From Thermoleophilia bacterium (GTDB lineage Bacteria; Actinomycetota; Thermoleophilia; Miltoncostaeales; Miltoncostaeaceae), in NCBI GenBank assembly GCA_020438485.1, contig JAGQUM010000028.1:1-50781 (forward strand): 50,781 nt of DNA, in the 5' to 3' direction. The notes beneath the pieces are model-generated. The model made no database searches. It saw only the letters and a program-made list of their open reading frames with translations, and was not told the DNA's origin. Both the position numbers and the translations under genes were made by a program. Positions 1 through 50,781 of the stretch are shown here, piece after piece. Each line of letters opens with the position of its first letter. Position 1 is the stretch's first letter.

Positions 1-929
1 ATGTCGATGAGCGGGGTGGACATGCCGGCGGGCACCAGGTGGTCGCGGGCCGCGGTCACCACCAGCAGCGCGGCGGTGACCTCCGCCAGATCCACGCGGT
101 CGCCGCCCATGGTGAGGGCGCCCGACGTCAGCTCGTTGCGCTGGTAGAAGCTCCCGATCCACTGGGCGAACGCCGCCCCGGGAAACGGGACCGTGTCGTT
201 GACCCACTTCTGCATGGCCAGCCAGGGGGTCATGTCGCGGCCGCCCAGCGCGCGTTGCCACATCACCAGCGGCGTCGTGACGAAGTTGGCGACGGGCTTG
301 ATCATGCGGTTGGCCAGGTCGATCAGCGGGCCGGGCACGATGCCCAGCGCGGACGCCATGGCCTCGGCGTCGAGGTGGCGCGGGTCGGTCCAGCGCCCGA
401 ACACGCCGGGGTCGGAGAAGTCGACCGGGGTGGTGAGCGCCACGAGGTTGCGCACCCCGTCGGGCCGGAGCGCGGCGTGGATGACGGCCATGGTGCCGCC
501 CATGCAGTAGCCGAACAGCGTGTACTCGGGCCCCGCGCCGGCGCGGCGCATGCGCTCGACCGCCTTGGGGAGGTGCTCGCATACCAGCTCGTCCAGCGTC
601 AGCCCGGCGTCCTCGCGTCCCGCCTCGCCCCAGTCGAGCAGGAACACGTCGAAGCCCTCGCCGAGCAGGTGGCCGACAAACGAGTTCTCGGGCCGCAGGT
701 CGAGGATGTAGGGCTTGTTGATGAGCCCGTAGACGATCAGCACGGGCACGCGGTGGCGGGCGGGCCCCGGGCCGCGGTAGCGATAGAGCGTCGTCTTGTT
801 GAGGGTCCAGACGACGTCCTTGGGCGTCAGTCCCGTCGGGACGTCCATGATGCCCGCGCCCGTCCTCAGCCAGTCCGTCGTGGCGTCGGCGCCGGTGCGA
901 GCGCGGTGCCCGTTGCTGGCGGTGTCCAC
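1..929 (-). CDS. phaC: Class III/IV-type poly(3-hydroxyalkanoate) synthase, catalytic subunit (3' end cut)
   Basis: Polymerises (R)-3-hydroxyacyl-CoA into PHA granules. About 309 residues are visible. The alpha/beta-hydrolase fold shows the PHA-synthase form of the lipase box, GYCMGG, with the nucleophile at about Cys142. Near the cut end is the segment ARDHLVP, which carries the catalytic Asp. The catalytic His lies beyond the window. The length (known family about 350-360 aa) and the adjacent small subunit fit a two-component class III or IV enzyme rather than a class I or II enzyme of nearly 600 aa. I chose the GTG at 929, which lies 11 nt after the stop of the small-subunit gene. It is the last of three co-directional genes: regulator, small subunit, synthase. 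Confidence 0.9.
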   Translation of the reverse strand, partial: MDTASNGHRARTGADATTDWLRTGAGIMDVPTGLTPKDVVWTLNKTTLYRYRGPGPARHRVPVLIVYGLINKPYILDLRPENSFVGHLLGEGFDVFLLDWGEAGREDAGLTLDELVCEHLPKAVERMRRAGAGPEYTLFGYCMGGTMAVIHAALRPDGVRNLVALTTPVDFSDPGVFGRWTDPRHLDAEAMASALGIVPGPLIDLANRMIKPVANFVTTPLVMWQRALGGRDMTPWLAMQKWVNDTVPFPGAAFAQWIGSFYQRNELTSGALTMGGDRVDLAEVTAALLVVTAARDHLVPAGMSTPLID

Positions 930-940
930 GGCGCCCGCGC

Positions 941-1339
941 CTAACCCGCCGGTCGCTCGCCGGTGGCCGGGGGACTCTCCACCGCCCGCAGACGCTGGGG
1001 CTCGCCGCTCGCCGCGGAGCCCTCCAGCGCGGCGAGGCGCCGGTTCATCTCGTGCGTCTGGTCGCACAGCTCGTCGACCTTGCGCTCCACGTTCGCGATC
1101 AGCGTCGCGATGCGGGCGATGTCGTCCACGGTGGGCAGATCCAGTCGCCCGGCGGCCTCCCGCGACGCGCTGCGCAGGCCCTCCTGCATGTCGAGGTACT
1201 GCTGGAGCATGCGCGCCGAACCCTCGGCGAAGCCGTCCGTGGCCATCCACCGCTCGAAGACCTGGGTCCACCCCTGCACGGCCTGGTCGTACGCGGCACG
1301 CATCTGCCGCAGCGTCTCGTCCGATCCGGCGTCGCTCAC
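941..1339 (-). CDS. Small PhaE/PhaR-like subunit of PHA synthase
   Basis: A 132-residue protein, mostly helical and charged, with a central amphipathic stretch (ARMLQQYLDMQEGL) and a C-terminal helix that looks coiled-coil (IANVERKVDELCDQT, then RRLAALE). This matches the ending seen in PhaE/PhaR partners of two-subunit PHA synthases. The call rests mainly on position, immediately upstream of phaC. At 132 aa it is clearly shorter than characterised PhaR (about 20 kDa) and PhaE (about 40 kDa), so it could instead be a phasin-like or regulatory protein. The GTG start at 1339 shares GTGA with the stop of the upstream regulator, which implies translational coupling. A longer ORF on this strand reaching 1666 is the upstream gene read in another frame. 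Confidence 0.65.
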   Translation of the reverse strand: MSDAGSDETLRQMRAAYDQAVQGWTQVFERWMATDGFAEGSARMLQQYLDMQEGLRSASREAAGRLDLPTVDDIARIATLIANVERKVDELCDQTHEMNRRLAALEGSAASGEPQRLRAVESPPATGERPAG

Positions 1340-1791
1340 TCCCGCTCCTCCTCGTCGCGGGCCCGGTCGGCGCCGTGCAGAAGGAAGAACTGGTCCAGCA
1401 TGGACTGGTACGCGCGCAGCGACGACGCCCACATGTTCAGGTACGAGCGGCCGGCGTCCGTCAGCGCGTACAGGCGACGGGCCGGGCCGTCCTTGGACGT
1501 GTCCCAGCCGGACATCACCAAGCCGTCGCGCTCGAGCTGGCGCAGCGCGCGGTACACGCTGCCCCGGTCCAGCGCCTCGAAGCCGAACTGCGTCATGCGC
1601 CGCATCAGCTCGTAGCCGTGGCTCTGCCACTGGTCCAGCGCCAGCAGGAGGAAAGGCTGCAGCCACAACCGGGGGGCCTGGACGTCCGGTCGCCGGGCCT
1701 GGCCGGTGGTGCTCGACCCGTTTCCGTTGGCGCGTGCGCCGGACTCACCGGTCGTTTGGTTGCGGGCGGGTTCCATAGGTGCATTTTGCAC
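1336..1791 (-). CDS. PadR-family regulator of PHA genes (PhaQ-like)
   Basis: A 151-residue winged-helix protein. After about 35 low-complexity residues comes a PadR-type domain: LQPFLLLALDQW, then SHGYELMRRM, then GSVYRALRQLERDGLV, then the wing GPARRLYALTDAGR, then a C-terminal dimerisation helix. PadR proteins are dimeric repressors. PhaQ of Bacillus megaterium is the family member encoded beside phaR and phaC, and the gene order here matches. Two starts are possible: GTG at 1791, placed exactly 6 nt after a TATCGT box (leaderless), or ATG at 1776. A perfect inverted repeat at 1775-1795 spans both starts, suggesting autoregulation. Its stop overlaps the small-subunit start. Confidence 0.82.
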   Translation of the reverse strand: MQNAPMEPARNQTTGESGARANGNGSSTTGQARRPDVQAPRLWLQPFLLLALDQWQSHGYELMRRMTQFGFEALDRGSVYRALRQLERDGLVMSGWDTSKDGPARRLYALTDAGRSYLNMWASSLRAYQSMLDQFFLLHGADRARDEEERE

Positions 1792-1795
1792 CTAT
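1775..1795. promoter_or_regulatory. Perfect 9-bp inverted repeat, candidate PhaQ/PadR operator
   Basis: ATAGGTGCA, spacer TTT, TGCACCTAT. It covers the GTG and ATG start candidates of the PadR-type gene. It also overlaps a good plus-strand -35 (TTGCAC, 1786-1791) that is 17 bp from a -10 (TCAAAT, 1809-1814) reading toward the crotonase. A protein bound here could block both directions. Binding by the PadR-like protein is inferred. Confidence 0.6.
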
Positions 1796-1814
1796 CCACG
1801 ATACGGTGTCAAAT
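1786..1814 (+). promoter_or_regulatory. Candidate promoter of the crotonase-thiolase pair
   Basis: TTGCAC (1786-1791), a 17-bp spacer, and TCAAAT (1809-1814), in a local AT-rich patch of an otherwise GC-rich sequence. The start codon follows at 1854 with a GGAGG ribosome site at 1844-1848. On the opposite strand TATCGT (1803 down to 1798) lies 6 nt before the regulator's GTG. Confidence 0.5.
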
Positions 1815-1853
1815 ACACAAGGTCCCAAACGATCCCGTCCCCTGGAGGATCCC

Positions 1854-2627
1854 GTGGCTGTCGACATCGAACGCCGCGACGCCGTCGCGGTCATCACGCT
1901 GAACCGGCAGGAGGCGCTCAACGCCATGTCGCCGGAGCAACTCGACGCTCTGGAGGAGCGCCTGCGGGAGGCCGACACCGACCCGGCCGTCGGGGCGATC
2001 GTGCTGACGGGCGCCGGGCCCAAGGCGTTCTGCGCCGGCGCGGACATCGGCCACATGCGCGAGGCCACACCCGACGAGGCCCGCGCGTTCGCCCGGCGCG
2101 GACACGACGTGGCCGACCTCATCGAGCACATGGACACCCCGGTGGTGGCCGCCGTCAACGGCTACGCCCTGGGCGGCGGGTGTGAGATGGCGCTGGCCTG
2201 CGACGTGCGGGTGTGCTCCGACAACGCGCGCTTCTCGCAGCCCGAGATCACCCTGGGCATCCTGCCGGGCTGGGGCGGCACCCAGCGGCTGGCGCGGGCG
2301 ACCTCCCTGGGCTTCGCGAAGGAGATGATCCTGACGGGGCGCGCCGCGAAGGCCGACGAGGCGCTGGCGAAGGGGCTCGTGAACCACGTGTACACCGCCG
2401 ACGAGCTGATGGACAAGGCCGTGGAGCTGGCCGCCTCCATCGCCCGCCAGCCCGCCTGGGCCGCGGCCGCGGCCAAGCGAATGTGCAACCTGGCGCTCGG
2501 TGGCGACAAGGCGGAGGCCCTGGCGCGGGAGGTGGACACGTTCGCGCTCGCGTTCACCACGCCCGACCAGCGCGAGGGCATGGCGGCATTCCTCGACAAG
2601 CGCACCCCCAACTTCTCGCGCGGATGA
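1854..2627 (+). CDS. Enoyl-CoA hydratase/isomerase (crotonase family)
   Basis: A 257-residue cytoplasmic protein of standard crotonase length. It has the CoA-binding and oxyanion segments: ALNAMS, then GAGPKAFCAGADI, then the glycine-rich NGYALGGGCEMALACD, then Glu in QPEITLGILPGWGGTQRL. The Glu residues of EMALACD and QPEI sit where the two catalytic Glu of hydratases lie, so hydration of enoyl-CoA in beta-oxidation is the likely reaction. The start is GTG 1854 because GGAGG lies 5 nt upstream and the sequence from there (VAVDIERR) fits the family. An ATG in the same frame at 1779 lies inside the promoter region. The thiolase follows after 31 nt, so the two are probably one operon feeding acyl-CoA into or out of PHA metabolism. 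Confidence 0.9.
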   Translation: MAVDIERRDAVAVITLNRQEALNAMSPEQLDALEERLREADTDPAVGAIVLTGAGPKAFCAGADIGHMREATPDEARAFARRGHDVADLIEHMDTPVVAAVNGYALGGGCEMALACDVRVCSDNARFSQPEITLGILPGWGGTQRLARATSLGFAKEMILTGRAAKADEALAKGLVNHVYTADELMDKAVELAASIARQPAWAAAAAKRMCNLALGGDKAEALAREVDTFALAFTTPDQREGMAAFLDKRTPNFSRG

Positions 2628-2658
2628 GCGCTCATAACCAACGACTGGTGGGACAGCC

Positions 2659-3828
2659 ATGAACGATGCAGTGATCGTGGGAGCGGTGCGGACGCCCGTG
2701 GGGCGCCGCAAGGGCATGCTCGGCGAGTGGCATCCCGCCGAGTTGCTGGGGCACACGCTGGCGGCGCTGACGGAGCGCACGGGCGTGGATCCCGCACTGG
2801 TCAACGACGTCATCGTCGGATGCCTCGACCAGGTGGGCGAGCAGTCCATCAACATCGGCCGCAACGCCGTCCTGGCCGCCGGGTTTCCGGTGACCGTCCC
2901 GGCAACGACCGTCGACCGCCAGTGCGGCAGCTCGCAGCAGGCGGCGCACTTCGCCGCCCAGGGCGTGATGGCCGGCGCGTACGACGTGGTGATCGCCGCG
3001 GGCGTGGAGTCGATGACGCGGGTGCCCATGTGGGCGAACGCGCCCGACCCGGCCGAGCCGTACGGGCCGACCATGCGGGACCGGTTCGACATCCACGACG
3101 GCACCATCATCGACCAGGGCGAGTCCGGCGAGATGATGGCCGAGCGGTGGAAGCTGACCCGCCCGGAGCTCGACGAGTTCGCGTTCACGTCGCACCACCG
3201 CGCCGACACGGCCAGCAAGGAGGGGCGCTTCGAGGAGCAGATCGTCCCCACGCGCGCCGTGACCAAGGAGGGCGAGGCGTTCGAGGCCACGCGCGACGAG
3301 GGCATCCGGCCGGACACCACGCTCGAGAGCCTGGCCGGACTGCGCACCCCGTTCCGCGAGGACGGCGTGCTGACGGCCGGCAACTCGTCGCAGATCAGCG
3401 ACGGCGCCGCCGCCCTGCTGATCATGTCGGCCGAGACGGCCAAGCGTCTCGGCCTCACGCCCATGGCGCGCTTCCACTCGTTCGGCCTGGGCGGTGTCGA
3501 TCCGGTACTGGGCCTCGCGGGACCCATCCCCAGCACCCAGGACGCGCTGCAGCGGGGGCGCCTGAAGCTCGGCGACATCGGGCTGTTCGAGGTCAGCGAG
3601 GCGTTCGCGTCGGTGCCCATGGCGTGGGGTCATGAGCTCGGTGCCGACATGACGAAGGTGAACGTCAACGGTGGGGCCATCTCGCTGGGCCACCCGCTGG
3701 GTGCCAGCGGTGCCCGCCTGATGACGACGCTGGTGCACGAGATGCGCCGCACCGGCACCCGCTATGGCCTGCAGACCATGTGCGAGGGCGGCGGGATGGG
3801 CAACGCCACCATCCTCGAGCTGGTCTAG
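2659..3828 (+). CDS. Acetyl-CoA acetyltransferase / 3-ketoacyl-CoA thiolase
   Basis: A 389-residue thiolase of normal length. The nucleophile Cys89 lies in DRQCGSSQQ, the active-site His at about 345 in [12 protein letters not shown], and the second Cys at about 375 in [10 protein letters not shown]. The usual NEAFA motif reads SEAFA. This is a substitution of the Asn that normally helps hold the oxyanion water, and it is seen by eye only. It may work in the degradative direction (beta-oxidation, after the crotonase) or the synthetic direction, condensing two acetyl-CoA for PHA as PhaA does; the sequence alone does not decide. ATG start at 2659. It is likely co-transcribed with the crotonase. 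Confidence 0.9.
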
Positions 3829-3894
3829 TCGCCGGGGACCGGGGTTAGCGCGCCGCCCGCCGGTCGCCGCCGCTGGGGCATCCTGGCGGCGGCG

Positions 3895-5025
3895 ATGGGC
3901 GCGCAGTTCGGGGCGGCCGCGCTGCCCCTCGGGCTGCCGTCCCTCGGGCCGTTCCTGCGGGCCGAGTTCGGCCTGTCGCTGTTCTGGCTCGGGGCGCTGC
4001 TGGTGGCGCCGACGGCCGGGCTTGCCGCCGCGTCGTACTGGTGGGGGTCCGCGTCGGACCGCTGGGGCGAACGGCGCGTGATCGTGACGGGCATGGCCGG
4101 CGCGGCGGCAGTGGAGCTGGGCGCGATGGCGGCGGGACGGGCGTGGGCGTTCGGCGGGCTGCTGGTGCTGGCGGGGGCGGCGGGCGCCGCGGCGCCCGCC
4201 GCCAGCGGCAAGGCGGTGGTGGCCTGGTTCCCGCCCGGCGAGCGGGGGCTGGCGCTGAGCCTGCGTCACACGGCCCCCATGATCGGCGGCGCGTGCGCCG
4301 CCGCCGTGCTGCCCCTGGCGGCCACGCAGTGGGGCCTGCGCGGCGCGCTCGCCGCGCTGGTCTCGTTCGCACTCGGCGGGGCCCTGATCGCGCTGCTCAT
4401 CAGCCCCGCGCCCGCGTGGGACGGTCGGGCGGACGCGCCCGCGGCGCCGACCCTGGCGCGCAGCCCGGCGTTCTGGACCATGGTGCTCGCGGGGTCCCTC
4501 GTGGCCGTGGGGCAGGGGATCCTTACGAGGTTCCTGCCCGAGTACCTGCACGCCGAGCGGGGGTGGACCCAGGCCGCCGCCGGGGCCGCCCTGTCGGCCA
4601 CGCTCGTGCTGGCCGCCGTCCTGCGCGTGGGCGCGGGCATCGCGTCCGACCGCCACGGGCGGCGCGCCGTGACGCTCCGCAACCAGGCGGCGCTCGCCGG
4701 GGTGGCGCTGGCGGTCGCGGCCGCGGCGCAGGGCGCGCCGGCCCTCGCCGCCGCCGCCCTGCTGGTGGTGGCGTCGTCGCTGACCATGGCGGGCAACGGC
4801 GTGGCGTGGGCGGCGGTCAGCGACATGGTGCCGCACCGGCCCGGCGCGGCGCTGGGCCTGTACTCCGCCATCCTCGTGGCCGTCATCACGGCCGCGCCCC
4901 CGCTGTTCGGGGCGGCGGTGCGCGACGCGGCGCTAGGTACCGCGTTCGGCGTGGTGGCGGCGTTCCCGCTGGCGGGTGCGCTGGCGTTCCGCGCGCTGGA
5001 GCGCCGCGCGGGCCCCCGCACCTAG
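3895..5025 (+). CDS. MFS transporter (start uncertain)
   Basis: A 376-residue polytopic protein of the major facilitator family with about 12 hydrophobic segments. The MFS motif-A-like loop between TM2 and TM3 reads WWGSASDRWGERRV, and the second-half counterpart reads GIASDRHGRRA. The substrate is unknown. The first ATG at 3895 lies inside TM1, while family-like sequence (RRRWGILAAAMG) extends upstream. Back to the in-frame stop at 3826 there is no ATG, GTG or TTG, only GTT at 3844 and CTG at 3883. Either TM1 starts short, a non-standard start is used, or the start codon is mutated. The stop overlaps the convergent TetR gene's stop (5022-5025). Confidence 0.82.
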   Translation: MGAQFGAAALPLGLPSLGPFLRAEFGLSLFWLGALLVAPTAGLAAASYWWGSASDRWGERRVIVTGMAGAAAVELGAMAAGRAWAFGGLLVLAGAAGAAAPAASGKAVVAWFPPGERGLALSLRHTAPMIGGACAAAVLPLAATQWGLRGALAALVSFALGGALIALLISPAPAWDGRADAPAAPTLARSPAFWTMVLAGSLVAVGQGILTRFLPEYLHAERGWTQAAAGAALSATLVLAAVLRVGAGIASDRHGRRAVTLRNQAALAGVALAVAAAAQGAPALAAAALLVVASSLTMAGNGVAWAAVSDMVPHRPGAALGLYSAILVAVITAAPPLFGAAVRDAALGTAFGVVAAFPLAGALAFRALERRAGPRT

Positions 5026-5609
5026 CCTCCCGGTCCGGGCGTCAGCGCCGCCACCCACGCGTCGACCAACGCGACGGCGTCGTCGATCCGTGCCTCGGGG
5101 TCGTCGGCGAGCCACATCGCCGCCTCGTTCAGCGCACCGGACAGCATCACGGACGCGGCGGGCCAGTCGCCGCGCAGCGCGCCCGCGCGGGCCAGTTCGG
5201 CCAGGCCCTCGTCCAGCGACCGCCGCACGACACGTGCGTCGAGCTCGCGCCACTCCCGCCAGCCGATCACCGCGGGCCCGTCGACCAGCACGATCCTCCG
5301 GGTGACCGGGTCCTGGGTGGCGCGCAGGAACGCCGCGCAGCCGCGGCGGACCTGCTCGTTCAGCTCCCCCGCGCCGGTGGCCTCGTCGATGGCGCGGGCC
5401 ACCCGCCGCATCTCCTCCTCCAACAGCACCCGGAACAGGCCCTCCTTGCTGCCGAAATGGTGGTACACCGCGCCCCGCGTCACCCCCGCGGCAGCCGCCA
5501 CCGCGTCGAGCGACAGCGTGGCGTACGCGCCGTCGCCCAGCGCCTCGCGGGCGCGCGACTTGATGGTGGCCAGCGTTCGCGCCGTCTGCTCCCGCGACGA
5601 CCGGGCCAT
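5022..5609 (-). CDS. TetR-family transcriptional regulator
   Basis: A 195-residue protein. The N-terminal DNA-binding domain (about 10-60) has the typical TetR helix-turn-helix: LSLDAVAAAAGVTRGAVYHHFGSKEGLF. The rest is a helical ligand-binding and dimerisation domain. It is divergent from a VOC-domain gene, with an 86-bp gap holding an 11-bp perfect inverted repeat. This is the usual layout for an autoregulated TetR repressor controlling its neighbour, with the MFS gene downstream in convergent orientation a possible further target. The start is ATG 5609. The ligand cannot be predicted. Confidence 0.9.
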   Translation of the reverse strand: MARSSREQTARTLATIKSRAREALGDGAYATLSLDAVAAAAGVTRGAVYHHFGSKEGLFRVLLEEEMRRVARAIDEATGAGELNEQVRRGCAAFLRATQDPVTRRIVLVDGPAVIGWREWRELDARVVRRSLDEGLAELARAGALRGDWPAASVMLSGALNEAAMWLADDPEARIDDAVALVDAWVAALTPGPGG

Positions 5610-5623
5610 CGCCTCCCCCTTGC

Positions 5624-5673
5624 TTTACGTACACGGTGTTCGTATTGTCCGATACAGACACAGTGTACGTAAA
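5624..5673. promoter_or_regulatory. Divergent operator/promoter region between TetR and VOC genes
   Basis: TTTACGTACAC (5624-5634) is repeated in perfect inverted form, GTGTACGTAAA (5663-5673), with 28 bp between the inner ends. A smaller repeat, GTAT-N6-ATAC, lies between the arms. Each arm contains TACGTA, itself a palindrome. The arms are AT-rich and could overlap the -10 boxes of both divergent promoters. The VOC start is preceded by the ribosome site AAGGAG at 5681-5686. Confidence 0.6.
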
Positions 5674-5694
5674 AAGAGCGAAGGAGAGCAGTCC

Positions 5695-6117
5695 ATGACC
5701 CGTGTCACCAGCGTCTACCCGGTCCTGATGGTCGACGACGTCCCCGCGGCCGTGGCGTTCTTCCGCGACCACCTGGGGTTTGGGACGACGTTCGAGAGCG
5801 ACTGGTACGTGAGCCTCGCGCGTCCCGAGGGACACGAGCTGGCCGTGCTGCAGGCCGACCATCCCACGGTGCCGGACACCCACCGCGGCGCCCGCGCGGC
5901 CGGGTCGCTGCTCAACGTGGAGGTCGAGGACGTCGACGCCGAGTTCGCGCGCATGGTGGGCGACGCGGGCCTCGAGCCGGTCCGGGATCTGCGCAGCGAG
6001 GACTTCGGCCAGCGGCACTTCATCGTGCGGGGCCCCGAGGGCGTGCTGGTCGACGTCATCACCCCGATCCCCCCCGCCGCCCACTTCGCGGAGGCCTTCG
6101 CGGCCGGGGGCGCGTGA
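5695..6117 (+). CDS. VOC/glyoxalase-fold protein
   Basis: A 140-residue protein with the paired beta-alpha-beta-beta-beta modules of the vicinal oxygen chelate superfamily: [22 protein letters not shown] at the front, [16 protein letters not shown] in the middle, and [16 protein letters not shown] at the end. Members include glyoxalases, dioxygenases and drug-binding resistance proteins, and the exact job is not readable. The metal ligands are not clearly conserved: the first module lacks the usual leading His. The start is ATG 5695, 8 nt after AAGGAG; an upstream in-frame extension overlaps the TetR gene and is not used. The divergent TetR gene and the shared inverted repeat suggest ligand-inducible expression. 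Confidence 0.8.
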
Positions 6118-6167
6118 CGTCCGGGGCCCGGCCTGCGATGCTGGCTCACGCCGACCGGGGGGACGCG

Positions 6168-7111
<944 letters not shown>

Positions 7112-7115
<4 letters not shown>

Positions 7116-9307
7116 GCGGTCGCCTCCGCGTCGCCCGCGGGCTCCGCCGCCTCCGGCAGCGGCGACGGCCGCACCCGCAACAGGCGCGCGGGACCCGCGG
7201 GCAGCCACCAGTTCCACCGCCCCATCAGCTTCATCAGCGACGGCGCCAGCAGCGCCCGGATGACCGTCGCGTCGAAGATGATGCCCGCGGCCAGGCCGAT
7301 GCCGAACTGCTTGATGTCGGTGCCGGGGCCCGATGCCATCACGATGAACGCGAACATCAGCACCAGGGCGGCGCTCGTGACCAGCTTGCCGGTGCGTGAC
7401 AGCCCCAGCGCCACGGCGCGGTCGGTGCTGCGGGTCTCGTCGAAGCCCTCGCGCATGCGCGTGAGCATGAACACCTCGTAGTCCATCGACAGCCCGAACA
7501 GAAACGCGAAGATCATCAGGGGGATCCACGAGATGATCGAGCCGGTGGCCGGCACGTTCCAGATCTGCTCCGCGCCGTAGCCCTTCTGGAAGATCAGCAC
7601 GATGATCCCGTACGCCGCCGTGAGCGAGGCGAGGTTCAGGAGCACCGCCTTGAACGGCAGGATGAGCGACCGGAACGCCCGCATCAGCAGCACGAACGTC
7701 AGGATGACCACGAAGGCGAGCACCCACGGGAACGTGCCGTAGACGGCGCTGATGAACGCCCGTTCCTGCGCGGGCGAGCCCGCGAGCGTCAGCGTGGTCC
7801 CCGCGGGCAGCGAGGCCTGCACCCGGGGCAGCGTGTCGTCGCGCAGCCGGCTGATGATGGGCCGGATCTCCCTGGAGGAGCCGTCCACGGTGGGGAACGC
7901 CTCGACCAGCGCGAGGTCGCCCTTGCGCGACGTGGGCGACGCGGCGGCGGCCGCCACGCCGTCCGTGGCCTCCAGCGCGGCCACGAGCCCGTCCAGTGAC
8001 CCGCGCGCCCCGGGCCCCTCGACGACCACCTCGAACGGCTTCACGACGCCCGGTCCGAGGCCCGCGTCGGTCAGGGCCGTCAGGCCCGCGTGCGCGTCCC
8101 CGCGACCCGGGAAGTCCTTCGCCTGCGCGTCGCTTGGGTTCATCTGCAGGCCGAAGAACACGAGCGTGCCCACGATGACGGTGCCGCCGGCGGCCGTGAT
8201 GACCGGGTGGCGCAGTACCAGCCGCGCCCAGCGGTTCCACAGCCCGGCGTCGATCTCGTCGCTGCCCTCGACCACCACCTTCGGCATCACGCGCAGGCTG
8301 TTGATACGTGGACCGAGCACGTACAGCAGGGCCGGCAGCAGCGTGACGGCCGCCACCACGGACACGGCCGGGATGAGCATGCCGCCGATGCCGATGGACC
8401 GGATGAACGGGAGCGGGATGATGATCATGCTGAGCAGGCCCACTGCCACCGTGGTGCCGGACACGATCACCGACCGTCCCGCGTGGCGCATGGTGTTGCG
8501 GACGGCGACGTCGCGGTCGTTTCCGTGCCGGATCTCCTCGCGGAAGCGGAAGATCATCAGCAGGCTGTAGTCGATCGCCACGCCGAGGCCGATCAGGGCG
8601 ATCAGGAACTGCACGATGATCGACACGTCGGTGACGTAGGTCAGCAGCCACACCAGCGTGAACGTCTGCAGGATCGCGGCGGCCGCCACCACCAGCGGCA
8701 GCAGCACGGCCGGGAGCGTCCCGAACGTGAACAGCAGGATCACCAGGGCGCCTACGCCCCCGATGAGGGTCTCCACCAGCACGCTCGGGCCCTCCGTCTG
8801 GCCGCTCGACGAGTCGGCGTACAGGGGCAGCACCCCCGTCACGTGCGCGTCCACACCGGGCGGCGCGGCCGCCTGCAGCGCCTCGCGGACCGGCACGTCC
8901 GAGGCCCCCGAGAACGAGGCCGGACCCGGCGGGAAGATCATCGCGAACGTGGTGGAGCGGTCCTTCGACACGTACGCGTCGCTGCGCGACGTGAAGTACG
9001 AGTTGAGCCGCGAGCCCGGCGCGGCGGCCGCGGCCGCCTGGATGGCCTTCTCGACGCCCGGCACCTTCGTGACGTCCCCGCCGTCCTTGGCGTGCAGCAC
9101 CGCGACGAACGGGTCGATCTCGCCGCTTCCGAGCGTCTTGAACGCGCGCTGGTTGGCCTCGTACGTGGGATCCCCGGGAATGGAGAACGTCTGCAGCCAC
9201 CGGTCGGCAACCTGTGCGGACGCGAACGCGCCGAACGCGGCCAGGAGCACCCAGATTCCGAAGAACCACCGCCGGCGGCGGATGACGATGTCGGAAAGCC
9301 GGTCCAT
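7112..9307 (-). CDS. MMPL-family RND exporter
   Basis: A 731-residue inner-membrane protein with the duplicated RND/MMPL plan. A first TM ([15 protein letters not shown]) is followed by a large extracytoplasmic loop, five TMs including the [19 protein letters not shown] motif, then a second copy with its loop and the counterpart motif [20 protein letters not shown]. The paired Asp-Tyr segments match the proton-relay residues of MmpL3-like proteins. Likely cargo is a lipid or hydrophobic compound, but this is not shown. I chose ATG 9307 because GGAGG lies 6 nt upstream; a start at 9325 would lack a ribosome site. Confidence 0.92.
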
Positions 9308-9346
9308 GGTGACCTCCGTGGGCACGGTCGGGGCCGGAACCAGACG

Positions 9347-9352
9347 TTTATA
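9347..9352 (-). promoter_or_regulatory. Candidate -10 box for the MMPL gene
   Basis: TATAAA on the minus strand, inside an AT-rich island (9346-9355), about 40 nt before the MMPL start. No convincing -35 is seen. Confidence 0.4.
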
Positions 9353-9360
9353 TCTGCCCC

Positions 9361-9492
9361 CGCCCGGCCCGCGATACCCCCGGCAACACGATGGTCACAC
9401 GAACCCCCGCGCGGGGATGCGCCGGGTTTCTCCCCGGGCGGGGGGCATGCGGGGCGCGGGGAGCCCGGGGCTGCCCGCCGCCAGGCCCTCGC
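9361..9492 (-). other. Gap downstream of the response regulator; possible terminator
   Basis: A very GC-rich stretch with overlapping dyads, chiefly CCCCGGGC (9432-9439) facing GCCCGGGG (9463-9470), and a palindromic CCCCGCGCGGGG near 9403-9414. It could end the response-regulator transcript (minus strand). There is no T-tract and no ORF with coding character. Confidence 0.3.
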
Positions 9493-10257
9493 TCAACCGG
9501 ACGCCGTCGCCGCCGCGCCGCCGCCGTCGTCGTCCCCGTCGCCGCCCGCGTGGGCTCCCGCCATCTCGAAGCGATACCCCACCCCGTAGTGCGTCTGCAC
9601 GAACGTCCGTTCGGGGCAGGCCCGCGCCAGCTTCTGGCGGACCTTGCGCACGAACACGTCCACCGACCGGTCGCCGGCGACCATCTCGTAGCCCCAGACG
9701 TCCCGGTACAGGCGCGTGCGCGACAGCGGCTTGCCCTCGCTGCGGGCCAGCGTGTGGAGCACCTCGAACTCGCGGGGGGTCAGGCCGACCGACCTGCCGT
9801 CGCAGAACGCCTGCACCTGCTCGGGGTCGACGCGCAGCGGCCCGGCCTCCACGACGCCACCGAGGGCCTCGGGGGCCCGCTCGCGCTCGGAACGGCGCAG
9901 GTGGGCGTTGACGCGGGCGAGCAGCTCCCTCATGGAAAACGGCTTGCTGATGTAGTCGTCGGCGCCGACCTCGAGCCCGTGGACGCGGTCGTACTCGCTG
10001 GTGCGGGCGCTGCACATCACCAGCGGCACGCGGGCGTCGTCGCGGCGGATCTCCTGGGTGAACCGCCAGCCGTCGACCTCCGGCAGCATGAGATCGAGGA
10101 TCACCAGGTCCGGCTTCTGCTGGCGGAACAGCCGCAGCCCGTGGGCCCCGTCGGCCGCGCGCAGCACGCGGTACCCGGCCCGGCCCAGGTGGTATGTCAT
10201 GGACTCCGCGATGTTGTCGTCGTCCTCCACCACGAGGACGGTGTGGGCCGACGCCAT
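9493..10257 (-). CDS. OmpR/PhoB-type response regulator (orphan)
   Basis: A 254-residue two-domain regulator. The receiver domain (about 5-120) has the acidic pair EDDD, phospho-acceptor Asp in LVILDLMLP, Ser/Thr in MCSART and Lys in ISKPFSM. The C-terminal winged helix (about 140-235) has LTPREFEVLHTLA, then RDVWGYE, then RSVDVFVRKVRQKL, then HYGVGYRFE. It ends in a Gly/Asp-rich tail. No histidine kinase lies beside it. TAAGAT (10269 down to 10264) sits exactly 6 nt before the ATG, so the mRNA is probably leaderless. It is divergent from a Ser/Thr kinase gene, and any phosphate transfer from that kinase is speculation. Confidence 0.93.
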   Translation of the reverse strand: MASAHTVLVVEDDDNIAESMTYHLGRAGYRVLRAADGAHGLRLFRQQKPDLVILDLMLPEVDGWRFTQEIRRDDARVPLVMCSARTSEYDRVHGLEVGADDYISKPFSMRELLARVNAHLRRSERERAPEALGGVVEAGPLRVDPEQVQAFCDGRSVGLTPREFEVLHTLARSEGKPLSRTRLYRDVWGYEMVAGDRSVDVFVRKVRQKLARACPERTFVQTHYGVGYRFEMAGAHAGGDGDDDGGGAAATASG

Positions 10258-10263
10258 GGGGGC

Positions 10264-10269
10264 ATCTTA
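10264..10269 (-). promoter_or_regulatory. Leaderless -10 box for the response regulator
   Basis: TAAGAT on the minus strand, 6 nt before ATG 10257. The same spacing recurs at seven other genes in the window. Confidence 0.5.
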
Positions 10270-10311
10270 CGGACCGACCCCCGCGCGTTTCGGGCGACGC
10301 GCGCGCGCCGA

Positions 10312-10317
10312 TATCCT
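10312..10317 (+). promoter_or_regulatory. -10 box for the leader ORF / kinase operon
   Basis: TATCCT, 6 nt before GTG 10324. Transcription would begin at or just before that GTG. Confidence 0.5.
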
Positions 10318-10323
10318 GGCGTC

Positions 10324-10362
10324 GTGAGGCATCGACCCCGGCAACGCGGGCGGTCGGGGTGA
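10324..10362 (+). CDS. Candidate 12-codon leader peptide coupled to the kinase
   Basis: Starts with GTG 10324, exactly 6 nt after TATCCT, and ends with TGA 10360-10362, which overlaps the kinase GTG (10359-10361) as GTGA. The peptide is Arg-rich (V-RHRPRQRGRSG). The kinase start itself has no clear ribosome site, so re-initiation after this ORF would explain its translation. The ORF is too short for coding statistics; support is positional only. Confidence 0.4.
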   Translation: MRHRPRQRGRSG

Positions 10363-11840
10363 GCGATACCACCACCACCCGCTACCGCGTGGAGCGCCAG
10401 ATCGGCCGCGGCGGGATGGCGACGGTGTGGCGGGCGCACGACACGGTGCTCGACCGCCCCGTCGCGCTCAAGCGCCTGCGCCCGAGCCTGCTCGACGACC
10501 AGGAGGCCGTCGACCGCTTCCGGCGCGAGGCCGAGACCGTGGCGCGCCTCGCCCACCCGGGCCTGGTCCACCTGCTGGACCGCGGCGAGGACGACGAGGG
10601 GCCGTTCCTGGTGATGGAGCTGGTGGACGGGGAGGACCTCAAGACCCGCATCCGCCGCGACGGGCCGCTGGAGCCGCGCGAGGCGGCGCGCGTCTGCGCG
10701 GACGTCGCGAGGGCGCTCGACCACGCGCACCACAACGGCATCGTCCATCGCGACATCAAGTCGCAGAACGTGCTGCTGACGCGCGACGGCCAGGCGAAGC
10801 TCACCGACTTCGGCATCGCCCGCCTGATGGAGGGTCAGCACGACGCGGGCCTCACGCGCACGGGGATGCTGGTGGGTTCCAGTGACTACCTGGCGCCCGA
10901 GCAGGCCGAGGGGCAGCCCATCGACGGCCGCACCGACGTGTACAGCCTGGGCATCGTGTTGTGGGAGTGCCTCACCGGCAAGCTGCCGTTCCCGGCGGAC
11001 AGCTTCCTGGGTGTGGCCATGCGGCACGTCAGCGACCCGCTGCCGGACCCGCGCTCGGTCCGGCCCGAGATCCCCAGCCACATCGCGGCGTGCACACTTC
11101 GGGCGGCCGCCAAGCACCCCGGGCACCGGTTCGACAGCGCCGCCCGCTTCGCGCGGGCCCTGATGGAGACCGACTCGGGCGATACGGCTTCGTTCACCAT
11201 GCCGCCCGACATGGACATGAGTCAGAGCGACACGCAGCGCCGGCGGCGACCGGCGCGCCGGGGCCGCTCGCTGACCGAGCTGGCAGCGTTGTTGGCCGCG
11301 CTGCTCGTTGCGGCCGGGGCGTTCGTGGCGTACCAGGCGCTCAACGACGAGATGCCGGCGCCGCCCCCCCAGCCGGCGGCCCGGGCGCTGACCATCGACA
11401 GCGTGAAGTCCTTCGATCCCCAGGGCGGGGACGAGGAGAACCCCGGGGAGGTGTCCAACGCCACGGACGGCACGCTCGACACGGCGTGGCACACCGAGCG
11501 CTACCAGACCACCCCCGACTTCGGCGGGTATTCCAAGGACGGCGTGGGCCTGCAGCTGTCTCTGCAAAAGGGCTTTCGTCCGACCGAGATGACGATCACG
11601 TCCGACACGCCCGGTGCGACGTTCGAGGTGCGCAACGCGGGGAACCCCCCGTTCACCGACGCGCCCCTCGCGAAGGGCACGTTCCGGGGTGGCTCGCAGC
11701 GCGTGTCGCTGGGGCCCGGCGCGGGCGGCACCATCCTGTTGTGGATCACCCAGCTCGGGCCCACGCCGGACGCCGACGGCAAGTACAGCGCCGACGTGCA
11801 AGAGGTAAGCGTCAAGGGTGTGCCGAACAGGAGGGGGTGA
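10359..11840 (+). CDS. Membrane Ser/Thr protein kinase with an extracellular discoidin-like domain
   Basis: A 493-residue PknB-type kinase. The catalytic domain spans about 8-270, with the glycine loop GRGGMATVW, Lys38, HRDIKSQN (130-137), DFG (150-152) and the APEQ segment. After an Arg-rich stretch (293-304) comes one TM (about 306-326). The outer domain (345-493) begins IDSVKSFDPQGGDEENP and has NATDGTLDTAWHTE, the pattern of F5/8-type C / NPCBM-like carbohydrate-binding folds found on actinobacterial kinases. It may sense an envelope glycan. The GTG start shares GTGA with a possible leader ORF, and its stop shares GTGA with the next gene. Being in one operon with two tyrosine recombinases is unusual. 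Confidence 0.9.
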   Translation: MSDTTTTRYRVERQIGRGGMATVWRAHDTVLDRPVALKRLRPSLLDDQEAVDRFRREAETVARLAHPGLVHLLDRGEDDEGPFLVMELVDGEDLKTRIRRDGPLEPREAARVCADVARALDHAHHNGIVHRDIKSQNVLLTRDGQAKLTDFGIARLMEGQHDAGLTRTGMLVGSSDYLAPEQAEGQPIDGRTDVYSLGIVLWECLTGKLPFPADSFLGVAMRHVSDPLPDPRSVRPEIPSHIAACTLRAAAKHPGHRFDSAARFARALMETDSGDTASFTMPPDMDMSQSDTQRRRRPARRGRSLTELAALLAALLVAAGAFVAYQALNDEMPAPPPQPAARALTIDSVKSFDPQGGDEENPGEVSNATDGTLDTAWHTERYQTTPDFGGYSKDGVGLQLSLQKGFRPTEMTITSDTPGATFEVRNAGNPPFTDAPLAKGTFRGGSQRVSLGPGAGGTILLWITQLGPTPDADGKYSADVQEVSVKGVPNRRG

Positions 11841-12772
11841 ACCCCACCTGGGACGATGCGCTGGAGGACTTCGCGGACCGGCTGACCCGGCAGGGGCGCC
11901 GGCGCCGCGTGCTGTCGCCGCGCACCCGCGCGGCGTACGTGAAGGACGCGCGCCTGCTGGGCGACTGGCTTGCGGCCCGCGGGGTGGACGGCCCCGCGGC
12001 CGTCACGCCGTCCGCGCTGGACGCCGCCCTCCGCGACCTGGGTTGGTCGGCGTCGACCCGGGCCCGGGCGCTGACGGCGGCGCGGGGGTGGCTCGAGCCG
12101 CATTTCCCGCCGGGGCGGTCGCCCGCCGACCGCCTGGCGCGCCCGCGCGTCAATGCGCCGCTGGTCACCCGCATCAGCCAGGACGAGGCCCGCGCCCTCG
12201 TGGACGGGCTGGGGCGGCCGGTAGCGGCCGGCGACGACCACCTCGACCCCCTCGCGCTGCGCAACAGGGCGCTGGTGGAGCTGCTGTACGGGTCGGGCCT
12301 GCGCCGGCAGGAGGCGTGCGACCTGCGCCTGGCCGACATCGACTTCGAACACGACGTCGTGCGCGTGGCGGGCAAGGGCGGGCACGTGCGCACGGTGCCG
12401 CTGACCGAGCCCAGCGTCGCGGCCCTGCGCGACTGGGTCACCGGCGGCCGCCCCGTGCTGGCGGCCAACGACGCGGGCCGGGCGCGGGACGAGGTGTTCC
12501 TGTCGCGCACCGGACGCCCCATGGATGGTTCCACGGTGTACCGCGTGGTGTCCGCCCAGCTGCGCCGCATCGGTCGCCGCGGCGGCCCCCACGTGCTGCG
12601 TCACGCCGCCGCCACGCACCTGCTGGAGGGACCGCCGGGGCGGGAGGGCGCGCACCTGCGCGTGGTGCAGGAGGTGCTGGGCCACGCCAGCCTGGCCACC
12701 ACGCAGCGCTACACGGGAGTGACGACGCGCGACATCCAGGGGATGCTGCGGCGGGGGCACCCGCGCGGATGA
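11837..12772 (+). CDS. Tyrosine recombinase, XerC/XerD-like (first of two)
   Basis: A 311-residue site-specific recombinase. The N-terminal SAM-like core-binding domain (about 1-100) includes SPRTRAAYVKD. The catalytic domain has all expected residues: Arg156 in YGSGLRRQEA, Lys180 in GKGGHVR, His252 and Arg255 in PHVLRHAAATHL, His283 in LGHAS, and the nucleophile Tyr292 in TTQRYTGV. A short Gly/Pro/Arg insertion (266-271) lies between the HxxR motif and the last helices. GTG 11837 overlaps the kinase stop and follows AGGAGG. Its stop overlaps the next recombinase (ATGA). A role in chromosome dimer resolution is the default; no att-like repeats or phage genes are nearby. Confidence 0.9.
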   Translation: MNPTWDDALEDFADRLTRQGRRRRVLSPRTRAAYVKDARLLGDWLAARGVDGPAAVTPSALDAALRDLGWSASTRARALTAARGWLEPHFPPGRSPADRLARPRVNAPLVTRISQDEARALVDGLGRPVAAGDDHLDPLALRNRALVELLYGSGLRRQEACDLRLADIDFEHDVVRVAGKGGHVRTVPLTEPSVAALRDWVTGGRPVLAANDAGRARDEVFLSRTGRPMDGSTVYRVVSAQLRRIGRRGGPHVLRHAAATHLLEGPPGREGAHLRVVQEVLGHASLATTQRYTGVTTRDIQGMLRRGHPRG

Positions 12773-13776
12773 GCCTCACCGGCGACGGGTTCCGCCGGCT
12801 GGCGGAGGGCTTCCTGGCCGGCCGCGGCAGCCGCAACACCCGGGCGGCCTACGCACGGGACCTGGCGGTGCTGGCCCGCGCGCTGGGCCTGGGCGACGAC
12901 GCGGCGCCCGACCCGGGGGCCCTCGACGGGGTGTTCGGGGTGGAGGACGACCCGCGCGCGGCCGCCGCCGCACGGGCGCTGGCAGACCTGGGCGAGGAGT
13001 GGTTCGACGGCTGGCGCGACGCGCTCGAGGGGCGCCCGGCCACGCGCCGCCGCCGGGTGGCCGCCGTGCGCGCCCTCACGGCCTGGTCGTCCGCCGCGTT
13101 CGGCGTGCCCAATCCCGCGGGCGACCTGCGCCCTCCTGGTGGGCCGGCGGGGCCGGACCGCCTGCGGCGTGAGGTCGTCGCCCTGGCACCGGCGGCCACC
13201 CGCCGCCTGTGCGAGGCCGCGGCGCGCCCCGGGCCCCTGGGGCAGCGCGACGGCGCACTCGTGGAGCTGTTGTACGGCTGCGGCCTGCGGGCCAGCGAGG
13301 CCATCGGCCTCGACGTGTCGTCGTGCCACCTGGACGACGCCGGTGACCCGCGCGTGGTCGTGATGGGCAAGGGGGCCAAGGCCCGCGCCGTCGCCGTGCC
13401 CGCGGCGGCGCGCCGGGCGCTGGATGCGTACCTCCGCACAGGGCGCCCCACGCTGCGGGCCCGCGGTCCCCGCGCCGACACCGACGCGGTGTTCGTGTCG
13501 CGCAACGGCCGGCGTCTGGGGCGTGCCGACGTGTGGCGCATCGTCACCGCCGCCGCGCGGCGGGCGGGCCTGGCCGACGAGGGCGGCCGCGTGTTCCCGC
13601 ACGCGCTGCGGCACTCGTGCGGTACGCATCTCATCCAGTCCGGCATCGACATCCGCTACGTCCAGGTCCACCTGGGCCACGCGTCGCCGGTGACCACCGA
13701 GGTCTACACCCACGTGACGGCCGCCCACCTGCGCGGCGACTTCGACCGGGCCCATCCGCGCGCCCGGGCGGGTTAG
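12769..13776 (+). CDS. Tyrosine recombinase, XerC/XerD-like (second of two)
   Basis: A 335-residue recombinase, diverged from the one just upstream. The core-binding domain (about 1-120) has SRNTRAAYARD. It carries a spacer of about 60 residues (DAAPDPGA to EEWFDGW) not seen in its partner. The catalytic set is complete: Arg174 (YGCGLRASEA), Lys201 (GKGAKAR), His278 and Arg281 (PHALRHSCGTHL), His304 (LGHAS) and Tyr313 (EVYTHV). The ending resembles canonical XerD/XerC more than its partner does. The ATG overlaps the previous stop by 4 nt, so the two should be made together and could act as a heteromeric pair. It ends convergent to the lipoprotein gene, sharing TTAG. Confidence 0.9.
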   Translation: MSLTGDGFRRLAEGFLAGRGSRNTRAAYARDLAVLARALGLGDDAAPDPGALDGVFGVEDDPRAAAAARALADLGEEWFDGWRDALEGRPATRRRRVAAVRALTAWSSAAFGVPNPAGDLRPPGGPAGPDRLRREVVALAPAATRRLCEAAARPGPLGQRDGALVELLYGCGLRASEAIGLDVSSCHLDDAGDPRVVVMGKGAKARAVAVPAAARRALDAYLRTGRPTLRARGPRADTDAVFVSRNGRRLGRADVWRIVTAAARRAGLADEGGRVFPHALRHSCGTHLIQSGIDIRYVQVHLGHASPVTTEVYTHVTAAHLRGDFDRAHPRARAG

Positions 13777-14624
13777 GGGCAGCGGATCCCGAGGGGGCGC
13801 AGTGCGGCCCGCAGGCGCGCGACGTTCTCGGCGTGGTCCCGGGCGGCCTGGGTGGCATCCTGCCACGACGACGTGCGCACCGACTCGGTGTATCCCGCCA
13901 GCAGTTCTGCGTCGCGGGCGACGATGTCCCGTACGGCGCGCTTGGCCGCCGTGGCCGTGGGCGGCGCGGGCGTGGCGGCCACCGTGCGCGCGAACTCCAG
14001 CAGCGCGTCGCGCACCTTCAACGCCCACGCCTGCGCCCTGCCCGGGTCGGAAGGGCGCCCGGGGACGTCGAGCGACGCGGGCAGCGCCCGGCACGCCGTG
14101 CCCACGTCGGCGGCGAAGTCGCCGGTGGGCGCCACGGCGCGGGCCTCGCGCACCATCGCGGCGGCGTACGCCCGGTACAGCGGCGCGCCCATCTCGGCCG
14201 CCGCGCAGCGGGGGGCCTGGAGCGCCCGGGCCCGGGAGTTCAGGTCGGCGAACGCGGCGGTCGCGTCGTCGGGCCTGGCACGGACCTCGCCCGGGGGGCG
14301 CGTGGCGATGCCGTACTCCGACACGAACGCCTGGCGCACCCGTGCCAGGGCGTCGCGCAGCCCGCGGACGTCGCCGGCCGTGGCGCCCCGTCCGTCGAGC
14401 CTGCTGAGCCGCGCGTCCACCAGGTTGTACGCCGACAGGACGTCCTCCAGGTGCGCCAGGCGGCCCGGGCCGGCCGGCACGGGCGGAGGCCGCAGCGTCA
14501 CGGCCTGGGAGGCGCAGATCGCGTCGGCGCGGGCCGTCACCTCGGCGTCCGACAGGCCGCACGCCGCCACCCCCGCCGCCGCGGCGACGGCGCAGCCCAC
14601 CGCTGCGGCGGCGCGCCGGGTCAC
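13773..14624 (-). CDS. Predicted lipoprotein, unknown function
   Basis: A 283-residue protein beginning with Arg-Arg, a hydrophobic Ala/Val stretch and a lipobox-like GVAAC, so it is probably exported and lipid-anchored. The mature part is helical, with a Cys pair early (ADAIC) and later Cys in APRCAA and DVGTACRALP, and ends LGIRCP. No catalytic motif is recognised. The GTG start at 14624 overlaps the ddl stop (GTGA), making it the last gene of the long cell-wall operon. That placement suggests an envelope role, perhaps as an accessory to the PASTA kinase or penicillin-binding protein, but nothing in the sequence proves it. Confidence 0.75.
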   Translation of the reverse strand: MTRRAAAAVGCAVAAAAGVAACGLSDAEVTARADAICASQAVTLRPPPVPAGPGRLAHLEDVLSAYNLVDARLSRLDGRGATAGDVRGLRDALARVRQAFVSEYGIATRPPGEVRARPDDATAAFADLNSRARALQAPRCAAAEMGAPLYRAYAAAMVREARAVAPTGDFAADVGTACRALPASLDVPGRPSDPGRAQAWALKVRDALLEFARTVAATPAPPTATAAKRAVRDIVARDAELLAGYTESVRTSSWQDATQAARDHAENVARLRAALRPLGIRCP

Positions 14625-15649
14625 GCCGCGGCCGGCGCGCCCGCCCGCTGAAGGGCCAGGTCCACCAGACGACGCACGGTCTGCGGGTAGGGGACGCCCG
14701 CGGCGGCCATCAGCGACGGGTAGGCGCTGGTGGGGGTGAAGCCCGGCATGGTGTTGAGTTCGCTGACGAACACGGCGCCTGACGGGTCCACGAGGAAGTC
14801 CACGCGGGCCAGGCCGTGGCAGCCCACCATCTCGAACGCGGCCTCCGCCAGGCCGCGCAGCCGCTGGGCCAGCGCCGGCTCGGCCGCGGCGGGGATCGTC
14901 ACCTCCGCCCGGCCCGCCGTGTACTTGGTCTCGTAGTCGTACCAGTCGGCGTCGTACGTGATCTCGCCCGGCGGCGACACGACGACGTCGCCGGGGGCGC
15001 CCAGCACGCCCACCTCGAGTTCCCTTGGCGACGGCACCGCGCGCTCGATGAGCACCGTCGCGTCGTGCTCCAGCGCCAGCGCGACGGCCGCGGCGAGACC
15101 GTCGGCGGCGTCCACCTTCGAGATGCCCACGCTCGAGCCGAGGCGCGCGGGCTTGCAGAAACACGGGTACCCGACCACCTGGGCCACCTGCCGGCGCACC
15201 GCGTCCGGCTGCCCGTCCCAGTCGGACGGGCCGATCACGACTGCCTCGGCGACGGGCAGGTCGTGCCCCATGGCGAGGGCCTTGAACAGCGCTTTGTCCA
15301 TGGCCACGGCCGACGCCGCCACGCCCGCGCCGACGTACGGTATGCGCGCCATCTCGCACAGCCCCTGCACGGTGCCGTCCTCCCCGTTCGGGCCGTGCAG
15401 GACGGGGAACACCACGTCCACGGGCTCGGGCTCGCCGCCGTCCAGCGGCATCAGCACGCCGCGGCCGTCGGGTCCCGGGCCCAGCATCACGGGGCGCCCG
15501 TCGCGCGTCCACGCGCCGTCCCTGTCGATGAGCACCGGCGTCGCGTCGAGGCCGCCCTCGGCCAGCGCGCCGAGGACCCCCCGCGCCGACACGAGCGACA
15601 CGTCGTGCTCGCCGCTGCGGCCGCCCATCAGCACCAGGACCCGGGTCAC
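14621..15649 (-). CDS. ddl: D-alanine--D-alanine ligase
   Basis: A 342-residue ATP-grasp enzyme joining two D-Ala for the peptidoglycan stem peptide. Motifs: GGRSGEHDVSL at the N-terminus (first D-Ala site), FPVLHGPNGEDGTVQG, KPARLGSSVGISKV (ATP site), the omega-loop YDYETKYTAG with the Tyr-Lys pair typical of true Ddl rather than VanA-type D-Ala-D-Lac ligases, and SELNTMPGFT (Mg2+ and product site). ATG at 15649, 9 nt after the PASTA-kinase stop, within the same operon. Placing the ligase directly behind the kinase that senses muropeptides is a sensible functional link. Confidence 0.95.
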   Translation of the reverse strand: MTRVLVLMGGRSGEHDVSLVSARGVLGALAEGGLDATPVLIDRDGAWTRDGRPVMLGPGPDGRGVLMPLDGGEPEPVDVVFPVLHGPNGEDGTVQGLCEMARIPYVGAGVAASAVAMDKALFKALAMGHDLPVAEAVVIGPSDWDGQPDAVRRQVAQVVGYPCFCKPARLGSSVGISKVDAADGLAAAVALALEHDATVLIERAVPSPRELEVGVLGAPGDVVVSPPGEITYDADWYDYETKYTAGRAEVTIPAAAEPALAQRLRGLAEAAFEMVGCHGLARVDFLVDPSGAVFVSELNTMPGFTPTSAYPSLMAAAGVPYPQTVRRLVDLALQRAGAPAAA

Positions 15650-15658
15650 CCGGCCGCC

Positions 15659-17683
15659 CTAGTTGCCCGGGGCGGGCGCGGGCACGCCGGCGTTGCCGTT
15701 GCCCTGGCCGTTGCCCTGGTCCGTGCCGGGGGTCGTCGCCGGCGGCGCGGGCGGCGGGACGCCGTTGTTCGTGGGCGTGGGCTCCACCGCGGGTCCGTCG
15801 CTGACGGTTAGCGTGATGGTGCTGCCCGCGGGCACCTGCGATCCGGCCGACGGGGTCTGCCCGATCACCGTCCCGGCGGGCTCGGCGCTGGCGGCGCTCT
15901 GCGTGGTGACGTTCCACCCGGCGTTCTCCAGCTTGCTCCGCGCGGAGTCGACGTTGTTGCCCACCACCGTCGGGACCGATGCCAACTGGGGTCCGCTGGA
16001 GACCTCCAGTCGCACGGTGCCGCCCTTCTGGAGCTTGCCCGAGCTCGGGTCCTGGCGCACGACGGTGCCCTTGTTGCGCTCGCTCGTCACCTCCTGGACG
16101 GAGCCCTCGAGCCCGGCGTCGCGCAACACCGACAGTGCCGTGTCGACGTCCATGCCCACCACGCTCGGCACGTCGGCGGCCTCCTTGCCGGTACTGACCG
16201 TGATGGTCACCTCGGTTCCCTCGGGCACCTCCTTCGCGCCCAGCGGGTCCTGCGAGATCACGACGCCCTTCGCGACGTCCTCGCTGGCCTCCTTGCGCAC
16301 CACCGGCTTCAGGTTGGCCTGCCGGATCTTCGTCACCGCCTCGGCCTGGGGCAGCTTCACCACGTCCGGCACGTTCGTGGTCGTGGGGCCGGAGCTGACC
16401 GTGAGAGTCACGGTGCTGCCCTCGTCCACCATCGTCCCCTCGGTGGGGGCCACCGAGATGACCTCGCCCTGGGGGATCCGCGGGCTCGCCTTGGACTCCT
16501 CGGCCGGCACCAGCTTCGCGCTGGTCAGGCGCGTCCGGGCCGCGTCCGCCTGCGAGCCGACGAGGCCCGTGGGCACCGCGACCTGCGCTGCGGCCTCGTC
16601 GCCGCCGCCCCGACTGGACCACCAGAACGCGCCGAGGATCAGCAGCAGGACGGCGAGGGCGGCCAGCAGGAACGGCCACACCGGCCGCCGCGGCGGCTCG
16701 TCCGGGGGTGGGGGTTCGGCGGTGCGGCGCGGCGGAGGCGTGGCGGCGGCGGCCGGCATCACGCGGGTCGCCTCGGTCACGGGCGGGACGGCACCCATCA
16801 TCTGCGTGGCCTGGCCGTCGCCGCCCATCACGGCGGTCGCGGCCCCGCCGTCGAGGCGGTTCCTGACGTCCATGAGCGCGGCGCTGAACTCCTCGGCCGA
16901 GCGGTAACGGTCGGCCGGGCGCTTGGCCATCGCCTTCAGGACGACCTTCTCCAGCTCCGGGGGCGTGCCGGGCTCGAACACGGTCGGAGGCACCGGCGGC
17001 TCGTGCACCTGCTTCATCGCCACGGCCACGGGACGCTCGCCGTCGAACGGCACGCGCCCGGTGAGCATCTCGTACAGCACGATACCCACCGAGTAGCAGT
17101 CGCTGGCGCCCGTGATCTCGCCGCCCTGGGCCTGCTCGGGCGACAGGTACTGCGCCGTGCCGATGACGGAGCCGACCTCGGTGAGGTCGGCGTCGCTGCC
17201 GGCCTGGGCGATACCGAAGTCGGTCACCTTCAGCAGGCCGTCCTCGGCCATGATCACGTTCTGCGGCTTGATGTCGCGGTGGATCACGTGGTTGCGGTGC
17301 GCCACGGCCAGGGCCGACAGGATCTGCAGGCCCGCCTCGATGGTCTCGTCGGGGCCGATGGCGCCGCGGCGGCGGATGATGTCCTTGAGGTCCGGCCCCG
17401 GCAGGTACTCCATCACGATGTAGTACGTGCCCTTGGCCTCGCCGCGGTCGAACACCTGCACGATGTTCGGGTGATTCAGCTTCGCGGCGGCCGACGCCTC
17501 GCGGCGGAAGCGGTCGACGAACTGCGGGTCGCGCGCGTAACGCGACGACAGCACCTTGATGGCGACGCTGCGCCCTAGGTCGAGGTCCTCGGCGCGGAAC
17601 ACCTGCGCCATGCCCCCGGCCCCGAGCTGCTCCGCGATGCGGTAGCGCCCGGCGATCAGGTCGCCGGTCTGGATCCCGCTCAT
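15659..17683 (-). CDS. pknB: PASTA-domain Ser/Thr kinase (PknB/StkP type)
   Basis: A 674-residue membrane kinase controlling growth and division. The cytoplasmic kinase domain spans about 10-275, with GAGGMAQVF, Lys43, HRDIKPQN (135-142), DFG (155-157) and SPEQA. A Thr/Pro-rich juxtamembrane stretch follows, then one TM (about 335-354), then four extracellular PASTA repeats (about 367-432, 437-499, 503-565, 569-631) and a Pro/Gly/Asn-rich tail. PASTA repeats bind muropeptides or lipid II in characterised homologues. The ATG overlaps the stop of the penicillin-binding protein gene (4 nt). It is encoded with RodA, PbpA, a PP2C phosphatase and FHA readers, as in mycobacteria. Confidence 0.95.
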   Translation of the reverse strand: MSGIQTGDLIAGRYRIAEQLGAGGMAQVFRAEDLDLGRSVAIKVLSSRYARDPQFVDRFRREASAAAKLNHPNIVQVFDRGEAKGTYYIVMEYLPGPDLKDIIRRRGAIGPDETIEAGLQILSALAVAHRNHVIHRDIKPQNVIMAEDGLLKVTDFGIAQAGSDADLTEVGSVIGTAQYLSPEQAQGGEITGASDCYSVGIVLYEMLTGRVPFDGERPVAVAMKQVHEPPVPPTVFEPGTPPELEKVVLKAMAKRPADRYRSAEEFSAALMDVRNRLDGGAATAVMGGDGQATQMMGAVPPVTEATRVMPAAAATPPPRRTAEPPPPDEPPRRPVWPFLLAALAVLLLILGAFWWSSRGGGDEAAAQVAVPTGLVGSQADAARTRLTSAKLVPAEESKASPRIPQGEVISVAPTEGTMVDEGSTVTLTVSSGPTTTNVPDVVKLPQAEAVTKIRQANLKPVVRKEASEDVAKGVVISQDPLGAKEVPEGTEVTITVSTGKEAADVPSVVGMDVDTALSVLRDAGLEGSVQEVTSERNKGTVVRQDPSSGKLQKGGTVRLEVSSGPQLASVPTVVGNNVDSARSKLENAGWNVTTQSAASAEPAGTVIGQTPSAGSQVPAGSTITLTVSDGPAVEPTPTNNGVPPPAPPATTPGTDQGNGQGNGNAGVPAPAPGN

Positions 17684-19128
17684 CCTGCGCTCCTTGCGAT
17701 CGCCGCCTTCATCACCTCACGCGCGATGGGTGCCGCGGCCACGCCGCCCGTCTCGGGCGTGCGCTCCACCACGACCGCCACCGCGACCTTCGGGTCGTCC
17801 TTCGGTGCGAAACCTATAAACCATGCATCGTTGAGTCCGTTGGCGCCGGTCTCGGCCGTGCCCGTCTTGCCCGCCACGTCCAGGCCCTGCAGCGCGGCCT
17901 GCGTGCCGGTGCCCTCCCTGACGACGTTGCCCATCATGTCGGTCACCTCCCGGGCCGTGTCCGGCGAGCACACCTGCGTCAGCCGCCGCGGGCCCTGCTC
18001 GAACACGGCGGAGCCACTCTGGTCCGTGGCCCGGTTCACCAGGTACGGCCGCATCAGCGTGCACCCGTTCGCGATCGCGCTGACCACCATGGCCATCTGC
18101 AGGGGCGTGACCGACAGCTTTTCCTGGCCGATCGCGATGCGGGCCAGGTCGGCGCCGTCCTCGATGTTCGGCAGCAGCGCGTTGTTCGTGCCGTAGCGGC
18201 CGGACGCCACCACCTCGCCGGCGGGCAGGTCGATCGGCGGCTTCTTGCCGAAGCCGAACGCGTCCATCGTCTCGCCCATCCGCGCGCCGCCCAGGTTCTG
18301 GCCGATGCGGGCGAACGTGGTGTTCACCGAGTGGGTGAGCGCGGTGGTGAGGTCGTGGTCGCCGAATACCTCGCCGCCGAAGTTGCGGATGGGCGGGCCG
18401 TTCGTGGCCAGCGTGCCGGTGTCGTCGAAGCGCGTGGCGGGCGTGTAGTCGAGGTTCGAGTCCAGCGCGCCCACCAGCGTGACGACCTTGAACGTGGACC
18501 CGGGCGCGTAGCGGCCCTGCGTGGCGCGGTTGAGCAGCACCGAGTCACTCGAGTTGCGGATCTTCGCGAACTCCGCGGGGTTCGCGACCTTCGACAGGTC
18601 GAAGCCCGGCGACGACGTCATCGCGAGCACCTTCCCCGTCTTCGGCTCGATCGCCACCACCGCGCCGGCGCGGCCGATGAGTTGCTCGTCCGCGATCTGC
18701 TGCACGCGCTTGTTGAGCGTCAGCTCCACGTTGGCGCCGTGCGCGGTGCGCAGGCGCAGGCGCACCAGCAGCGGCTCCGCGCCGTAGTTGCCGCGCAGGT
18801 ACGAGTTGTACGAGGACTCCACCCCCGTGGAGCCGACCTGCGGGTTCGCGTACCCCACGACGTGGGGGGCGAGCGTCCCCTGCGGGTAGCCACGGACGTA
18901 GGTGGTCTGGCCGGCGACCCGCTTCGGGACGCTGCGGGCCAGCACGATCTTGTCGGCCGTGACGATCTCCCCGCGGTCGATGGTCTTGTCGCGCTCGGCG
19001 GCCTGCCGGTTGTCGTTGCGGTCGGCGAGGTCGGGCGCGGCGACGACCTGCCAGTAGCCGAGGAAGAGCCCCAGCAGGGCGAACCCGGCGGCGAGCACGA
19101 TGTAGAGGCGTCCGATCGACCGGTTCAC
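17680..19128 (-). CDS. pbpA: Class B penicillin-binding protein (PbpA)
   Basis: A 482-residue D,D-transpeptidase. One N-terminal TM anchor (about 8-28) is followed by a dimerisation/pedestal region and the transpeptidase domain with the three penicillin-binding motifs in order: STFK (Ser211, Lys214), SVN (267-269) and KTGT (421-424). It cross-links peptidoglycan together with its RodA/FtsW partner, encoded immediately upstream. Size and position match mycobacterial PbpA rather than the larger FtsI. GTG 19128 overlaps the RodA stop by 4 nt. Confidence 0.95.
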   Translation of the reverse strand: MNRSIGRLYIVLAAGFALLGLFLGYWQVVAAPDLADRNDNRQAAERDKTIDRGEIVTADKIVLARSVPKRVAGQTTYVRGYPQGTLAPHVVGYANPQVGSTGVESSYNSYLRGNYGAEPLLVRLRLRTAHGANVELTLNKRVQQIADEQLIGRAGAVVAIEPKTGKVLAMTSSPGFDLSKVANPAEFAKIRNSSDSVLLNRATQGRYAPGSTFKVVTLVGALDSNLDYTPATRFDDTGTLATNGPPIRNFGGEVFGDHDLTTALTHSVNTTFARIGQNLGGARMGETMDAFGFGKKPPIDLPAGEVVASGRYGTNNALLPNIEDGADLARIAIGQEKLSVTPLQMAMVVSAIANGCTLMRPYLVNRATDQSGSAVFEQGPRRLTQVCSPDTAREVTDMMGNVVREGTGTQAALQGLDVAGKTGTAETGANGLNDAWFIGFAPKDDPKVAVAVVVERTPETGGVAAAPIAREVMKAAIARSAG

Positions 19129-20474
19129 GGTTCGTCGTCCCAGGCCGGGGCCTCGTCGGCGCCGCGGTCACGGCGCTTCACGCGGGGCCGGTACGGGCGG
19201 TCTGTGCGGTGGCTGATCACCAGGAGGATGGCGACGATCCCGAAGTTCGTCACCACGCTGGAGCCGCCGTAGCTCAGGAACGGCAGCGTGACGCCCGTCA
19301 GCGGCACCAGCCGCACGACGCCGCCCACGATGATGAAGGCCTGCAGGCCCAGCATGGCGGTGAGGCCGGTGGCCAGGAGCTTGCTGAACCCGTCGTTGGC
19401 GCGGGCCGCGATCGTGAACCCGCGGGCGACGAACAGCATGATGAGCGCCAGCACGCCCATCGCGCCGATGAACCCCAGTTCGGTTCCCACCGCGGTGAAG
19501 ATGAAGTCGGTCTCCAGGAAGGGGATCACGGGGCGCCCGCTCTCGGTCACCAGGAACCCCTTGCCCAGGCCCGTGCCCACCACCCCGCCGTCGGCCAGCG
19601 CGTAGAGGGACTGCACCATCTGGTAGCCGCGGTCCTGCGTGTCCTGGAACGGGTGCAGCCACGAGTCCACGCGGTCCTGGATGCGCGGGACCGCGGCCCA
19701 GATGGCGACGGCTCCGGCCAGGAACAGCCCGGCGCCGACGCCCGCGTACGCGGCGCGCCCCGTGGCCACGTAGATCATGGCCAGGAACACGCCGAAGAAC
19801 ATCAGCGCCGTGCCGAAGTCGTTGAGGGCCGCGACCAGCGCCAGCGCGAGGCCCAGCACCACGAGCATGGGGCCCAGCACGGCCATGGGCGGGGCCGGGA
19901 CGCCCAGGATGCGGCGCGTCGGCACCGCCAGGAGCTCGCGCTTGTCGCGCATGTAGCCCGCCAGGAAGATCACGATGAGGACCTTCACGACCTCGCCCGG
20001 CTGCACAGTCTGGCCGCCCGGTAGCGTGATCCACAGCTTCGCCCCGTAGATGACGGTGCCGAACGCGGCGGTCGCCAGCAACAGCACGACCGCGAGGATG
20101 CCGATGAGGTAGCGGTACCGCTCGAGCACGCGATGGTCGGGCATCACGAGCAGCACCCCGACGAACACGACGGCGGCGACGCCCAGCCACACCAGCTGGT
20201 CGCGCGCGAGGTCCGGGTTGATGCGGTACAGGGTGACCATGCCGATGGCCGTGAGCACACCCACGGTGGGCAGCACGTACGGGTCGGCCTGGGGCGCCCG
20301 CAGGCGCAGCGCCACGTGCATGGCGACCAGCAGCGCGAGGCCGATGGCCACGGTGGCCACGGGTCCGGTGCGCAGCGCGTCGGCCCGCGCCGTGGCCACG
20401 GTGGCCACGCCGAGGGCACCGACCAGCGCGGCGGGCACCAGAAAGCCCGCCTCCCGGGTGCGCGGAGAGATCAC
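19125..20474 (-). CDS. rodA: SEDS glycosyltransferase (RodA/FtsW family)
   Basis: A 449-residue polytopic protein with about 12 TM helices. It polymerises lipid II into glycan strands with the class B PBP encoded just downstream. Family signatures: GAKLWITLPGGQTVQPGEVVKVLIVIF in the middle, GYQMVQSLYALADGGVVGTGLGKG in the large extracellular loop (seen here in short pieces), FIFTAVGTELGF, and LPFLSYGGSS near the end. Whether it serves elongation or division is undecided; the gene order equals mycobacterial rodA. GTG 20474 overlaps the phosphatase stop (GTGA). A basic cytoplasmic tail follows the last TM. Confidence 0.94.
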   Translation of the reverse strand: MISPRTREAGFLVPAALVGALGVATVATARADALRTGPVATVAIGLALLVAMHVALRLRAPQADPYVLPTVGVLTAIGMVTLYRINPDLARDQLVWLGVAAVVFVGVLLVMPDHRVLERYRYLIGILAVVLLLATAAFGTVIYGAKLWITLPGGQTVQPGEVVKVLIVIFLAGYMRDKRELLAVPTRRILGVPAPPMAVLGPMLVVLGLALALVAALNDFGTALMFFGVFLAMIYVATGRAAYAGVGAGLFLAGAVAIWAAVPRIQDRVDSWLHPFQDTQDRGYQMVQSLYALADGGVVGTGLGKGFLVTESGRPVIPFLETDFIFTAVGTELGFIGAMGVLALIMLFVARGFTIAARANDGFSKLLATGLTAMLGLQAFIIVGGVVRLVPLTGVTLPFLSYGGSSVVTNFGIVAILLVISHRTDRPYRPRVKRRDRGADEAPAWDDEP

Positions 20475-21751
20475 GGGGCGGCCGGCTCCTGCGGGGCGTT
20501 GGTCAGCGGGCCCAGGCCCGGCGGGCCCGTCCGGGGGAGCTGTGCGCGCGGCGTCGGGGCGTCGGGCAGCCCCTGGGTCCACACCAGGCGGGTGGCGCGC
20601 AGGACCGTCTCGCCCAGGCCGCCGAAGCCGCCCAGCGAAAGGCCGGGCGTGGCGGGGACACCGGTGTCCTCCCACGCGTGGCTGGTGTCGATGGGGCCGA
20701 GCGCCACGCCCCGTTCCACCCAGATCGTGTCGCCCCCGCCGGCGGCGAGGGAGTAGCTGCGCCCCTGGAACCACCAGAACGCGCCGCCCAGGATGACGGC
20801 CAGGGCGACGACGCCCGCAACCCACAGGCCGGGGTGGCGCCCGCGCCCGCGCCCGGGGGCCCGCTCGAACACCAGGGGCGCGCCGGTCGCGCCGTCACCC
20901 CCGCCCGCGGGAACGCCGCCGATGACCTTCGTGGCGCGGTCGGGGCGCCCCCCGCGCGGCACCGACTCCGGCTCGTCGACGGGGATCTCCTGCGTGTCCG
21001 ACGACAGCGTCGCGGACGTCGCCTGGGTCGGGGAGCCCTCGCCGATGCGGGCCAGCACCACGGTGACGTTGTCGCTGCCGCCGTTGGCGTTGGCGCGGGC
21101 CACCAGGGCGGCGGCGGCCTCCTCCATGCTGGTGGCGGTGCGCAGCTCGGCCAGGATCTCGTCGTCGCTCACCTCGCCGTACAGGCCGTCGCTGCACAGC
21201 AGGAGGATGTCGTCGGGCTCGACGTCGTGCTGGTAGGTGTCGACAGTGACGTCCGGCTCGGCGCCCAGCGCACGCGTGATGACGTTGCGGTGGGGGTGGT
21301 TGAGGGCCTCCTCGGGCGACAGGCTGCCCTGGCGCACCAGCTCGGCCACCACGGAGTGGTCGTGGGTCAGCTGTTCGAGGGTGTCGCCGCGCCAGAGGTA
21401 CGCGCGGCTGTCGCCGACGTGCACCACGTCCAGGCGGTGCCCCTCCAGCGTCGCGGCCGTGATGGTGGTGCCCATCCCGCTCTTCGAGGGGTCCTGGGCG
21501 GCCATGCGCCGGATGGCGCGGTTGGCGTTCTCGATCGCCGCCTTGATCGACAGCGGGTCGGCGGGCTTGGAGATGCCCTCGATGGCCTCGACGGCCATCT
21601 GGGAGGCCACCTCGCCGGCCAGCGCGCCGCCCATGCCGTCGGCGACGGCCACGACGTGCGCCGCGACATAGCTGCGGTCCTCGTTGTGGTCGCGGACGCG
21701 CCCCGTGTCGGACCGCTCGGCCAGCTCCACGATGTGGAGTCCCTCGGCCAT
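20471..21751 (-). CDS. pstP: PP2C-family Ser/Thr phosphatase (PstP type)
   Basis: A 426-residue protein that reverses Ser/Thr kinase signalling. The PP2C catalytic domain (about 1-236) has RDHNED (21-25), ADGMGG (37-42), VGDSRAY (112-118), SDGL (187-190) and GSDNVTVVL (225-233). These supply the Asp residues of the Mn2+ centre. A flexible linker leads to one TM (about 309-328) and a roughly 95-residue outer domain ending in a Pro-rich tail, as in mycobacterial PstP. ATG 21751 shares one base with the FhaB stop. It is the only phosphatase in the window against three kinases. Confidence 0.95.
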   Translation of the reverse strand: MAEGLHIVELAERSDTGRVRDHNEDRSYVAAHVVAVADGMGGALAGEVASQMAVEAIEGISKPADPLSIKAAIENANRAIRRMAAQDPSKSGMGTTITAATLEGHRLDVVHVGDSRAYLWRGDTLEQLTHDHSVVAELVRQGSLSPEEALNHPHRNVITRALGAEPDVTVDTYQHDVEPDDILLLCSDGLYGEVSDDEILAELRTATSMEEAAAALVARANANGGSDNVTVVLARIGEGSPTQATSATLSSDTQEIPVDEPESVPRGGRPDRATKVIGGVPAGGGDGATGAPLVFERAPGRGRGRHPGLWVAGVVALAVILGGAFWWFQGRSYSLAAGGGDTIWVERGVALGPIDTSHAWEDTGVPATPGLSLGGFGGLGETVLRATRLVWTQGLPDAPTPRAQLPRTGPPGLGPLTNAPQEPAAP

Positions 21752-22437
21752 CACTCCTCGTAGCGCAGCGTGGTTTCGCCCATCCTCAGCGTGTCCCGCA
21801 CGCGCAGCTGCGCGTGCTCCACCCGCTGGCCGTTGAGGAACGTGCCGTTGGTCGAGCCCAGGTCCTGGATGTAGAAGAAGCTGCCGCGGCGCAGGATGCG
21901 CGCGTGCATGTGCGACAGGAACGAATCGTCCAGGTGCAGGTCGTTCGACGCCGAGCGGCCGATGGTGAGGCCGCCGCCCAGGGGCAGCTCGCGCCCCACC
22001 TCGGACGGGCCGGCCTCCACGATGAGGCGGGGCTCGATGCCCGTGGCCAGAACCTCCGCCGTGGACTGGCTGTGCGCCCGGTCGGTGGGCGGCAGGTCGC
22101 GGGGCGCGTCGGCGGCCGGCTCGTCGTGCAGCAGGAACCCGGGGTCGGGCCGGTCGGCCCGCGGGATGTCGCGCGGACCGGGGGCCTCGACGGCCGCGCC
22201 CGCGGCCACGGGCACCGGTTCCGGGTCGGGGAGGTCCACGGCGATGGCGCCGGGCGCGCGCGGCTCGAGGATGGGATGGGCGGCCGTGTCGGGCGACACG
22301 ACGGGGTCCTGCAGAGGCAGCGCGGGGGGTGTCGCGCGCGACAGCGTGCGCGCGGCCGACCGGACGACGGCCCACAGGAAGCCGAACACCAGGACGATGA
22401 CGGCAAGCTGGGCGACCAGCATCGACGTCTCGGTCAC
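21751..22437 (-). CDS. fhaB: FHA-domain membrane protein (FhaB-like)
   Basis: A 228-residue protein. An N-terminal TM (about 7-25) is followed by a Pro/Ala/Asp-rich linker and a C-terminal FHA domain (about 138-225). The FHA domain has the phosphothreonine-binding set: GRSASNDLHLDDSFLSHMHARI and LGSTNGTFLNG. FhaB-type proteins read phospho-Thr on PBPs or kinases and help position the division machinery. GTG 22437 overlaps the FhaA stop (GTGA). The linker has Thr-containing segments that could themselves be phosphorylated, which is an inference. Confidence 0.9.
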   Translation of the reverse strand: MTETSMLVAQLAVIVLVFGFLWAVVRSAARTLSRATPPALPLQDPVVSPDTAAHPILEPRAPGAIAVDLPDPEPVPVAAGAAVEAPGPRDIPRADRPDPGFLLHDEPAADAPRDLPPTDRAHSQSTAEVLATGIEPRLIVEAGPSEVGRELPLGGGLTIGRSASNDLHLDDSFLSHMHARILRRGSFFYIQDLGSTNGTFLNGQRVEHAQLRVRDTLRMGETTLRYEE

Positions 22438-23240
22438 GAGATCTCCACCGCGATCTCGGTGGTGCCCAGCACGATCCGGTCGCCGTCGGCCAGCGCGTGG
22501 CGGGTGACCATCTGCCCGTTGACCTCCACGCCGTTCGTGGAGTCGAGGTCGATGATGAAGTAGTCGTAGCCCACGTGACGGATCTCGCAGTGGTTCCGGC
22601 TGACGTTGGGGTCGGGCACGATCACGTCGCGGTCGCGGCTGCGGCCCAGTGTCATGACGCGTGAGGCCATGCGGGTGCGCACGCCGTTCATCACCAGCGT
22701 CAGCGAGCCGGCGTTCAGCGCCGCGCGCGCGTCGGCGGCGGAGATGACCTGCGTGCCGCTGACCCCCTCCAGCGCCGCGTTCGCCACCGGGGGCGCGGCC
22801 GCGGGCGCCGGGGCGGCCGCCCCGGGCTCCTCGGCGGGCGGGGCCGGCGCGGACGGACCGGTGCCCTCGGGCGCATCCACCATGCGGCAGCCGATGCCGA
22901 ACTCGCCGGCGCGCAGGTCCCCGTCCTCCTCCAGCGCCACGGTCGGGGCCGTGATCAGCGAGTACCCGCTGCCGCGGGCGTGCGCCTCGAGGTACTGGGC
23001 CATCTCACCGGTGAGCGCCCCCTCGTAGTCGGCGAAGGCCGCGTGGTCCTGGGTCGACAGGAACACCGTGTACTCGTTCGGTACGTAGATCTTGGAGACC
23101 GACACGGTCTTGTGGTCGTCCATCTCGCGGGCCAGCTTTCGCGCCAGCTCGACCGGCTGCAGCTGGCTGCGGAACGCGCGGCGGAAGCCGCGCTCGACCA
23201 CCGACTCGATGGAGTTCTCGATGCGTCTCAATACGCTCAT
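22434..23240 (-). CDS. fhaA: FhaA-like protein (DUF3662 plus FHA domain)
   Basis: A 268-residue cytoplasmic protein. The N-terminal DUF3662 domain (about 1-120) begins MSVLRRIENSIESVVERGFRRAF and has LQPVELARKLAREMDDHK. A Pro/Ala-rich linker (about 130-165) leads to a C-terminal FHA domain (about 185-268) with LGRSRDRDVIVPDPNVSRNHCEI and LDSTNGVEVNG. In mycobacteria FhaA binds phosphorylated MurJ and kinase targets. The mycobacterial protein has a far longer linker, so this is a compact version. The ATG overlaps the kinase stop (ATGA). Confidence 0.93.
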   Translation of the reverse strand: MSVLRRIENSIESVVERGFRRAFRSQLQPVELARKLAREMDDHKTVSVSKIYVPNEYTVFLSTQDHAAFADYEGALTGEMAQYLEAHARGSGYSLITAPTVALEEDGDLRAGEFGIGCRMVDAPEGTGPSAPAPPAEEPGAAAPAPAAAPPVANAALEGVSGTQVISAADARAALNAGSLTLVMNGVRTRMASRVMTLGRSRDRDVIVPDPNVSRNHCEIRHVGYDYFIIDLDSTNGVEVNGQMVTRHALADGDRIVLGTTEIAVEIS

Positions 23241-24913
23241 AGGGCTTTCGGCAGCGTAGCGGACGGACCCGGCGACGCCTCGCGGACGAGGAAGCGCCAC
23301 GGCCGCAGTGCCCAGCCCAGCACCACGACCCCGGACGCCGCGCACGCCACGAGCGCCGACTTGGGGTCGGGACCGGTGATGGCCAGGCCCGCCACGAGCG
23401 CGGTGATCCAGGCCAGCGCGGCCGCCCCGCGGGCGCCGCCGCGGCGCCGGACCATGGCCCCGGCCAGCATCGCTCCCGCGACCAGCACGGCGGCCTGCGC
23501 CCACACCCATGGCGCGCCGGCAAGCGGCGCCGCGACGTCGCGCACCACGCCGACGGGGTTGCCGCGGCCGTCGGCCACGTGCCCTCCGGGCACGGCCGTG
23601 CCCGCGCTCAGCAGCAGGCCGTGTCCCTGATCCAGCAGCTGCCACAGCAGCGTGCCGAGCACGCCGGCCACGGCCAGTTGTGCGCGGCGGAACGGGCGGG
23701 GCGCGACGCCGGTCACGGCGGCCGCCAGCGGACCCATCCCGACGGCGAACGCGATGGGCCACCACGCGGCGGCCATCGCCAGGCCGGGGGCCCGGGGACC
23801 GGTCAGCAGCAGCGCGACGGCGAGGGGGGCCAGCGCCACCGCCAGGCCCGTGGACGCCTGCCCCACCAGCACGAGAGCCCCGACGACGCCCAGCAGCATC
23901 GTGATGCCCGGGCTGGCGGCGATTCCCATGCCGGCCGCGACGGCGACCCCGGCCGTGGCGGCCGGGCCCAGCGACGTCCACTCGGTCAGGGCCAGCGCGG
24001 CGGGGACGGCGGCGGCCGCGCCGCGCCCCAGCGGCGCCAGCCAGCGATGCCGGCGCACCGCGTCGGCCACGCCGGGTCCCCCGGGCCACGCCCGGCTGGC
24101 GGCGGCGCGCAGCGCGCCGGCCATGCGGGCGGCGCTGGGGCGGTCGGCCGGGTTCAGCTCGAGGCCGGCCGTGACGAGGCGGCACACGTCCGGCGGAAGG
24201 TCCGGGCGCTGTCGCGCGATGGGCGGCACCACGCCCGACACGGCGTGCCGCAGGGCGTCCATCGGGGGCAGCCCCCGGTGGGGGTTGTGGCCGGTCAGCA
24301 TCTCGTACAGCACGAGGCTGGCGGCGTAGACGTCGCTGGCGGGCTCCGTGTGTCCGTCGCGCGCCTGCTCGGGTGCCATGTACGCCACCGTCCCCACCAC
24401 GTCGCCCGTGCGGGTCAGCGACGGGTCGCCGGTGGAGCGCGCCACGCCGAAGTCGCCCAGCAGCGCGTCGCCATGGGGGTCGATGAGGATGTTCGCGGGT
24501 TTCACGTCGCGATGGAGCACGCCCCGCGCGTGCGCGTGGTCGAGTGCGTCCAGCACGTCCGCCATGATCTCCACAGCCCGGCAGTCGTCCACGCCGTCCT
24601 CGTCCACGAGGGCACGCAGGGAGGGGCCGTCGATGAGTTCCCACACCAGTCGCACGCAATCGGGGTCCGTGCCCCAGTCCAGCAGCCGCACGACGTGCGG
24701 ATGCGACAGCCGCGACGCCGCCCGGATCTCGCGCCCGGCGCGCGCCACGAGGTCGGCGTCGTCGATGATGGTCTTCACGGCCACCTCGCCGCCGGTCCGC
24801 ACGTCGACGGCCCGCCGCACGCTGGACGTGGCACCCCGCCCCAGCAGGGTGCCCAGGCGGTATCGCCCGAGGGCGAGCTCGGTGGTGGGAACGCCGGTGC
24901 GCACGTCGTGCAT
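23237..24913 (-). CDS. Ser/Thr kinase with a polytopic membrane C-terminus
   Basis: A 558-residue protein. The kinase domain (about 15-275) has HRDVKPAN (134-141), DFG (154-156), MAPEQARDG and Lys47. Its glycine loop is altered, GRGATSSVRRA in place of the usual GxGGMGxVY. From about 290 to 545 there are about eight hydrophobic helices (for example VPAALALTEWTSLG, ITMLLGVVGALVLVG, ALAWITALVAGLAI) in place of a single TM and sensor domain. It heads the nine-gene cell-wall operon. Mycobacteria have PknA between pbpA and pknB; here that place is empty. It may fill PknA's role, with the membrane part acting as sensor or anchor. Confidence 0.9.
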   Translation of the reverse strand: MHDVRTGVPTTELALGRYRLGTLLGRGATSSVRRAVDVRTGGEVAVKTIIDDADLVARAGREIRAASRLSHPHVVRLLDWGTDPDCVRLVWELIDGPSLRALVDEDGVDDCRAVEIMADVLDALDHAHARGVLHRDVKPANILIDPHGDALLGDFGVARSTGDPSLTRTGDVVGTVAYMAPEQARDGHTEPASDVYAASLVLYEMLTGHNPHRGLPPMDALRHAVSGVVPPIARQRPDLPPDVCRLVTAGLELNPADRPSAARMAGALRAAASRAWPGGPGVADAVRRHRWLAPLGRGAAAAVPAALALTEWTSLGPAATAGVAVAAGMGIAASPGITMLLGVVGALVLVGQASTGLAVALAPLAVALLLTGPRAPGLAMAAAWWPIAFAVGMGPLAAAVTGVAPRPFRRAQLAVAGVLGTLLWQLLDQGHGLLLSAGTAVPGGHVADGRGNPVGVVRDVAAPLAGAPWVWAQAAVLVAGAMLAGAMVRRRGGARGAAALAWITALVAGLAITGPDPKSALVACAASGVVVLGWALRPWRFLVREASPGPSATLPKAL

Positions 24914-24969
24914 CTTCGCTGCCGTCGCCCGTTGCCCTTCGGGACGCGGTTCGGAGACGCCCGGCGTGC

Positions 24970-24975
24970 TAGCCT
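24970..24975 (+). promoter_or_regulatory. Candidate -10 box for tRNA-Leu
   Basis: TAGCCT, 27 nt before the tRNA 5' end. It fits the TANNNT pattern of this genome, but no -35 is clear. Confidence 0.35.
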
Positions 24976-25002
24976 TTCGCGATCCTGCTCAGCAGGATGC
25001 GG

Positions 25003-25086
25003 GGGCGAGTGGTGGAATTGGTAGACACGCTGGCTTCAGGTGCCAGTGCTCGTAAGAGCTTGGGGGTTCGAGTCCCCCCTCGCCCA
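25003..25086 (+). tRNA. tRNA-Leu (anticodon CAG)
   Basis: Cloverleaf folded by eye. Acceptor GGGCGAG (25003-25009) pairs with CTCGCCC (25079-25085), with A73 at 25086. The anticodon stem CTGGC/GCCAG encloses loop TTCAGGT with CAG at 25037-25039. There is a long class II variable arm (GCTCGTAAGAGC). The T-arm is GGGGG-TTCGAGT-CCCCC. CC but not A of the CCA end is encoded. It reads CUG, the preferred Leu codon in GC-rich genomes. Confidence 0.95.
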
Positions 25087-25137
25087 CCTACAGAACGGGT
25101 GCTTCACGCCGTGACCACGGGTTCCAGGACCTAGGCG

Positions 25138-26670
25138 ATGTCGGAATACGATCGCCGCGACGACATCGAGCCGGGCGACACGGGCGCGACGGGACGCGCG
25201 CCGCGGCCCTCGCTGCCTCCCTCCGACAAGGAGTTTGACGAGCTCGACTCGTCGTTCGCCGACCCCATCGGCGGGCCGCCCGAGAAGCCCGCGTTCTTCG
25301 AGGAGGACGACGCGTTCGACGACGTCTTCGCGCCCGAGCCCGCCCCGGCACCGCCGCCGGTCGAGGACTTCGGTTTCGACGACATCGCCCGCGGCGACGA
25401 GCCCGCGCCCGGGTCGCGCCGCTCGTCTCGTCGCGGGGGCCTGCGCCGCAGCGGAGGTGGCGACGGCGGGTCCTCGCCGCGGCCTCCCCGAGGGTCGGGC
25501 GGACGCCCGAAGGCGTCCAAGGGTGGCGGGGCGCGCGCGCCGCGGCTCTCACGCGGCTCCGGCGGCGGGGGTCGCCCGCGCCCCGGCGGCTCCGGACCCC
25601 GCGGCGGCTCCGGCCGCGGCGGCGGTGCGTCCGTCATGTCCGACCCGCGGGCCCGCCTGGCGATCATCGCGGGTATCGCGCTGCTGCTGCTCGTCGTGCT
25701 CATCCTGTGGTGGCGCGACCACCAGCGCAGCCAGCTGGAGAACTCGTACAAGAGCTACGTCAACGAGGCCGGGCAGATCGCCGGCGACTCGGCGGGCGAG
25801 GGCAAGCGCCTGATGACGCTCCTGCAGAACACCGACAACAAGTCGCCGTCGGCGCTCGCCACCGAGGTGCAGAAGCTCGCCACCGAGGCGAACGGGCTCA
25901 CCAAGAAAGCGGCCGACCTGTCGCCGCCCGGCGGCCTCGCCGACGCCGACCGCTCGTTCCAGATGGCGCTGCGCATGCGCGCGAACGGCCTCAGCTCGCT
26001 TGCGCAGACGCTGCCGCAGGCCCTGCGCGGCGAGAACCAGGCGCAGGCCGCCAAGCTGCTGGCGGCACCCATGAAGCGGTTCCTCGCCAGCGACGTGGTC
26101 TACGCCGACCAGTACGCCCAGGTGGCCTCGGCGAAGATCCGCGAGGAGGGCATCGACAAGGTCGAGGTGGCCACGAACCAGGTGTTCCTGGCCGGCACGA
26201 ATGAGCAGTACGCGTACACCACCGGCGCGCAGGCCCTCATCAAGCAGATGAAGAGCGGGTCGGCCAGCACCAACGCGCCGGGCGGCACGCTGCGCGGCAC
26301 CAGCGTCGAGGGTGTCACGGCCCAGCCCAGCGGCACTGCCCTGAGCACCGACACCACCACCAGCATCGTGGGATCCGGGGAGCTCGGCTGGGCGGTGGAG
26401 GTCAAGAACGGCGGCGAGGTGGACGAGCAGAACATCGACGTCACCGTCAGCTTGACCTACGGCGGCGCGACCCCCGCGTACACGAAGACGGTGCCCATCG
26501 CGAACCTGGCCAAGGGCGAGTCGACGACGGTGACGGTGCCGGGGCCGACGGCCTCGGAGATCACGAACGACCAGGAGGGGAGCCTCCTCGTGGAGACGTC
26601 CTCGGTGCCGGGTGAGCGCAACACCGACAACAACTCCAAGGACTTCCTCGTCAAGATCACGTTCGGCTGA
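25138..26670 (+). CDS. Membrane protein with disordered N-terminus and CARDB-like exterior, unknown
   Basis: A 510-residue protein. The first 170 residues are low-complexity: acidic and Pro-rich up to about 90, then Arg/Gly/Ser-rich, so the cytoplasmic part is probably disordered. One TM (about 174-193) is followed by a helical region (195-360) with many Gln, Ala and Lys. The C-terminal domain (about 390-510) contains LGWAVEVKNGGEVDEQNIDVTVSL and TDNNSKDFLVKITFG, the pattern of Ig-like CARDB adhesion domains. I do not recognise a named family for the whole. ATG 25138 lies 52 nt after the tRNA, and no strong ribosome site is seen. DUF4446 follows after 24 nt, probably in the same operon. Confidence 0.8.
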   Translation: MSEYDRRDDIEPGDTGATGRAPRPSLPPSDKEFDELDSSFADPIGGPPEKPAFFEEDDAFDDVFAPEPAPAPPPVEDFGFDDIARGDEPAPGSRRSSRRGGLRRSGGGDGGSSPRPPRGSGGRPKASKGGGARAPRLSRGSGGGGRPRPGGSGPRGGSGRGGGASVMSDPRARLAIIAGIALLLLVVLILWWRDHQRSQLENSYKSYVNEAGQIAGDSAGEGKRLMTLLQNTDNKSPSALATEVQKLATEANGLTKKAADLSPPGGLADADRSFQMALRMRANGLSSLAQTLPQALRGENQAQAAKLLAAPMKRFLASDVVYADQYAQVASAKIREEGIDKVEVATNQVFLAGTNEQYAYTTGAQALIKQMKSGSASTNAPGGTLRGTSVEGVTAQPSGTALSTDTTTSIVGSGELGWAVEVKNGGEVDEQNIDVTVSLTYGGATPAYTKTVPIANLAKGESTTVTVPGPTASEITNDQEGSLLVETSSVPGERNTDNNSKDFLVKITFG

Positions 26671-26694
26671 CGCCGGGGGACGCCTCCTTCCGCC

Positions 26695-27225
26695 GTGGAC
26701 ACCGCCGTCGTCGCCGCCATCGCCGGAGCCGCCGTCCCCGGCGTGGCGGCGCTGATCCTGGCGTGCGTGCTGTGGGTGCGGCTGGGACGCACGCGGGCGG
26801 CTCAGCGCCTGCTGCTTGGCGACGGCGCCGACCCGGTGAACCTGGTGGACGGCCAGGCCGCGCTCGCCGGGCACGCCCGCGACCTGCGCGCCGACCTCGA
26901 CGGCCTGCGGGCGCGTGTGGAGGGCGAGGCGGCGTTCGTGCGCGACGAACTGTCCACCGTGATCCGCTTCCAGGGGCTGGTGCGCTACGACGCCTACCGC
27001 GACATGGGCGGCGGCCAATCGTGGTCGATGGCCCTGCTGGACGAGGCGGGATCGGGCACCGTGATGTCGTGCCTGCACGCCCGCGACCACGCCCGCGTGT
27101 ACGTCAAGGACGTCGTGGGCCGCGCGTCGGCGCAGCGGCTGTCGCCCGAGGAGACGCGCGCGATCGCCCTGGCCATGGGGGGCGACGCGCCGGCCCGGTC
27201 CCGCGAGGCCGCCGGGGGCGCGTAG
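26695..27225 (+). CDS. DUF4446 family protein
   Basis: A 176-residue protein. One N-terminal TM (about 3-27) is followed by an Arg-rich amphipathic coiled-coil-like helix. The conserved DUF4446 core is IRFQGLVRYDAYRDMGGGQSWSMALLD (seen as shorter pieces), then SGTVMSCLHARDHARVYVKDV and RLSPEETRAIALAM. The family is widespread in Firmicutes and Actinobacteria, and its function is unknown. GTG 26695 without a clear ribosome site suggests translation coupled to the gene upstream. Confidence 0.88.
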   Translation: MDTAVVAAIAGAAVPGVAALILACVLWVRLGRTRAAQRLLLGDGADPVNLVDGQAALAGHARDLRADLDGLRARVEGEAAFVRDELSTVIRFQGLVRYDAYRDMGGGQSWSMALLDEAGSGTVMSCLHARDHARVYVKDVVGRASAQRLSPEETRAIALAMGGDAPARSREAAGGA

Positions 27226-27341
27226 CGGGCGCCGATCGGGGTTCGCGAAGCGGCGTGGCGAGCGAGAACCGCGTGCGAATGGGCGGGACGGAGATCCCGG
27301 GTTCGTTGCGCCGTGGTGCCGTGCAGGTGAGCGTGTCGCCG

Positions 27342-27366
27342 CCGGGTCGCGACACCTCCGACCCGG
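27342..27366. terminator. Hairpin between convergent DUF4446 and TyrA-PheA genes
   Basis: CCGGGTCG (27342-27349), 9-nt loop, CGACCCGG (27359-27366). Perfect 8-bp stem without a T-tract. The rest of the gap 27226-27341 holds no gene I can support. Confidence 0.4.
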
Positions 27367-27370
27367 GACG

Positions 27371-29692
27371 CTAGGCCTCCAGCCGCACCAGCGGGGTGCG
27401 GGGCGTCCACGGCAGCCGCCCCAGGCCCACGCGACCCGCGACGGGCTCGGGGTCCGACGCGCGGCTGGTGACCAGCAGCACCAGGCCGGACGGGCCAGTG
27501 ATGATCTCGTCGAACGACGGGCCCGGTCCCGCCAGGACGTTGCCGAGGGCGTGGGTGGAGCGGGCCAGCCAGAGGAACCGCAGGGTGGGGTCGGAGCCGC
27601 CGGACAGGCGCCCGAACTCGCCCTGCCGCGCGATGACCAGGAAGCGGGTGAGCGAGCCCGACAGGTCGTCGACCTCCCGCTCGGCCACGTGGAGGCCGAG
27701 CGAGTCGCCCAGACCGGCCCCGGCGAGGACCACCGCGGGCGCGCCGCCCCCGGCCACCCTCCGCCCGGCCTCGGCCGTGGACATGGTCTCCACCGGGCGC
27801 AGGCGCCAGCGGGCGATGAAGCGCGTGCACTGGCGGAGGGCCTGGGGGTGGCTCAGCACCTGCGCCCCGCGCAGGTCCTCGAGGTGGACGCCCTCCGGCA
27901 CGTAGGCGTCGAAGCGCACCGCGACGTCGGCCACGCCGCCGGCGGCCAGGCCCTCGCCGTGCACCAGCAGCGCCTCGGCCGCCCGCTCCACCAGGCCCGA
28001 GGCGGAGCTGCAGATGGGCAGCACGCCCATGTGGCCGGCGTGGGCGGCCTCGAGCACGTCCTCGAAGCTGCCCATCGGGATGAGTGGCGGGTCGAGAAGG
28101 CCGAGCGTCGCGGCGCAGTGGCGCGCGGCGGTCTCGCTGAACGTGCCCGCGGGGCCCAGGTACGCCACGGGCCCGGGGGCGGCGTCGCGGCGCGGCAGCG
28201 ACATGCCCAGCGGCCACGCGTACGCGTCGGACACGCGCTGGCGCAGGTCCTCCACGGCGGCGTCGACGTCGGCGTCGCCCCGGATCTCCAGGCGCACCAC
28301 CACGGCGCGTTGACCCGTCCGCACCACCTCGGACACCACCCGGGGCGCCCTCACCCGCGGAACGCCGCGCAGCACGTGCAGCACGCCGGCCCCCGAAACC
28401 GACTCGGGCACGAGGAACCGGACGTCGCGGCGGATGTGGGCCAGCCAGCGGTCGAGCCGCGCGTCGAGCTCCGGCCCCGCCAGCACGTCGATGCGGCCCA
28501 TGCCGAAACGCGTCCGGCGGACCTTTCCGCCGACCCCCAGCGCGCGCGCGTTGCGGAGCCCCTCGCCCTCCAGCAGGACCGCGTGCCCCCGCGATCCCAC
28601 GAGCGTCTCGTCCAGCGTCACGTCGGTGGGGCTGAGGGACACGATGCGCCCCACCCGCAGGTCGTCGGGCTTGTCGGCCGTCACGATCCCCACGTGCGTG
28701 TGCTCGCGGCGGTGCCGGGAGAGCTCGGCGCGCTTGGCCTGCGTGGCGCTGACCACGGCCGCGCCGGTCTGGTGGATGGTCTCGAACAGGCTGCCGGACA
28801 GCTCGTCGCGCAGGCCCGCGATGTGGTCGCCGATCGCGTCGGAATCACCGGTGCGCACGGCCTGCTCCAGCCGCGTGAGCGCCCCCCGCAACCCCAGGTT
28901 GGCCTGCACGGCTGCCGGGTCGGCCTGACGCACGGCGACGGACGGCTGCTGCGCCTCGCTCATGGTGCGCACCGCCAGCCCCAGGAGGGTCTCGAAGCTC
29001 GGCGTGCGCATCTCCCACAGGTCGGCCTCCAGGTCGAGCTCGGAGTGCATCGCGGCGTCGGCGAACGCGATGAGCGCCTGCTGGGTGAGCGTCTGCACCT
29101 GTTCCATCGAGCGGTCGTGCGCCTGCGGCGTCGTCGCCTTCACGACGCCCCCGAGCGCCTCCACGGCCCGTGCGAACCACTCCTGCGCGGGCGTGGGATC
29201 ACCGCGGTGGGTCAGCACGACGGTCTGGCCGTCGAGGCTCCGTGCCAGCGCGTCGAACAGGGGGCGGATGCCGAAGGCGAAACGGGTCCCGAGGATCGGC
29301 CCGAGGACGGCCGACGACGAGGTCTTCAGCGACGCCGTGTCGAACACCACGGCGTCGTCGCCGAGCAGCGCGGCCAGCGCGCGGGCCACGTCCCCCAGCG
29401 TGTGGTGGGGGACGGCCAGGCAGACCGCCGTGCCCGGCCGCGCCACGTCCGCGGAGCCCCGCAGCGGCACGACGACGCCGCCGTCGATGACGGCGAGGTC
29501 GGGCGTGACGGCGAACGGCCAGTCCGTCGCCTCCAGGACCGCCCGGGCCTGGGGCTGGTCGATGAGCACGACGCGCTCCCACGGCATGTGGGAGAACAGG
29601 TGCTGGCACAGCACACGGCCCGGCCCCGCGACGGCCCCGACCACGACGAGGTGGCGCGGCTCGTATCCTCCGGGTGTCGGCGCGTCGGTCAA
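27371..29692 (-). CDS. Fused prephenate dehydrogenase-like / prephenate dehydratase-like protein
   Basis: A 773-residue fusion. Residues 12-270 look like TyrA prephenate/arogenate dehydrogenase: Rossmann start HLVVVGAVAGPGR, an FDTASLK strand, and the helix HDRSMEQVQTLTQQAL that carries the substrate His. Residues 335-500 are an unassigned middle, with ACT-like alternation at about 424-490. Residues 507-690 are PheA prephenate dehydratase-like: LGPAGTFSETA, LSHPQALRQC and the catalytic-type SLTRFLVIA. The usual PIENS motif reads PICSS, and the ACT tail after 695 is degenerate. It may make both Tyr and Phe precursors, or the dehydratase half may be regulatory. The TTG start at 29692 is my best choice; a -10-like TATCCT lies 8 nt upstream. 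Confidence 0.8.
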   Translation of the reverse strand: MTDAPTPGGYEPRHLVVVGAVAGPGRVLCQHLFSHMPWERVVLIDQPQARAVLEATDWPFAVTPDLAVIDGGVVVPLRGSADVARPGTAVCLAVPHHTLGDVARALAALLGDDAVVFDTASLKTSSSAVLGPILGTRFAFGIRPLFDALARSLDGQTVVLTHRGDPTPAQEWFARAVEALGGVVKATTPQAHDRSMEQVQTLTQQALIAFADAAMHSELDLEADLWEMRTPSFETLLGLAVRTMSEAQQPSVAVRQADPAAVQANLGLRGALTRLEQAVRTGDSDAIGDHIAGLRDELSGSLFETIHQTGAAVVSATQAKRAELSRHRREHTHVGIVTADKPDDLRVGRIVSLSPTDVTLDETLVGSRGHAVLLEGEGLRNARALGVGGKVRRTRFGMGRIDVLAGPELDARLDRWLAHIRRDVRFLVPESVSGAGVLHVLRGVPRVRAPRVVSEVVRTGQRAVVVRLEIRGDADVDAAVEDLRQRVSDAYAWPLGMSLPRRDAAPGPVAYLGPAGTFSETAARHCAATLGLLDPPLIPMGSFEDVLEAAHAGHMGVLPICSSASGLVERAAEALLVHGEGLAAGGVADVAVRFDAYVPEGVHLEDLRGAQVLSHPQALRQCTRFIARWRLRPVETMSTAEAGRRVAGGGAPAVVLAGAGLGDSLGLHVAEREVDDLSGSLTRFLVIARQGEFGRLSGGSDPTLRFLWLARSTHALGNVLAGPGPSFDEIITGPSGLVLLVTSRASDPEPVAGRVGLGRLPWTPRTPLVRLEA

Positions 29693-29736
29693 CGCCCCGG
29701 AGGATAGTGCCGGGCGGGTGCCCGGCGTCGGCGCCC

Positions 29737-30720
29737 CTAGTTGAACCGCTTGTTGTACTCCGCGAGCCAGTCGCGGGCCTCGCTGCCGATGCGGTACACG
29801 CCCGGGCCGTTGGCGAGGATGGCCTTGCCCGCCGGGGTGGACTCGGCCAGCGTCCAGCTGCACGCCACCGGGGCGCCGCATCCCGCCGGGGCACCGGCCG
29901 GCGCGCCCGCCTGGGAGAACAGGAAGTGCACGTTCGCGGGGTTGCCGCCGTAGCGCGCGTAGAGGCCGGTGAACGCGGCCGGCACGCTGCGCCACTCGGC
30001 GGCCGTGAACGCCGTGCGCGAGCCGCCGTAGCCGTGGTACATCTGCAGGTGGAGACCGCCCGCCAGGGCGAGACCCGGCATGACCGCGCGCCAGCTCGTG
30101 AAGTGCGGCTTGCCGTCGCGTCCCAGGTTCCGCTCGCGGCCGCGGCCCGCTCCGATGGCCGTGTGCACCGCGGGGGCGAGGTACACGTGGACGCGCGACG
30201 CCCACGTCCCGCCGTACGGGCTGGGCGTGTTGAGCAGCGTCATGGCGGCCGTGAAGCGCGCGCCGGCCCACGAGGACCGGACGGCGGGCAGCCGCGCGTT
30301 GCGCACCATGGGGGCCGGCGCGTCGCCGAAGGGCTTGCCGATCTCGTCGATCGACACCATGTGGGACGTCGCCCCGGCGTCGCCCTGCGTGATCTGCCGC
30401 TTCAGCGTGGCGGCGATGGTCGCGGGCGTCATCGACGCGAGCGCCCGCCCGCTCACCTTGGCCACCTTGTACGGGCCGTTGTCGCCGGGTACCAGCATGC
30501 CGCCCGCGCCGGGGTCCTGGCGGAACGCGCCGCGGGCGGGGGTCAGGCCCGCCCCGTTGGCCGGGAACGCCAACTCCTGCACGACGGCCTGGTCGTCGTA
30601 CACGAACGTCAGCGGGGCGGAGCTGGTGCGCGGCGTCTGGGCCGCGGCCGGGACGGTGGCGCCGGCGACCACGGCGACGAGCGCCGCGGCCCGGAGGCAG
30701 GGGGCGGGGTGAATGCGCAT
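29737..30720 (-). CDS. Secreted protein, paralogue of its upstream neighbour, unknown function
   Basis: A 327-residue protein with a Sec signal peptide (RAAALVAVVAGATVPAAAQ, cleavage after AAA or nearby). The mature part has conserved blocks shared with the next gene: SPYGGTWASRVHVYLAP, RNLGRDGKPH, SWRAVMPGLALAGG, HLQMYHGYGG, RTAFTAAEW, LAESTPAGKAILANGPGVYRI and a terminal KRFN. Two Cys (CGAP, ACSW) may form a disulphide. The pattern HLQMYH with conserved Asp and Glu resembles a hydrolase-like TIM barrel, but I cannot assign a family. ATG 30720. A 47-nt gap separates it from the paralogue upstream, so they are probably co-transcribed. Confidence 0.8.
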   Translation of the reverse strand: MRIHPAPCLRAAALVAVVAGATVPAAAQTPRTSSAPLTFVYDDQAVVQELAFPANGAGLTPARGAFRQDPGAGGMLVPGDNGPYKVAKVSGRALASMTPATIAATLKRQITQGDAGATSHMVSIDEIGKPFGDAPAPMVRNARLPAVRSSWAGARFTAAMTLLNTPSPYGGTWASRVHVYLAPAVHTAIGAGRGRERNLGRDGKPHFTSWRAVMPGLALAGGLHLQMYHGYGGSRTAFTAAEWRSVPAAFTGLYARYGGNPANVHFLFSQAGAPAGAPAGCGAPVACSWTLAESTPAGKAILANGPGVYRIGSEARDWLAEYNKRFN

Positions 30721-30767
30721 GTCCTGGTCATCGGCATCCGCCGCCGCCGACCCAACCCCCGGCGCAC

Positions 30768-31721
30768 TCAGCCGAAGCGCCGGTTGAACTCCCGCAGCCA
30801 CCCCCGGGCATCGGCGTCGATGCGGTAGAGGCCGGGGCCGTTGGCCAGCACGGCACGGCCCGCCGGCGTGGACTCGGCCAGGCCCCACATGCAGGCCTGC
30901 GCGTCGCCGCATCGGGTTGCGCCGGCCGGCGTGCCCGTGGACGAGAAGACGAAGTGCAGCCGGGACGAGCCTCCCCCGGCGCGCCGCAGGAGGCCCGTCA
31001 CGGCCCCCGGCACGCGCCGCCACTCGGCCGCCGTGAACGCCGTCCGCACACCGCCGCGGGCGTGGTACATCTGCAGGTGGACGCCTCCGGCCAGGGCGAG
31101 GCCGGGCATCACGGCGCGCCACGAGCGCAGGTGGGGCTTGCCGTCGCGGCCCAGGTTGCGCAGCGGCCCGCGGCCGGCCGCGATGGACGAGTGCACGCCC
31201 GGCGCCAGGTACACGTGCACGCGCGACGCCCACGTGCCTCCGTACGGGCTGGGCCGGTCCAGCAGGCGCATCGCGCGCGTGAACCGGGACCCGGCCCACG
31301 CGGCCCGCACCCGGGGAAGCCGGGCCCCCCGGCGCACCACCGGCGGGCGCGCGTCCGCGTACGCGGCGTCGACCTCGTCGACGGCCACGAGGTGGCTGGC
31401 GGCCCCGTCGGTGCCGTGGCGGATGCGCGCCCGCAACGTGGCCGCCATCCGCCGCGCGGACATGCCGGCCAGCTCTCGTCCCCCGACCTTGGCCACCAGG
31501 GTCGGTCCCGGGTGGCCCTGCGTGAACATTCCCCCCGGCCCGGGCGCCTGACGCAGTGCGCCCCGCGTGGGGCTGAGGCCCGGTCCCGCATCGGGCGCGG
31601 CCAGGTACCGCACGACGGCGTCGGTGTCGTAGATCAGCGACAGCCGACCCTGCGCGGGGGCCGGGGCGGCGCACGCGCATGCGGCCACGGCGCCGGCGAG
31701 GGCGAAACGGGGAAGGGACAC
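30768..31721 (-). CDS. Secreted protein, tandem paralogue, unknown function
   Basis: A 317-residue protein with a signal peptide (FALAGAVAACACAAPAPAQ). It shares blocks with the downstream gene in the same order (PSPYGGTWASRVHVYLAPG, RNLGRDGKPH, SWRAVMPGLALAGG, HLQMYHARGG, RTAFTAAEW, LAESTPAGRAVLANGPG and a terminal NRRFG). The signal peptide and the segment around 60-110 have diverged. This is a tandem duplication kept under selection. GTG 31721 is the start, and a 14-bp palindrome lies just upstream (31728-31741). No enzyme family is recognised. Confidence 0.8.
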   Translation of the reverse strand: MSLPRFALAGAVAACACAAPAPAQGRLSLIYDTDAVVRYLAAPDAGPGLSPTRGALRQAPGPGGMFTQGHPGPTLVAKVGGRELAGMSARRMAATLRARIRHGTDGAASHLVAVDEVDAAYADARPPVVRRGARLPRVRAAWAGSRFTRAMRLLDRPSPYGGTWASRVHVYLAPGVHSSIAAGRGPLRNLGRDGKPHLRSWRAVMPGLALAGGVHLQMYHARGGVRTAFTAAEWRRVPGAVTGLLRRAGGGSSRLHFVFSSTGTPAGATRCGDAQACMWGLAESTPAGRAVLANGPGLYRIDADARGWLREFNRRFG

Positions 31722-31727
31722 CTTGAT

Positions 31728-31741
31728 GACGTCCGGACGTC
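31728..31741. promoter_or_regulatory. Perfect 14-bp palindrome upstream of the tandem secreted genes
   Basis: GACGTCCGGACGTC, 6 nt before GTG 31721 on the minus strand. It could be an operator, but its position so close to the start may instead reflect mRNA structure. Confidence 0.3.
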
Positions 31742-31835
31742 GTTGTCGGGGACCCCGGATGAATAGCGCATCCCGGGCGCCCGCGTAACAGAGGTGTCGC
31801 AGCCGGGCGCGGGTCGCGTCCGCGCCGCCGATAGC

Positions 31836-31841
31836 TACACT
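31836..31841 (+). promoter_or_regulatory. Candidate -10 box for the HNH gene
   Basis: TACACT, about 42 nt before the chosen GTG start. AGGGG at 31870-31874 would be the ribosome site. Confidence 0.35.
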
Positions 31842-31882
31842 TCGTACAACCGTGGGGTCCCTCGGACGCAGGGGTGGCAGCG

Positions 31883-32380
31883 GTGGGGCAGCAGGTTCTG
31901 GTTCTGAACGCGACCTATGAGCCGATCAACGTCTGCTCGTTGCAGCGCGCCGTCGTGCTGGTGCTGAAGAACAAGGCCGAGGTGCTCGAGCGGGCGGCCC
32001 GCCAGTTGCGCTCGGCCGCCGCCAGCCACGTGCACCCGCTCGTCATCCGCCTCATCACGTACGTCCGCGTGCCCCGCAACGAGAAGCGCCGAATATCCCG
32101 GCGGGCCGTGTTCGCGCGCGACGGCTACGTCTGTCAGTACTGCGGAACCGGCTCGCACCTCACCGTCGACCACGTCATCCCCCGCAGCCGCGGCGGTGGC
32201 TCCGGGTGGGACAACGTGGTCACGTCCTGCGCCCCGTGCAACATCCGCAAGGCCGACCGCCTGCCCGACGAGGTCGGCATGATCCCGGCCAACGCGCCCA
32301 AGCCCCCGCCCCCCGACGTGTTCATCAGCGTCGCCGCGCCGCGCCAGCCCACCAGCTGGGCCGCATACCTGCGCGCGTAG
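31883..32380 (+). CDS. HNH endonuclease family protein
   Basis: A 165-residue protein. The N-terminal part begins VGQQVLVLNATYEPINVCS, a signature of a common bacterial HNH family. The HNH domain is at about 85-145, with CQYCG and CAPC forming a zinc knuckle and TVDHVIPRSRGGGSGWDNV holding the Asp-His, Arg and Asn of the metal-dependent nuclease core. It probably nicks or cuts DNA; the biological role of this housekeeping family is not established. I chose GTG 31883, 8 nt after AGGGG; GTG 31874 would add three residues. No toxin, restriction or phage gene is adjacent. Confidence 0.88.
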   Translation: MGQQVLVLNATYEPINVCSLQRAVVLVLKNKAEVLERAARQLRSAAASHVHPLVIRLITYVRVPRNEKRRISRRAVFARDGYVCQYCGTGSHLTVDHVIPRSRGGGSGWDNVVTSCAPCNIRKADRLPDEVGMIPANAPKPPPPDVFISVAAPRQPTSWAAYLRA

Positions 32381-32402
32381 CGGCGCGTCCGCTCCGGCGG
32401 GC

Positions 32403-32408
32403 TACGGT
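32403..32408 (+). promoter_or_regulatory. Leaderless -10 box for the ASCH gene
   Basis: TACGGT, 6 nt before GTG 32415. Confidence 0.45.
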
Positions 32409-32414
32409 GCCGGT

Positions 32415-32900
32415 GTGGACGACCCGCCGGCCATCGACCCCCACGCGCTGAGGCGGCTGACCGCCACGCGTCCCGAGCTGGCCGAGTGCGCCGTCGCCGA
32501 GTTCGGCTTCCCGGGGCCCCAGCGCGACCGGCTGGTGGAACGCATCCTGGCGGGCCGCAAGACGGCCACCACCGCGCTGCTGGACGACTACCGCCGCGGG
32601 GGCGCCGAGCTGCCCCGCGTGGGGCAGGTCTCGATCGTGGTGGACTCCCGCGCGTGGCCGGTGGCGCTGATCGAATGCACCGGCGTGCGGGTACTTCCGG
32701 TGGGCGCGGTGGGTGCCGACGTGGCGCGGGAGGAGGGCGAGGACTTCGCGGACGTCGCGGCGTGGCGCGACGCCCACGAGCGCTTCTGGCACGGGGAGGA
32801 GTACCGGGCCCACGCCGGCGACCCGGGGTTCACCGTCGCCGACGACACCCCCGCGGTCGTGGAGTGGTTCGCGGTGACCGCGCGCCTCGGCCAGCTGTAG
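32415..32900 (+). CDS. ASCH-domain protein
   Basis: A 161-residue protein of the ASCH superfamily, a PUA-like beta-barrel that binds RNA or modified nucleosides; some members are amidohydrolases acting on acetylated cytidine. Family features are ILAGRKTATTALL near the start (the GxKxxT motif), PRVGQVSIVVD, ALIECTGVRVLPVGAV, and the ending RFWHGEEYR followed by AVVEWFAV. Whether it is an enzyme or an RNA regulator cannot be told. It is probably leaderless: GTG 32415 follows TACGGT by 6 nt, and there is no ribosome site. Confidence 0.85.
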   Translation: MDDPPAIDPHALRRLTATRPELAECAVAEFGFPGPQRDRLVERILAGRKTATTALLDDYRRGGAELPRVGQVSIVVDSRAWPVALIECTGVRVLPVGAVGADVAREEGEDFADVAAWRDAHERFWHGEEYRAHAGDPGFTVADDTPAVVEWFAVTARLGQL

Positions 32901-33001
32901 GGCCGGCGCAACACCGCTGACACACGTCGTCCCGCCGGGGTGGGTGGCGGTGGCCGGGGCGGCAGGATGGCGCGGTCGACCCCCACCGTCCCGGAGGACC
33001 C

Positions 33002-34597
33002 GTGAACCGCCGCATCCGCACCCGCCACGCCCTGACCGCCGCCGCCGCGGCCGCGTCGCTGGCCGGCGCCGCCGCCCTGGCCACGCCCGCCCGGCCCGGC
33101 GGGCCCTCGTTCGCCCTCCTGGGCTCGTACGCCACCGGCTTGGGCGGCGAGAGCTCCGGCGAGACCGCCGCCCTGCAGGACGGCCGCATGTACGTGACGA
33201 GCGCCGAGGCCAACGTCCTCGACATCGTCGACGTGAGCGACCCCGCGGCGCCGGTCCGCACCGGCCGCGTCGACCTGGCCCCGTACGGCTCGGGCGTGCA
33301 GAGCGTGGACGCCACCCACGGTCTCGTGGCCGTGGCCGTGAAGGCCGCCGTGAAGACCGACCCCGGGCGGGTGGTGTTCCTGCGCCCCGATGGCACGTTC
33401 GTCACGGCCGTCACCGTGGGCGCCCTGCCCGACATGCTCGCGTTCTCACCCGACGGCAAGCGCCTCGCGGTGGCCAATGAGGGCGAGCCCAACGGCTACG
33501 GGCGGGCTGACTCGGTGGACCCCGAGGGCAGCGTGTCGATCATCGACATCCGCCCGGCCCGTGGCCGCCGTCCCGCGTCGGTCGGCGACGTCCGCACGGC
33601 CACGTTCACGGCCTTCAACGAGGGGGGCGACCGCCACGGCGAGCTGCCCGCCGGCGTCCGCCTCAACGGGCCCGGCGCGAGCGTCGCTCAGGACCTCGAG
33701 CCCGAGTACGTCTCGTGGGACGACCGGGGACGCACCGCGTACGTGACGCTGCAAGAGAACAACGCCGTGGCCCGCGTCGACGCCCGCACCGGCCGCGTGA
33801 AGGACATCGCGGCGCTGGGTACCATCGACCGCGCCGCGCCCGGCTTCGGCATGGACGCCAGCGACAAGGACGGCGGCGTCAACATCGCGAACTGGCCGGT
33901 GAGGGCCCTCCCGATGCCCGACGGCATCGCGACGTTCGAGTACCGCGGGCGCACGTTCTACGTCACGGCCAACGAGGGCGACGCCCGCGACTACGACGGG
34001 TTCTCGGACGAGACGCGCGTGAAGTCGCTGACGCTCGACCCGGCGGCGTTCCCGGCCGCGGCCATGCTGCAGAAGGATGCGAACCTCGGCCGCCTCAACG
34101 TCTCGGCCACCGACGGCAGGGGCCCGAACGGGTACGTCGCGCTGTACGCGTTCGGTGCGCGCTCGGCGTCCATCCGCACCGCCGACGGTACCCTGGTATG
34201 GGACAGTGGCGACGCGTTCGAGCGCACGGTCGCGGCGGAAAACCCGGCGGCGTTCAACGTTGACAACACCGACAACGGCGTCGACGGCCGCAGCGACAAC
34301 AAGGGCCCTGAGCCCGAGGGCGTCGCGGTGGGCCGCGTCGGCAGGGGCACGTACGCGTTCGTGGGCCTGGAGCGCACGGGCGGCTTCATGGTGATCGATG
34401 TCACCAACCCCTACGCGGCCCGCGTGGTCAACTGGGTGAACAACCGCGATTACGCGGCCGAGCCCGCCGGACCCGACAGCGGTCCCGAGATCATCAGGTT
34501 CATCCCCGGCCGCGGCCATCGGGGCGGCACGGTGATGGTGAGCAACGAGATCACCGGCACGGTCAGCCTGTACGCCGCCGCGCGCGTCGTTCGCTGA
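33002..34597 (+). CDS. Secreted choice-of-anchor-I beta-propeller protein
   Basis: A 531-residue exported protein. A signal peptide (about 1-30, Ala-rich) is followed by a repetitive beta-sheet protein of the choice-of-anchor I / alkaline-phosphatase-associated propeller type. Recurrent blades read FLRPDGTFVTAVTVGALPDMLAFSPDGKRLAVANEGEP (seen as blocks), DLEPEYVSWDDRGRTAYVTLQENNAVARVD, YVTANEGDARDYDGF and NKGPEPEGVAVG. No C-terminal anchor or sorting signal is visible, so it is probably released. Similar proteins sit near phosphatases, but none is adjacent here. GTG 33002 follows GGAGG by 5 nt, a strong ribosome site. A strong hairpin follows its stop. Confidence 0.88.
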   Translation: MNRRIRTRHALTAAAAAASLAGAAALATPARPGGPSFALLGSYATGLGGESSGETAALQDGRMYVTSAEANVLDIVDVSDPAAPVRTGRVDLAPYGSGVQSVDATHGLVAVAVKAAVKTDPGRVVFLRPDGTFVTAVTVGALPDMLAFSPDGKRLAVANEGEPNGYGRADSVDPEGSVSIIDIRPARGRRPASVGDVRTATFTAFNEGGDRHGELPAGVRLNGPGASVAQDLEPEYVSWDDRGRTAYVTLQENNAVARVDARTGRVKDIAALGTIDRAAPGFGMDASDKDGGVNIANWPVRALPMPDGIATFEYRGRTFYVTANEGDARDYDGFSDETRVKSLTLDPAAFPAAAMLQKDANLGRLNVSATDGRGPNGYVALYAFGARSASIRTADGTLVWDSGDAFERTVAAENPAAFNVDNTDNGVDGRSDNKGPEPEGVAVGRVGRGTYAFVGLERTGGFMVIDVTNPYAARVVNWVNNRDYAAEPAGPDSGPEIIRFIPGRGHRGGTVMVSNEITGTVSLYAAARVVR

Positions 34598-34604
34598 GCG
34601 CGGG

Positions 34605-34637
34605 GCGCCGCGCGCCGGGTTTGCCGGTGCGCGGCGC
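34605..34637 (+). terminator. Strong hairpin terminator, directly abutting the tRNA-Arg -10 box
   Basis: A 14-bp stem (34605-34618 with 34624-34637, one G-T pair) and a GTTTG loop, 8 nt after the stop at 34597. The next base starts TATCCT, the likely tRNA promoter. No T-tract. Confidence 0.65.
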
Positions 34638-34643
34638 TATCCT
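34638..34643 (+). promoter_or_regulatory. Candidate -10 box for tRNA-Arg
   Basis: TATCCT, 9 nt before the mature tRNA 5' end. Confidence 0.4.
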
Positions 34644-34652
34644 CCTGGCTGC

Positions 34653-34725
34653 GCCCTCGTAGCTCAGTGGATAGAGCACAGGTTTCCTAAACCTGGTGTC
34701 GCAGGTTCGATTCCTGCCGGGGGCA
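34653..34725 (+). tRNA. tRNA-Arg (anticodon CCT)
   Basis: Acceptor GCCCTCG (34653-34659) pairs with CGGGGGC (34718-34724, one T-G pair), with A73 at 34725. D-arm AGCTCAGTGGATAGAGC. Anticodon stem CAGGT/ACCTG with loop TTCCTAA, CCT at 34686-34688. T-arm GCAGG-TTCGATT-CCTGC. The CCA end is not encoded. It reads AGG, a rare codon in such GC-rich genes. Confidence 0.95.
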
Positions 34726-34796
34726 CGTTCACCCGGCGCGTGCGGGACGGCGGGCACCCGTGGCCGACCCGCGGTGTCGATCGGCCCCCTCCCGGG

Positions 34797-34841
34797 TAAG
34801 ATTCCGGCGGAATCACCCATTGGCGCCGGGGTGTCGGCGCC
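34797..34841 (+). promoter_or_regulatory. -10 box and 5' hairpin upstream of the DUF937 gene
   Basis: TAAGAT (34797-34802) is followed by a 7-bp hairpin, GGCGCCG-GGGTGT-CGGCGCC (34822-34841), and the ribosome site AAGGAG (34853-34858) before ATG 34869. A leadered transcript of about 60 nt is likely. Confidence 0.4.
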
Positions 34842-34868
34842 GTCCCGGCACCAAGGAGCGCGCATCAC

Positions 34869-35492
34869 ATGAACGTCGACGAGATCGTCCAGAAGCTCCC
34901 CGTCGACCAGATCGCCCAGCAGCTGGGCGTCGACCCCGACAAGGCCCGCGAGGCGATCGGACTCGCCGTGCCGGCCATCGTCGGCGGTATGCAGGCCAAC
35001 GCGCAGGACCCCGGCGGCGAGAAGTCGCTGGCCGAGGCGCTGGGCCAGCACGACGACGACCTCGCCGACGGCGTGCTCGACGGAAACGACTCCATCGACC
35101 GCGTCGACACCGACGACGGCGACAAGATCGTGGGCCACATCTTCGGCGAGAACCGCGACCAGGTCGTGAACCAGCTGAGCGGCGCCAGCGGACTGGGTGG
35201 CGGCCTCATGGGCAAGCTCCTGCCGATGCTGGCCCCGCTGGTCATGTCCTACATCGCCAAGCGCCTGCTGGGCGGCGGGGGCGGCGGGAACGTGGCCGCC
35301 CAGAGCGGCGGGATGGGCAGCATCCTCGGCCAGATCCTCGGCGGCAGCGGCCGCGGCGGCTCGCACGGCGGCGGGCTTGCCGACGTGCTGGGTCAGGTGC
35401 TGGGAGGCGGCGCGCCTCAGCAGCAGCGCCAGTCCGGCGGCATCGACATCGGCAGCATCCTCGGCGGCCTTCTGAGCGCCGGCCGCAAGTAG
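34869..35492 (+). CDS. DUF937 family protein
   Basis: A 207-residue protein. An N-terminal helical domain (about 1-90) with DEIVQKLPVDQIAQQLGVDPDKAREAI precedes LAVPAIVGGMQANA and GDKIVGHIFGEN, the DUF937 signature. A hydrophobic middle (LMGKLLPMLAPLVMSYIAKRLL) and a Gly/Ser/Gln-rich tail with repeated GLGSILGQILGG-like units follow. The family, which includes YidB-like proteins, has no firmly established function. It is a single-gene unit with its own promoter, a good ribosome site and a strong terminator. Confidence 0.88.
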   Translation: MNVDEIVQKLPVDQIAQQLGVDPDKAREAIGLAVPAIVGGMQANAQDPGGEKSLAEALGQHDDDLADGVLDGNDSIDRVDTDDGDKIVGHIFGENRDQVVNQLSGASGLGGGLMGKLLPMLAPLVMSYIAKRLLGGGGGGNVAAQSGGMGSILGQILGGSGRGGSHGGGLADVLGQVLGGGAPQQQRQSGGIDIGSILGGLLSAGRK

Positions 35493-35500
35493 CACCGCCA

Positions 35501-35531
35501 GCGGGTGGGCGCCCTCGCGGGCCCCACCCGC
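35501..35531. terminator. Bidirectional terminator between DUF937 and F420-type oxidoreductase genes
   Basis: Stem GCGGGTGGG(C)GCCC with GGGCCCCACCCGC, TCGC loop, one bulged C; 13 paired bases. It starts 8 nt after the DUF937 stop, and the convergent gene ends at 35540. Confidence 0.7.
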
Positions 35532-35539
35532 CCGGCCGG

Positions 35540-36661
35540 TCAGGCCGCCGCGGCGAGCCGTTGCATCACGGCGCGGCGCCGCTCGGGGGCCGACGCCATC
35601 AGCGCCGGGTCGCCGAGCGCGGCCATGTCGACCAGGTCGACGTGCTCCAGCCCCGCGGCCCGGAACGTCGCGAGACGGTCGGCGACCACGTCGGGCGTGC
35701 CGTGCATGAAGTAGCGGCGCATGACCTCGCCGGGAACCGCCGCGGCCGCCGCCAGGGCCTCGTCGCGCGTGAGTTCCGTGGGCACGAAGTCCAGGAGGCC
35801 CCAGCGCGTGGCGAGGGGATGCTCGGTCCCGGCGCGCTCGAACTCCTCGGCCGGCGCGGTCAGCGCCACGAGGCGCAGCAGCAGCGACTCGTCCAGCAGG
35901 CGGTCCGCCTCCTCCGCCGTGTCGGTGAGCAGCAGCCACGCGTAGAGCCCGGCCCTCACCGCGTCGGCGGGGCGGCCCGCCGCGACGCTCGCGGCCCGCA
36001 GGTCCGCCAGGCGTGCCCCGTACTCGGCGGCGTCGAGGATCACGGGGAACCATCCGTCGGCCAGGCGCCCGGCGGCGGCGAGCACGCGGGGCCGGTGGGC
36101 GGCCATCCAGATCTCGGGGGGTGTGTCGCCGTAGGGCCGCGCGCCGAGGATGGCGTCGGTCAGCCGGAAGTGGTCGCCGTCGAAGCTGACGGGTTCGGGC
36201 GTGCCCCACAGCAGGCGGATCACCTCGACGGCCTCGATGAGCCGCGACGCCGTCCGCTCGTACGGCAGCCCGAACGGCACGATGTTCTCGGCCTCACCGA
36301 CCCCGATGCCCAGCACGCTACGGCCCCGGGTGACGTGGTCGAGCGTGATGAACGTCTGCGCGATCACGGCGGGGTGCCGCCGCACGGCATCGGTGACGCC
36401 CGTGGCCAGACGGATTCGCTGCGTGTGCTGCGCCACGGCCGCCATCAGCGCCGTGGGATCCAGGAACACGTGCGGCGTGGAACCCGGCAGGGCCTGCGGC
36501 ACGAGGTCCTGCGTCCACACCCCGGGCGGGAACCAGTGCAGGAAGTGGTCCGAGTACCAGATGGTCTCGACGCCATCGGCCTCCAGGCCCTGGGCCTGCG
36601 CGACGACGGCGTCCGTGGGCGGGCGGGTGATGCCCAGCGCCCCGATGGTCAACGGCCGCAT
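35540..36661 (-). CDS. Luciferase-like (LLM class, probably F420-dependent) oxidoreductase
   Basis: A 373-residue TIM-barrel flavin or F420 enzyme. Key segments: IGALGITRPPTDAVVAQAQGLEADGVETIWYSDHFL at the front (seen in pieces), the barrel strand TQRIRLATGVTD, GRSVLGIGVGEAENIVPFG, EVIRLLWGTPEPVSFDGDHF, and PEIWMAAHRPRVLAAAGRLADGW. This arrangement matches F420-dependent mycobacterial enzymes such as methylenetetrahydromethanopterin reductase-like proteins. The substrate is unknown. ATG 36661 has AAGGAGA 6 nt upstream, and TAGGAT (36689 down to 36684) could be the -10. Confidence 0.88.
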   Translation of the reverse strand: MRPLTIGALGITRPPTDAVVAQAQGLEADGVETIWYSDHFLHWFPPGVWTQDLVPQALPGSTPHVFLDPTALMAAVAQHTQRIRLATGVTDAVRRHPAVIAQTFITLDHVTRGRSVLGIGVGEAENIVPFGLPYERTASRLIEAVEVIRLLWGTPEPVSFDGDHFRLTDAILGARPYGDTPPEIWMAAHRPRVLAAAGRLADGWFPVILDAAEYGARLADLRAASVAAGRPADAVRAGLYAWLLLTDTAEEADRLLDESLLLRLVALTAPAEEFERAGTEHPLATRWGLLDFVPTELTRDEALAAAAAVPGEVMRRYFMHGTPDVVADRLATFRAAGLEHVDLVDMAALGDPALMASAPERRRAVMQRLAAAA

Positions 36662-36721
36662 GGATTCTCCTTGGGTCGCCCGAATCCTACGCCCGGGACG
36701 GAGGCGTGAGACGCCGCCGTG

Positions 36722-37531
36722 TCAGTCCGGGCCGGTGGCGGCGGGCCGGGAGGGATCGGCCGCGTACTGCGACCACGACCCCGGGTACAGGCGTCCTCTG
36801 CCCAGGCCCGCATGCTCGATCGCCAGCAGGTTGTGGCAGGCCGTGACGCCCGACCCGCAGTAGGCGACGACGTCGCGCGCGCCGCCCACGCCCAGCGCGC
36901 GGAACCGCCGTGTGAGGGCAGCCGGGTCCAGCATCGTGCCGTCCGGGCGGAGGTTGCCGCCCACCGGTGCGCTGCGCGCCCCGGGCACGTGCCCGGGGCG
37001 GGGATCCAGGGGGTTGGGGGTGCCGGCGAACCGCTCGGCGGTGCGGCCGTCCAGGGTGACGAACGCGTCCGAGGCGGCGGCGTCGGCGTCGGCCAGCAGC
37101 TCCGCCGGCCACGCGCGGGCGGGCACGGACACGGAGGGGCGCGCCGCCTCGCCGGCCTCGAGGGGCCCGTCCCACGCCGCCAGCCCGCCGTCCAGCACGG
37201 CGGCGTCTTGGCCGAGGGCCCGGAGCATCCATGCGAGGCGGGCGGCGAACACGCCGCCGTGGTCGTCGTAGACCACCACGGCGTCCCTCGCGCGGATGCC
37301 CAGCCTCCCCAGCGCCGCGGCGAACGCGACGGGGGCCGGCAGAGGGTGCCGGCCCCCGGACCCCGCGGGCGCCGCCAGATCGGCGTCGAGATCGGCGAAC
37401 ACCGCACCGGGGATGTGGCCCGCGCGGAACGCGCCGCGGGCGGGGCCGCCGTCGGGGGTCCAGCGGGCGTCCACGACAACGGTCTCGGGGTGGTCGCGCA
37501 GCCAGCGCGCGTTGACGAACGGGGCGATCAC
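36722..37531 (-). CDS. sseA: Two-domain rhodanese / 3-mercaptopyruvate sulfurtransferase
   Basis: A 269-residue sulfurtransferase with two rhodanese domains (about 1-125 and 140-262). The first is inactive, with DDHGGVFAAR in the loop position. The second carries the active Cys in YCGSGVTACHNL. The CGSGVT loop is the 3-mercaptopyruvate type rather than the thiosulfate type (CRKGVT-like). It moves sulfur from mercaptopyruvate to thiols or cyanide in the cytoplasm. The GTG start at 37531 has no clear ribosome site and may be leaderless. It is divergent from the VOC gene at 37574. Confidence 0.9.
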   Translation of the reverse strand: MIAPFVNARWLRDHPETVVVDARWTPDGGPARGAFRAGHIPGAVFADLDADLAAPAGSGGRHPLPAPVAFAAALGRLGIRARDAVVVYDDHGGVFAARLAWMLRALGQDAAVLDGGLAAWDGPLEAGEAARPSVSVPARAWPAELLADADAAASDAFVTLDGRTAERFAGTPNPLDPRPGHVPGARSAPVGGNLRPDGTMLDPAALTRRFRALGVGGARDVVAYCGSGVTACHNLLAIEHAGLGRGRLYPGSWSQYAADPSRPAATGPD

Positions 37532-37573
37532 GGGACAGGATCACACCACAGTGCCCGCCCGAAAGGACCCCCC

Positions 37574-37933
37574 ATGATCACCGGCCTCGACTTCGTCGCC
37601 GTCCCGTCCACGGACGCCGCTCGTTCCGCCGCGTTCTACATCGAGACCCTCGGGTTGCGGAAGGACGACCGCGCCGACGTGGAGTTCTGGATCGGCGACA
37701 CGTGCTTCGGCATCTGGGAGCCCGCCTCGTTCGGAATGCCGTTCGCGCCCCAGAAGAACGGCCACATCGCGATCGGGGTGGACGACGTCGCCGCCACACG
37801 GGCCGAGCTGGAGGCCCGGGGCGTCGAGTTCTCCGGCGACGTGATGGACACCGGCGTGTGCCACATGGCGTTCTTCACCGACCCGGATGGCAACGACCTG
37901 ATGCTGCACCACCGGTACGCCCCCCGCGAGTAA
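37574..37933 (+). CDS. VOC/glyoxalase-fold protein
   Basis: A 119-residue single VOC domain: ITGLDFVAVPSTDAARSAAFYIETLGL, then GHIAIGVDDVAATRAELEARGVEF, then CHMAFFTDPDGNDLMLHHRY. Conserved His and Glu/Asp near the strand ends (GHIAIGV, DPDGNDLMLH) suggest a metal site, unlike the VOC protein at 5695. The reaction is unknown. ATG 37574 lies 7 nt after the ribosome site AAAGGA. The convergent aldo/keto reductase ends 5 nt past its stop. Confidence 0.85.
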   Translation: MITGLDFVAVPSTDAARSAAFYIETLGLRKDDRADVEFWIGDTCFGIWEPASFGMPFAPQKNGHIAIGVDDVAATRAELEARGVEFSGDVMDTGVCHMAFFTDPDGNDLMLHHRYAPRE

Positions 37934-37937
37934 CCCG

Positions 37938-38771
37938 CTACATCTCCTGGTGCCGGTCCGGGTCGCCGCCGAACAGGCGGCCGTCCGGCCGCGCCAGCGT
38001 CGCGATGGATGACATCTCGTCGTCGGTCAGCGTGAAGCCGAACACGTCGAGGTTAAGGCGCTGGCGCTCGGGATCGGACGACTTCGGCAACGGCAGGACG
38101 CCGCGCTGGAGCTCCCACCGCAGCACCGCCTGGCCGCCCGTCACGCCGTGGGCACGGGCGGCGTCGGCCACGGGGGGCGCCTCCAGCAGCGCCCCCTTGC
38201 CCAGGGGGCTCCACGCCTGGGTCACGATGCCGCGGCGCGCGTGGTCGGCAAGCGCGGCGTCCTGCGGGAACGCCGGGTGCAGTTCGATCTGATTCACCGC
38301 GGGCACCACCCCCGTGTCGGCGACGATCGCGTCCAGGTGTGCGGGCGTGAAGTTGCTGACACCGATCGACCGCACCAACCCCCGCTCGCGCACGTCGACG
38401 AGCGCCCGCCAGGCCTCGCCGAACAGGCCGACGCGGGGGTTGGGCCAGTGGATGAGGACCAGGTCGAGGTGGTCCAGCCCGGTGCGGCGAAGGCTGTCCT
38501 CGACGCATTCGACGGCGAGCGCGTGCGCGTGGAATCGGCCCGGGATCTTGGTCGTGAACACCAGGCTCTCGCGGTCGAGCCCGCACACCCTCATGGCCTG
38601 CGCCACGTCCGCCTCGTTCTCGTAGTTCACGGCGGAGTCCAGCAGGCGATAGCCCGCCTCGATCGCGCCGACCGTGGCCCGCACGGCCTCCGCGCCCTTC
38701 AACGGCCACGTCCCGAACCCGACCTGGGGCAGGGTGGTGCCGTCGTTCAGCGTGTACGTCGCGATGGGCAC
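37938..38771 (-). CDS. Aldo/keto reductase (2,5-diketogluconate-reductase-like)
   Basis: A 277-residue AKR. The catalytic tetrad is visible: Asp and Tyr in RLLDSAVNYENE, Lys in VFTTKIPG and His in LVLIHWPNP. It also has SIGVSNFTPAHLDAI, VNQIELHPAFPQ, AWSPLGKGALL and the cofactor-end LPLPKSSDPERQRLNLDVFGF. This is the YeaE/DkgA-type branch, distinct from the AKR at 6168. The substrate is probably a small aldehyde or keto compound. GTG 38771 was chosen because GGAGG (38778-38782) lies 6 nt upstream; the frame continues upstream without homology. Confidence 0.9.
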   Translation of the reverse strand: MPIATYTLNDGTTLPQVGFGTWPLKGAEAVRATVGAIEAGYRLLDSAVNYENEADVAQAMRVCGLDRESLVFTTKIPGRFHAHALAVECVEDSLRRTGLDHLDLVLIHWPNPRVGLFGEAWRALVDVRERGLVRSIGVSNFTPAHLDAIVADTGVVPAVNQIELHPAFPQDAALADHARRGIVTQAWSPLGKGALLEAPPVADAARAHGVTGGQAVLRWELQRGVLPLPKSSDPERQRLNLDVFGFTLTDDEMSSIATLARPDGRLFGGDPDRHQEM

Positions 38772-39033
38772 GGGGTTCCTCCGGTGGGCGATGGCGTCGA
38801 CCCACCGTACCGCCGGCACGGCAGCGCGTCGCGGCCCCTGCCGAGACCCCGGGGCGCCCGGTGCCGCGTCGGCGGGTGGCCCCGCGTGCGGACGAACCGA
38901 CGTCGAGGCCGGCGACGTGCGGGAGCAATCCGCCCGTGGTGGGGGGGCGACCGCCGGCGCATGCTCGGTGAGTCCGGTCGGTGCCAAGCACTCGGCGCGG
39001 GGTCGGGGCGAAGGACCGTGGTACCGTCGGCGG
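38772..39033. other. Divergent 262-bp intergenic region
   Basis: Holds the ribosome site of the aldo/keto reductase at its left end and the MFS -10 (TACCGT, 39022-39027) at its right end. I see no gene, repeat or strong hairpin in between. Confidence 0.5.
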
Positions 39034-40542
39034 GTGACGCCGCCCGATTCCGTCCGCGCGGACGACCGCCTCGGTCCCGACGTATTGCGCATCGCGGCCG
39101 TGGTGGTGGTGGGCGCGTTCATGTCGATCCTCGACACCACGATCGTCAATGTCGCGCTCGACCGGCTGGCGATCGACTTCCGCACCGGCTTCGCCGACAT
39201 CCAATGGGTCGTCACGGCCTACATGCTGGCCATGGCGGCGGTGATCCCCCTGAGCGGCTGGGTCGCCATGCGGTTCGGGCCGAAACACGTGTTCATCGCG
39301 TCCATGGCGCTGTTCGCCGCGGCGTCGGCCCTGTGCGGGTTCGCGTGGTCCCTCGAGTCGCTGGTCGCGTTCCGGGTGCTGCAGGGGGCGGGCGGCGGGC
39401 TGCTGATGCCCGTCGGGCAGATGATGCTTGCCGCGGCGGCCGGCCCGCACCGGATGGGCAGGGTGATGAGCGTCATCGCCGTGCCCATGCTCATCGCTCC
39501 CGTCATCGGCCCGGTGCTGGGCGGATTCCTCGTGGACCAGGTCGGCTGGGAATGGATCTTTCTCGTCAACGTCCCCGTGGGCGTCGCCGGCGTCGTGCTG
39601 GCGCAGCGCCTGCTGCGTGCCGACGCTCATCGCGCCGCCCCCGCGTGGCCGCTGGACGTTGTCGGGGTCGCCCTGATGGCCGTGGGCATACCGGCCATCA
39701 CATACGGACTGGCCGAAACGGGCACGCTGGGCACCATCGCCGAGCCCCGGGCGTGGGGGCCCATCGCCGTCGGGCTGGCCCTGACGGCTGCGTACGCGCT
39801 GTACGCGCTGCGCCGCGACCGGCCGCTGCTCAACGTGCGGCTCTTCGCGAACGGGGGTTTCGGGGCGGCGTCGGTGACCGCGTTCGCCCTGGGCGCCGCG
39901 CTGTTCGGCGGCATGATCCTGATGCCGTTGTACGAGCAGGGGCCGCGCGGCCATACGGCGCTCGAGACGGGTTTGCTCCTGGCCCCCCAGGGGCTGGGAG
40001 CGGCGCTCAGCGCCCCCGTCGCGGGGCGACTCACCGACCGGGTGGGCGGGGGCATCGTCACGCTCGTGGGGCTCACGATCCTGTGCATCGGGACGATCCC
40101 GCTGACGCGCCTCGGCGCCGACACGCCGCAGTGGCAGATCATGCTGGCCCTCTTCGTGCGGGGTCTGGGCCTGGCGGGCTCGATGATGCCGGCGTTCGCC
40201 GCCGCGTACGCCACGCTGTCGCGCGCGGACATCCCGGATGCCAGCTCCCAGCTCAACGTCGTGCAGCACGTCGGTGGGTCCATCGGCAGTGCCCTCATGG
40301 CGGTGATCCTCGCCAACCGCCTCGGCGGTGAGGGATCCCATCCCGAGGCGACGCCGGCCCAGCGGGCCGCGCTGCCGCTGCCGGTCCGCGAGAGGCTGGC
40401 AGAGGCGTACGCCCACACGCACTGGTGGGTGCTGATCCTCACTCTCGTTGCGTTCGTGCCCGCGTTCGTGCTGTTCAAAGTGGAGCGGCGCGCCCGGCGG
40501 GGAGCGGACGCGCCGGTCGTGGCACCGCCGCCGGAGCTCTGA
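39034..40542 (+). CDS. DHA2-family MFS drug/H+ antiporter (EmrB/QacA type)
   Basis: A 502-residue transporter with about 14 TM segments, the DHA2 number. Signatures: FMSILDTTIVNVALDRLAIDF in TM1 (motif D), WVVTAYMLAMAAVIPLSGWVAMRFGPKHVF (motif A region), FRVLQGAGGGLLMPVGQMML (motif B with Arg) and APVIGPVLGGFLVDQVGWEWIFLVNVPVG (motif C and following), all given here as family landmarks. It likely exports toxic hydrophobic compounds by proton antiport. GTG 39034 follows TACCGT by exactly 6 nt, so the mRNA is probably leaderless. No MarR or TetR regulator is adjacent. Confidence 0.92.
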   Translation: MTPPDSVRADDRLGPDVLRIAAVVVVGAFMSILDTTIVNVALDRLAIDFRTGFADIQWVVTAYMLAMAAVIPLSGWVAMRFGPKHVFIASMALFAAASALCGFAWSLESLVAFRVLQGAGGGLLMPVGQMMLAAAAGPHRMGRVMSVIAVPMLIAPVIGPVLGGFLVDQVGWEWIFLVNVPVGVAGVVLAQRLLRADAHRAAPAWPLDVVGVALMAVGIPAITYGLAETGTLGTIAEPRAWGPIAVGLALTAAYALYALRRDRPLLNVRLFANGGFGAASVTAFALGAALFGGMILMPLYEQGPRGHTALETGLLLAPQGLGAALSAPVAGRLTDRVGGGIVTLVGLTILCIGTIPLTRLGADTPQWQIMLALFVRGLGLAGSMMPAFAAAYATLSRADIPDASSQLNVVQHVGGSIGSALMAVILANRLGGEGSHPEATPAQRAALPLPVRERLAEAYAHTHWWVLILTLVAFVPAFVLFKVERRARRGADAPVVAPPPEL

Positions 40543-40566
40543 CGCCCGGGCGACGGCGGCGGCGTC

Positions 40567-40572
40567 TACACT
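40567..40572 (+). promoter_or_regulatory. Leaderless -10 box for the DUF445 gene
   Basis: TACACT, 7 nt before ATG 40580. Confidence 0.45.
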
Positions 40573-40579
40573 CGCGCGG

Positions 40580-41863
40580 ATGACGGCGACCCGGCGTCAA
40601 CCCCGCGATCAGATGGCGGTGCCCGACGCGCCCGGCGCCGACGAGGAACGTCGCCGGAACCTGCGCCGCATGAAGGCCGTCGCGTTCGGCCTGCTGGTCT
40701 TCGCGGCCATCGTGTACGTGGCGACGCTCGGCGACGGCGGGTTCCTGGGATACGTCAACGCCGGGGCGGAGGCGTCGATGATCGGCGCGCTGGCCGACTG
40801 GTTCGCCGTCACCGCGCTATTTCGCCATCCGCTGGGCCTGCCGGTGCCCCACACCGCGATCATCCCGACGCGCAAGGACGCGCTGGGGCGCAGCCTGCAG
40901 GAGTTCGTGGCCGACAACTTCCTGGCCGAGGATGTGGTGCGCGAGAAGGTGGCCCGCGCCGACGTGGCCCGGCGGGTGGGGGAGTGGCTGGCGCACCCCC
41001 GCAACGCCGCCCGCGTCAGCGCCGAGGCGTCACGCCTGGCATCCCACGCCCTGCGAAATATGCGCGACGACGACGCCGCGCTGCTGCTGGAGAACGCGGT
41101 GCTCACCCCGCTGTCGGAGCGCTCGTGGAGCCCGTCCGCCGGCCGCCTGCTGGATCGGCTCGTGGACGCCGGCGGCCACCACCGGGCCGTGGACCTGGCC
41201 ATCGACCACCTGCACCGGTGGCTGCTGGACAACGAGGAACGCGTCGTGGGGATCGTGCTCGAGCGGGCGCCCACGTGGACCCCGAAGTGGGTGAACGAAC
41301 GCATCTCGAGGCACGTGTACGACCAGCTCGTGGCATTCGTGCGCGACGTGCAGGCCAGCCCCCTGCACAAGGTCCGCCTCGGGCTCGACGACCTGCTGGG
41401 GCGTCTGGCGCGCGATCTGCAGAACGATCCGTACACCATCAACCGCGGCGACCGCGTCCTGTCGGGGCTCATCACGCATCCGCAAGTGCGCGCGACGCTG
41501 GTCGACGTGTGGGACCACATCCGCGCCGTCCTGCTGGAGGGCGCGGAGGACGCCGAGAGCCCCATGCGGGTGCGGCTGAACGACGCGCTTGGCGACTTCG
41601 CCCGGCGCCTCGGCCGCGACGCCGCCCTGCGGGCGCGCATCGACGCGCGCGCGGAGGACGTCTCGGGGTTCCTGGTGCGCACGTACGGCAGGGAGCTCGC
41701 CAGCGTCATCTCGGACACCGTCGAGCGGTGGGACGGCCAGGACGCGGCGCGTCGCATCGAGCTGCACGTGGGACGCGACCTGCAGTTCATCCGCGTCAAC
41801 GGCACCATCGTGGGTGGCCTCGCGGGCGTGGTCATCCATGCCCTCACCCAGGCCATCCACTAG
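40580..41863 (+). CDS. DUF445 family membrane protein
   Basis: A 427-residue protein. An N-terminal TM (about 33-51) is followed by a second hydrophobic segment with the family signature GAEASMIGALADWFAVTALFRHPLGLPVPHTAIIP. A long helical cytoplasmic or peripheral region (about 95-400) follows. The C-terminal GGLAGVVIHALTQA is a further hydrophobic helix that closes the family. The function of DUF445 (YjiN/YheB-like) is unknown. It is probably leaderless (TACACT 7 nt upstream) and sits 37 nt behind the DHA2 transporter, so the two could also share a transcript. Confidence 0.88.
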   Translation: MTATRRQPRDQMAVPDAPGADEERRRNLRRMKAVAFGLLVFAAIVYVATLGDGGFLGYVNAGAEASMIGALADWFAVTALFRHPLGLPVPHTAIIPTRKDALGRSLQEFVADNFLAEDVVREKVARADVARRVGEWLAHPRNAARVSAEASRLASHALRNMRDDDAALLLENAVLTPLSERSWSPSAGRLLDRLVDAGGHHRAVDLAIDHLHRWLLDNEERVVGIVLERAPTWTPKWVNERISRHVYDQLVAFVRDVQASPLHKVRLGLDDLLGRLARDLQNDPYTINRGDRVLSGLITHPQVRATLVDVWDHIRAVLLEGAEDAESPMRVRLNDALGDFARRLGRDAALRARIDARAEDVSGFLVRTYGRELASVISDTVERWDGQDAARRIELHVGRDLQFIRVNGTIVGGLAGVVIHALTQAIH

Positions 41864-41906
41864 GGCTGCGGCCGGCCGTGGCGCACCCCTGGCGGCCCCT
41901 GGGCTC

Positions 41907-41931
41907 GGTCGCCGTGGCTTTCACGGCGATC
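41907..41931 (+). terminator. Hairpin downstream of DUF445
   Basis: GGTCGCCGTG (41907-41916), GCTTT loop, CACGGCGATC (41922-41931); 10 bp with one G-T pair, 43 nt after the stop at 41863. Confidence 0.5.
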
Positions 41932-42102
41932 ACGCCGCCTGCGCCTTCGCTCCGGACGGGATCGAGCGTCCCGCCGTCGCCCATCCGCGGCCGTTCCTTC
42001 TGCACAGGGCGTGCCACGATCGTCGGCCGGGTCTCGCCGAGACCTGAGGATGGAACGCGCGGGGCGTCCGTCGCGACGGGCGGCCGCCGGCCCGGTGACG
42101 CG
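41932..42102. other. Non-coding stretch with a small dyad
   Basis: No supported gene. Contains GGTCTCG-C-CGAGACC (42030-42044), whose arms also match those of the terminator at 42103-42139. Confidence 0.4.
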
Positions 42103-42139
42103 CGAGACCCCCCGCGCCGTTGAGGCGCGGGGGGTCTCG
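42103..42139. terminator. 16-bp perfect hairpin, terminator of the chemoreceptor gene
   Basis: Left arm 42103-42118 and right arm 42124-42139 are perfect complements (start CGAGACC, end GGTCTCG) with a GTTGA loop. It lies 24 nt beyond the chemoreceptor stop on the minus strand and could also stop plus-strand read-through. Confidence 0.8.
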
Positions 42140-42163
42140 GGGTGCCGCCGGTGCGCCGTCTGG

Positions 42164-43336
42164 CTACACCGTGAAGCGGTGCACGATGGACTCCAGCGAG
42201 ACCGCGGCGTCGGCGATCTGCTGGGCGGTCGCGGCGACCTCCTCGCTGGAGGCGGAGGTCTCCTCGGTCGCGGCCGAGACCTGCTGGGCGGCGCCGGCGT
42301 TCTGCTCGGACACCGCGACCACGGCCATGACGTCGCGCTGCGCGCTGTCCATGGCGGTGACGGCCTCGGAGGTCTGCGACTGGATGTCGCCGATGATGGT
42401 GCTGATGCTGCTGGCCGACGTGCGGCTGTCCTCGGCGAGCTTGCGGACCTCCTCGGCGACGACCGCGAAGCCGCGTCCCTGCTCGCCCGCGCGGGCGGCC
42501 TCGATGGCCGCGTTGAGCGCCAGCAGGTTGGTCTGCGCGGCGATGCCGGAGATGGTGGAGACGATCTCGCCGATCTCCTGGCTCTTCTCGCCCAGGCCCG
42601 TCACGACGTGCGCGGCCTCCTCCACGGCGCGACCCGTGGACGTCACGGACTCGGCCTGCGACGACGAACCCTGCGCCACCGACTCCATGGTGCTGGCGAT
42701 CTCACTGATCGCGCGGCCCGTCTCGTCGGCCACGCGGGCCATGGCGTCGGACGACTCCGACAGGCGCGAGGCGGTCTCGCCGATCTCGCTGACCAGGGAC
42801 GACGTGTTCACCCGCATGGTCTCGTACGACTCCAGCGCAGTCTGGGCCTTGCCCAGCATGCTGTTGAACCGGACCGCCAGCGTGCCCACCTCGCGGCCGG
42901 CCTCGGCCTCCACGGGCGTCGTGACGGGCGTCGCCGTGACCGTCAGGTCACCCTCGGCGACCGACGACAGGCCCTGGCTCAGGCCGGTCAGGCAGTGCTC
43001 GTCCAGGCTCGTCATGCGGGCCGTCAGGGCGCCGAGCGACGAATGGTCGCCCAGGGCGGTGCGCAGCTCCTCGCGCATCTCGTTGTAGAAGCCGATCGCC
43101 TGCTGGGCGCTCGCCAGCATGCGGTTGAAAACCTTCGCGATCTCGGCCATCTCACCCGTGAACGCGGTCTCGTCCAGCGGGGTCGTGACGGGAGACGCCA
43201 CGTGGGTCAGGTCGCCGCTGCGGACGGCGTCGAGGCCGGAACCCAGGTCGACCAGGCAGTTGTCCGCGAGGCTCTCCAGTCGCTCGCGAAGCTGGCCGGT
43301 GGAGGAGGCGGGGGTGGACGTGCGCATCATTGCCAT
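42164..43336 (-). CDS. Cytoplasmic methyl-accepting chemotaxis protein with two HAMP-like modules
   Basis: A 390-residue soluble receptor with no TM or periplasmic domain. Two related N-terminal modules (about 15-95 and 105-180) each contain GLxxVxxGDLTxxxxPVTTP, a poly-HAMP-like repeat. The signalling coiled coil (about 185-385) has the conserved hairpin tip [47 protein letters not shown] (read in blocks). It should couple to CheA and CheW, but neither gene is in the window. Ala/Ser/Glu/Gln pairs suit methylation. ATG 43336 has AGGAGCT 9 nt upstream. A strong terminator follows. Confidence 0.9.
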
Positions 43337-43501
43337 GTCGAAGGTAGCTCCTGTGAAACGTGCCGGGGGTCGTATTTGTTCCTTACACCTCTGCCCATCG
43401 GACGTTCCGTGCGCCTACTTGAGGAGTGGGACGATCGGTTTCATGCGCTTCGTCACGTTTGTCTCAAGGCGGTTCCGTGCGGGGGCAACGAATCGGCCAC
43501 G

Positions 43502-43507
43502 TAGGCT
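43502..43507 (+). promoter_or_regulatory. Leaderless -10 box for the glycosyltransferase gene
   Basis: TAGGCT, 6 nt before ATG 43514. Confidence 0.5.
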
Positions 43508-43513
43508 TGCGTC

Positions 43514-44269
43514 ATGGAGCGGCCCGTCGAGCTGTCGATCGTGATACCGGCGTACAACGAGGAGCGCCGCCTGGCTCCCACGGTCCGGGCGTGGCTGGCG
43601 TACCTCGACGCGTACCCCGCGGCCGCGGAGCTGGTGGTCAGCGACGACGGCAGCACGGACCGCACCGCCGACGTGGCCCGGGACGCCGCGGCGGGCGACC
43701 CCCGCCTGCGGCTGGTGACCGGGGGGCCGAACCGCGGCAAGGGCGGCGCGGTGCGCGAGGGGATGCTCGCGGCACGCGGCGCGTACCGCTTCTACGTGGA
43801 CGCCGACCTCAACATCGCGCCGTCCAACGTCACCGCGGCCGTGGAGCTGCTGCGCCACCAGTGCGACATGGTCACGGGCCGCCGCAGCCTGCGCGAGTAC
43901 TCGCGTGAGGAGAGCAGCCCCGCGCGCGTGGCCGCCGGCGCCGCCGTCCAGGCGCTGCGCCGGGCCCTGTGGCTCACGCACGTCGCCGACAGCCAGGCCG
44001 GCTTCAAGGGCATGCGGGCGGCGCTGGCCGAGCGTGTGTTCCGGGCCGCGACCGTCACGTCGTTCGCGTTCGACATCGAGGTGCTGTACCTGGCCCGCCG
44101 GTTCGGGGCGCGCATCGTCGAGTACCCCGTGTCCGTGGAGTTCCGCGGCGAGTCGACGTACGACGTGCGGCGGCACCTGCCGCCGTTCTTGGCCGACATC
44201 GTCCGTATCCGCGCCAACGCCGCCCGGGGCGCGTACCCGGGACGGCCCGACCCCCAGGAGGCCGAGTGA
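43514..44269 (+). CDS. Family 2 glycosyltransferase (dolichyl-phosphate glucosyltransferase-like)
   Basis: A 251-residue GT-A fold enzyme. ELSIVIPAYNEERRL begins the nucleotide-sugar site, VVSDDGSTDRTADVA follows, then NRGKGGAVREGMLAARG, and the metal-binding DxD as FYVDADLNIAP. ADSQAGFKGM and FAFDIEVLYLARRFG match the ALG5/polyprenyl-phosphate glucosyltransferase branch. No TM is present, so it would act at the membrane surface to make a polyprenyl-phosphate sugar or a cell-wall glycan precursor. ATG 43514 is 6 nt after TAGGCT. Its stop overlaps the hydrolase GTG (GTGA). Confidence 0.88.
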   Translation: MERPVELSIVIPAYNEERRLAPTVRAWLAYLDAYPAAAELVVSDDGSTDRTADVARDAAAGDPRLRLVTGGPNRGKGGAVREGMLAARGAYRFYVDADLNIAPSNVTAAVELLRHQCDMVTGRRSLREYSREESSPARVAAGAAVQALRRALWLTHVADSQAGFKGMRAALAERVFRAATVTSFAFDIEVLYLARRFGARIVEYPVSVEFRGESTYDVRRHLPPFLADIVRIRANAARGAYPGRPDPQEAE

Positions 44270-45135
44270 TCCCCGGCACCACCACCCGCCGCGTCGCGTG
44301 CGGCGACGTCACGCTCGCGGTCCGCGAGGCCGGCGACGGTCCCCCCGTCGTGATGCTGCACGGCTTCCCCGAGCTGGGGTACTCGTGGCGGCATCAGGTG
44401 CCGGCCCTGGCCGGCGCGGGGTACCGGGCCATGGCACCGGACACTCGTGGCTACGGCGAGTCCGACCGGCCCGCCGCCGTGGAGGACTACGGCATCCAGC
44501 GGCTCATCTCCGACACCGTCGCGCTCATCGACGACGCCGGCGGCCACGCCCACCTGGTGGGGCACGACTGGGGCGGCGGCGTCGCGTGGGCCACGGCCGC
44601 TCTTCACCCCGCCAAGGTGCGCTCTCTGGGCATCCTCAACGCCCCCCACCCGGTGGCGTCGGCCGAGGCGCGGCGCGAGTCGGAGGCCCAGCGGGCGAAG
44701 AGCTGGTACATGCTGCTGTTCCAGTTCCCCGGCATCGCCGAGCGCTGGTTTGAGGCCGACGACTGGGCGCAGCTGCGCGCGATGGTCTTCGACAACGCCG
44801 CGCCGGGGACGTTCACGGACGCCGACGTCGACGTCTTCCTGGGCGTGTTCCGCGAGGAGGGGGCCGTCACGGCGGCGCTCAACTACTACCGGGCCAACAT
44901 GCCCCCCGAGGCCTGGCTGCGGGACCCGCCCGCGCTCCCCCCGGTGACCGTGCCCACCATGATCGTGTGGGGCGAGGGCGACACGTACCTGGGCGAGGAG
45001 CTGCTGGAGCGCTCGGCGGCGAAGTGCGCGGGCGAGTTGCGCGTGGAGCGGCTCCCCGGCGTGAGCCACTGGGTGCAGCAGGAGGCGCCGGACGCCGTGA
45101 ACCGCCACCTCATCGACTGGCTGTCGTCCCACTGA
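44266..45135 (+). CDS. Alpha/beta hydrolase, epoxide-hydrolase-like
   Basis: A 289-residue hydrolase. The oxyanion motif HGFPELGYSWRHQ is typical of soluble epoxide hydrolases. The nucleophile elbow GHDWGGGVAW has Asp as the nucleophile (HDWGG), which is diagnostic for epoxide hydrolases and dehalogenases rather than esterases. The acid is in TMIVWGEGDTYLG and the base His in GVSHWVQQEAPDAVN. The cap region has the conserved Tyr of ALNYYRAN. GTG 44266 overlaps the glycosyltransferase stop, so the two are translationally coupled. Its 3' end overlaps the convergent fusion gene by 26 bp. Confidence 0.88.
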   Translation: MIPGTTTRRVACGDVTLAVREAGDGPPVVMLHGFPELGYSWRHQVPALAGAGYRAMAPDTRGYGESDRPAAVEDYGIQRLISDTVALIDDAGGHAHLVGHDWGGGVAWATAALHPAKVRSLGILNAPHPVASAEARRESEAQRAKSWYMLLFQFPGIAERWFEADDWAQLRAMVFDNAAPGTFTDADVDVFLGVFREEGAVTAALNYYRANMPPEAWLRDPPALPPVTVPTMIVWGEGDTYLGEELLERSAAKCAGELRVERLPGVSHWVQQEAPDAVNRHLIDWLSSH

Positions 45136-47554
45136 CGTCGTCGTCCGGCGCCAGCGCGCGCCGGTCGAGCTTGCCGGAGGGCAGCTGGGGCAGCACATCG
45201 CGCACCCATACGGCCACGGGCGCGGCGTGCGGATCGAGACGCCGCGCCACGTGCCGGCGCAGGGCGACGGGGTCGACGCCCGACGCCCCGCGGGGCACGA
45301 CCCATGCGTGGACGCGCGTGAGTCCCCGGTCGTCGTCGACCCCGGCGACGGCGGCGGCGGCCACCTCGGCCAGCTCCATCAGCACGCCCTCCACGCGGGA
45401 GGGCACCACCCACCGGGCGTCGACCTTGAACAGGTCGTCCGCGCGCCCCACGTGGCGGTACACGTCGCCGTCGCGCACGAGGATGTCGCCCATGCGGATC
45501 CACTCGCCGTGCACCAGCTCGCGCGTCAGGTCGCGGCGACGCCAGTAGCCGGATGTGTTCGACGGGCACCGGATCCACAGCCGGCCGGGCGCACCGTCGG
45601 GCACCGGCGCCCCGTCCGGGTCGCGCAGTTCGACGTCGGCGCCGGGGACGGGCGTGCCGACGCGACCGTCCAGCGGATCGCCCGGGCGGGTCGACAGCAC
45701 GACGTTGCTGCATTCCGAGCACCCCAGGCCCTGCAGCACCTCAATGCCCGCCGTGTCGCGGAGGTGGCGCGCCACGGCGGGCGGCAGCGCGTCGCCCGAC
45801 GACACGGCCATCCGCACGCCGTCGAGCGCGCCGGGCGCCGGGTGCCGGTCGAGGAACGTCGCGAGCTGCGACCAGAACGTGGGTACGGCGGTCAGCACCT
45901 CGACCCCGTGCCGCGCCACGGTGTCGAGCGTCACCCGGGGGTTCGGCCGGGGCCCGCGCAGCACGGTGGTGGCGCCGCAGCCCAGCGGGCGAAAGAAGCC
46001 GTTGCCGAACCCGAGGCTGGTGAACAGCCGCGCGGCCGAGTGGCTCACCACCCCCGGACCCATGCCCAGCACCCGCCGGGCGTACCCCTCCACCGAGACG
46101 GCCATGTCGCGGTGGGCGTGCATCGCGCCCTTCGGACGGCCCGTGGAGCCCGATGAGTAGATGATGTACGCGAGGTCGTCGGGGTGCACCGGTGCGGCCA
46201 TGCGCTCGGGGCCGTCGGCCAGCGCCGCGGGGGGCATGCGGGGAACGCGGCCGGTATCGACGCCGTCCCCGGCCACCACCACCCGGGGAGCGCAGTCCTC
46301 CAGGATCGACGCGATCACGTCCGTCCCGGCCCCGGGGTCCAGCGGCACGGCGACGGCGCCCAGCGCGGCGGCCCCGAGGAACGCCGCCACCCACGACCGG
46401 CCGTCGGGCAGCGCCACGACGACGCGGTCGCCTCCGCGCACCCCCCAGCCCGCGAGCGCCCCGGCCGCGCGGCGGGCGGCGGCCGCCAGCCGCCGGTACG
46501 TCCACGCGCCCTCGTCGTCCACCACGGCGATCAGGTCGCCCCGGCCCTCCCGGATGTGCCGGCCCACCAGCGTGAAAACCAGGCTGGCCTCGGTGCGCTC
46601 GTGCCCGGTGGCCACCGGCACTGTCGCGCGGGCCGGCAGCGCCGTCTCCTCGATGCGGCACGACGCGGCCAGCAGATACGCCTCGAGGGGGACGCGGTTG
46701 GGCAGGGCCAGCACCACGTCGGTCGCCCCGGCGTCCGCCAGCGCGCCCAGCCTGTCGCGGACCTCGTCCGGCGTGCCCACCAGCCCCGTCGTGGCCAGCC
46801 AGCGGCGCAGCGCCGCCGGCGTCGTTCCCAGGGCGTCCGCCTCGGGGCGCAGCCACGCGTCGGCCTCATGCGCCGACCAGGCCGGCAGGCAGTACGTGTA
46901 GACGCACGCCGCGGGCCGGGGCCGTCCCGCCTCGGCCGCCGCTGCGTCGGCGATGTCCAGCCGGGCCCGCAGCTCGTCCGGCCCCGTCCATGCGGCGATC
47001 ACGCCGTCGGCCAGACGCCCGGCGTGGCGCAGCAGCACGGGCTTGTGGGCCGCCACCCACACGGGCAGCGCGGACGGGGCCGGGAGGTTCGGCGCGTTGC
47101 GCAGCGCCCCGGCGACGCGGGCGCCCGCCGGGTGGTCGCGCATGGCCAGCACCACGTCCAGCGCGTCGGTGAGACGCCGCGTGCGCTCGCGCCGCGAGGG
47201 CATCGGCACGCCGAATGCGGCGTGCTCGGCGGCGTCCGAGCCGGTCCCGAGGCCCAGGATGACCCCCCCGGAGCCGATGGCGTCGAGCACCGACGCCATC
47301 TTGGCCGCGAGGAACGCCGGACGGTACCCCGCGGCCGCCACGGCGACGCCCACCCGCGCCCCCGGCACCGTCGCTGCGACGCCGGCCAGGGTGGTGAAGG
47401 CCTCGAACGTGTCCACCGCCGGCATCCGGCCCGGGGCCTGGACGTGGTCGTTCAGCCAGACGTGGTCGGCGCCGTGGTCCACCAGGGCCTGCGCCGTCGC
47501 GCGCAGTGTGTGCCAGTCGCTCGCGTACTGGGGAAGGCGGACCCCGATGCGCAT
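45110..47554 (-). CDS. Fusion of an LLM-class oxidoreductase with an acyl/aryl-CoA ligase
   Basis: An 814-residue protein with two complete-looking enzymes. Residues 1-300 are a luciferase-like TIM barrel (MRIGVRLPQYA, ILGLGTGSDAAEHAAFGVP, LPVWVAAHKPVLLRHAGRLADGV, TGLVGTPDEVRDRLGAL), probably F420- or FMN-dependent. After a roughly 22-residue linker, residues 324-814 are an ANL-family ligase: YSSGSTGRPKGAMHAH (467-482), GLGCSECSNV, GEWIRMGDI, RADDLFKVDARWVVPSRVE and the C-terminal Lys795 in LPSGKLDRRAL. The DLFKVDARWV form is that of benzoate-CoA-ligase-like enzymes. Oxidation followed by CoA activation of one substrate is the natural reading. ATG 47554 is 6 nt after TAGCCT. Confidence 0.88.
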   Translation of the reverse strand: MRIGVRLPQYASDWHTLRATAQALVDHGADHVWLNDHVQAPGRMPAVDTFEAFTTLAGVAATVPGARVGVAVAAAGYRPAFLAAKMASVLDAIGSGGVILGLGTGSDAAEHAAFGVPMPSRRERTRRLTDALDVVLAMRDHPAGARVAGALRNAPNLPAPSALPVWVAAHKPVLLRHAGRLADGVIAAWTGPDELRARLDIADAAAAEAGRPRPAACVYTYCLPAWSAHEADAWLRPEADALGTTPAALRRWLATTGLVGTPDEVRDRLGALADAGATDVVLALPNRVPLEAYLLAASCRIEETALPARATVPVATGHERTEASLVFTLVGRHIREGRGDLIAVVDDEGAWTYRRLAAAARRAAGALAGWGVRGGDRVVVALPDGRSWVAAFLGAAALGAVAVPLDPGAGTDVIASILEDCAPRVVVAGDGVDTGRVPRMPPAALADGPERMAAPVHPDDLAYIIYSSGSTGRPKGAMHAHRDMAVSVEGYARRVLGMGPGVVSHSAARLFTSLGFGNGFFRPLGCGATTVLRGPRPNPRVTLDTVARHGVEVLTAVPTFWSQLATFLDRHPAPGALDGVRMAVSSGDALPPAVARHLRDTAGIEVLQGLGCSECSNVVLSTRPGDPLDGRVGTPVPGADVELRDPDGAPVPDGAPGRLWIRCPSNTSGYWRRRDLTRELVHGEWIRMGDILVRDGDVYRHVGRADDLFKVDARWVVPSRVEGVLMELAEVAAAAVAGVDDDRGLTRVHAWVVPRGASGVDPVALRRHVARRLDPHAAPVAVWVRDVLPQLPSGKLDRRALAPDDDVSGTTASR

Positions 47555-47560
47555 GGGACC

Positions 47561-47566
47561 AGGCTA
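47561..47566 (-). promoter_or_regulatory. Leaderless -10 box for the oxidoreductase-ligase fusion
   Basis: TAGCCT on the minus strand, 6 nt before ATG 47554. Confidence 0.5.
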
Positions 47567-47586
47567 CTTCGCGCGGCCCGGCCGGG

Positions 47587-48105
47587 CTACGTCCCGGCGC
47601 CGCCCAGGACGATCACCACGTCCGCGCCCGCGGGCGCGGACGTGGCCACCGCGCCGGTCGCGGGGATGGGCTTGATGACGGTCAGGCCAAGGTCTTTCGC
47701 CACCCGCTGCGCGGACGGCCGCTTGCCGTCGCGGAAGTACACCGCCGTCGGGTCGGCCGTCGTCGGCGTGTTGCCGGCCGTCACGCCCGCGTACCCCAGC
47801 GCCTGGGCTCGCGCGGCGGTCTTGGCGGCGAACCCGGCGATGGTCGTGCCGTTCAGCACCGCCAGCTTGATCTCGGCCGGCTTGGGCAGCGAGGGCGCGG
47901 GCGGCGCCGCCGTGGTCGACACCGTCGTGCCACCGGTGGTGCTCGTGGATGCCTGCGGCGCGGGCGAGGACGGCAGCACCGACACGTTGCCGTCGTCCGA
48001 GCGCACGAACACGAACCACGTGAGAAGGAAACCCACCACCAGGCCGGCGGCGGCCACAACCGCGTAGCGCGCGAACACCCCCGCGTTGAATCCCTCGTCG
48101 GACAT
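47587..48105 (-). CDS. Membrane protein with LytR C-terminal domain
   Basis: A 172-residue protein. A short N-terminus is followed by one TM (about 12-32, VVAAAGLVVGFLLTWFVFV), a Ser/Thr/Pro-rich linker and an exported LytR_C domain (about 75-160). The LytR_C domain begins IKLAVLNGTTIAGFAAKTAARAQALGY and continues YFRDGKRPSAQRVAKDLGL. This domain is found at the end of LytR-CpsA-Psr cell-wall ligases and, as here, alone behind a TM anchor. It probably binds cell-wall polymer. I chose ATG 48105 after GGGTGG; GTG 48126 would add seven residues. TAGCAT (48144 down to 48139) may be its -10. Confidence 0.85.
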   Translation of the reverse strand: MSDEGFNAGVFARYAVVAAAGLVVGFLLTWFVFVRSDDGNVSVLPSSPAPQASTSTTGGTTVSTTAAPPAPSLPKPAEIKLAVLNGTTIAGFAAKTAARAQALGYAGVTAGNTPTTADPTAVYFRDGKRPSAQRVAKDLGLTVIKPIPATGAVATSAPAGADVVIVLGGAGT

Positions 48106-48212
48106 GAACCACCCAGCCAGCGACACCGGACGAAGGCGATGCTAGCCGAGGCGCCGGTCGTCACCGGGCCGGCCGGGGCCGCCCGCGGCTGGGCGACGCG
48201 GCGGCGGGATGG

Positions 48213-48365
48213 TATGTTGGCGGCGGTCGCCTCTTGAACCACTCCTGAACGCGTGCCCATCGCGACACGTTCGGACTGTGCTTCGGGGGCCACCGTCTCC
48301 GCCGACCTCCGGTCTCCGGCCGTCAGTGTCATCGCGTCTGAACGGCACGGAGAGAATGTGAGCGG
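48213..48365 (+). promoter_or_regulatory. Promoter and long 5' leader of the helicase gene
   Basis: TATGTT (48213-48218) is a likely -10, giving a leader of about 140 nt before ATG 48366. The leader contains GC-rich dyads near 48290-48325 (CGGAGG and CCTCCG-type elements). GGAGAG at 48351-48356 is the ribosome site. No known riboswitch is recognised. Confidence 0.35.
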
Positions 48366-50781
48366 ATGCCCGACGGCCTTCAGCCCATGACCGATATCAG
48401 CGCCCCGCCGCAGCCCAACGATGCGCTGCACGCCGCGCTGGCCGACCCCTCCGCGGCATGGCCCGACGTGGTCCTGCGGCCCCACCAGATCGAGGCCCTC
48501 GACGAGCTCGCGGTGCGCCTCTCGCACGGGGTCGAGCGCACGTGGGTGGATGCGCCCACCGGATCCGGGAAGACGGTGATGTTCTGTGCGCTCGTGGCGG
48601 CCGTGGGCGGGTCCGCCACCGTGCTCGTGCCGCGCCGCAACCTTGCCGAGCAGACCGTGGGCGGCTTCCACCGGCACTTCCCGTCGGTCACGGTGTACGC
48701 GGACGGCGTGGAGACCGTCGGGCGTCCCGGCGTCTCGGTGGTGACGTACCAGGCGGCTCTGCGCCACGCCGACGCGATCGACTGGGAGTCGGTCGACCTG
48801 CTGGTTTGCGACGAGGCGCACACCGCGCTGGGCCAGCAGACCCGGCGCATGCTCGACCGGGCCAAGAACGCAGTCGTGGTGGGATTCACGGCGACCGGCT
48901 CCACCACCACCGGGCACGTCGAGCAGGTGTTCGGACCGGTGGCCACCACGCTCGACCGCGGATCGGCGATGGAGCGTGGCATCCTCGCGCCGCTACGTTC
49001 GCTGCGCGTCGAGAAGGCCGTCGACCTGTCGGACGTGGCGAAGGTGCGCGGCGACTTCGACCAGGGGAGCCTGGGCCGCGCCCTCGACCGGGCGCTGTGG
49101 CATCAGGCGTGCGCCGAGGTGTGGGCAGCGCACTTCGCCCCGCTCGACCTCGCGGGCGTCGCGTACACGGCCACCGTCGCGCAGGCGCACGCGCTGGCCG
49201 ACGAGATGCGTGCCCGGGGCGTGAAGGCGGCCGCCGTGTCGGGGCAGACGCCGGCCCGCGACCTGCAGCGCATCCTCAAGGAGTTCGGCGCGGGCATCAT
49301 CGACGTGTTGTGCAACGCCGACCTGCTCACCGAGGGCTGGGACGAGACCCGGGCGTCGGTCGTTATGCACCTGGCGCCCACCACCAGCGAGCGCGTTTTC
49401 GTGCAGCGTCTGGGTCGCGTCATGCGCCCGGCGCCCGGCAAGGAGGCGGTGTCGGTCGAGTTCCTGCCCAAGGGTGATCCCATGGGCGTCCAGACCAGTC
49501 ACGACGTGTTCGGGGTGGGGTGGTACAAGCCCCTCGGGCGCGTCGCCGGCCCGCCCGACGGGGGCGATGAGCGCAGCAAGCTGGCCCGCGCGGCGCGCAT
49601 GCTGTCCGAGAACGGCGAGGGCGCCGCGGAGCTCGTCAACCCGGCGGCCAACCACAACGAGATCGCCGCGGGCTTCAAGGACGGCGGGTGGCGGGAGGCC
49701 GACGCGGGAGTGCTGCGCGGCATCCTGCTCGAGGAATGGATCGACGCGGCGGCCAAGAACGCCACGTGTCAGGAGGTCGCCGACCGGGTGGCGGCCGGCC
49801 TGGCCCCCGAGGCCGGCCTGGCGTGGTGGGGCCTGTCCGGCGTGCTGGCGCGCCGCGCGACGGGCGGCAGCGACCAGCCGATGTGGCGCGAGTGGGCGAT
49901 GGCCCTCGTGATGCAGCCCGACATGCGGGCCATGCTCCCCGACGATGTCCCCCGCAAGGTGCTGGACCGCCTGCGCATGAGCGGGCGCGAGCGCCTGCGG
50001 GCCCTGTGGTACCACGCCAACGGGGCCGGCAAGTGGGACCGGGTCACGGCGCTCGAGCAGCTGGGCCGCTCCAGCGACCGCCGTCGCCGCTGGAATGCGC
50101 TGGACGAGGCCTCCGAGTGGGCGCCCGCATGGGCGTGGGACGTGTCCCGTGGCCTGTCCGAGGTGCACCGCCCCGGCCGCAACCAGGACGCCACGCGCAT
50201 CGCGGCGTGGGAGGCGCGCCACCTCATCGCCAACGGCGGCGAGGCCGCGATGCTGGCCGCGTGGCTGCGCGCCGCGGGGGGCCCGCCCCCCGAGCCCGTC
50301 GCACCCGCCGACGACAAGGTCCTGCGCCTCGGCCAGGCCGCACGCTTGGTCGTGCTGCTGGGGCCGGGCGACGTGCCGACCCGCCCCGAGCAGGTGCGCC
50401 TGGCCTCGCGGGCGGCCGCGGCGTGCGGCGGCTGGGCGCAGCTGCGCGGCATGTTGGACGCCCTGGACTTCTCGACCGCCGACGCCCGCCGCGCGCTGCG
50501 GGCCGCGGTCGGCGCGACGCATCCCAAGGCGCTGGCCAACAAACGCGCGTGGAACGCGCTGCGCACGCGGTTCCCCCGCCTGCCCAGCGCGGAGGACCTG
50601 GGCATCGGCGAGCAGCAGCGCCGCAAGGAGGGCGAGGAGGGGGCCAGCCGCAGCAGCCGCCGGCGCCGGCGCCGGCGCATGCACCTGAGCGCGGAGGACG
50701 GCGCCGTCACGACGACGGCCGAGGGTTCCGCGCCGGGGCCCGAGGCGGAGGCTGACGCACCGGCCGGGGCCGGCGAGGCCG
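48366..50781 (+). CDS. SF2 DEAH-box helicase with a long C-terminal extension (3' end cut)
   Basis: At least 805 residues, running off the window. The helicase core has a Q-like motif (LRPHQIEAL, about 38-46), Walker A APTGSGKT (63-70), Walker B CDEAH (148-152), motif III FTAT (174-177), and motif VI QRLGRVMR (347-354) after the TEGWDE segment. This is the type III restriction-subunit / XPB-like layout. Beyond about 400 there is a 400-residue helical extension with Trp-rich stretches (ASEWAPAWAWDVSR), then a basic run of seven Arg and an acidic Ala/Gly tail. No methyltransferase or nuclease gene is visible beside it. ATG 48366 fits GGAGAG; ATG 48387 is the alternative. Confidence 0.87.
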   Translation, partial: MPDGLQPMTDISAPPQPNDALHAALADPSAAWPDVVLRPHQIEALDELAVRLSHGVERTWVDAPTGSGKTVMFCALVAAVGGSATVLVPRRNLAEQTVGGFHRHFPSVTVYADGVETVGRPGVSVVTYQAALRHADAIDWESVDLLVCDEAHTALGQQTRRMLDRAKNAVVVGFTATGSTTTGHVEQVFGPVATTLDRGSAMERGILAPLRSLRVEKAVDLSDVAKVRGDFDQGSLGRALDRALWHQACAEVWAAHFAPLDLAGVAYTATVAQAHALADEMRARGVKAAAVSGQTPARDLQRILKEFGAGIIDVLCNADLLTEGWDETRASVVMHLAPTTSERVFVQRLGRVMRPAPGKEAVSVEFLPKGDPMGVQTSHDVFGVGWYKPLGRVAGPPDGGDERSKLARAARMLSENGEGAAELVNPAANHNEIAAGFKDGGWREADAGVLRGILLEEWIDAAAKNATCQEVADRVAAGLAPEAGLAWWGLSGVLARRATGGSDQPMWREWAMALVMQPDMRAMLPDDVPRKVLDRLRMSGRERLRALWYHANGAGKWDRVTALEQLGRSSDRRRRWNALDEASEWAPAWAWDVSRGLSEVHRPGRNQDATRIAAWEARHLIANGGEAAMLAAWLRAAGGPPPEPVAPADDKVLRLGQAARLVVLLGPGDVPTRPEQVRLASRAAAACGGWAQLRGMLDALDFSTADARRALRAAVGATHPKALANKRAWNALRTRFPRLPSAEDLGIGEQQRRKEGEEGASRSSRRRRRRRMHLSAEDGAVTTTAEGSAPGPEAEADAPAGAGEA

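Follow-up and report, generated by a model that had tools for sequence, protein, structure and literature searches.

Can a single polypeptide combine a luciferase-like (LLM) oxidoreductase with a complete benzoate-CoA-ligase-type enzyme, and if so, which reaction would its two halves share? We investigated these questions at a locus in the DNA of a Thermoleophilia bacterium, a stretch of 50,781 nucleotides referred to here as the window, in which one frame appeared to encode both enzymes.

One frame encodes two complete enzyme domains

The frame starts at an ATG and runs through 814 codons with zero internal stops (Table 1). Pfam searches placed Bac_luciferase (PF00296) at residues 8-278 (E = 9.5e-33; 114 bits against a cut-off of 27.9), AMP-binding (PF00501) at residues 337-671 (E = 5.5e-76) and AMP-binding_C (PF13193) at residues 721-795 (E = 3.3e-11), the latter two also above their Pfam cut-offs. 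An earlier, sequence-only reading had described an uninterrupted two-domain frame here with catalytic motifs in both halves; the single 814-aa ORF and its Pfam domains bear out the former, while the motifs proved to be conserved over 19 family members. In the ligase half, YSSGSTGRPKG (A3), GCSE (A5), GD (A7), GRADDLFK (A8) and PSGK (A10, with Lys795) are all kept. Both of its Pfam domains (PF00501 and PF13193) pass their thresholds and the core motifs from A3 to A10 are unbroken, which places this half in the ANL superfamily. Invariant in the LLM half are QY (residues 9-10), NDH (35-37), PGR (41-43), YR (77-78), GxGxGS (101-106) and EH (110-111). The predicted model of the LLM half is good (pLDDT 90.4, pTM 0.88) and has LLM enzymes as its top fold matches, unlike that of the whole protein (pLDDT 70, pTM 0.51), which is too weak to read domain packing or channelling.

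Table 1 Features of the fusion gene, its protein and the adjoining genes, in window coordinates
Feature	Position	Strand	Remarks
Fusion protein, 814 aa	45110..47554	-	LLM (luciferase-like) oxidoreductase N-terminal, benzoate-CoA-ligase-type ANL ligase C-terminal
LLM barrel, residues 1-298	46661..47554	-	Pfam and predicted fold
Inter-domain linker, residues ~299-324	46583..46660	-	Length and sequence vary; low-confidence region of the predicted model
ANL ligase half, residues 325-814	45113..46582	-	Pfam, PDB sequence and fold
Epoxide-hydrolase-like alpha/beta hydrolase	43969..45135	+	Probable true start near 44266; convergent with the fusion
LytR_C-domain protein, probably membrane-anchored	47587..48126	-	32 nt upstream of the fusion
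Superfamily-2 helicase (ResIII/DEAD and Helicase_C)	48366..50780	+	Divergent; continues past the window end

The fusion is conserved within one family

We searched 42 genomes of the family to which the window's genome belongs (f1, probably Miltoncostaeaceae) and found both halves in one frame in 35 of them. Full-length matches in one frame came from 28 genomes by sequence search and from two more (G029 and G033) by profile; the count also includes five genomes (G010, G013, G015, G032 and G038) in which contig ends cut the gene, yet the junction lies in one frame. Uniqueness to a single assembly, which would have told against a real fusion, was not what we found: the congener of the window's genome (G001) encodes a protein with 72% identity to that of the window, and the junction is shared by the 35 genomes. 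Recurrence of the same frame in different assemblies rules out an assembly or frameshift artefact for all practical purposes.

The remaining genomes varied in arrangement. The halves are separate genes in G016 and G007, where the LLM gene precedes the ligase gene and the two overlap by ATGA and GTGA, respectively, a sign of translational coupling. They lie ~3.7 kb apart on one strand in G005, while a contig break falls inside the linker in G024, which we counted as neither fused nor split. Sequence and profile searches found neither half in G002, G014 and G022.

A profile search of 257 genomes of the class outside f1, in which the closest LLM relatives share 30-38% identity, did not find the fusion, nor was it found among 386 non-f1 genomes of a phylum sample. 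The viral contigs searched contained no relative of it and the plasmids searched just a partial LLM match (41%). The limited literature that we searched held no characterised example of an LLM joined to a CoA ligase. The fusion is genuine, as the sequence-only reading had proposed, conserved and specific to f1, and combines known enzyme families in a new domain architecture.

Using the NG86 method, we obtained dN/dS values of 0.05-0.20 for both domains and 0.50-0.73 for the linker in close pairs. Between the window and its congener, the values were 0.37 (LLM), 0.28 (ligase) and 0.32 (linker), the last resting on 24 codons and too short to interpret. Both halves are under purifying selection, which is relaxed in the linker of close pairs. 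Accidental long frames are frequent in DNA this GC-rich; this one is more than chance, since its homologues share the two-domain frame and dN/dS is well below 1 in both domains. Separate trees of the LLM and ligase halves recovered the same genus-level groups, consistent with joint inheritance, and a combined tree united all f1 rows with support of 100/100. Because a constraint placing all fused rows in a single clade was not rejected (p-AU 0.548), a single fusion event is possible, with fission as the alternative direction.

The ligase half resembles benzoate-CoA ligases

The best-scoring HMM family for the ligase half was TIGR02262 (benzoate-CoA ligase; 337-340 bits, under the cut-off of 375.25). 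Benzoate-CoA ligases were also its closest relatives in a PDB sequence search, and one of them (4rlf) was its top fold match. The aromatic-acid-ligase character assigned to this half by the sequence-only reading is backed by HMM, PDB sequence and fold. Compared with the known benzoate-CoA ligases (TIGR02262; PDB 4rlf, 4eat and 2v7b), the fusion has the full ANL fold and motifs but scores below the family cut-off, carries changed pocket residues and has an added LLM domain. In the alignment, S513-L514 correspond to Ala-Tyr of the benzoate-CoA ligase FAYGLGN motif, and N617-V618 to His333-Ile334 of its MLHIF motif; His333 and Ile334 are given as the mutated residues of benzoate-CoA ligase in the title of PDB 6m2o, and Asn617 is invariant across 19 family members. 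Because Asn617 and Val618 replace His333 and Ile334, the acid substrate is probably not plain benzoate.

FMNH2 is the likelier cofactor of the LLM half

The nearest folds to the LLM barrel were Mer, Adf and FGD (Z ~29-31), followed by the FMN enzymes SfnG and SsuD (Z ~28), the margin at the top being small (Mer, Z 30.7, versus FMN-dependent SfnG, Z 28.4). By HMM and sequence, the closest enzymes were likewise F420 enzymes (Mer, FGD2 and Adf), all of them remote. The LLM half scored 93.3 bits against TIGR03560 (cut-off 231.4) and 89.8 bits against TIGR03619 (cut-off 166.9), both families of F420-dependent LLMs, and missed every curated F420-family NCBIfam cut-off by a wide margin.

We searched the f1 genomes for three markers of F420 biosynthesis: CofE (PF01996), CofH (TIGR03551, over cut-off) and F420-type CofD, scored as the weaker PF01933 match. 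The stronger PF01933 match, which also matches in E. coli, we take to be a YvcK-like paralogue rather than F420-type CofD. In this marker search, all three were missing from 11 f1 genomes (G000, G001, G003, G004, G008, G010, G012, G015, G017, G019 and G026), every one of which carries the fusion; among them are the window's own genome (G000; 95% complete), its congener (G001; 96%) and a genome assembled as one contig (G012; 99%). The three f1 genomes that lack the fusion (G002, G014 and G022) contain all three markers. The F420-negative genomes, where counted, have 4-16 LLM genes each. A flavin reductase (PF01613) is encoded in the window's genome away from the fusion (C66:18364-18792, E = 1.5e-36) and in 10 of 11 others, that is, 11 of the 12 genomes tested. 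In a published phylogeny, the F420 enzymes of the LLM superfamily derived from FMN-dependent ancestors, and some F420-dependent reductases are also able to bind FMN (PMC6279831). The absence of F420 markers from fusion-carrying genomes, the presence of a flavin reductase and this phylogeny together favour FMNH2, which appears a likelier cofactor than F420.

The sequence-only reading had offered F420 alongside flavin, an option that fares badly in view of the three marker-negative genomes G000, G001 and single-contig G012. We regard it as quite unlikely that the barrel performs F420-dependent hydride transfer, with genomes devoid of F420 genes either salvaging F420 from neighbours or being incomplete. 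This explanation accords with the F420 enzymes that are the best NCBIfam and structural neighbours, and with the presence of CofE in roughly two thirds of those f1 genomes that were tested, but it is at odds with the 11 fusion carriers without markers, the three F420-positive genomes without the fusion and the widely missed family cut-offs.

Placed among known LLM enzymes, the fusion shares its barrel fold (Z ~30) and closest sequences with the F420-dependent group (Mer, Adf and FGD; TIGR03560 and TIGR03619), from which it differs by an identity of ~15-25%, a host without F420 markers and the attached ligase. With the FMNH2-dependent monooxygenases (SfnG, SsuD/MsuD, RutA and bacterial luciferase) it has in common the fold (Z ~27-28) and a flavin reductase in the host genome, although identity is ~17-20%, its LLM chain is shorter (~300 aa) and a ligase is attached. 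LLM domains in NRPS/PKS megasynthases (TIGR04020; PDB 6ket) also stand beside an adenylating enzyme in one chain; the fusion, in contrast, has no carrier, condensation or PKS domain and its ligase is of the benzoate-CoA type. An NRPS-type LLM was rejected on a TIGR04020 score of 21.6 bits (cut-off 244.45) and the absence of NRPS/PKS context, as neither the fusion nor the neighbours scanned contained a carrier or condensation domain. A barrel nearest to F420-labelled families that persists in genomes without F420 genes calls for caution over automatic F420 labels, and makes the fusion LLM a test case for cofactor switching in this fold.

Unfused pairs in other Actinomycetota hint at CoA activation first

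At four loci outside f1 (L085, L093, L101 and L112), LLM and benzoate-type ligase genes are directly adjacent or overlapping; the two genes are convergent at L096 and two genes apart at L088. These loci were partly picked for matches reaching the LLM region, so the frequency of such pairs is biased upward, and their LLMs belong to a different subfamily with ~25% identity to the f1 LLM. The pair at L093, L112 and L096 is followed by a gene similar to those for salicylyl-CoA 5-hydroxylase and 2-aminobenzoyl-CoA monooxygenase-reductase, the latter an enzyme of FAD/OYE-type architecture. A tryptophan dioxygenase gene is nearby at L101 and L096, and a kynureninase-like gene at L101. Such genes recall the aerobic 2-aminobenzoyl-CoA pathway of Azoarcus evansii, which, as reviewed, includes no LLM enzyme (PMC4539516); the f1 genomes tested differ in having no monooxygenase-reductase.

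The unfused pairs support a shared pathway for both enzymes, and the functional linkage of the halves assumed by the sequence-only reading now extends over fused, gene-overlapping and neighbouring forms. It is very improbable that the halves act on separate things and that chance fixed a fusion of genes overlapping in an ancestor: separate overlapping genes, one step short of fusion, do exist, and a single clade of fused rows was not rejected, but the same pairing recurs outside f1 with different LLMs and the fusion is retained in nearly the whole family. The LLM superfamily is rich in uncharacterised members, and here one is linked to a definite acid-substrate class by three independent arrangements, yielding a testable two-step reaction and a Rosetta-stone case with a tractable assay.

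As a lead only, given the biased sample, the clusters outside f1 suggest that the LLM acts after CoA activation, because kynureninase can supply the acid (anthranilate) there and the LLM need not make it. The neighbouring genes in other families lean away from the order implied by the sequence-only reading, in which a redox step precedes CoA activation. We tentatively propose, at somewhat less than an even chance, a two-step enzyme common to the whole family, in which the ligase first makes the CoA thioester and an FMNH2-dependent LLM then oxidises the same skeleton. The ANL domain would adenylate a carboxylic acid, benzoate-like or otherwise hydrophobic, and form its CoA thioester. The barrel would oxidise that carbon skeleton in a flavin-dependent step, most likely using FMNH2 delivered by a free flavin reductase rather than F420. 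Activation before oxidation of the thioester would resemble aerobic 'hybrid' aryl-CoA pathways. We infer FMNH2, the order of steps, the acid class and CoA, as opposed to a carrier protein, as the acceptor.

The reverse order, in which the LLM turns an aldehyde or ketone into an acid by luciferase or Baeyer-Villiger chemistry and the ligase then adds CoA, is unlikely. Bacterial luciferase converts aldehydes to acids. Oxidation first would be chemically neat, with one enzyme yielding the acid that the other needs, and the LLM is N-terminal in the fusion and leads in the split operons; gene order, however, is uninformative on reaction order, and anthranilate has another source in the clusters with tryptophan dioxygenase and kynureninase.

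Returning to CoA activation first, a more specific version, which we consider rather unlikely, is a self-contained aryl-CoA or cyclic acyl-CoA enzyme whose LLM would use FMNH2 to attack or open the ring of the ligase's thioester by hydroxylation, epoxidation or Baeyer-Villiger oxidation, the neighbouring epoxide hydrolase perhaps acting next in some members. If true, this would be a hybrid pathway with a luciferase-type monooxygenase working on a CoA thioester, fused just in f1 and unfused in other Actinomycetota. An LLM acting on CoA thioesters would add an extra enzyme class to aerobic aromatic degradation.

Neighbouring genes in f1

The alpha/beta hydrolase, whose nearest relatives of known structure are epoxide hydrolases, overlaps the fusion by 26 bp, tail to tail. 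The overlap noted in the sequence-only reading stands. The gene is convergent with the fusion (at 12 of 21 loci), so the two do not form one operon, and the genomes of genus g9 that were examined lack it beside the fusion, which excludes it as an obligate partner.

No catabolic operon surrounded the fusion at the f1 loci scanned. An anthraniloyl-CoA pathway and a Paa-type epoxidase pathway were both rejected for f1: a full-length aminobenzoyl-CoA monooxygenase/reductase (NF006101-like), the key enzyme of the former, was found in none of 28 f1 genomes, and PaaA/PaaC-family oxygenases (PF05138) were absent from 15. Several observations sit uneasily with the proposed two-step enzyme: the f1 genomes searched yielded none of the known enzymes that attack aryl-CoA rings, catabolic neighbours are missing in f1, F420 enzymes are nearest to the LLM half by a small margin, and the unfused LLMs outside f1 are of another subfamily and come from a biased set of loci.

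The LytR_C gene, which the sequence-only reading did not mention, is a likely operon partner of the fusion. Wherever LytR_C is present (12 loci), the two genes are spaced by -4 to 32 nt; in five g9 loci they overlap by 4 nt, and elsewhere the spacing is -1 to 32 nt. This raises the alternative of a biosynthetic, envelope-linked enzyme, in which the ligase would activate an acid destined for a lipid, a pigment or part of the cell wall, the LLM would tailor it and LytR_C would be co-expressed. The directly upstream position of LytR_C and its overlap in g9 agree with this alternative, as do the lack of catabolic neighbours in f1 and the retention of the fusion in small genomes (1.4-2 Mb) from which the aromatic-CoA oxygenases that we sought are missing. 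We nevertheless judge it quite improbable: several members keep the fusion with LytR_C missing from the locus, adjacency alone is weak, and the nearest ligases of known structure are benzoate-type. The helicase gene is a syntenic landmark, present at 18 of 21 loci.

Further copies of the fusion

Second, diverged copies of the fusion, sharing ~50–55% identity with the window protein, were identified in two relatives' genomes (G011, locus L063 on contig C71; G037, contig C91), both of which also carry the standard copy. The gene neighbourhood of the diverged L063 copy differs. The fusion gene of the window's family was also present on three contigs (L039, L043 and L052) whose deposited records are titled as MAGs of Acidobacteria or of Bifidobacterium breve; these titles are probably misassigned.

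The fusion gene is closely paired, frequently with a 4-nt overlap, with a LytR_C-domain gene in the window and at 11 other loci, which would couple a probable membrane/envelope protein to a CoA ligase–oxidoreductase.

Other genes in the window
Gene	Position	Strand	Support
Separate LLM-class oxidoreductase	35540-36661	(-)	Pfam, E 2e-61
DUF445 protein	40448-41863	(+)	PF04286, E 3.9e-111
LytR_C-domain protein	47587-48126	(-)	

F420 biosynthesis

Among genomes G000–G036 of the family, F420 biosynthesis is patchy, being missing in several genera and in the single-contig genome G012; among positive members, G025, for example, encodes CofE, CofH and CofD on one contig (C3). The window's separate luciferase-like (LLM) oxidoreductase is nearest to TIGR03619/Mer-type models, scoring under their cut-offs; its host genome lacks F420-biosynthesis markers.

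Unfused pairs

At four loci (L093, L101, L112 and L096), a benzoate-type CoA ligase gene adjoins an unfused LLM gene, accompanied by an aminobenzoyl-CoA monooxygenase-reductase-like gene (L093, L112, L096) and by tryptophan dioxygenase or kynureninase (L101, L096). These clusters may encode an additional LLM step in an aerobic anthraniloyl-CoA pathway.

At L085 (genome G170, 2698-14872), the genes that come after an LLM–ligase pair encode PPDK_N and PEP-utiliser domains and resemble halves of a dikinase or phenylphosphate synthase. Genes for a branched-chain-type ABC transporter and for methylmalonyl-CoA mutase lie close by.
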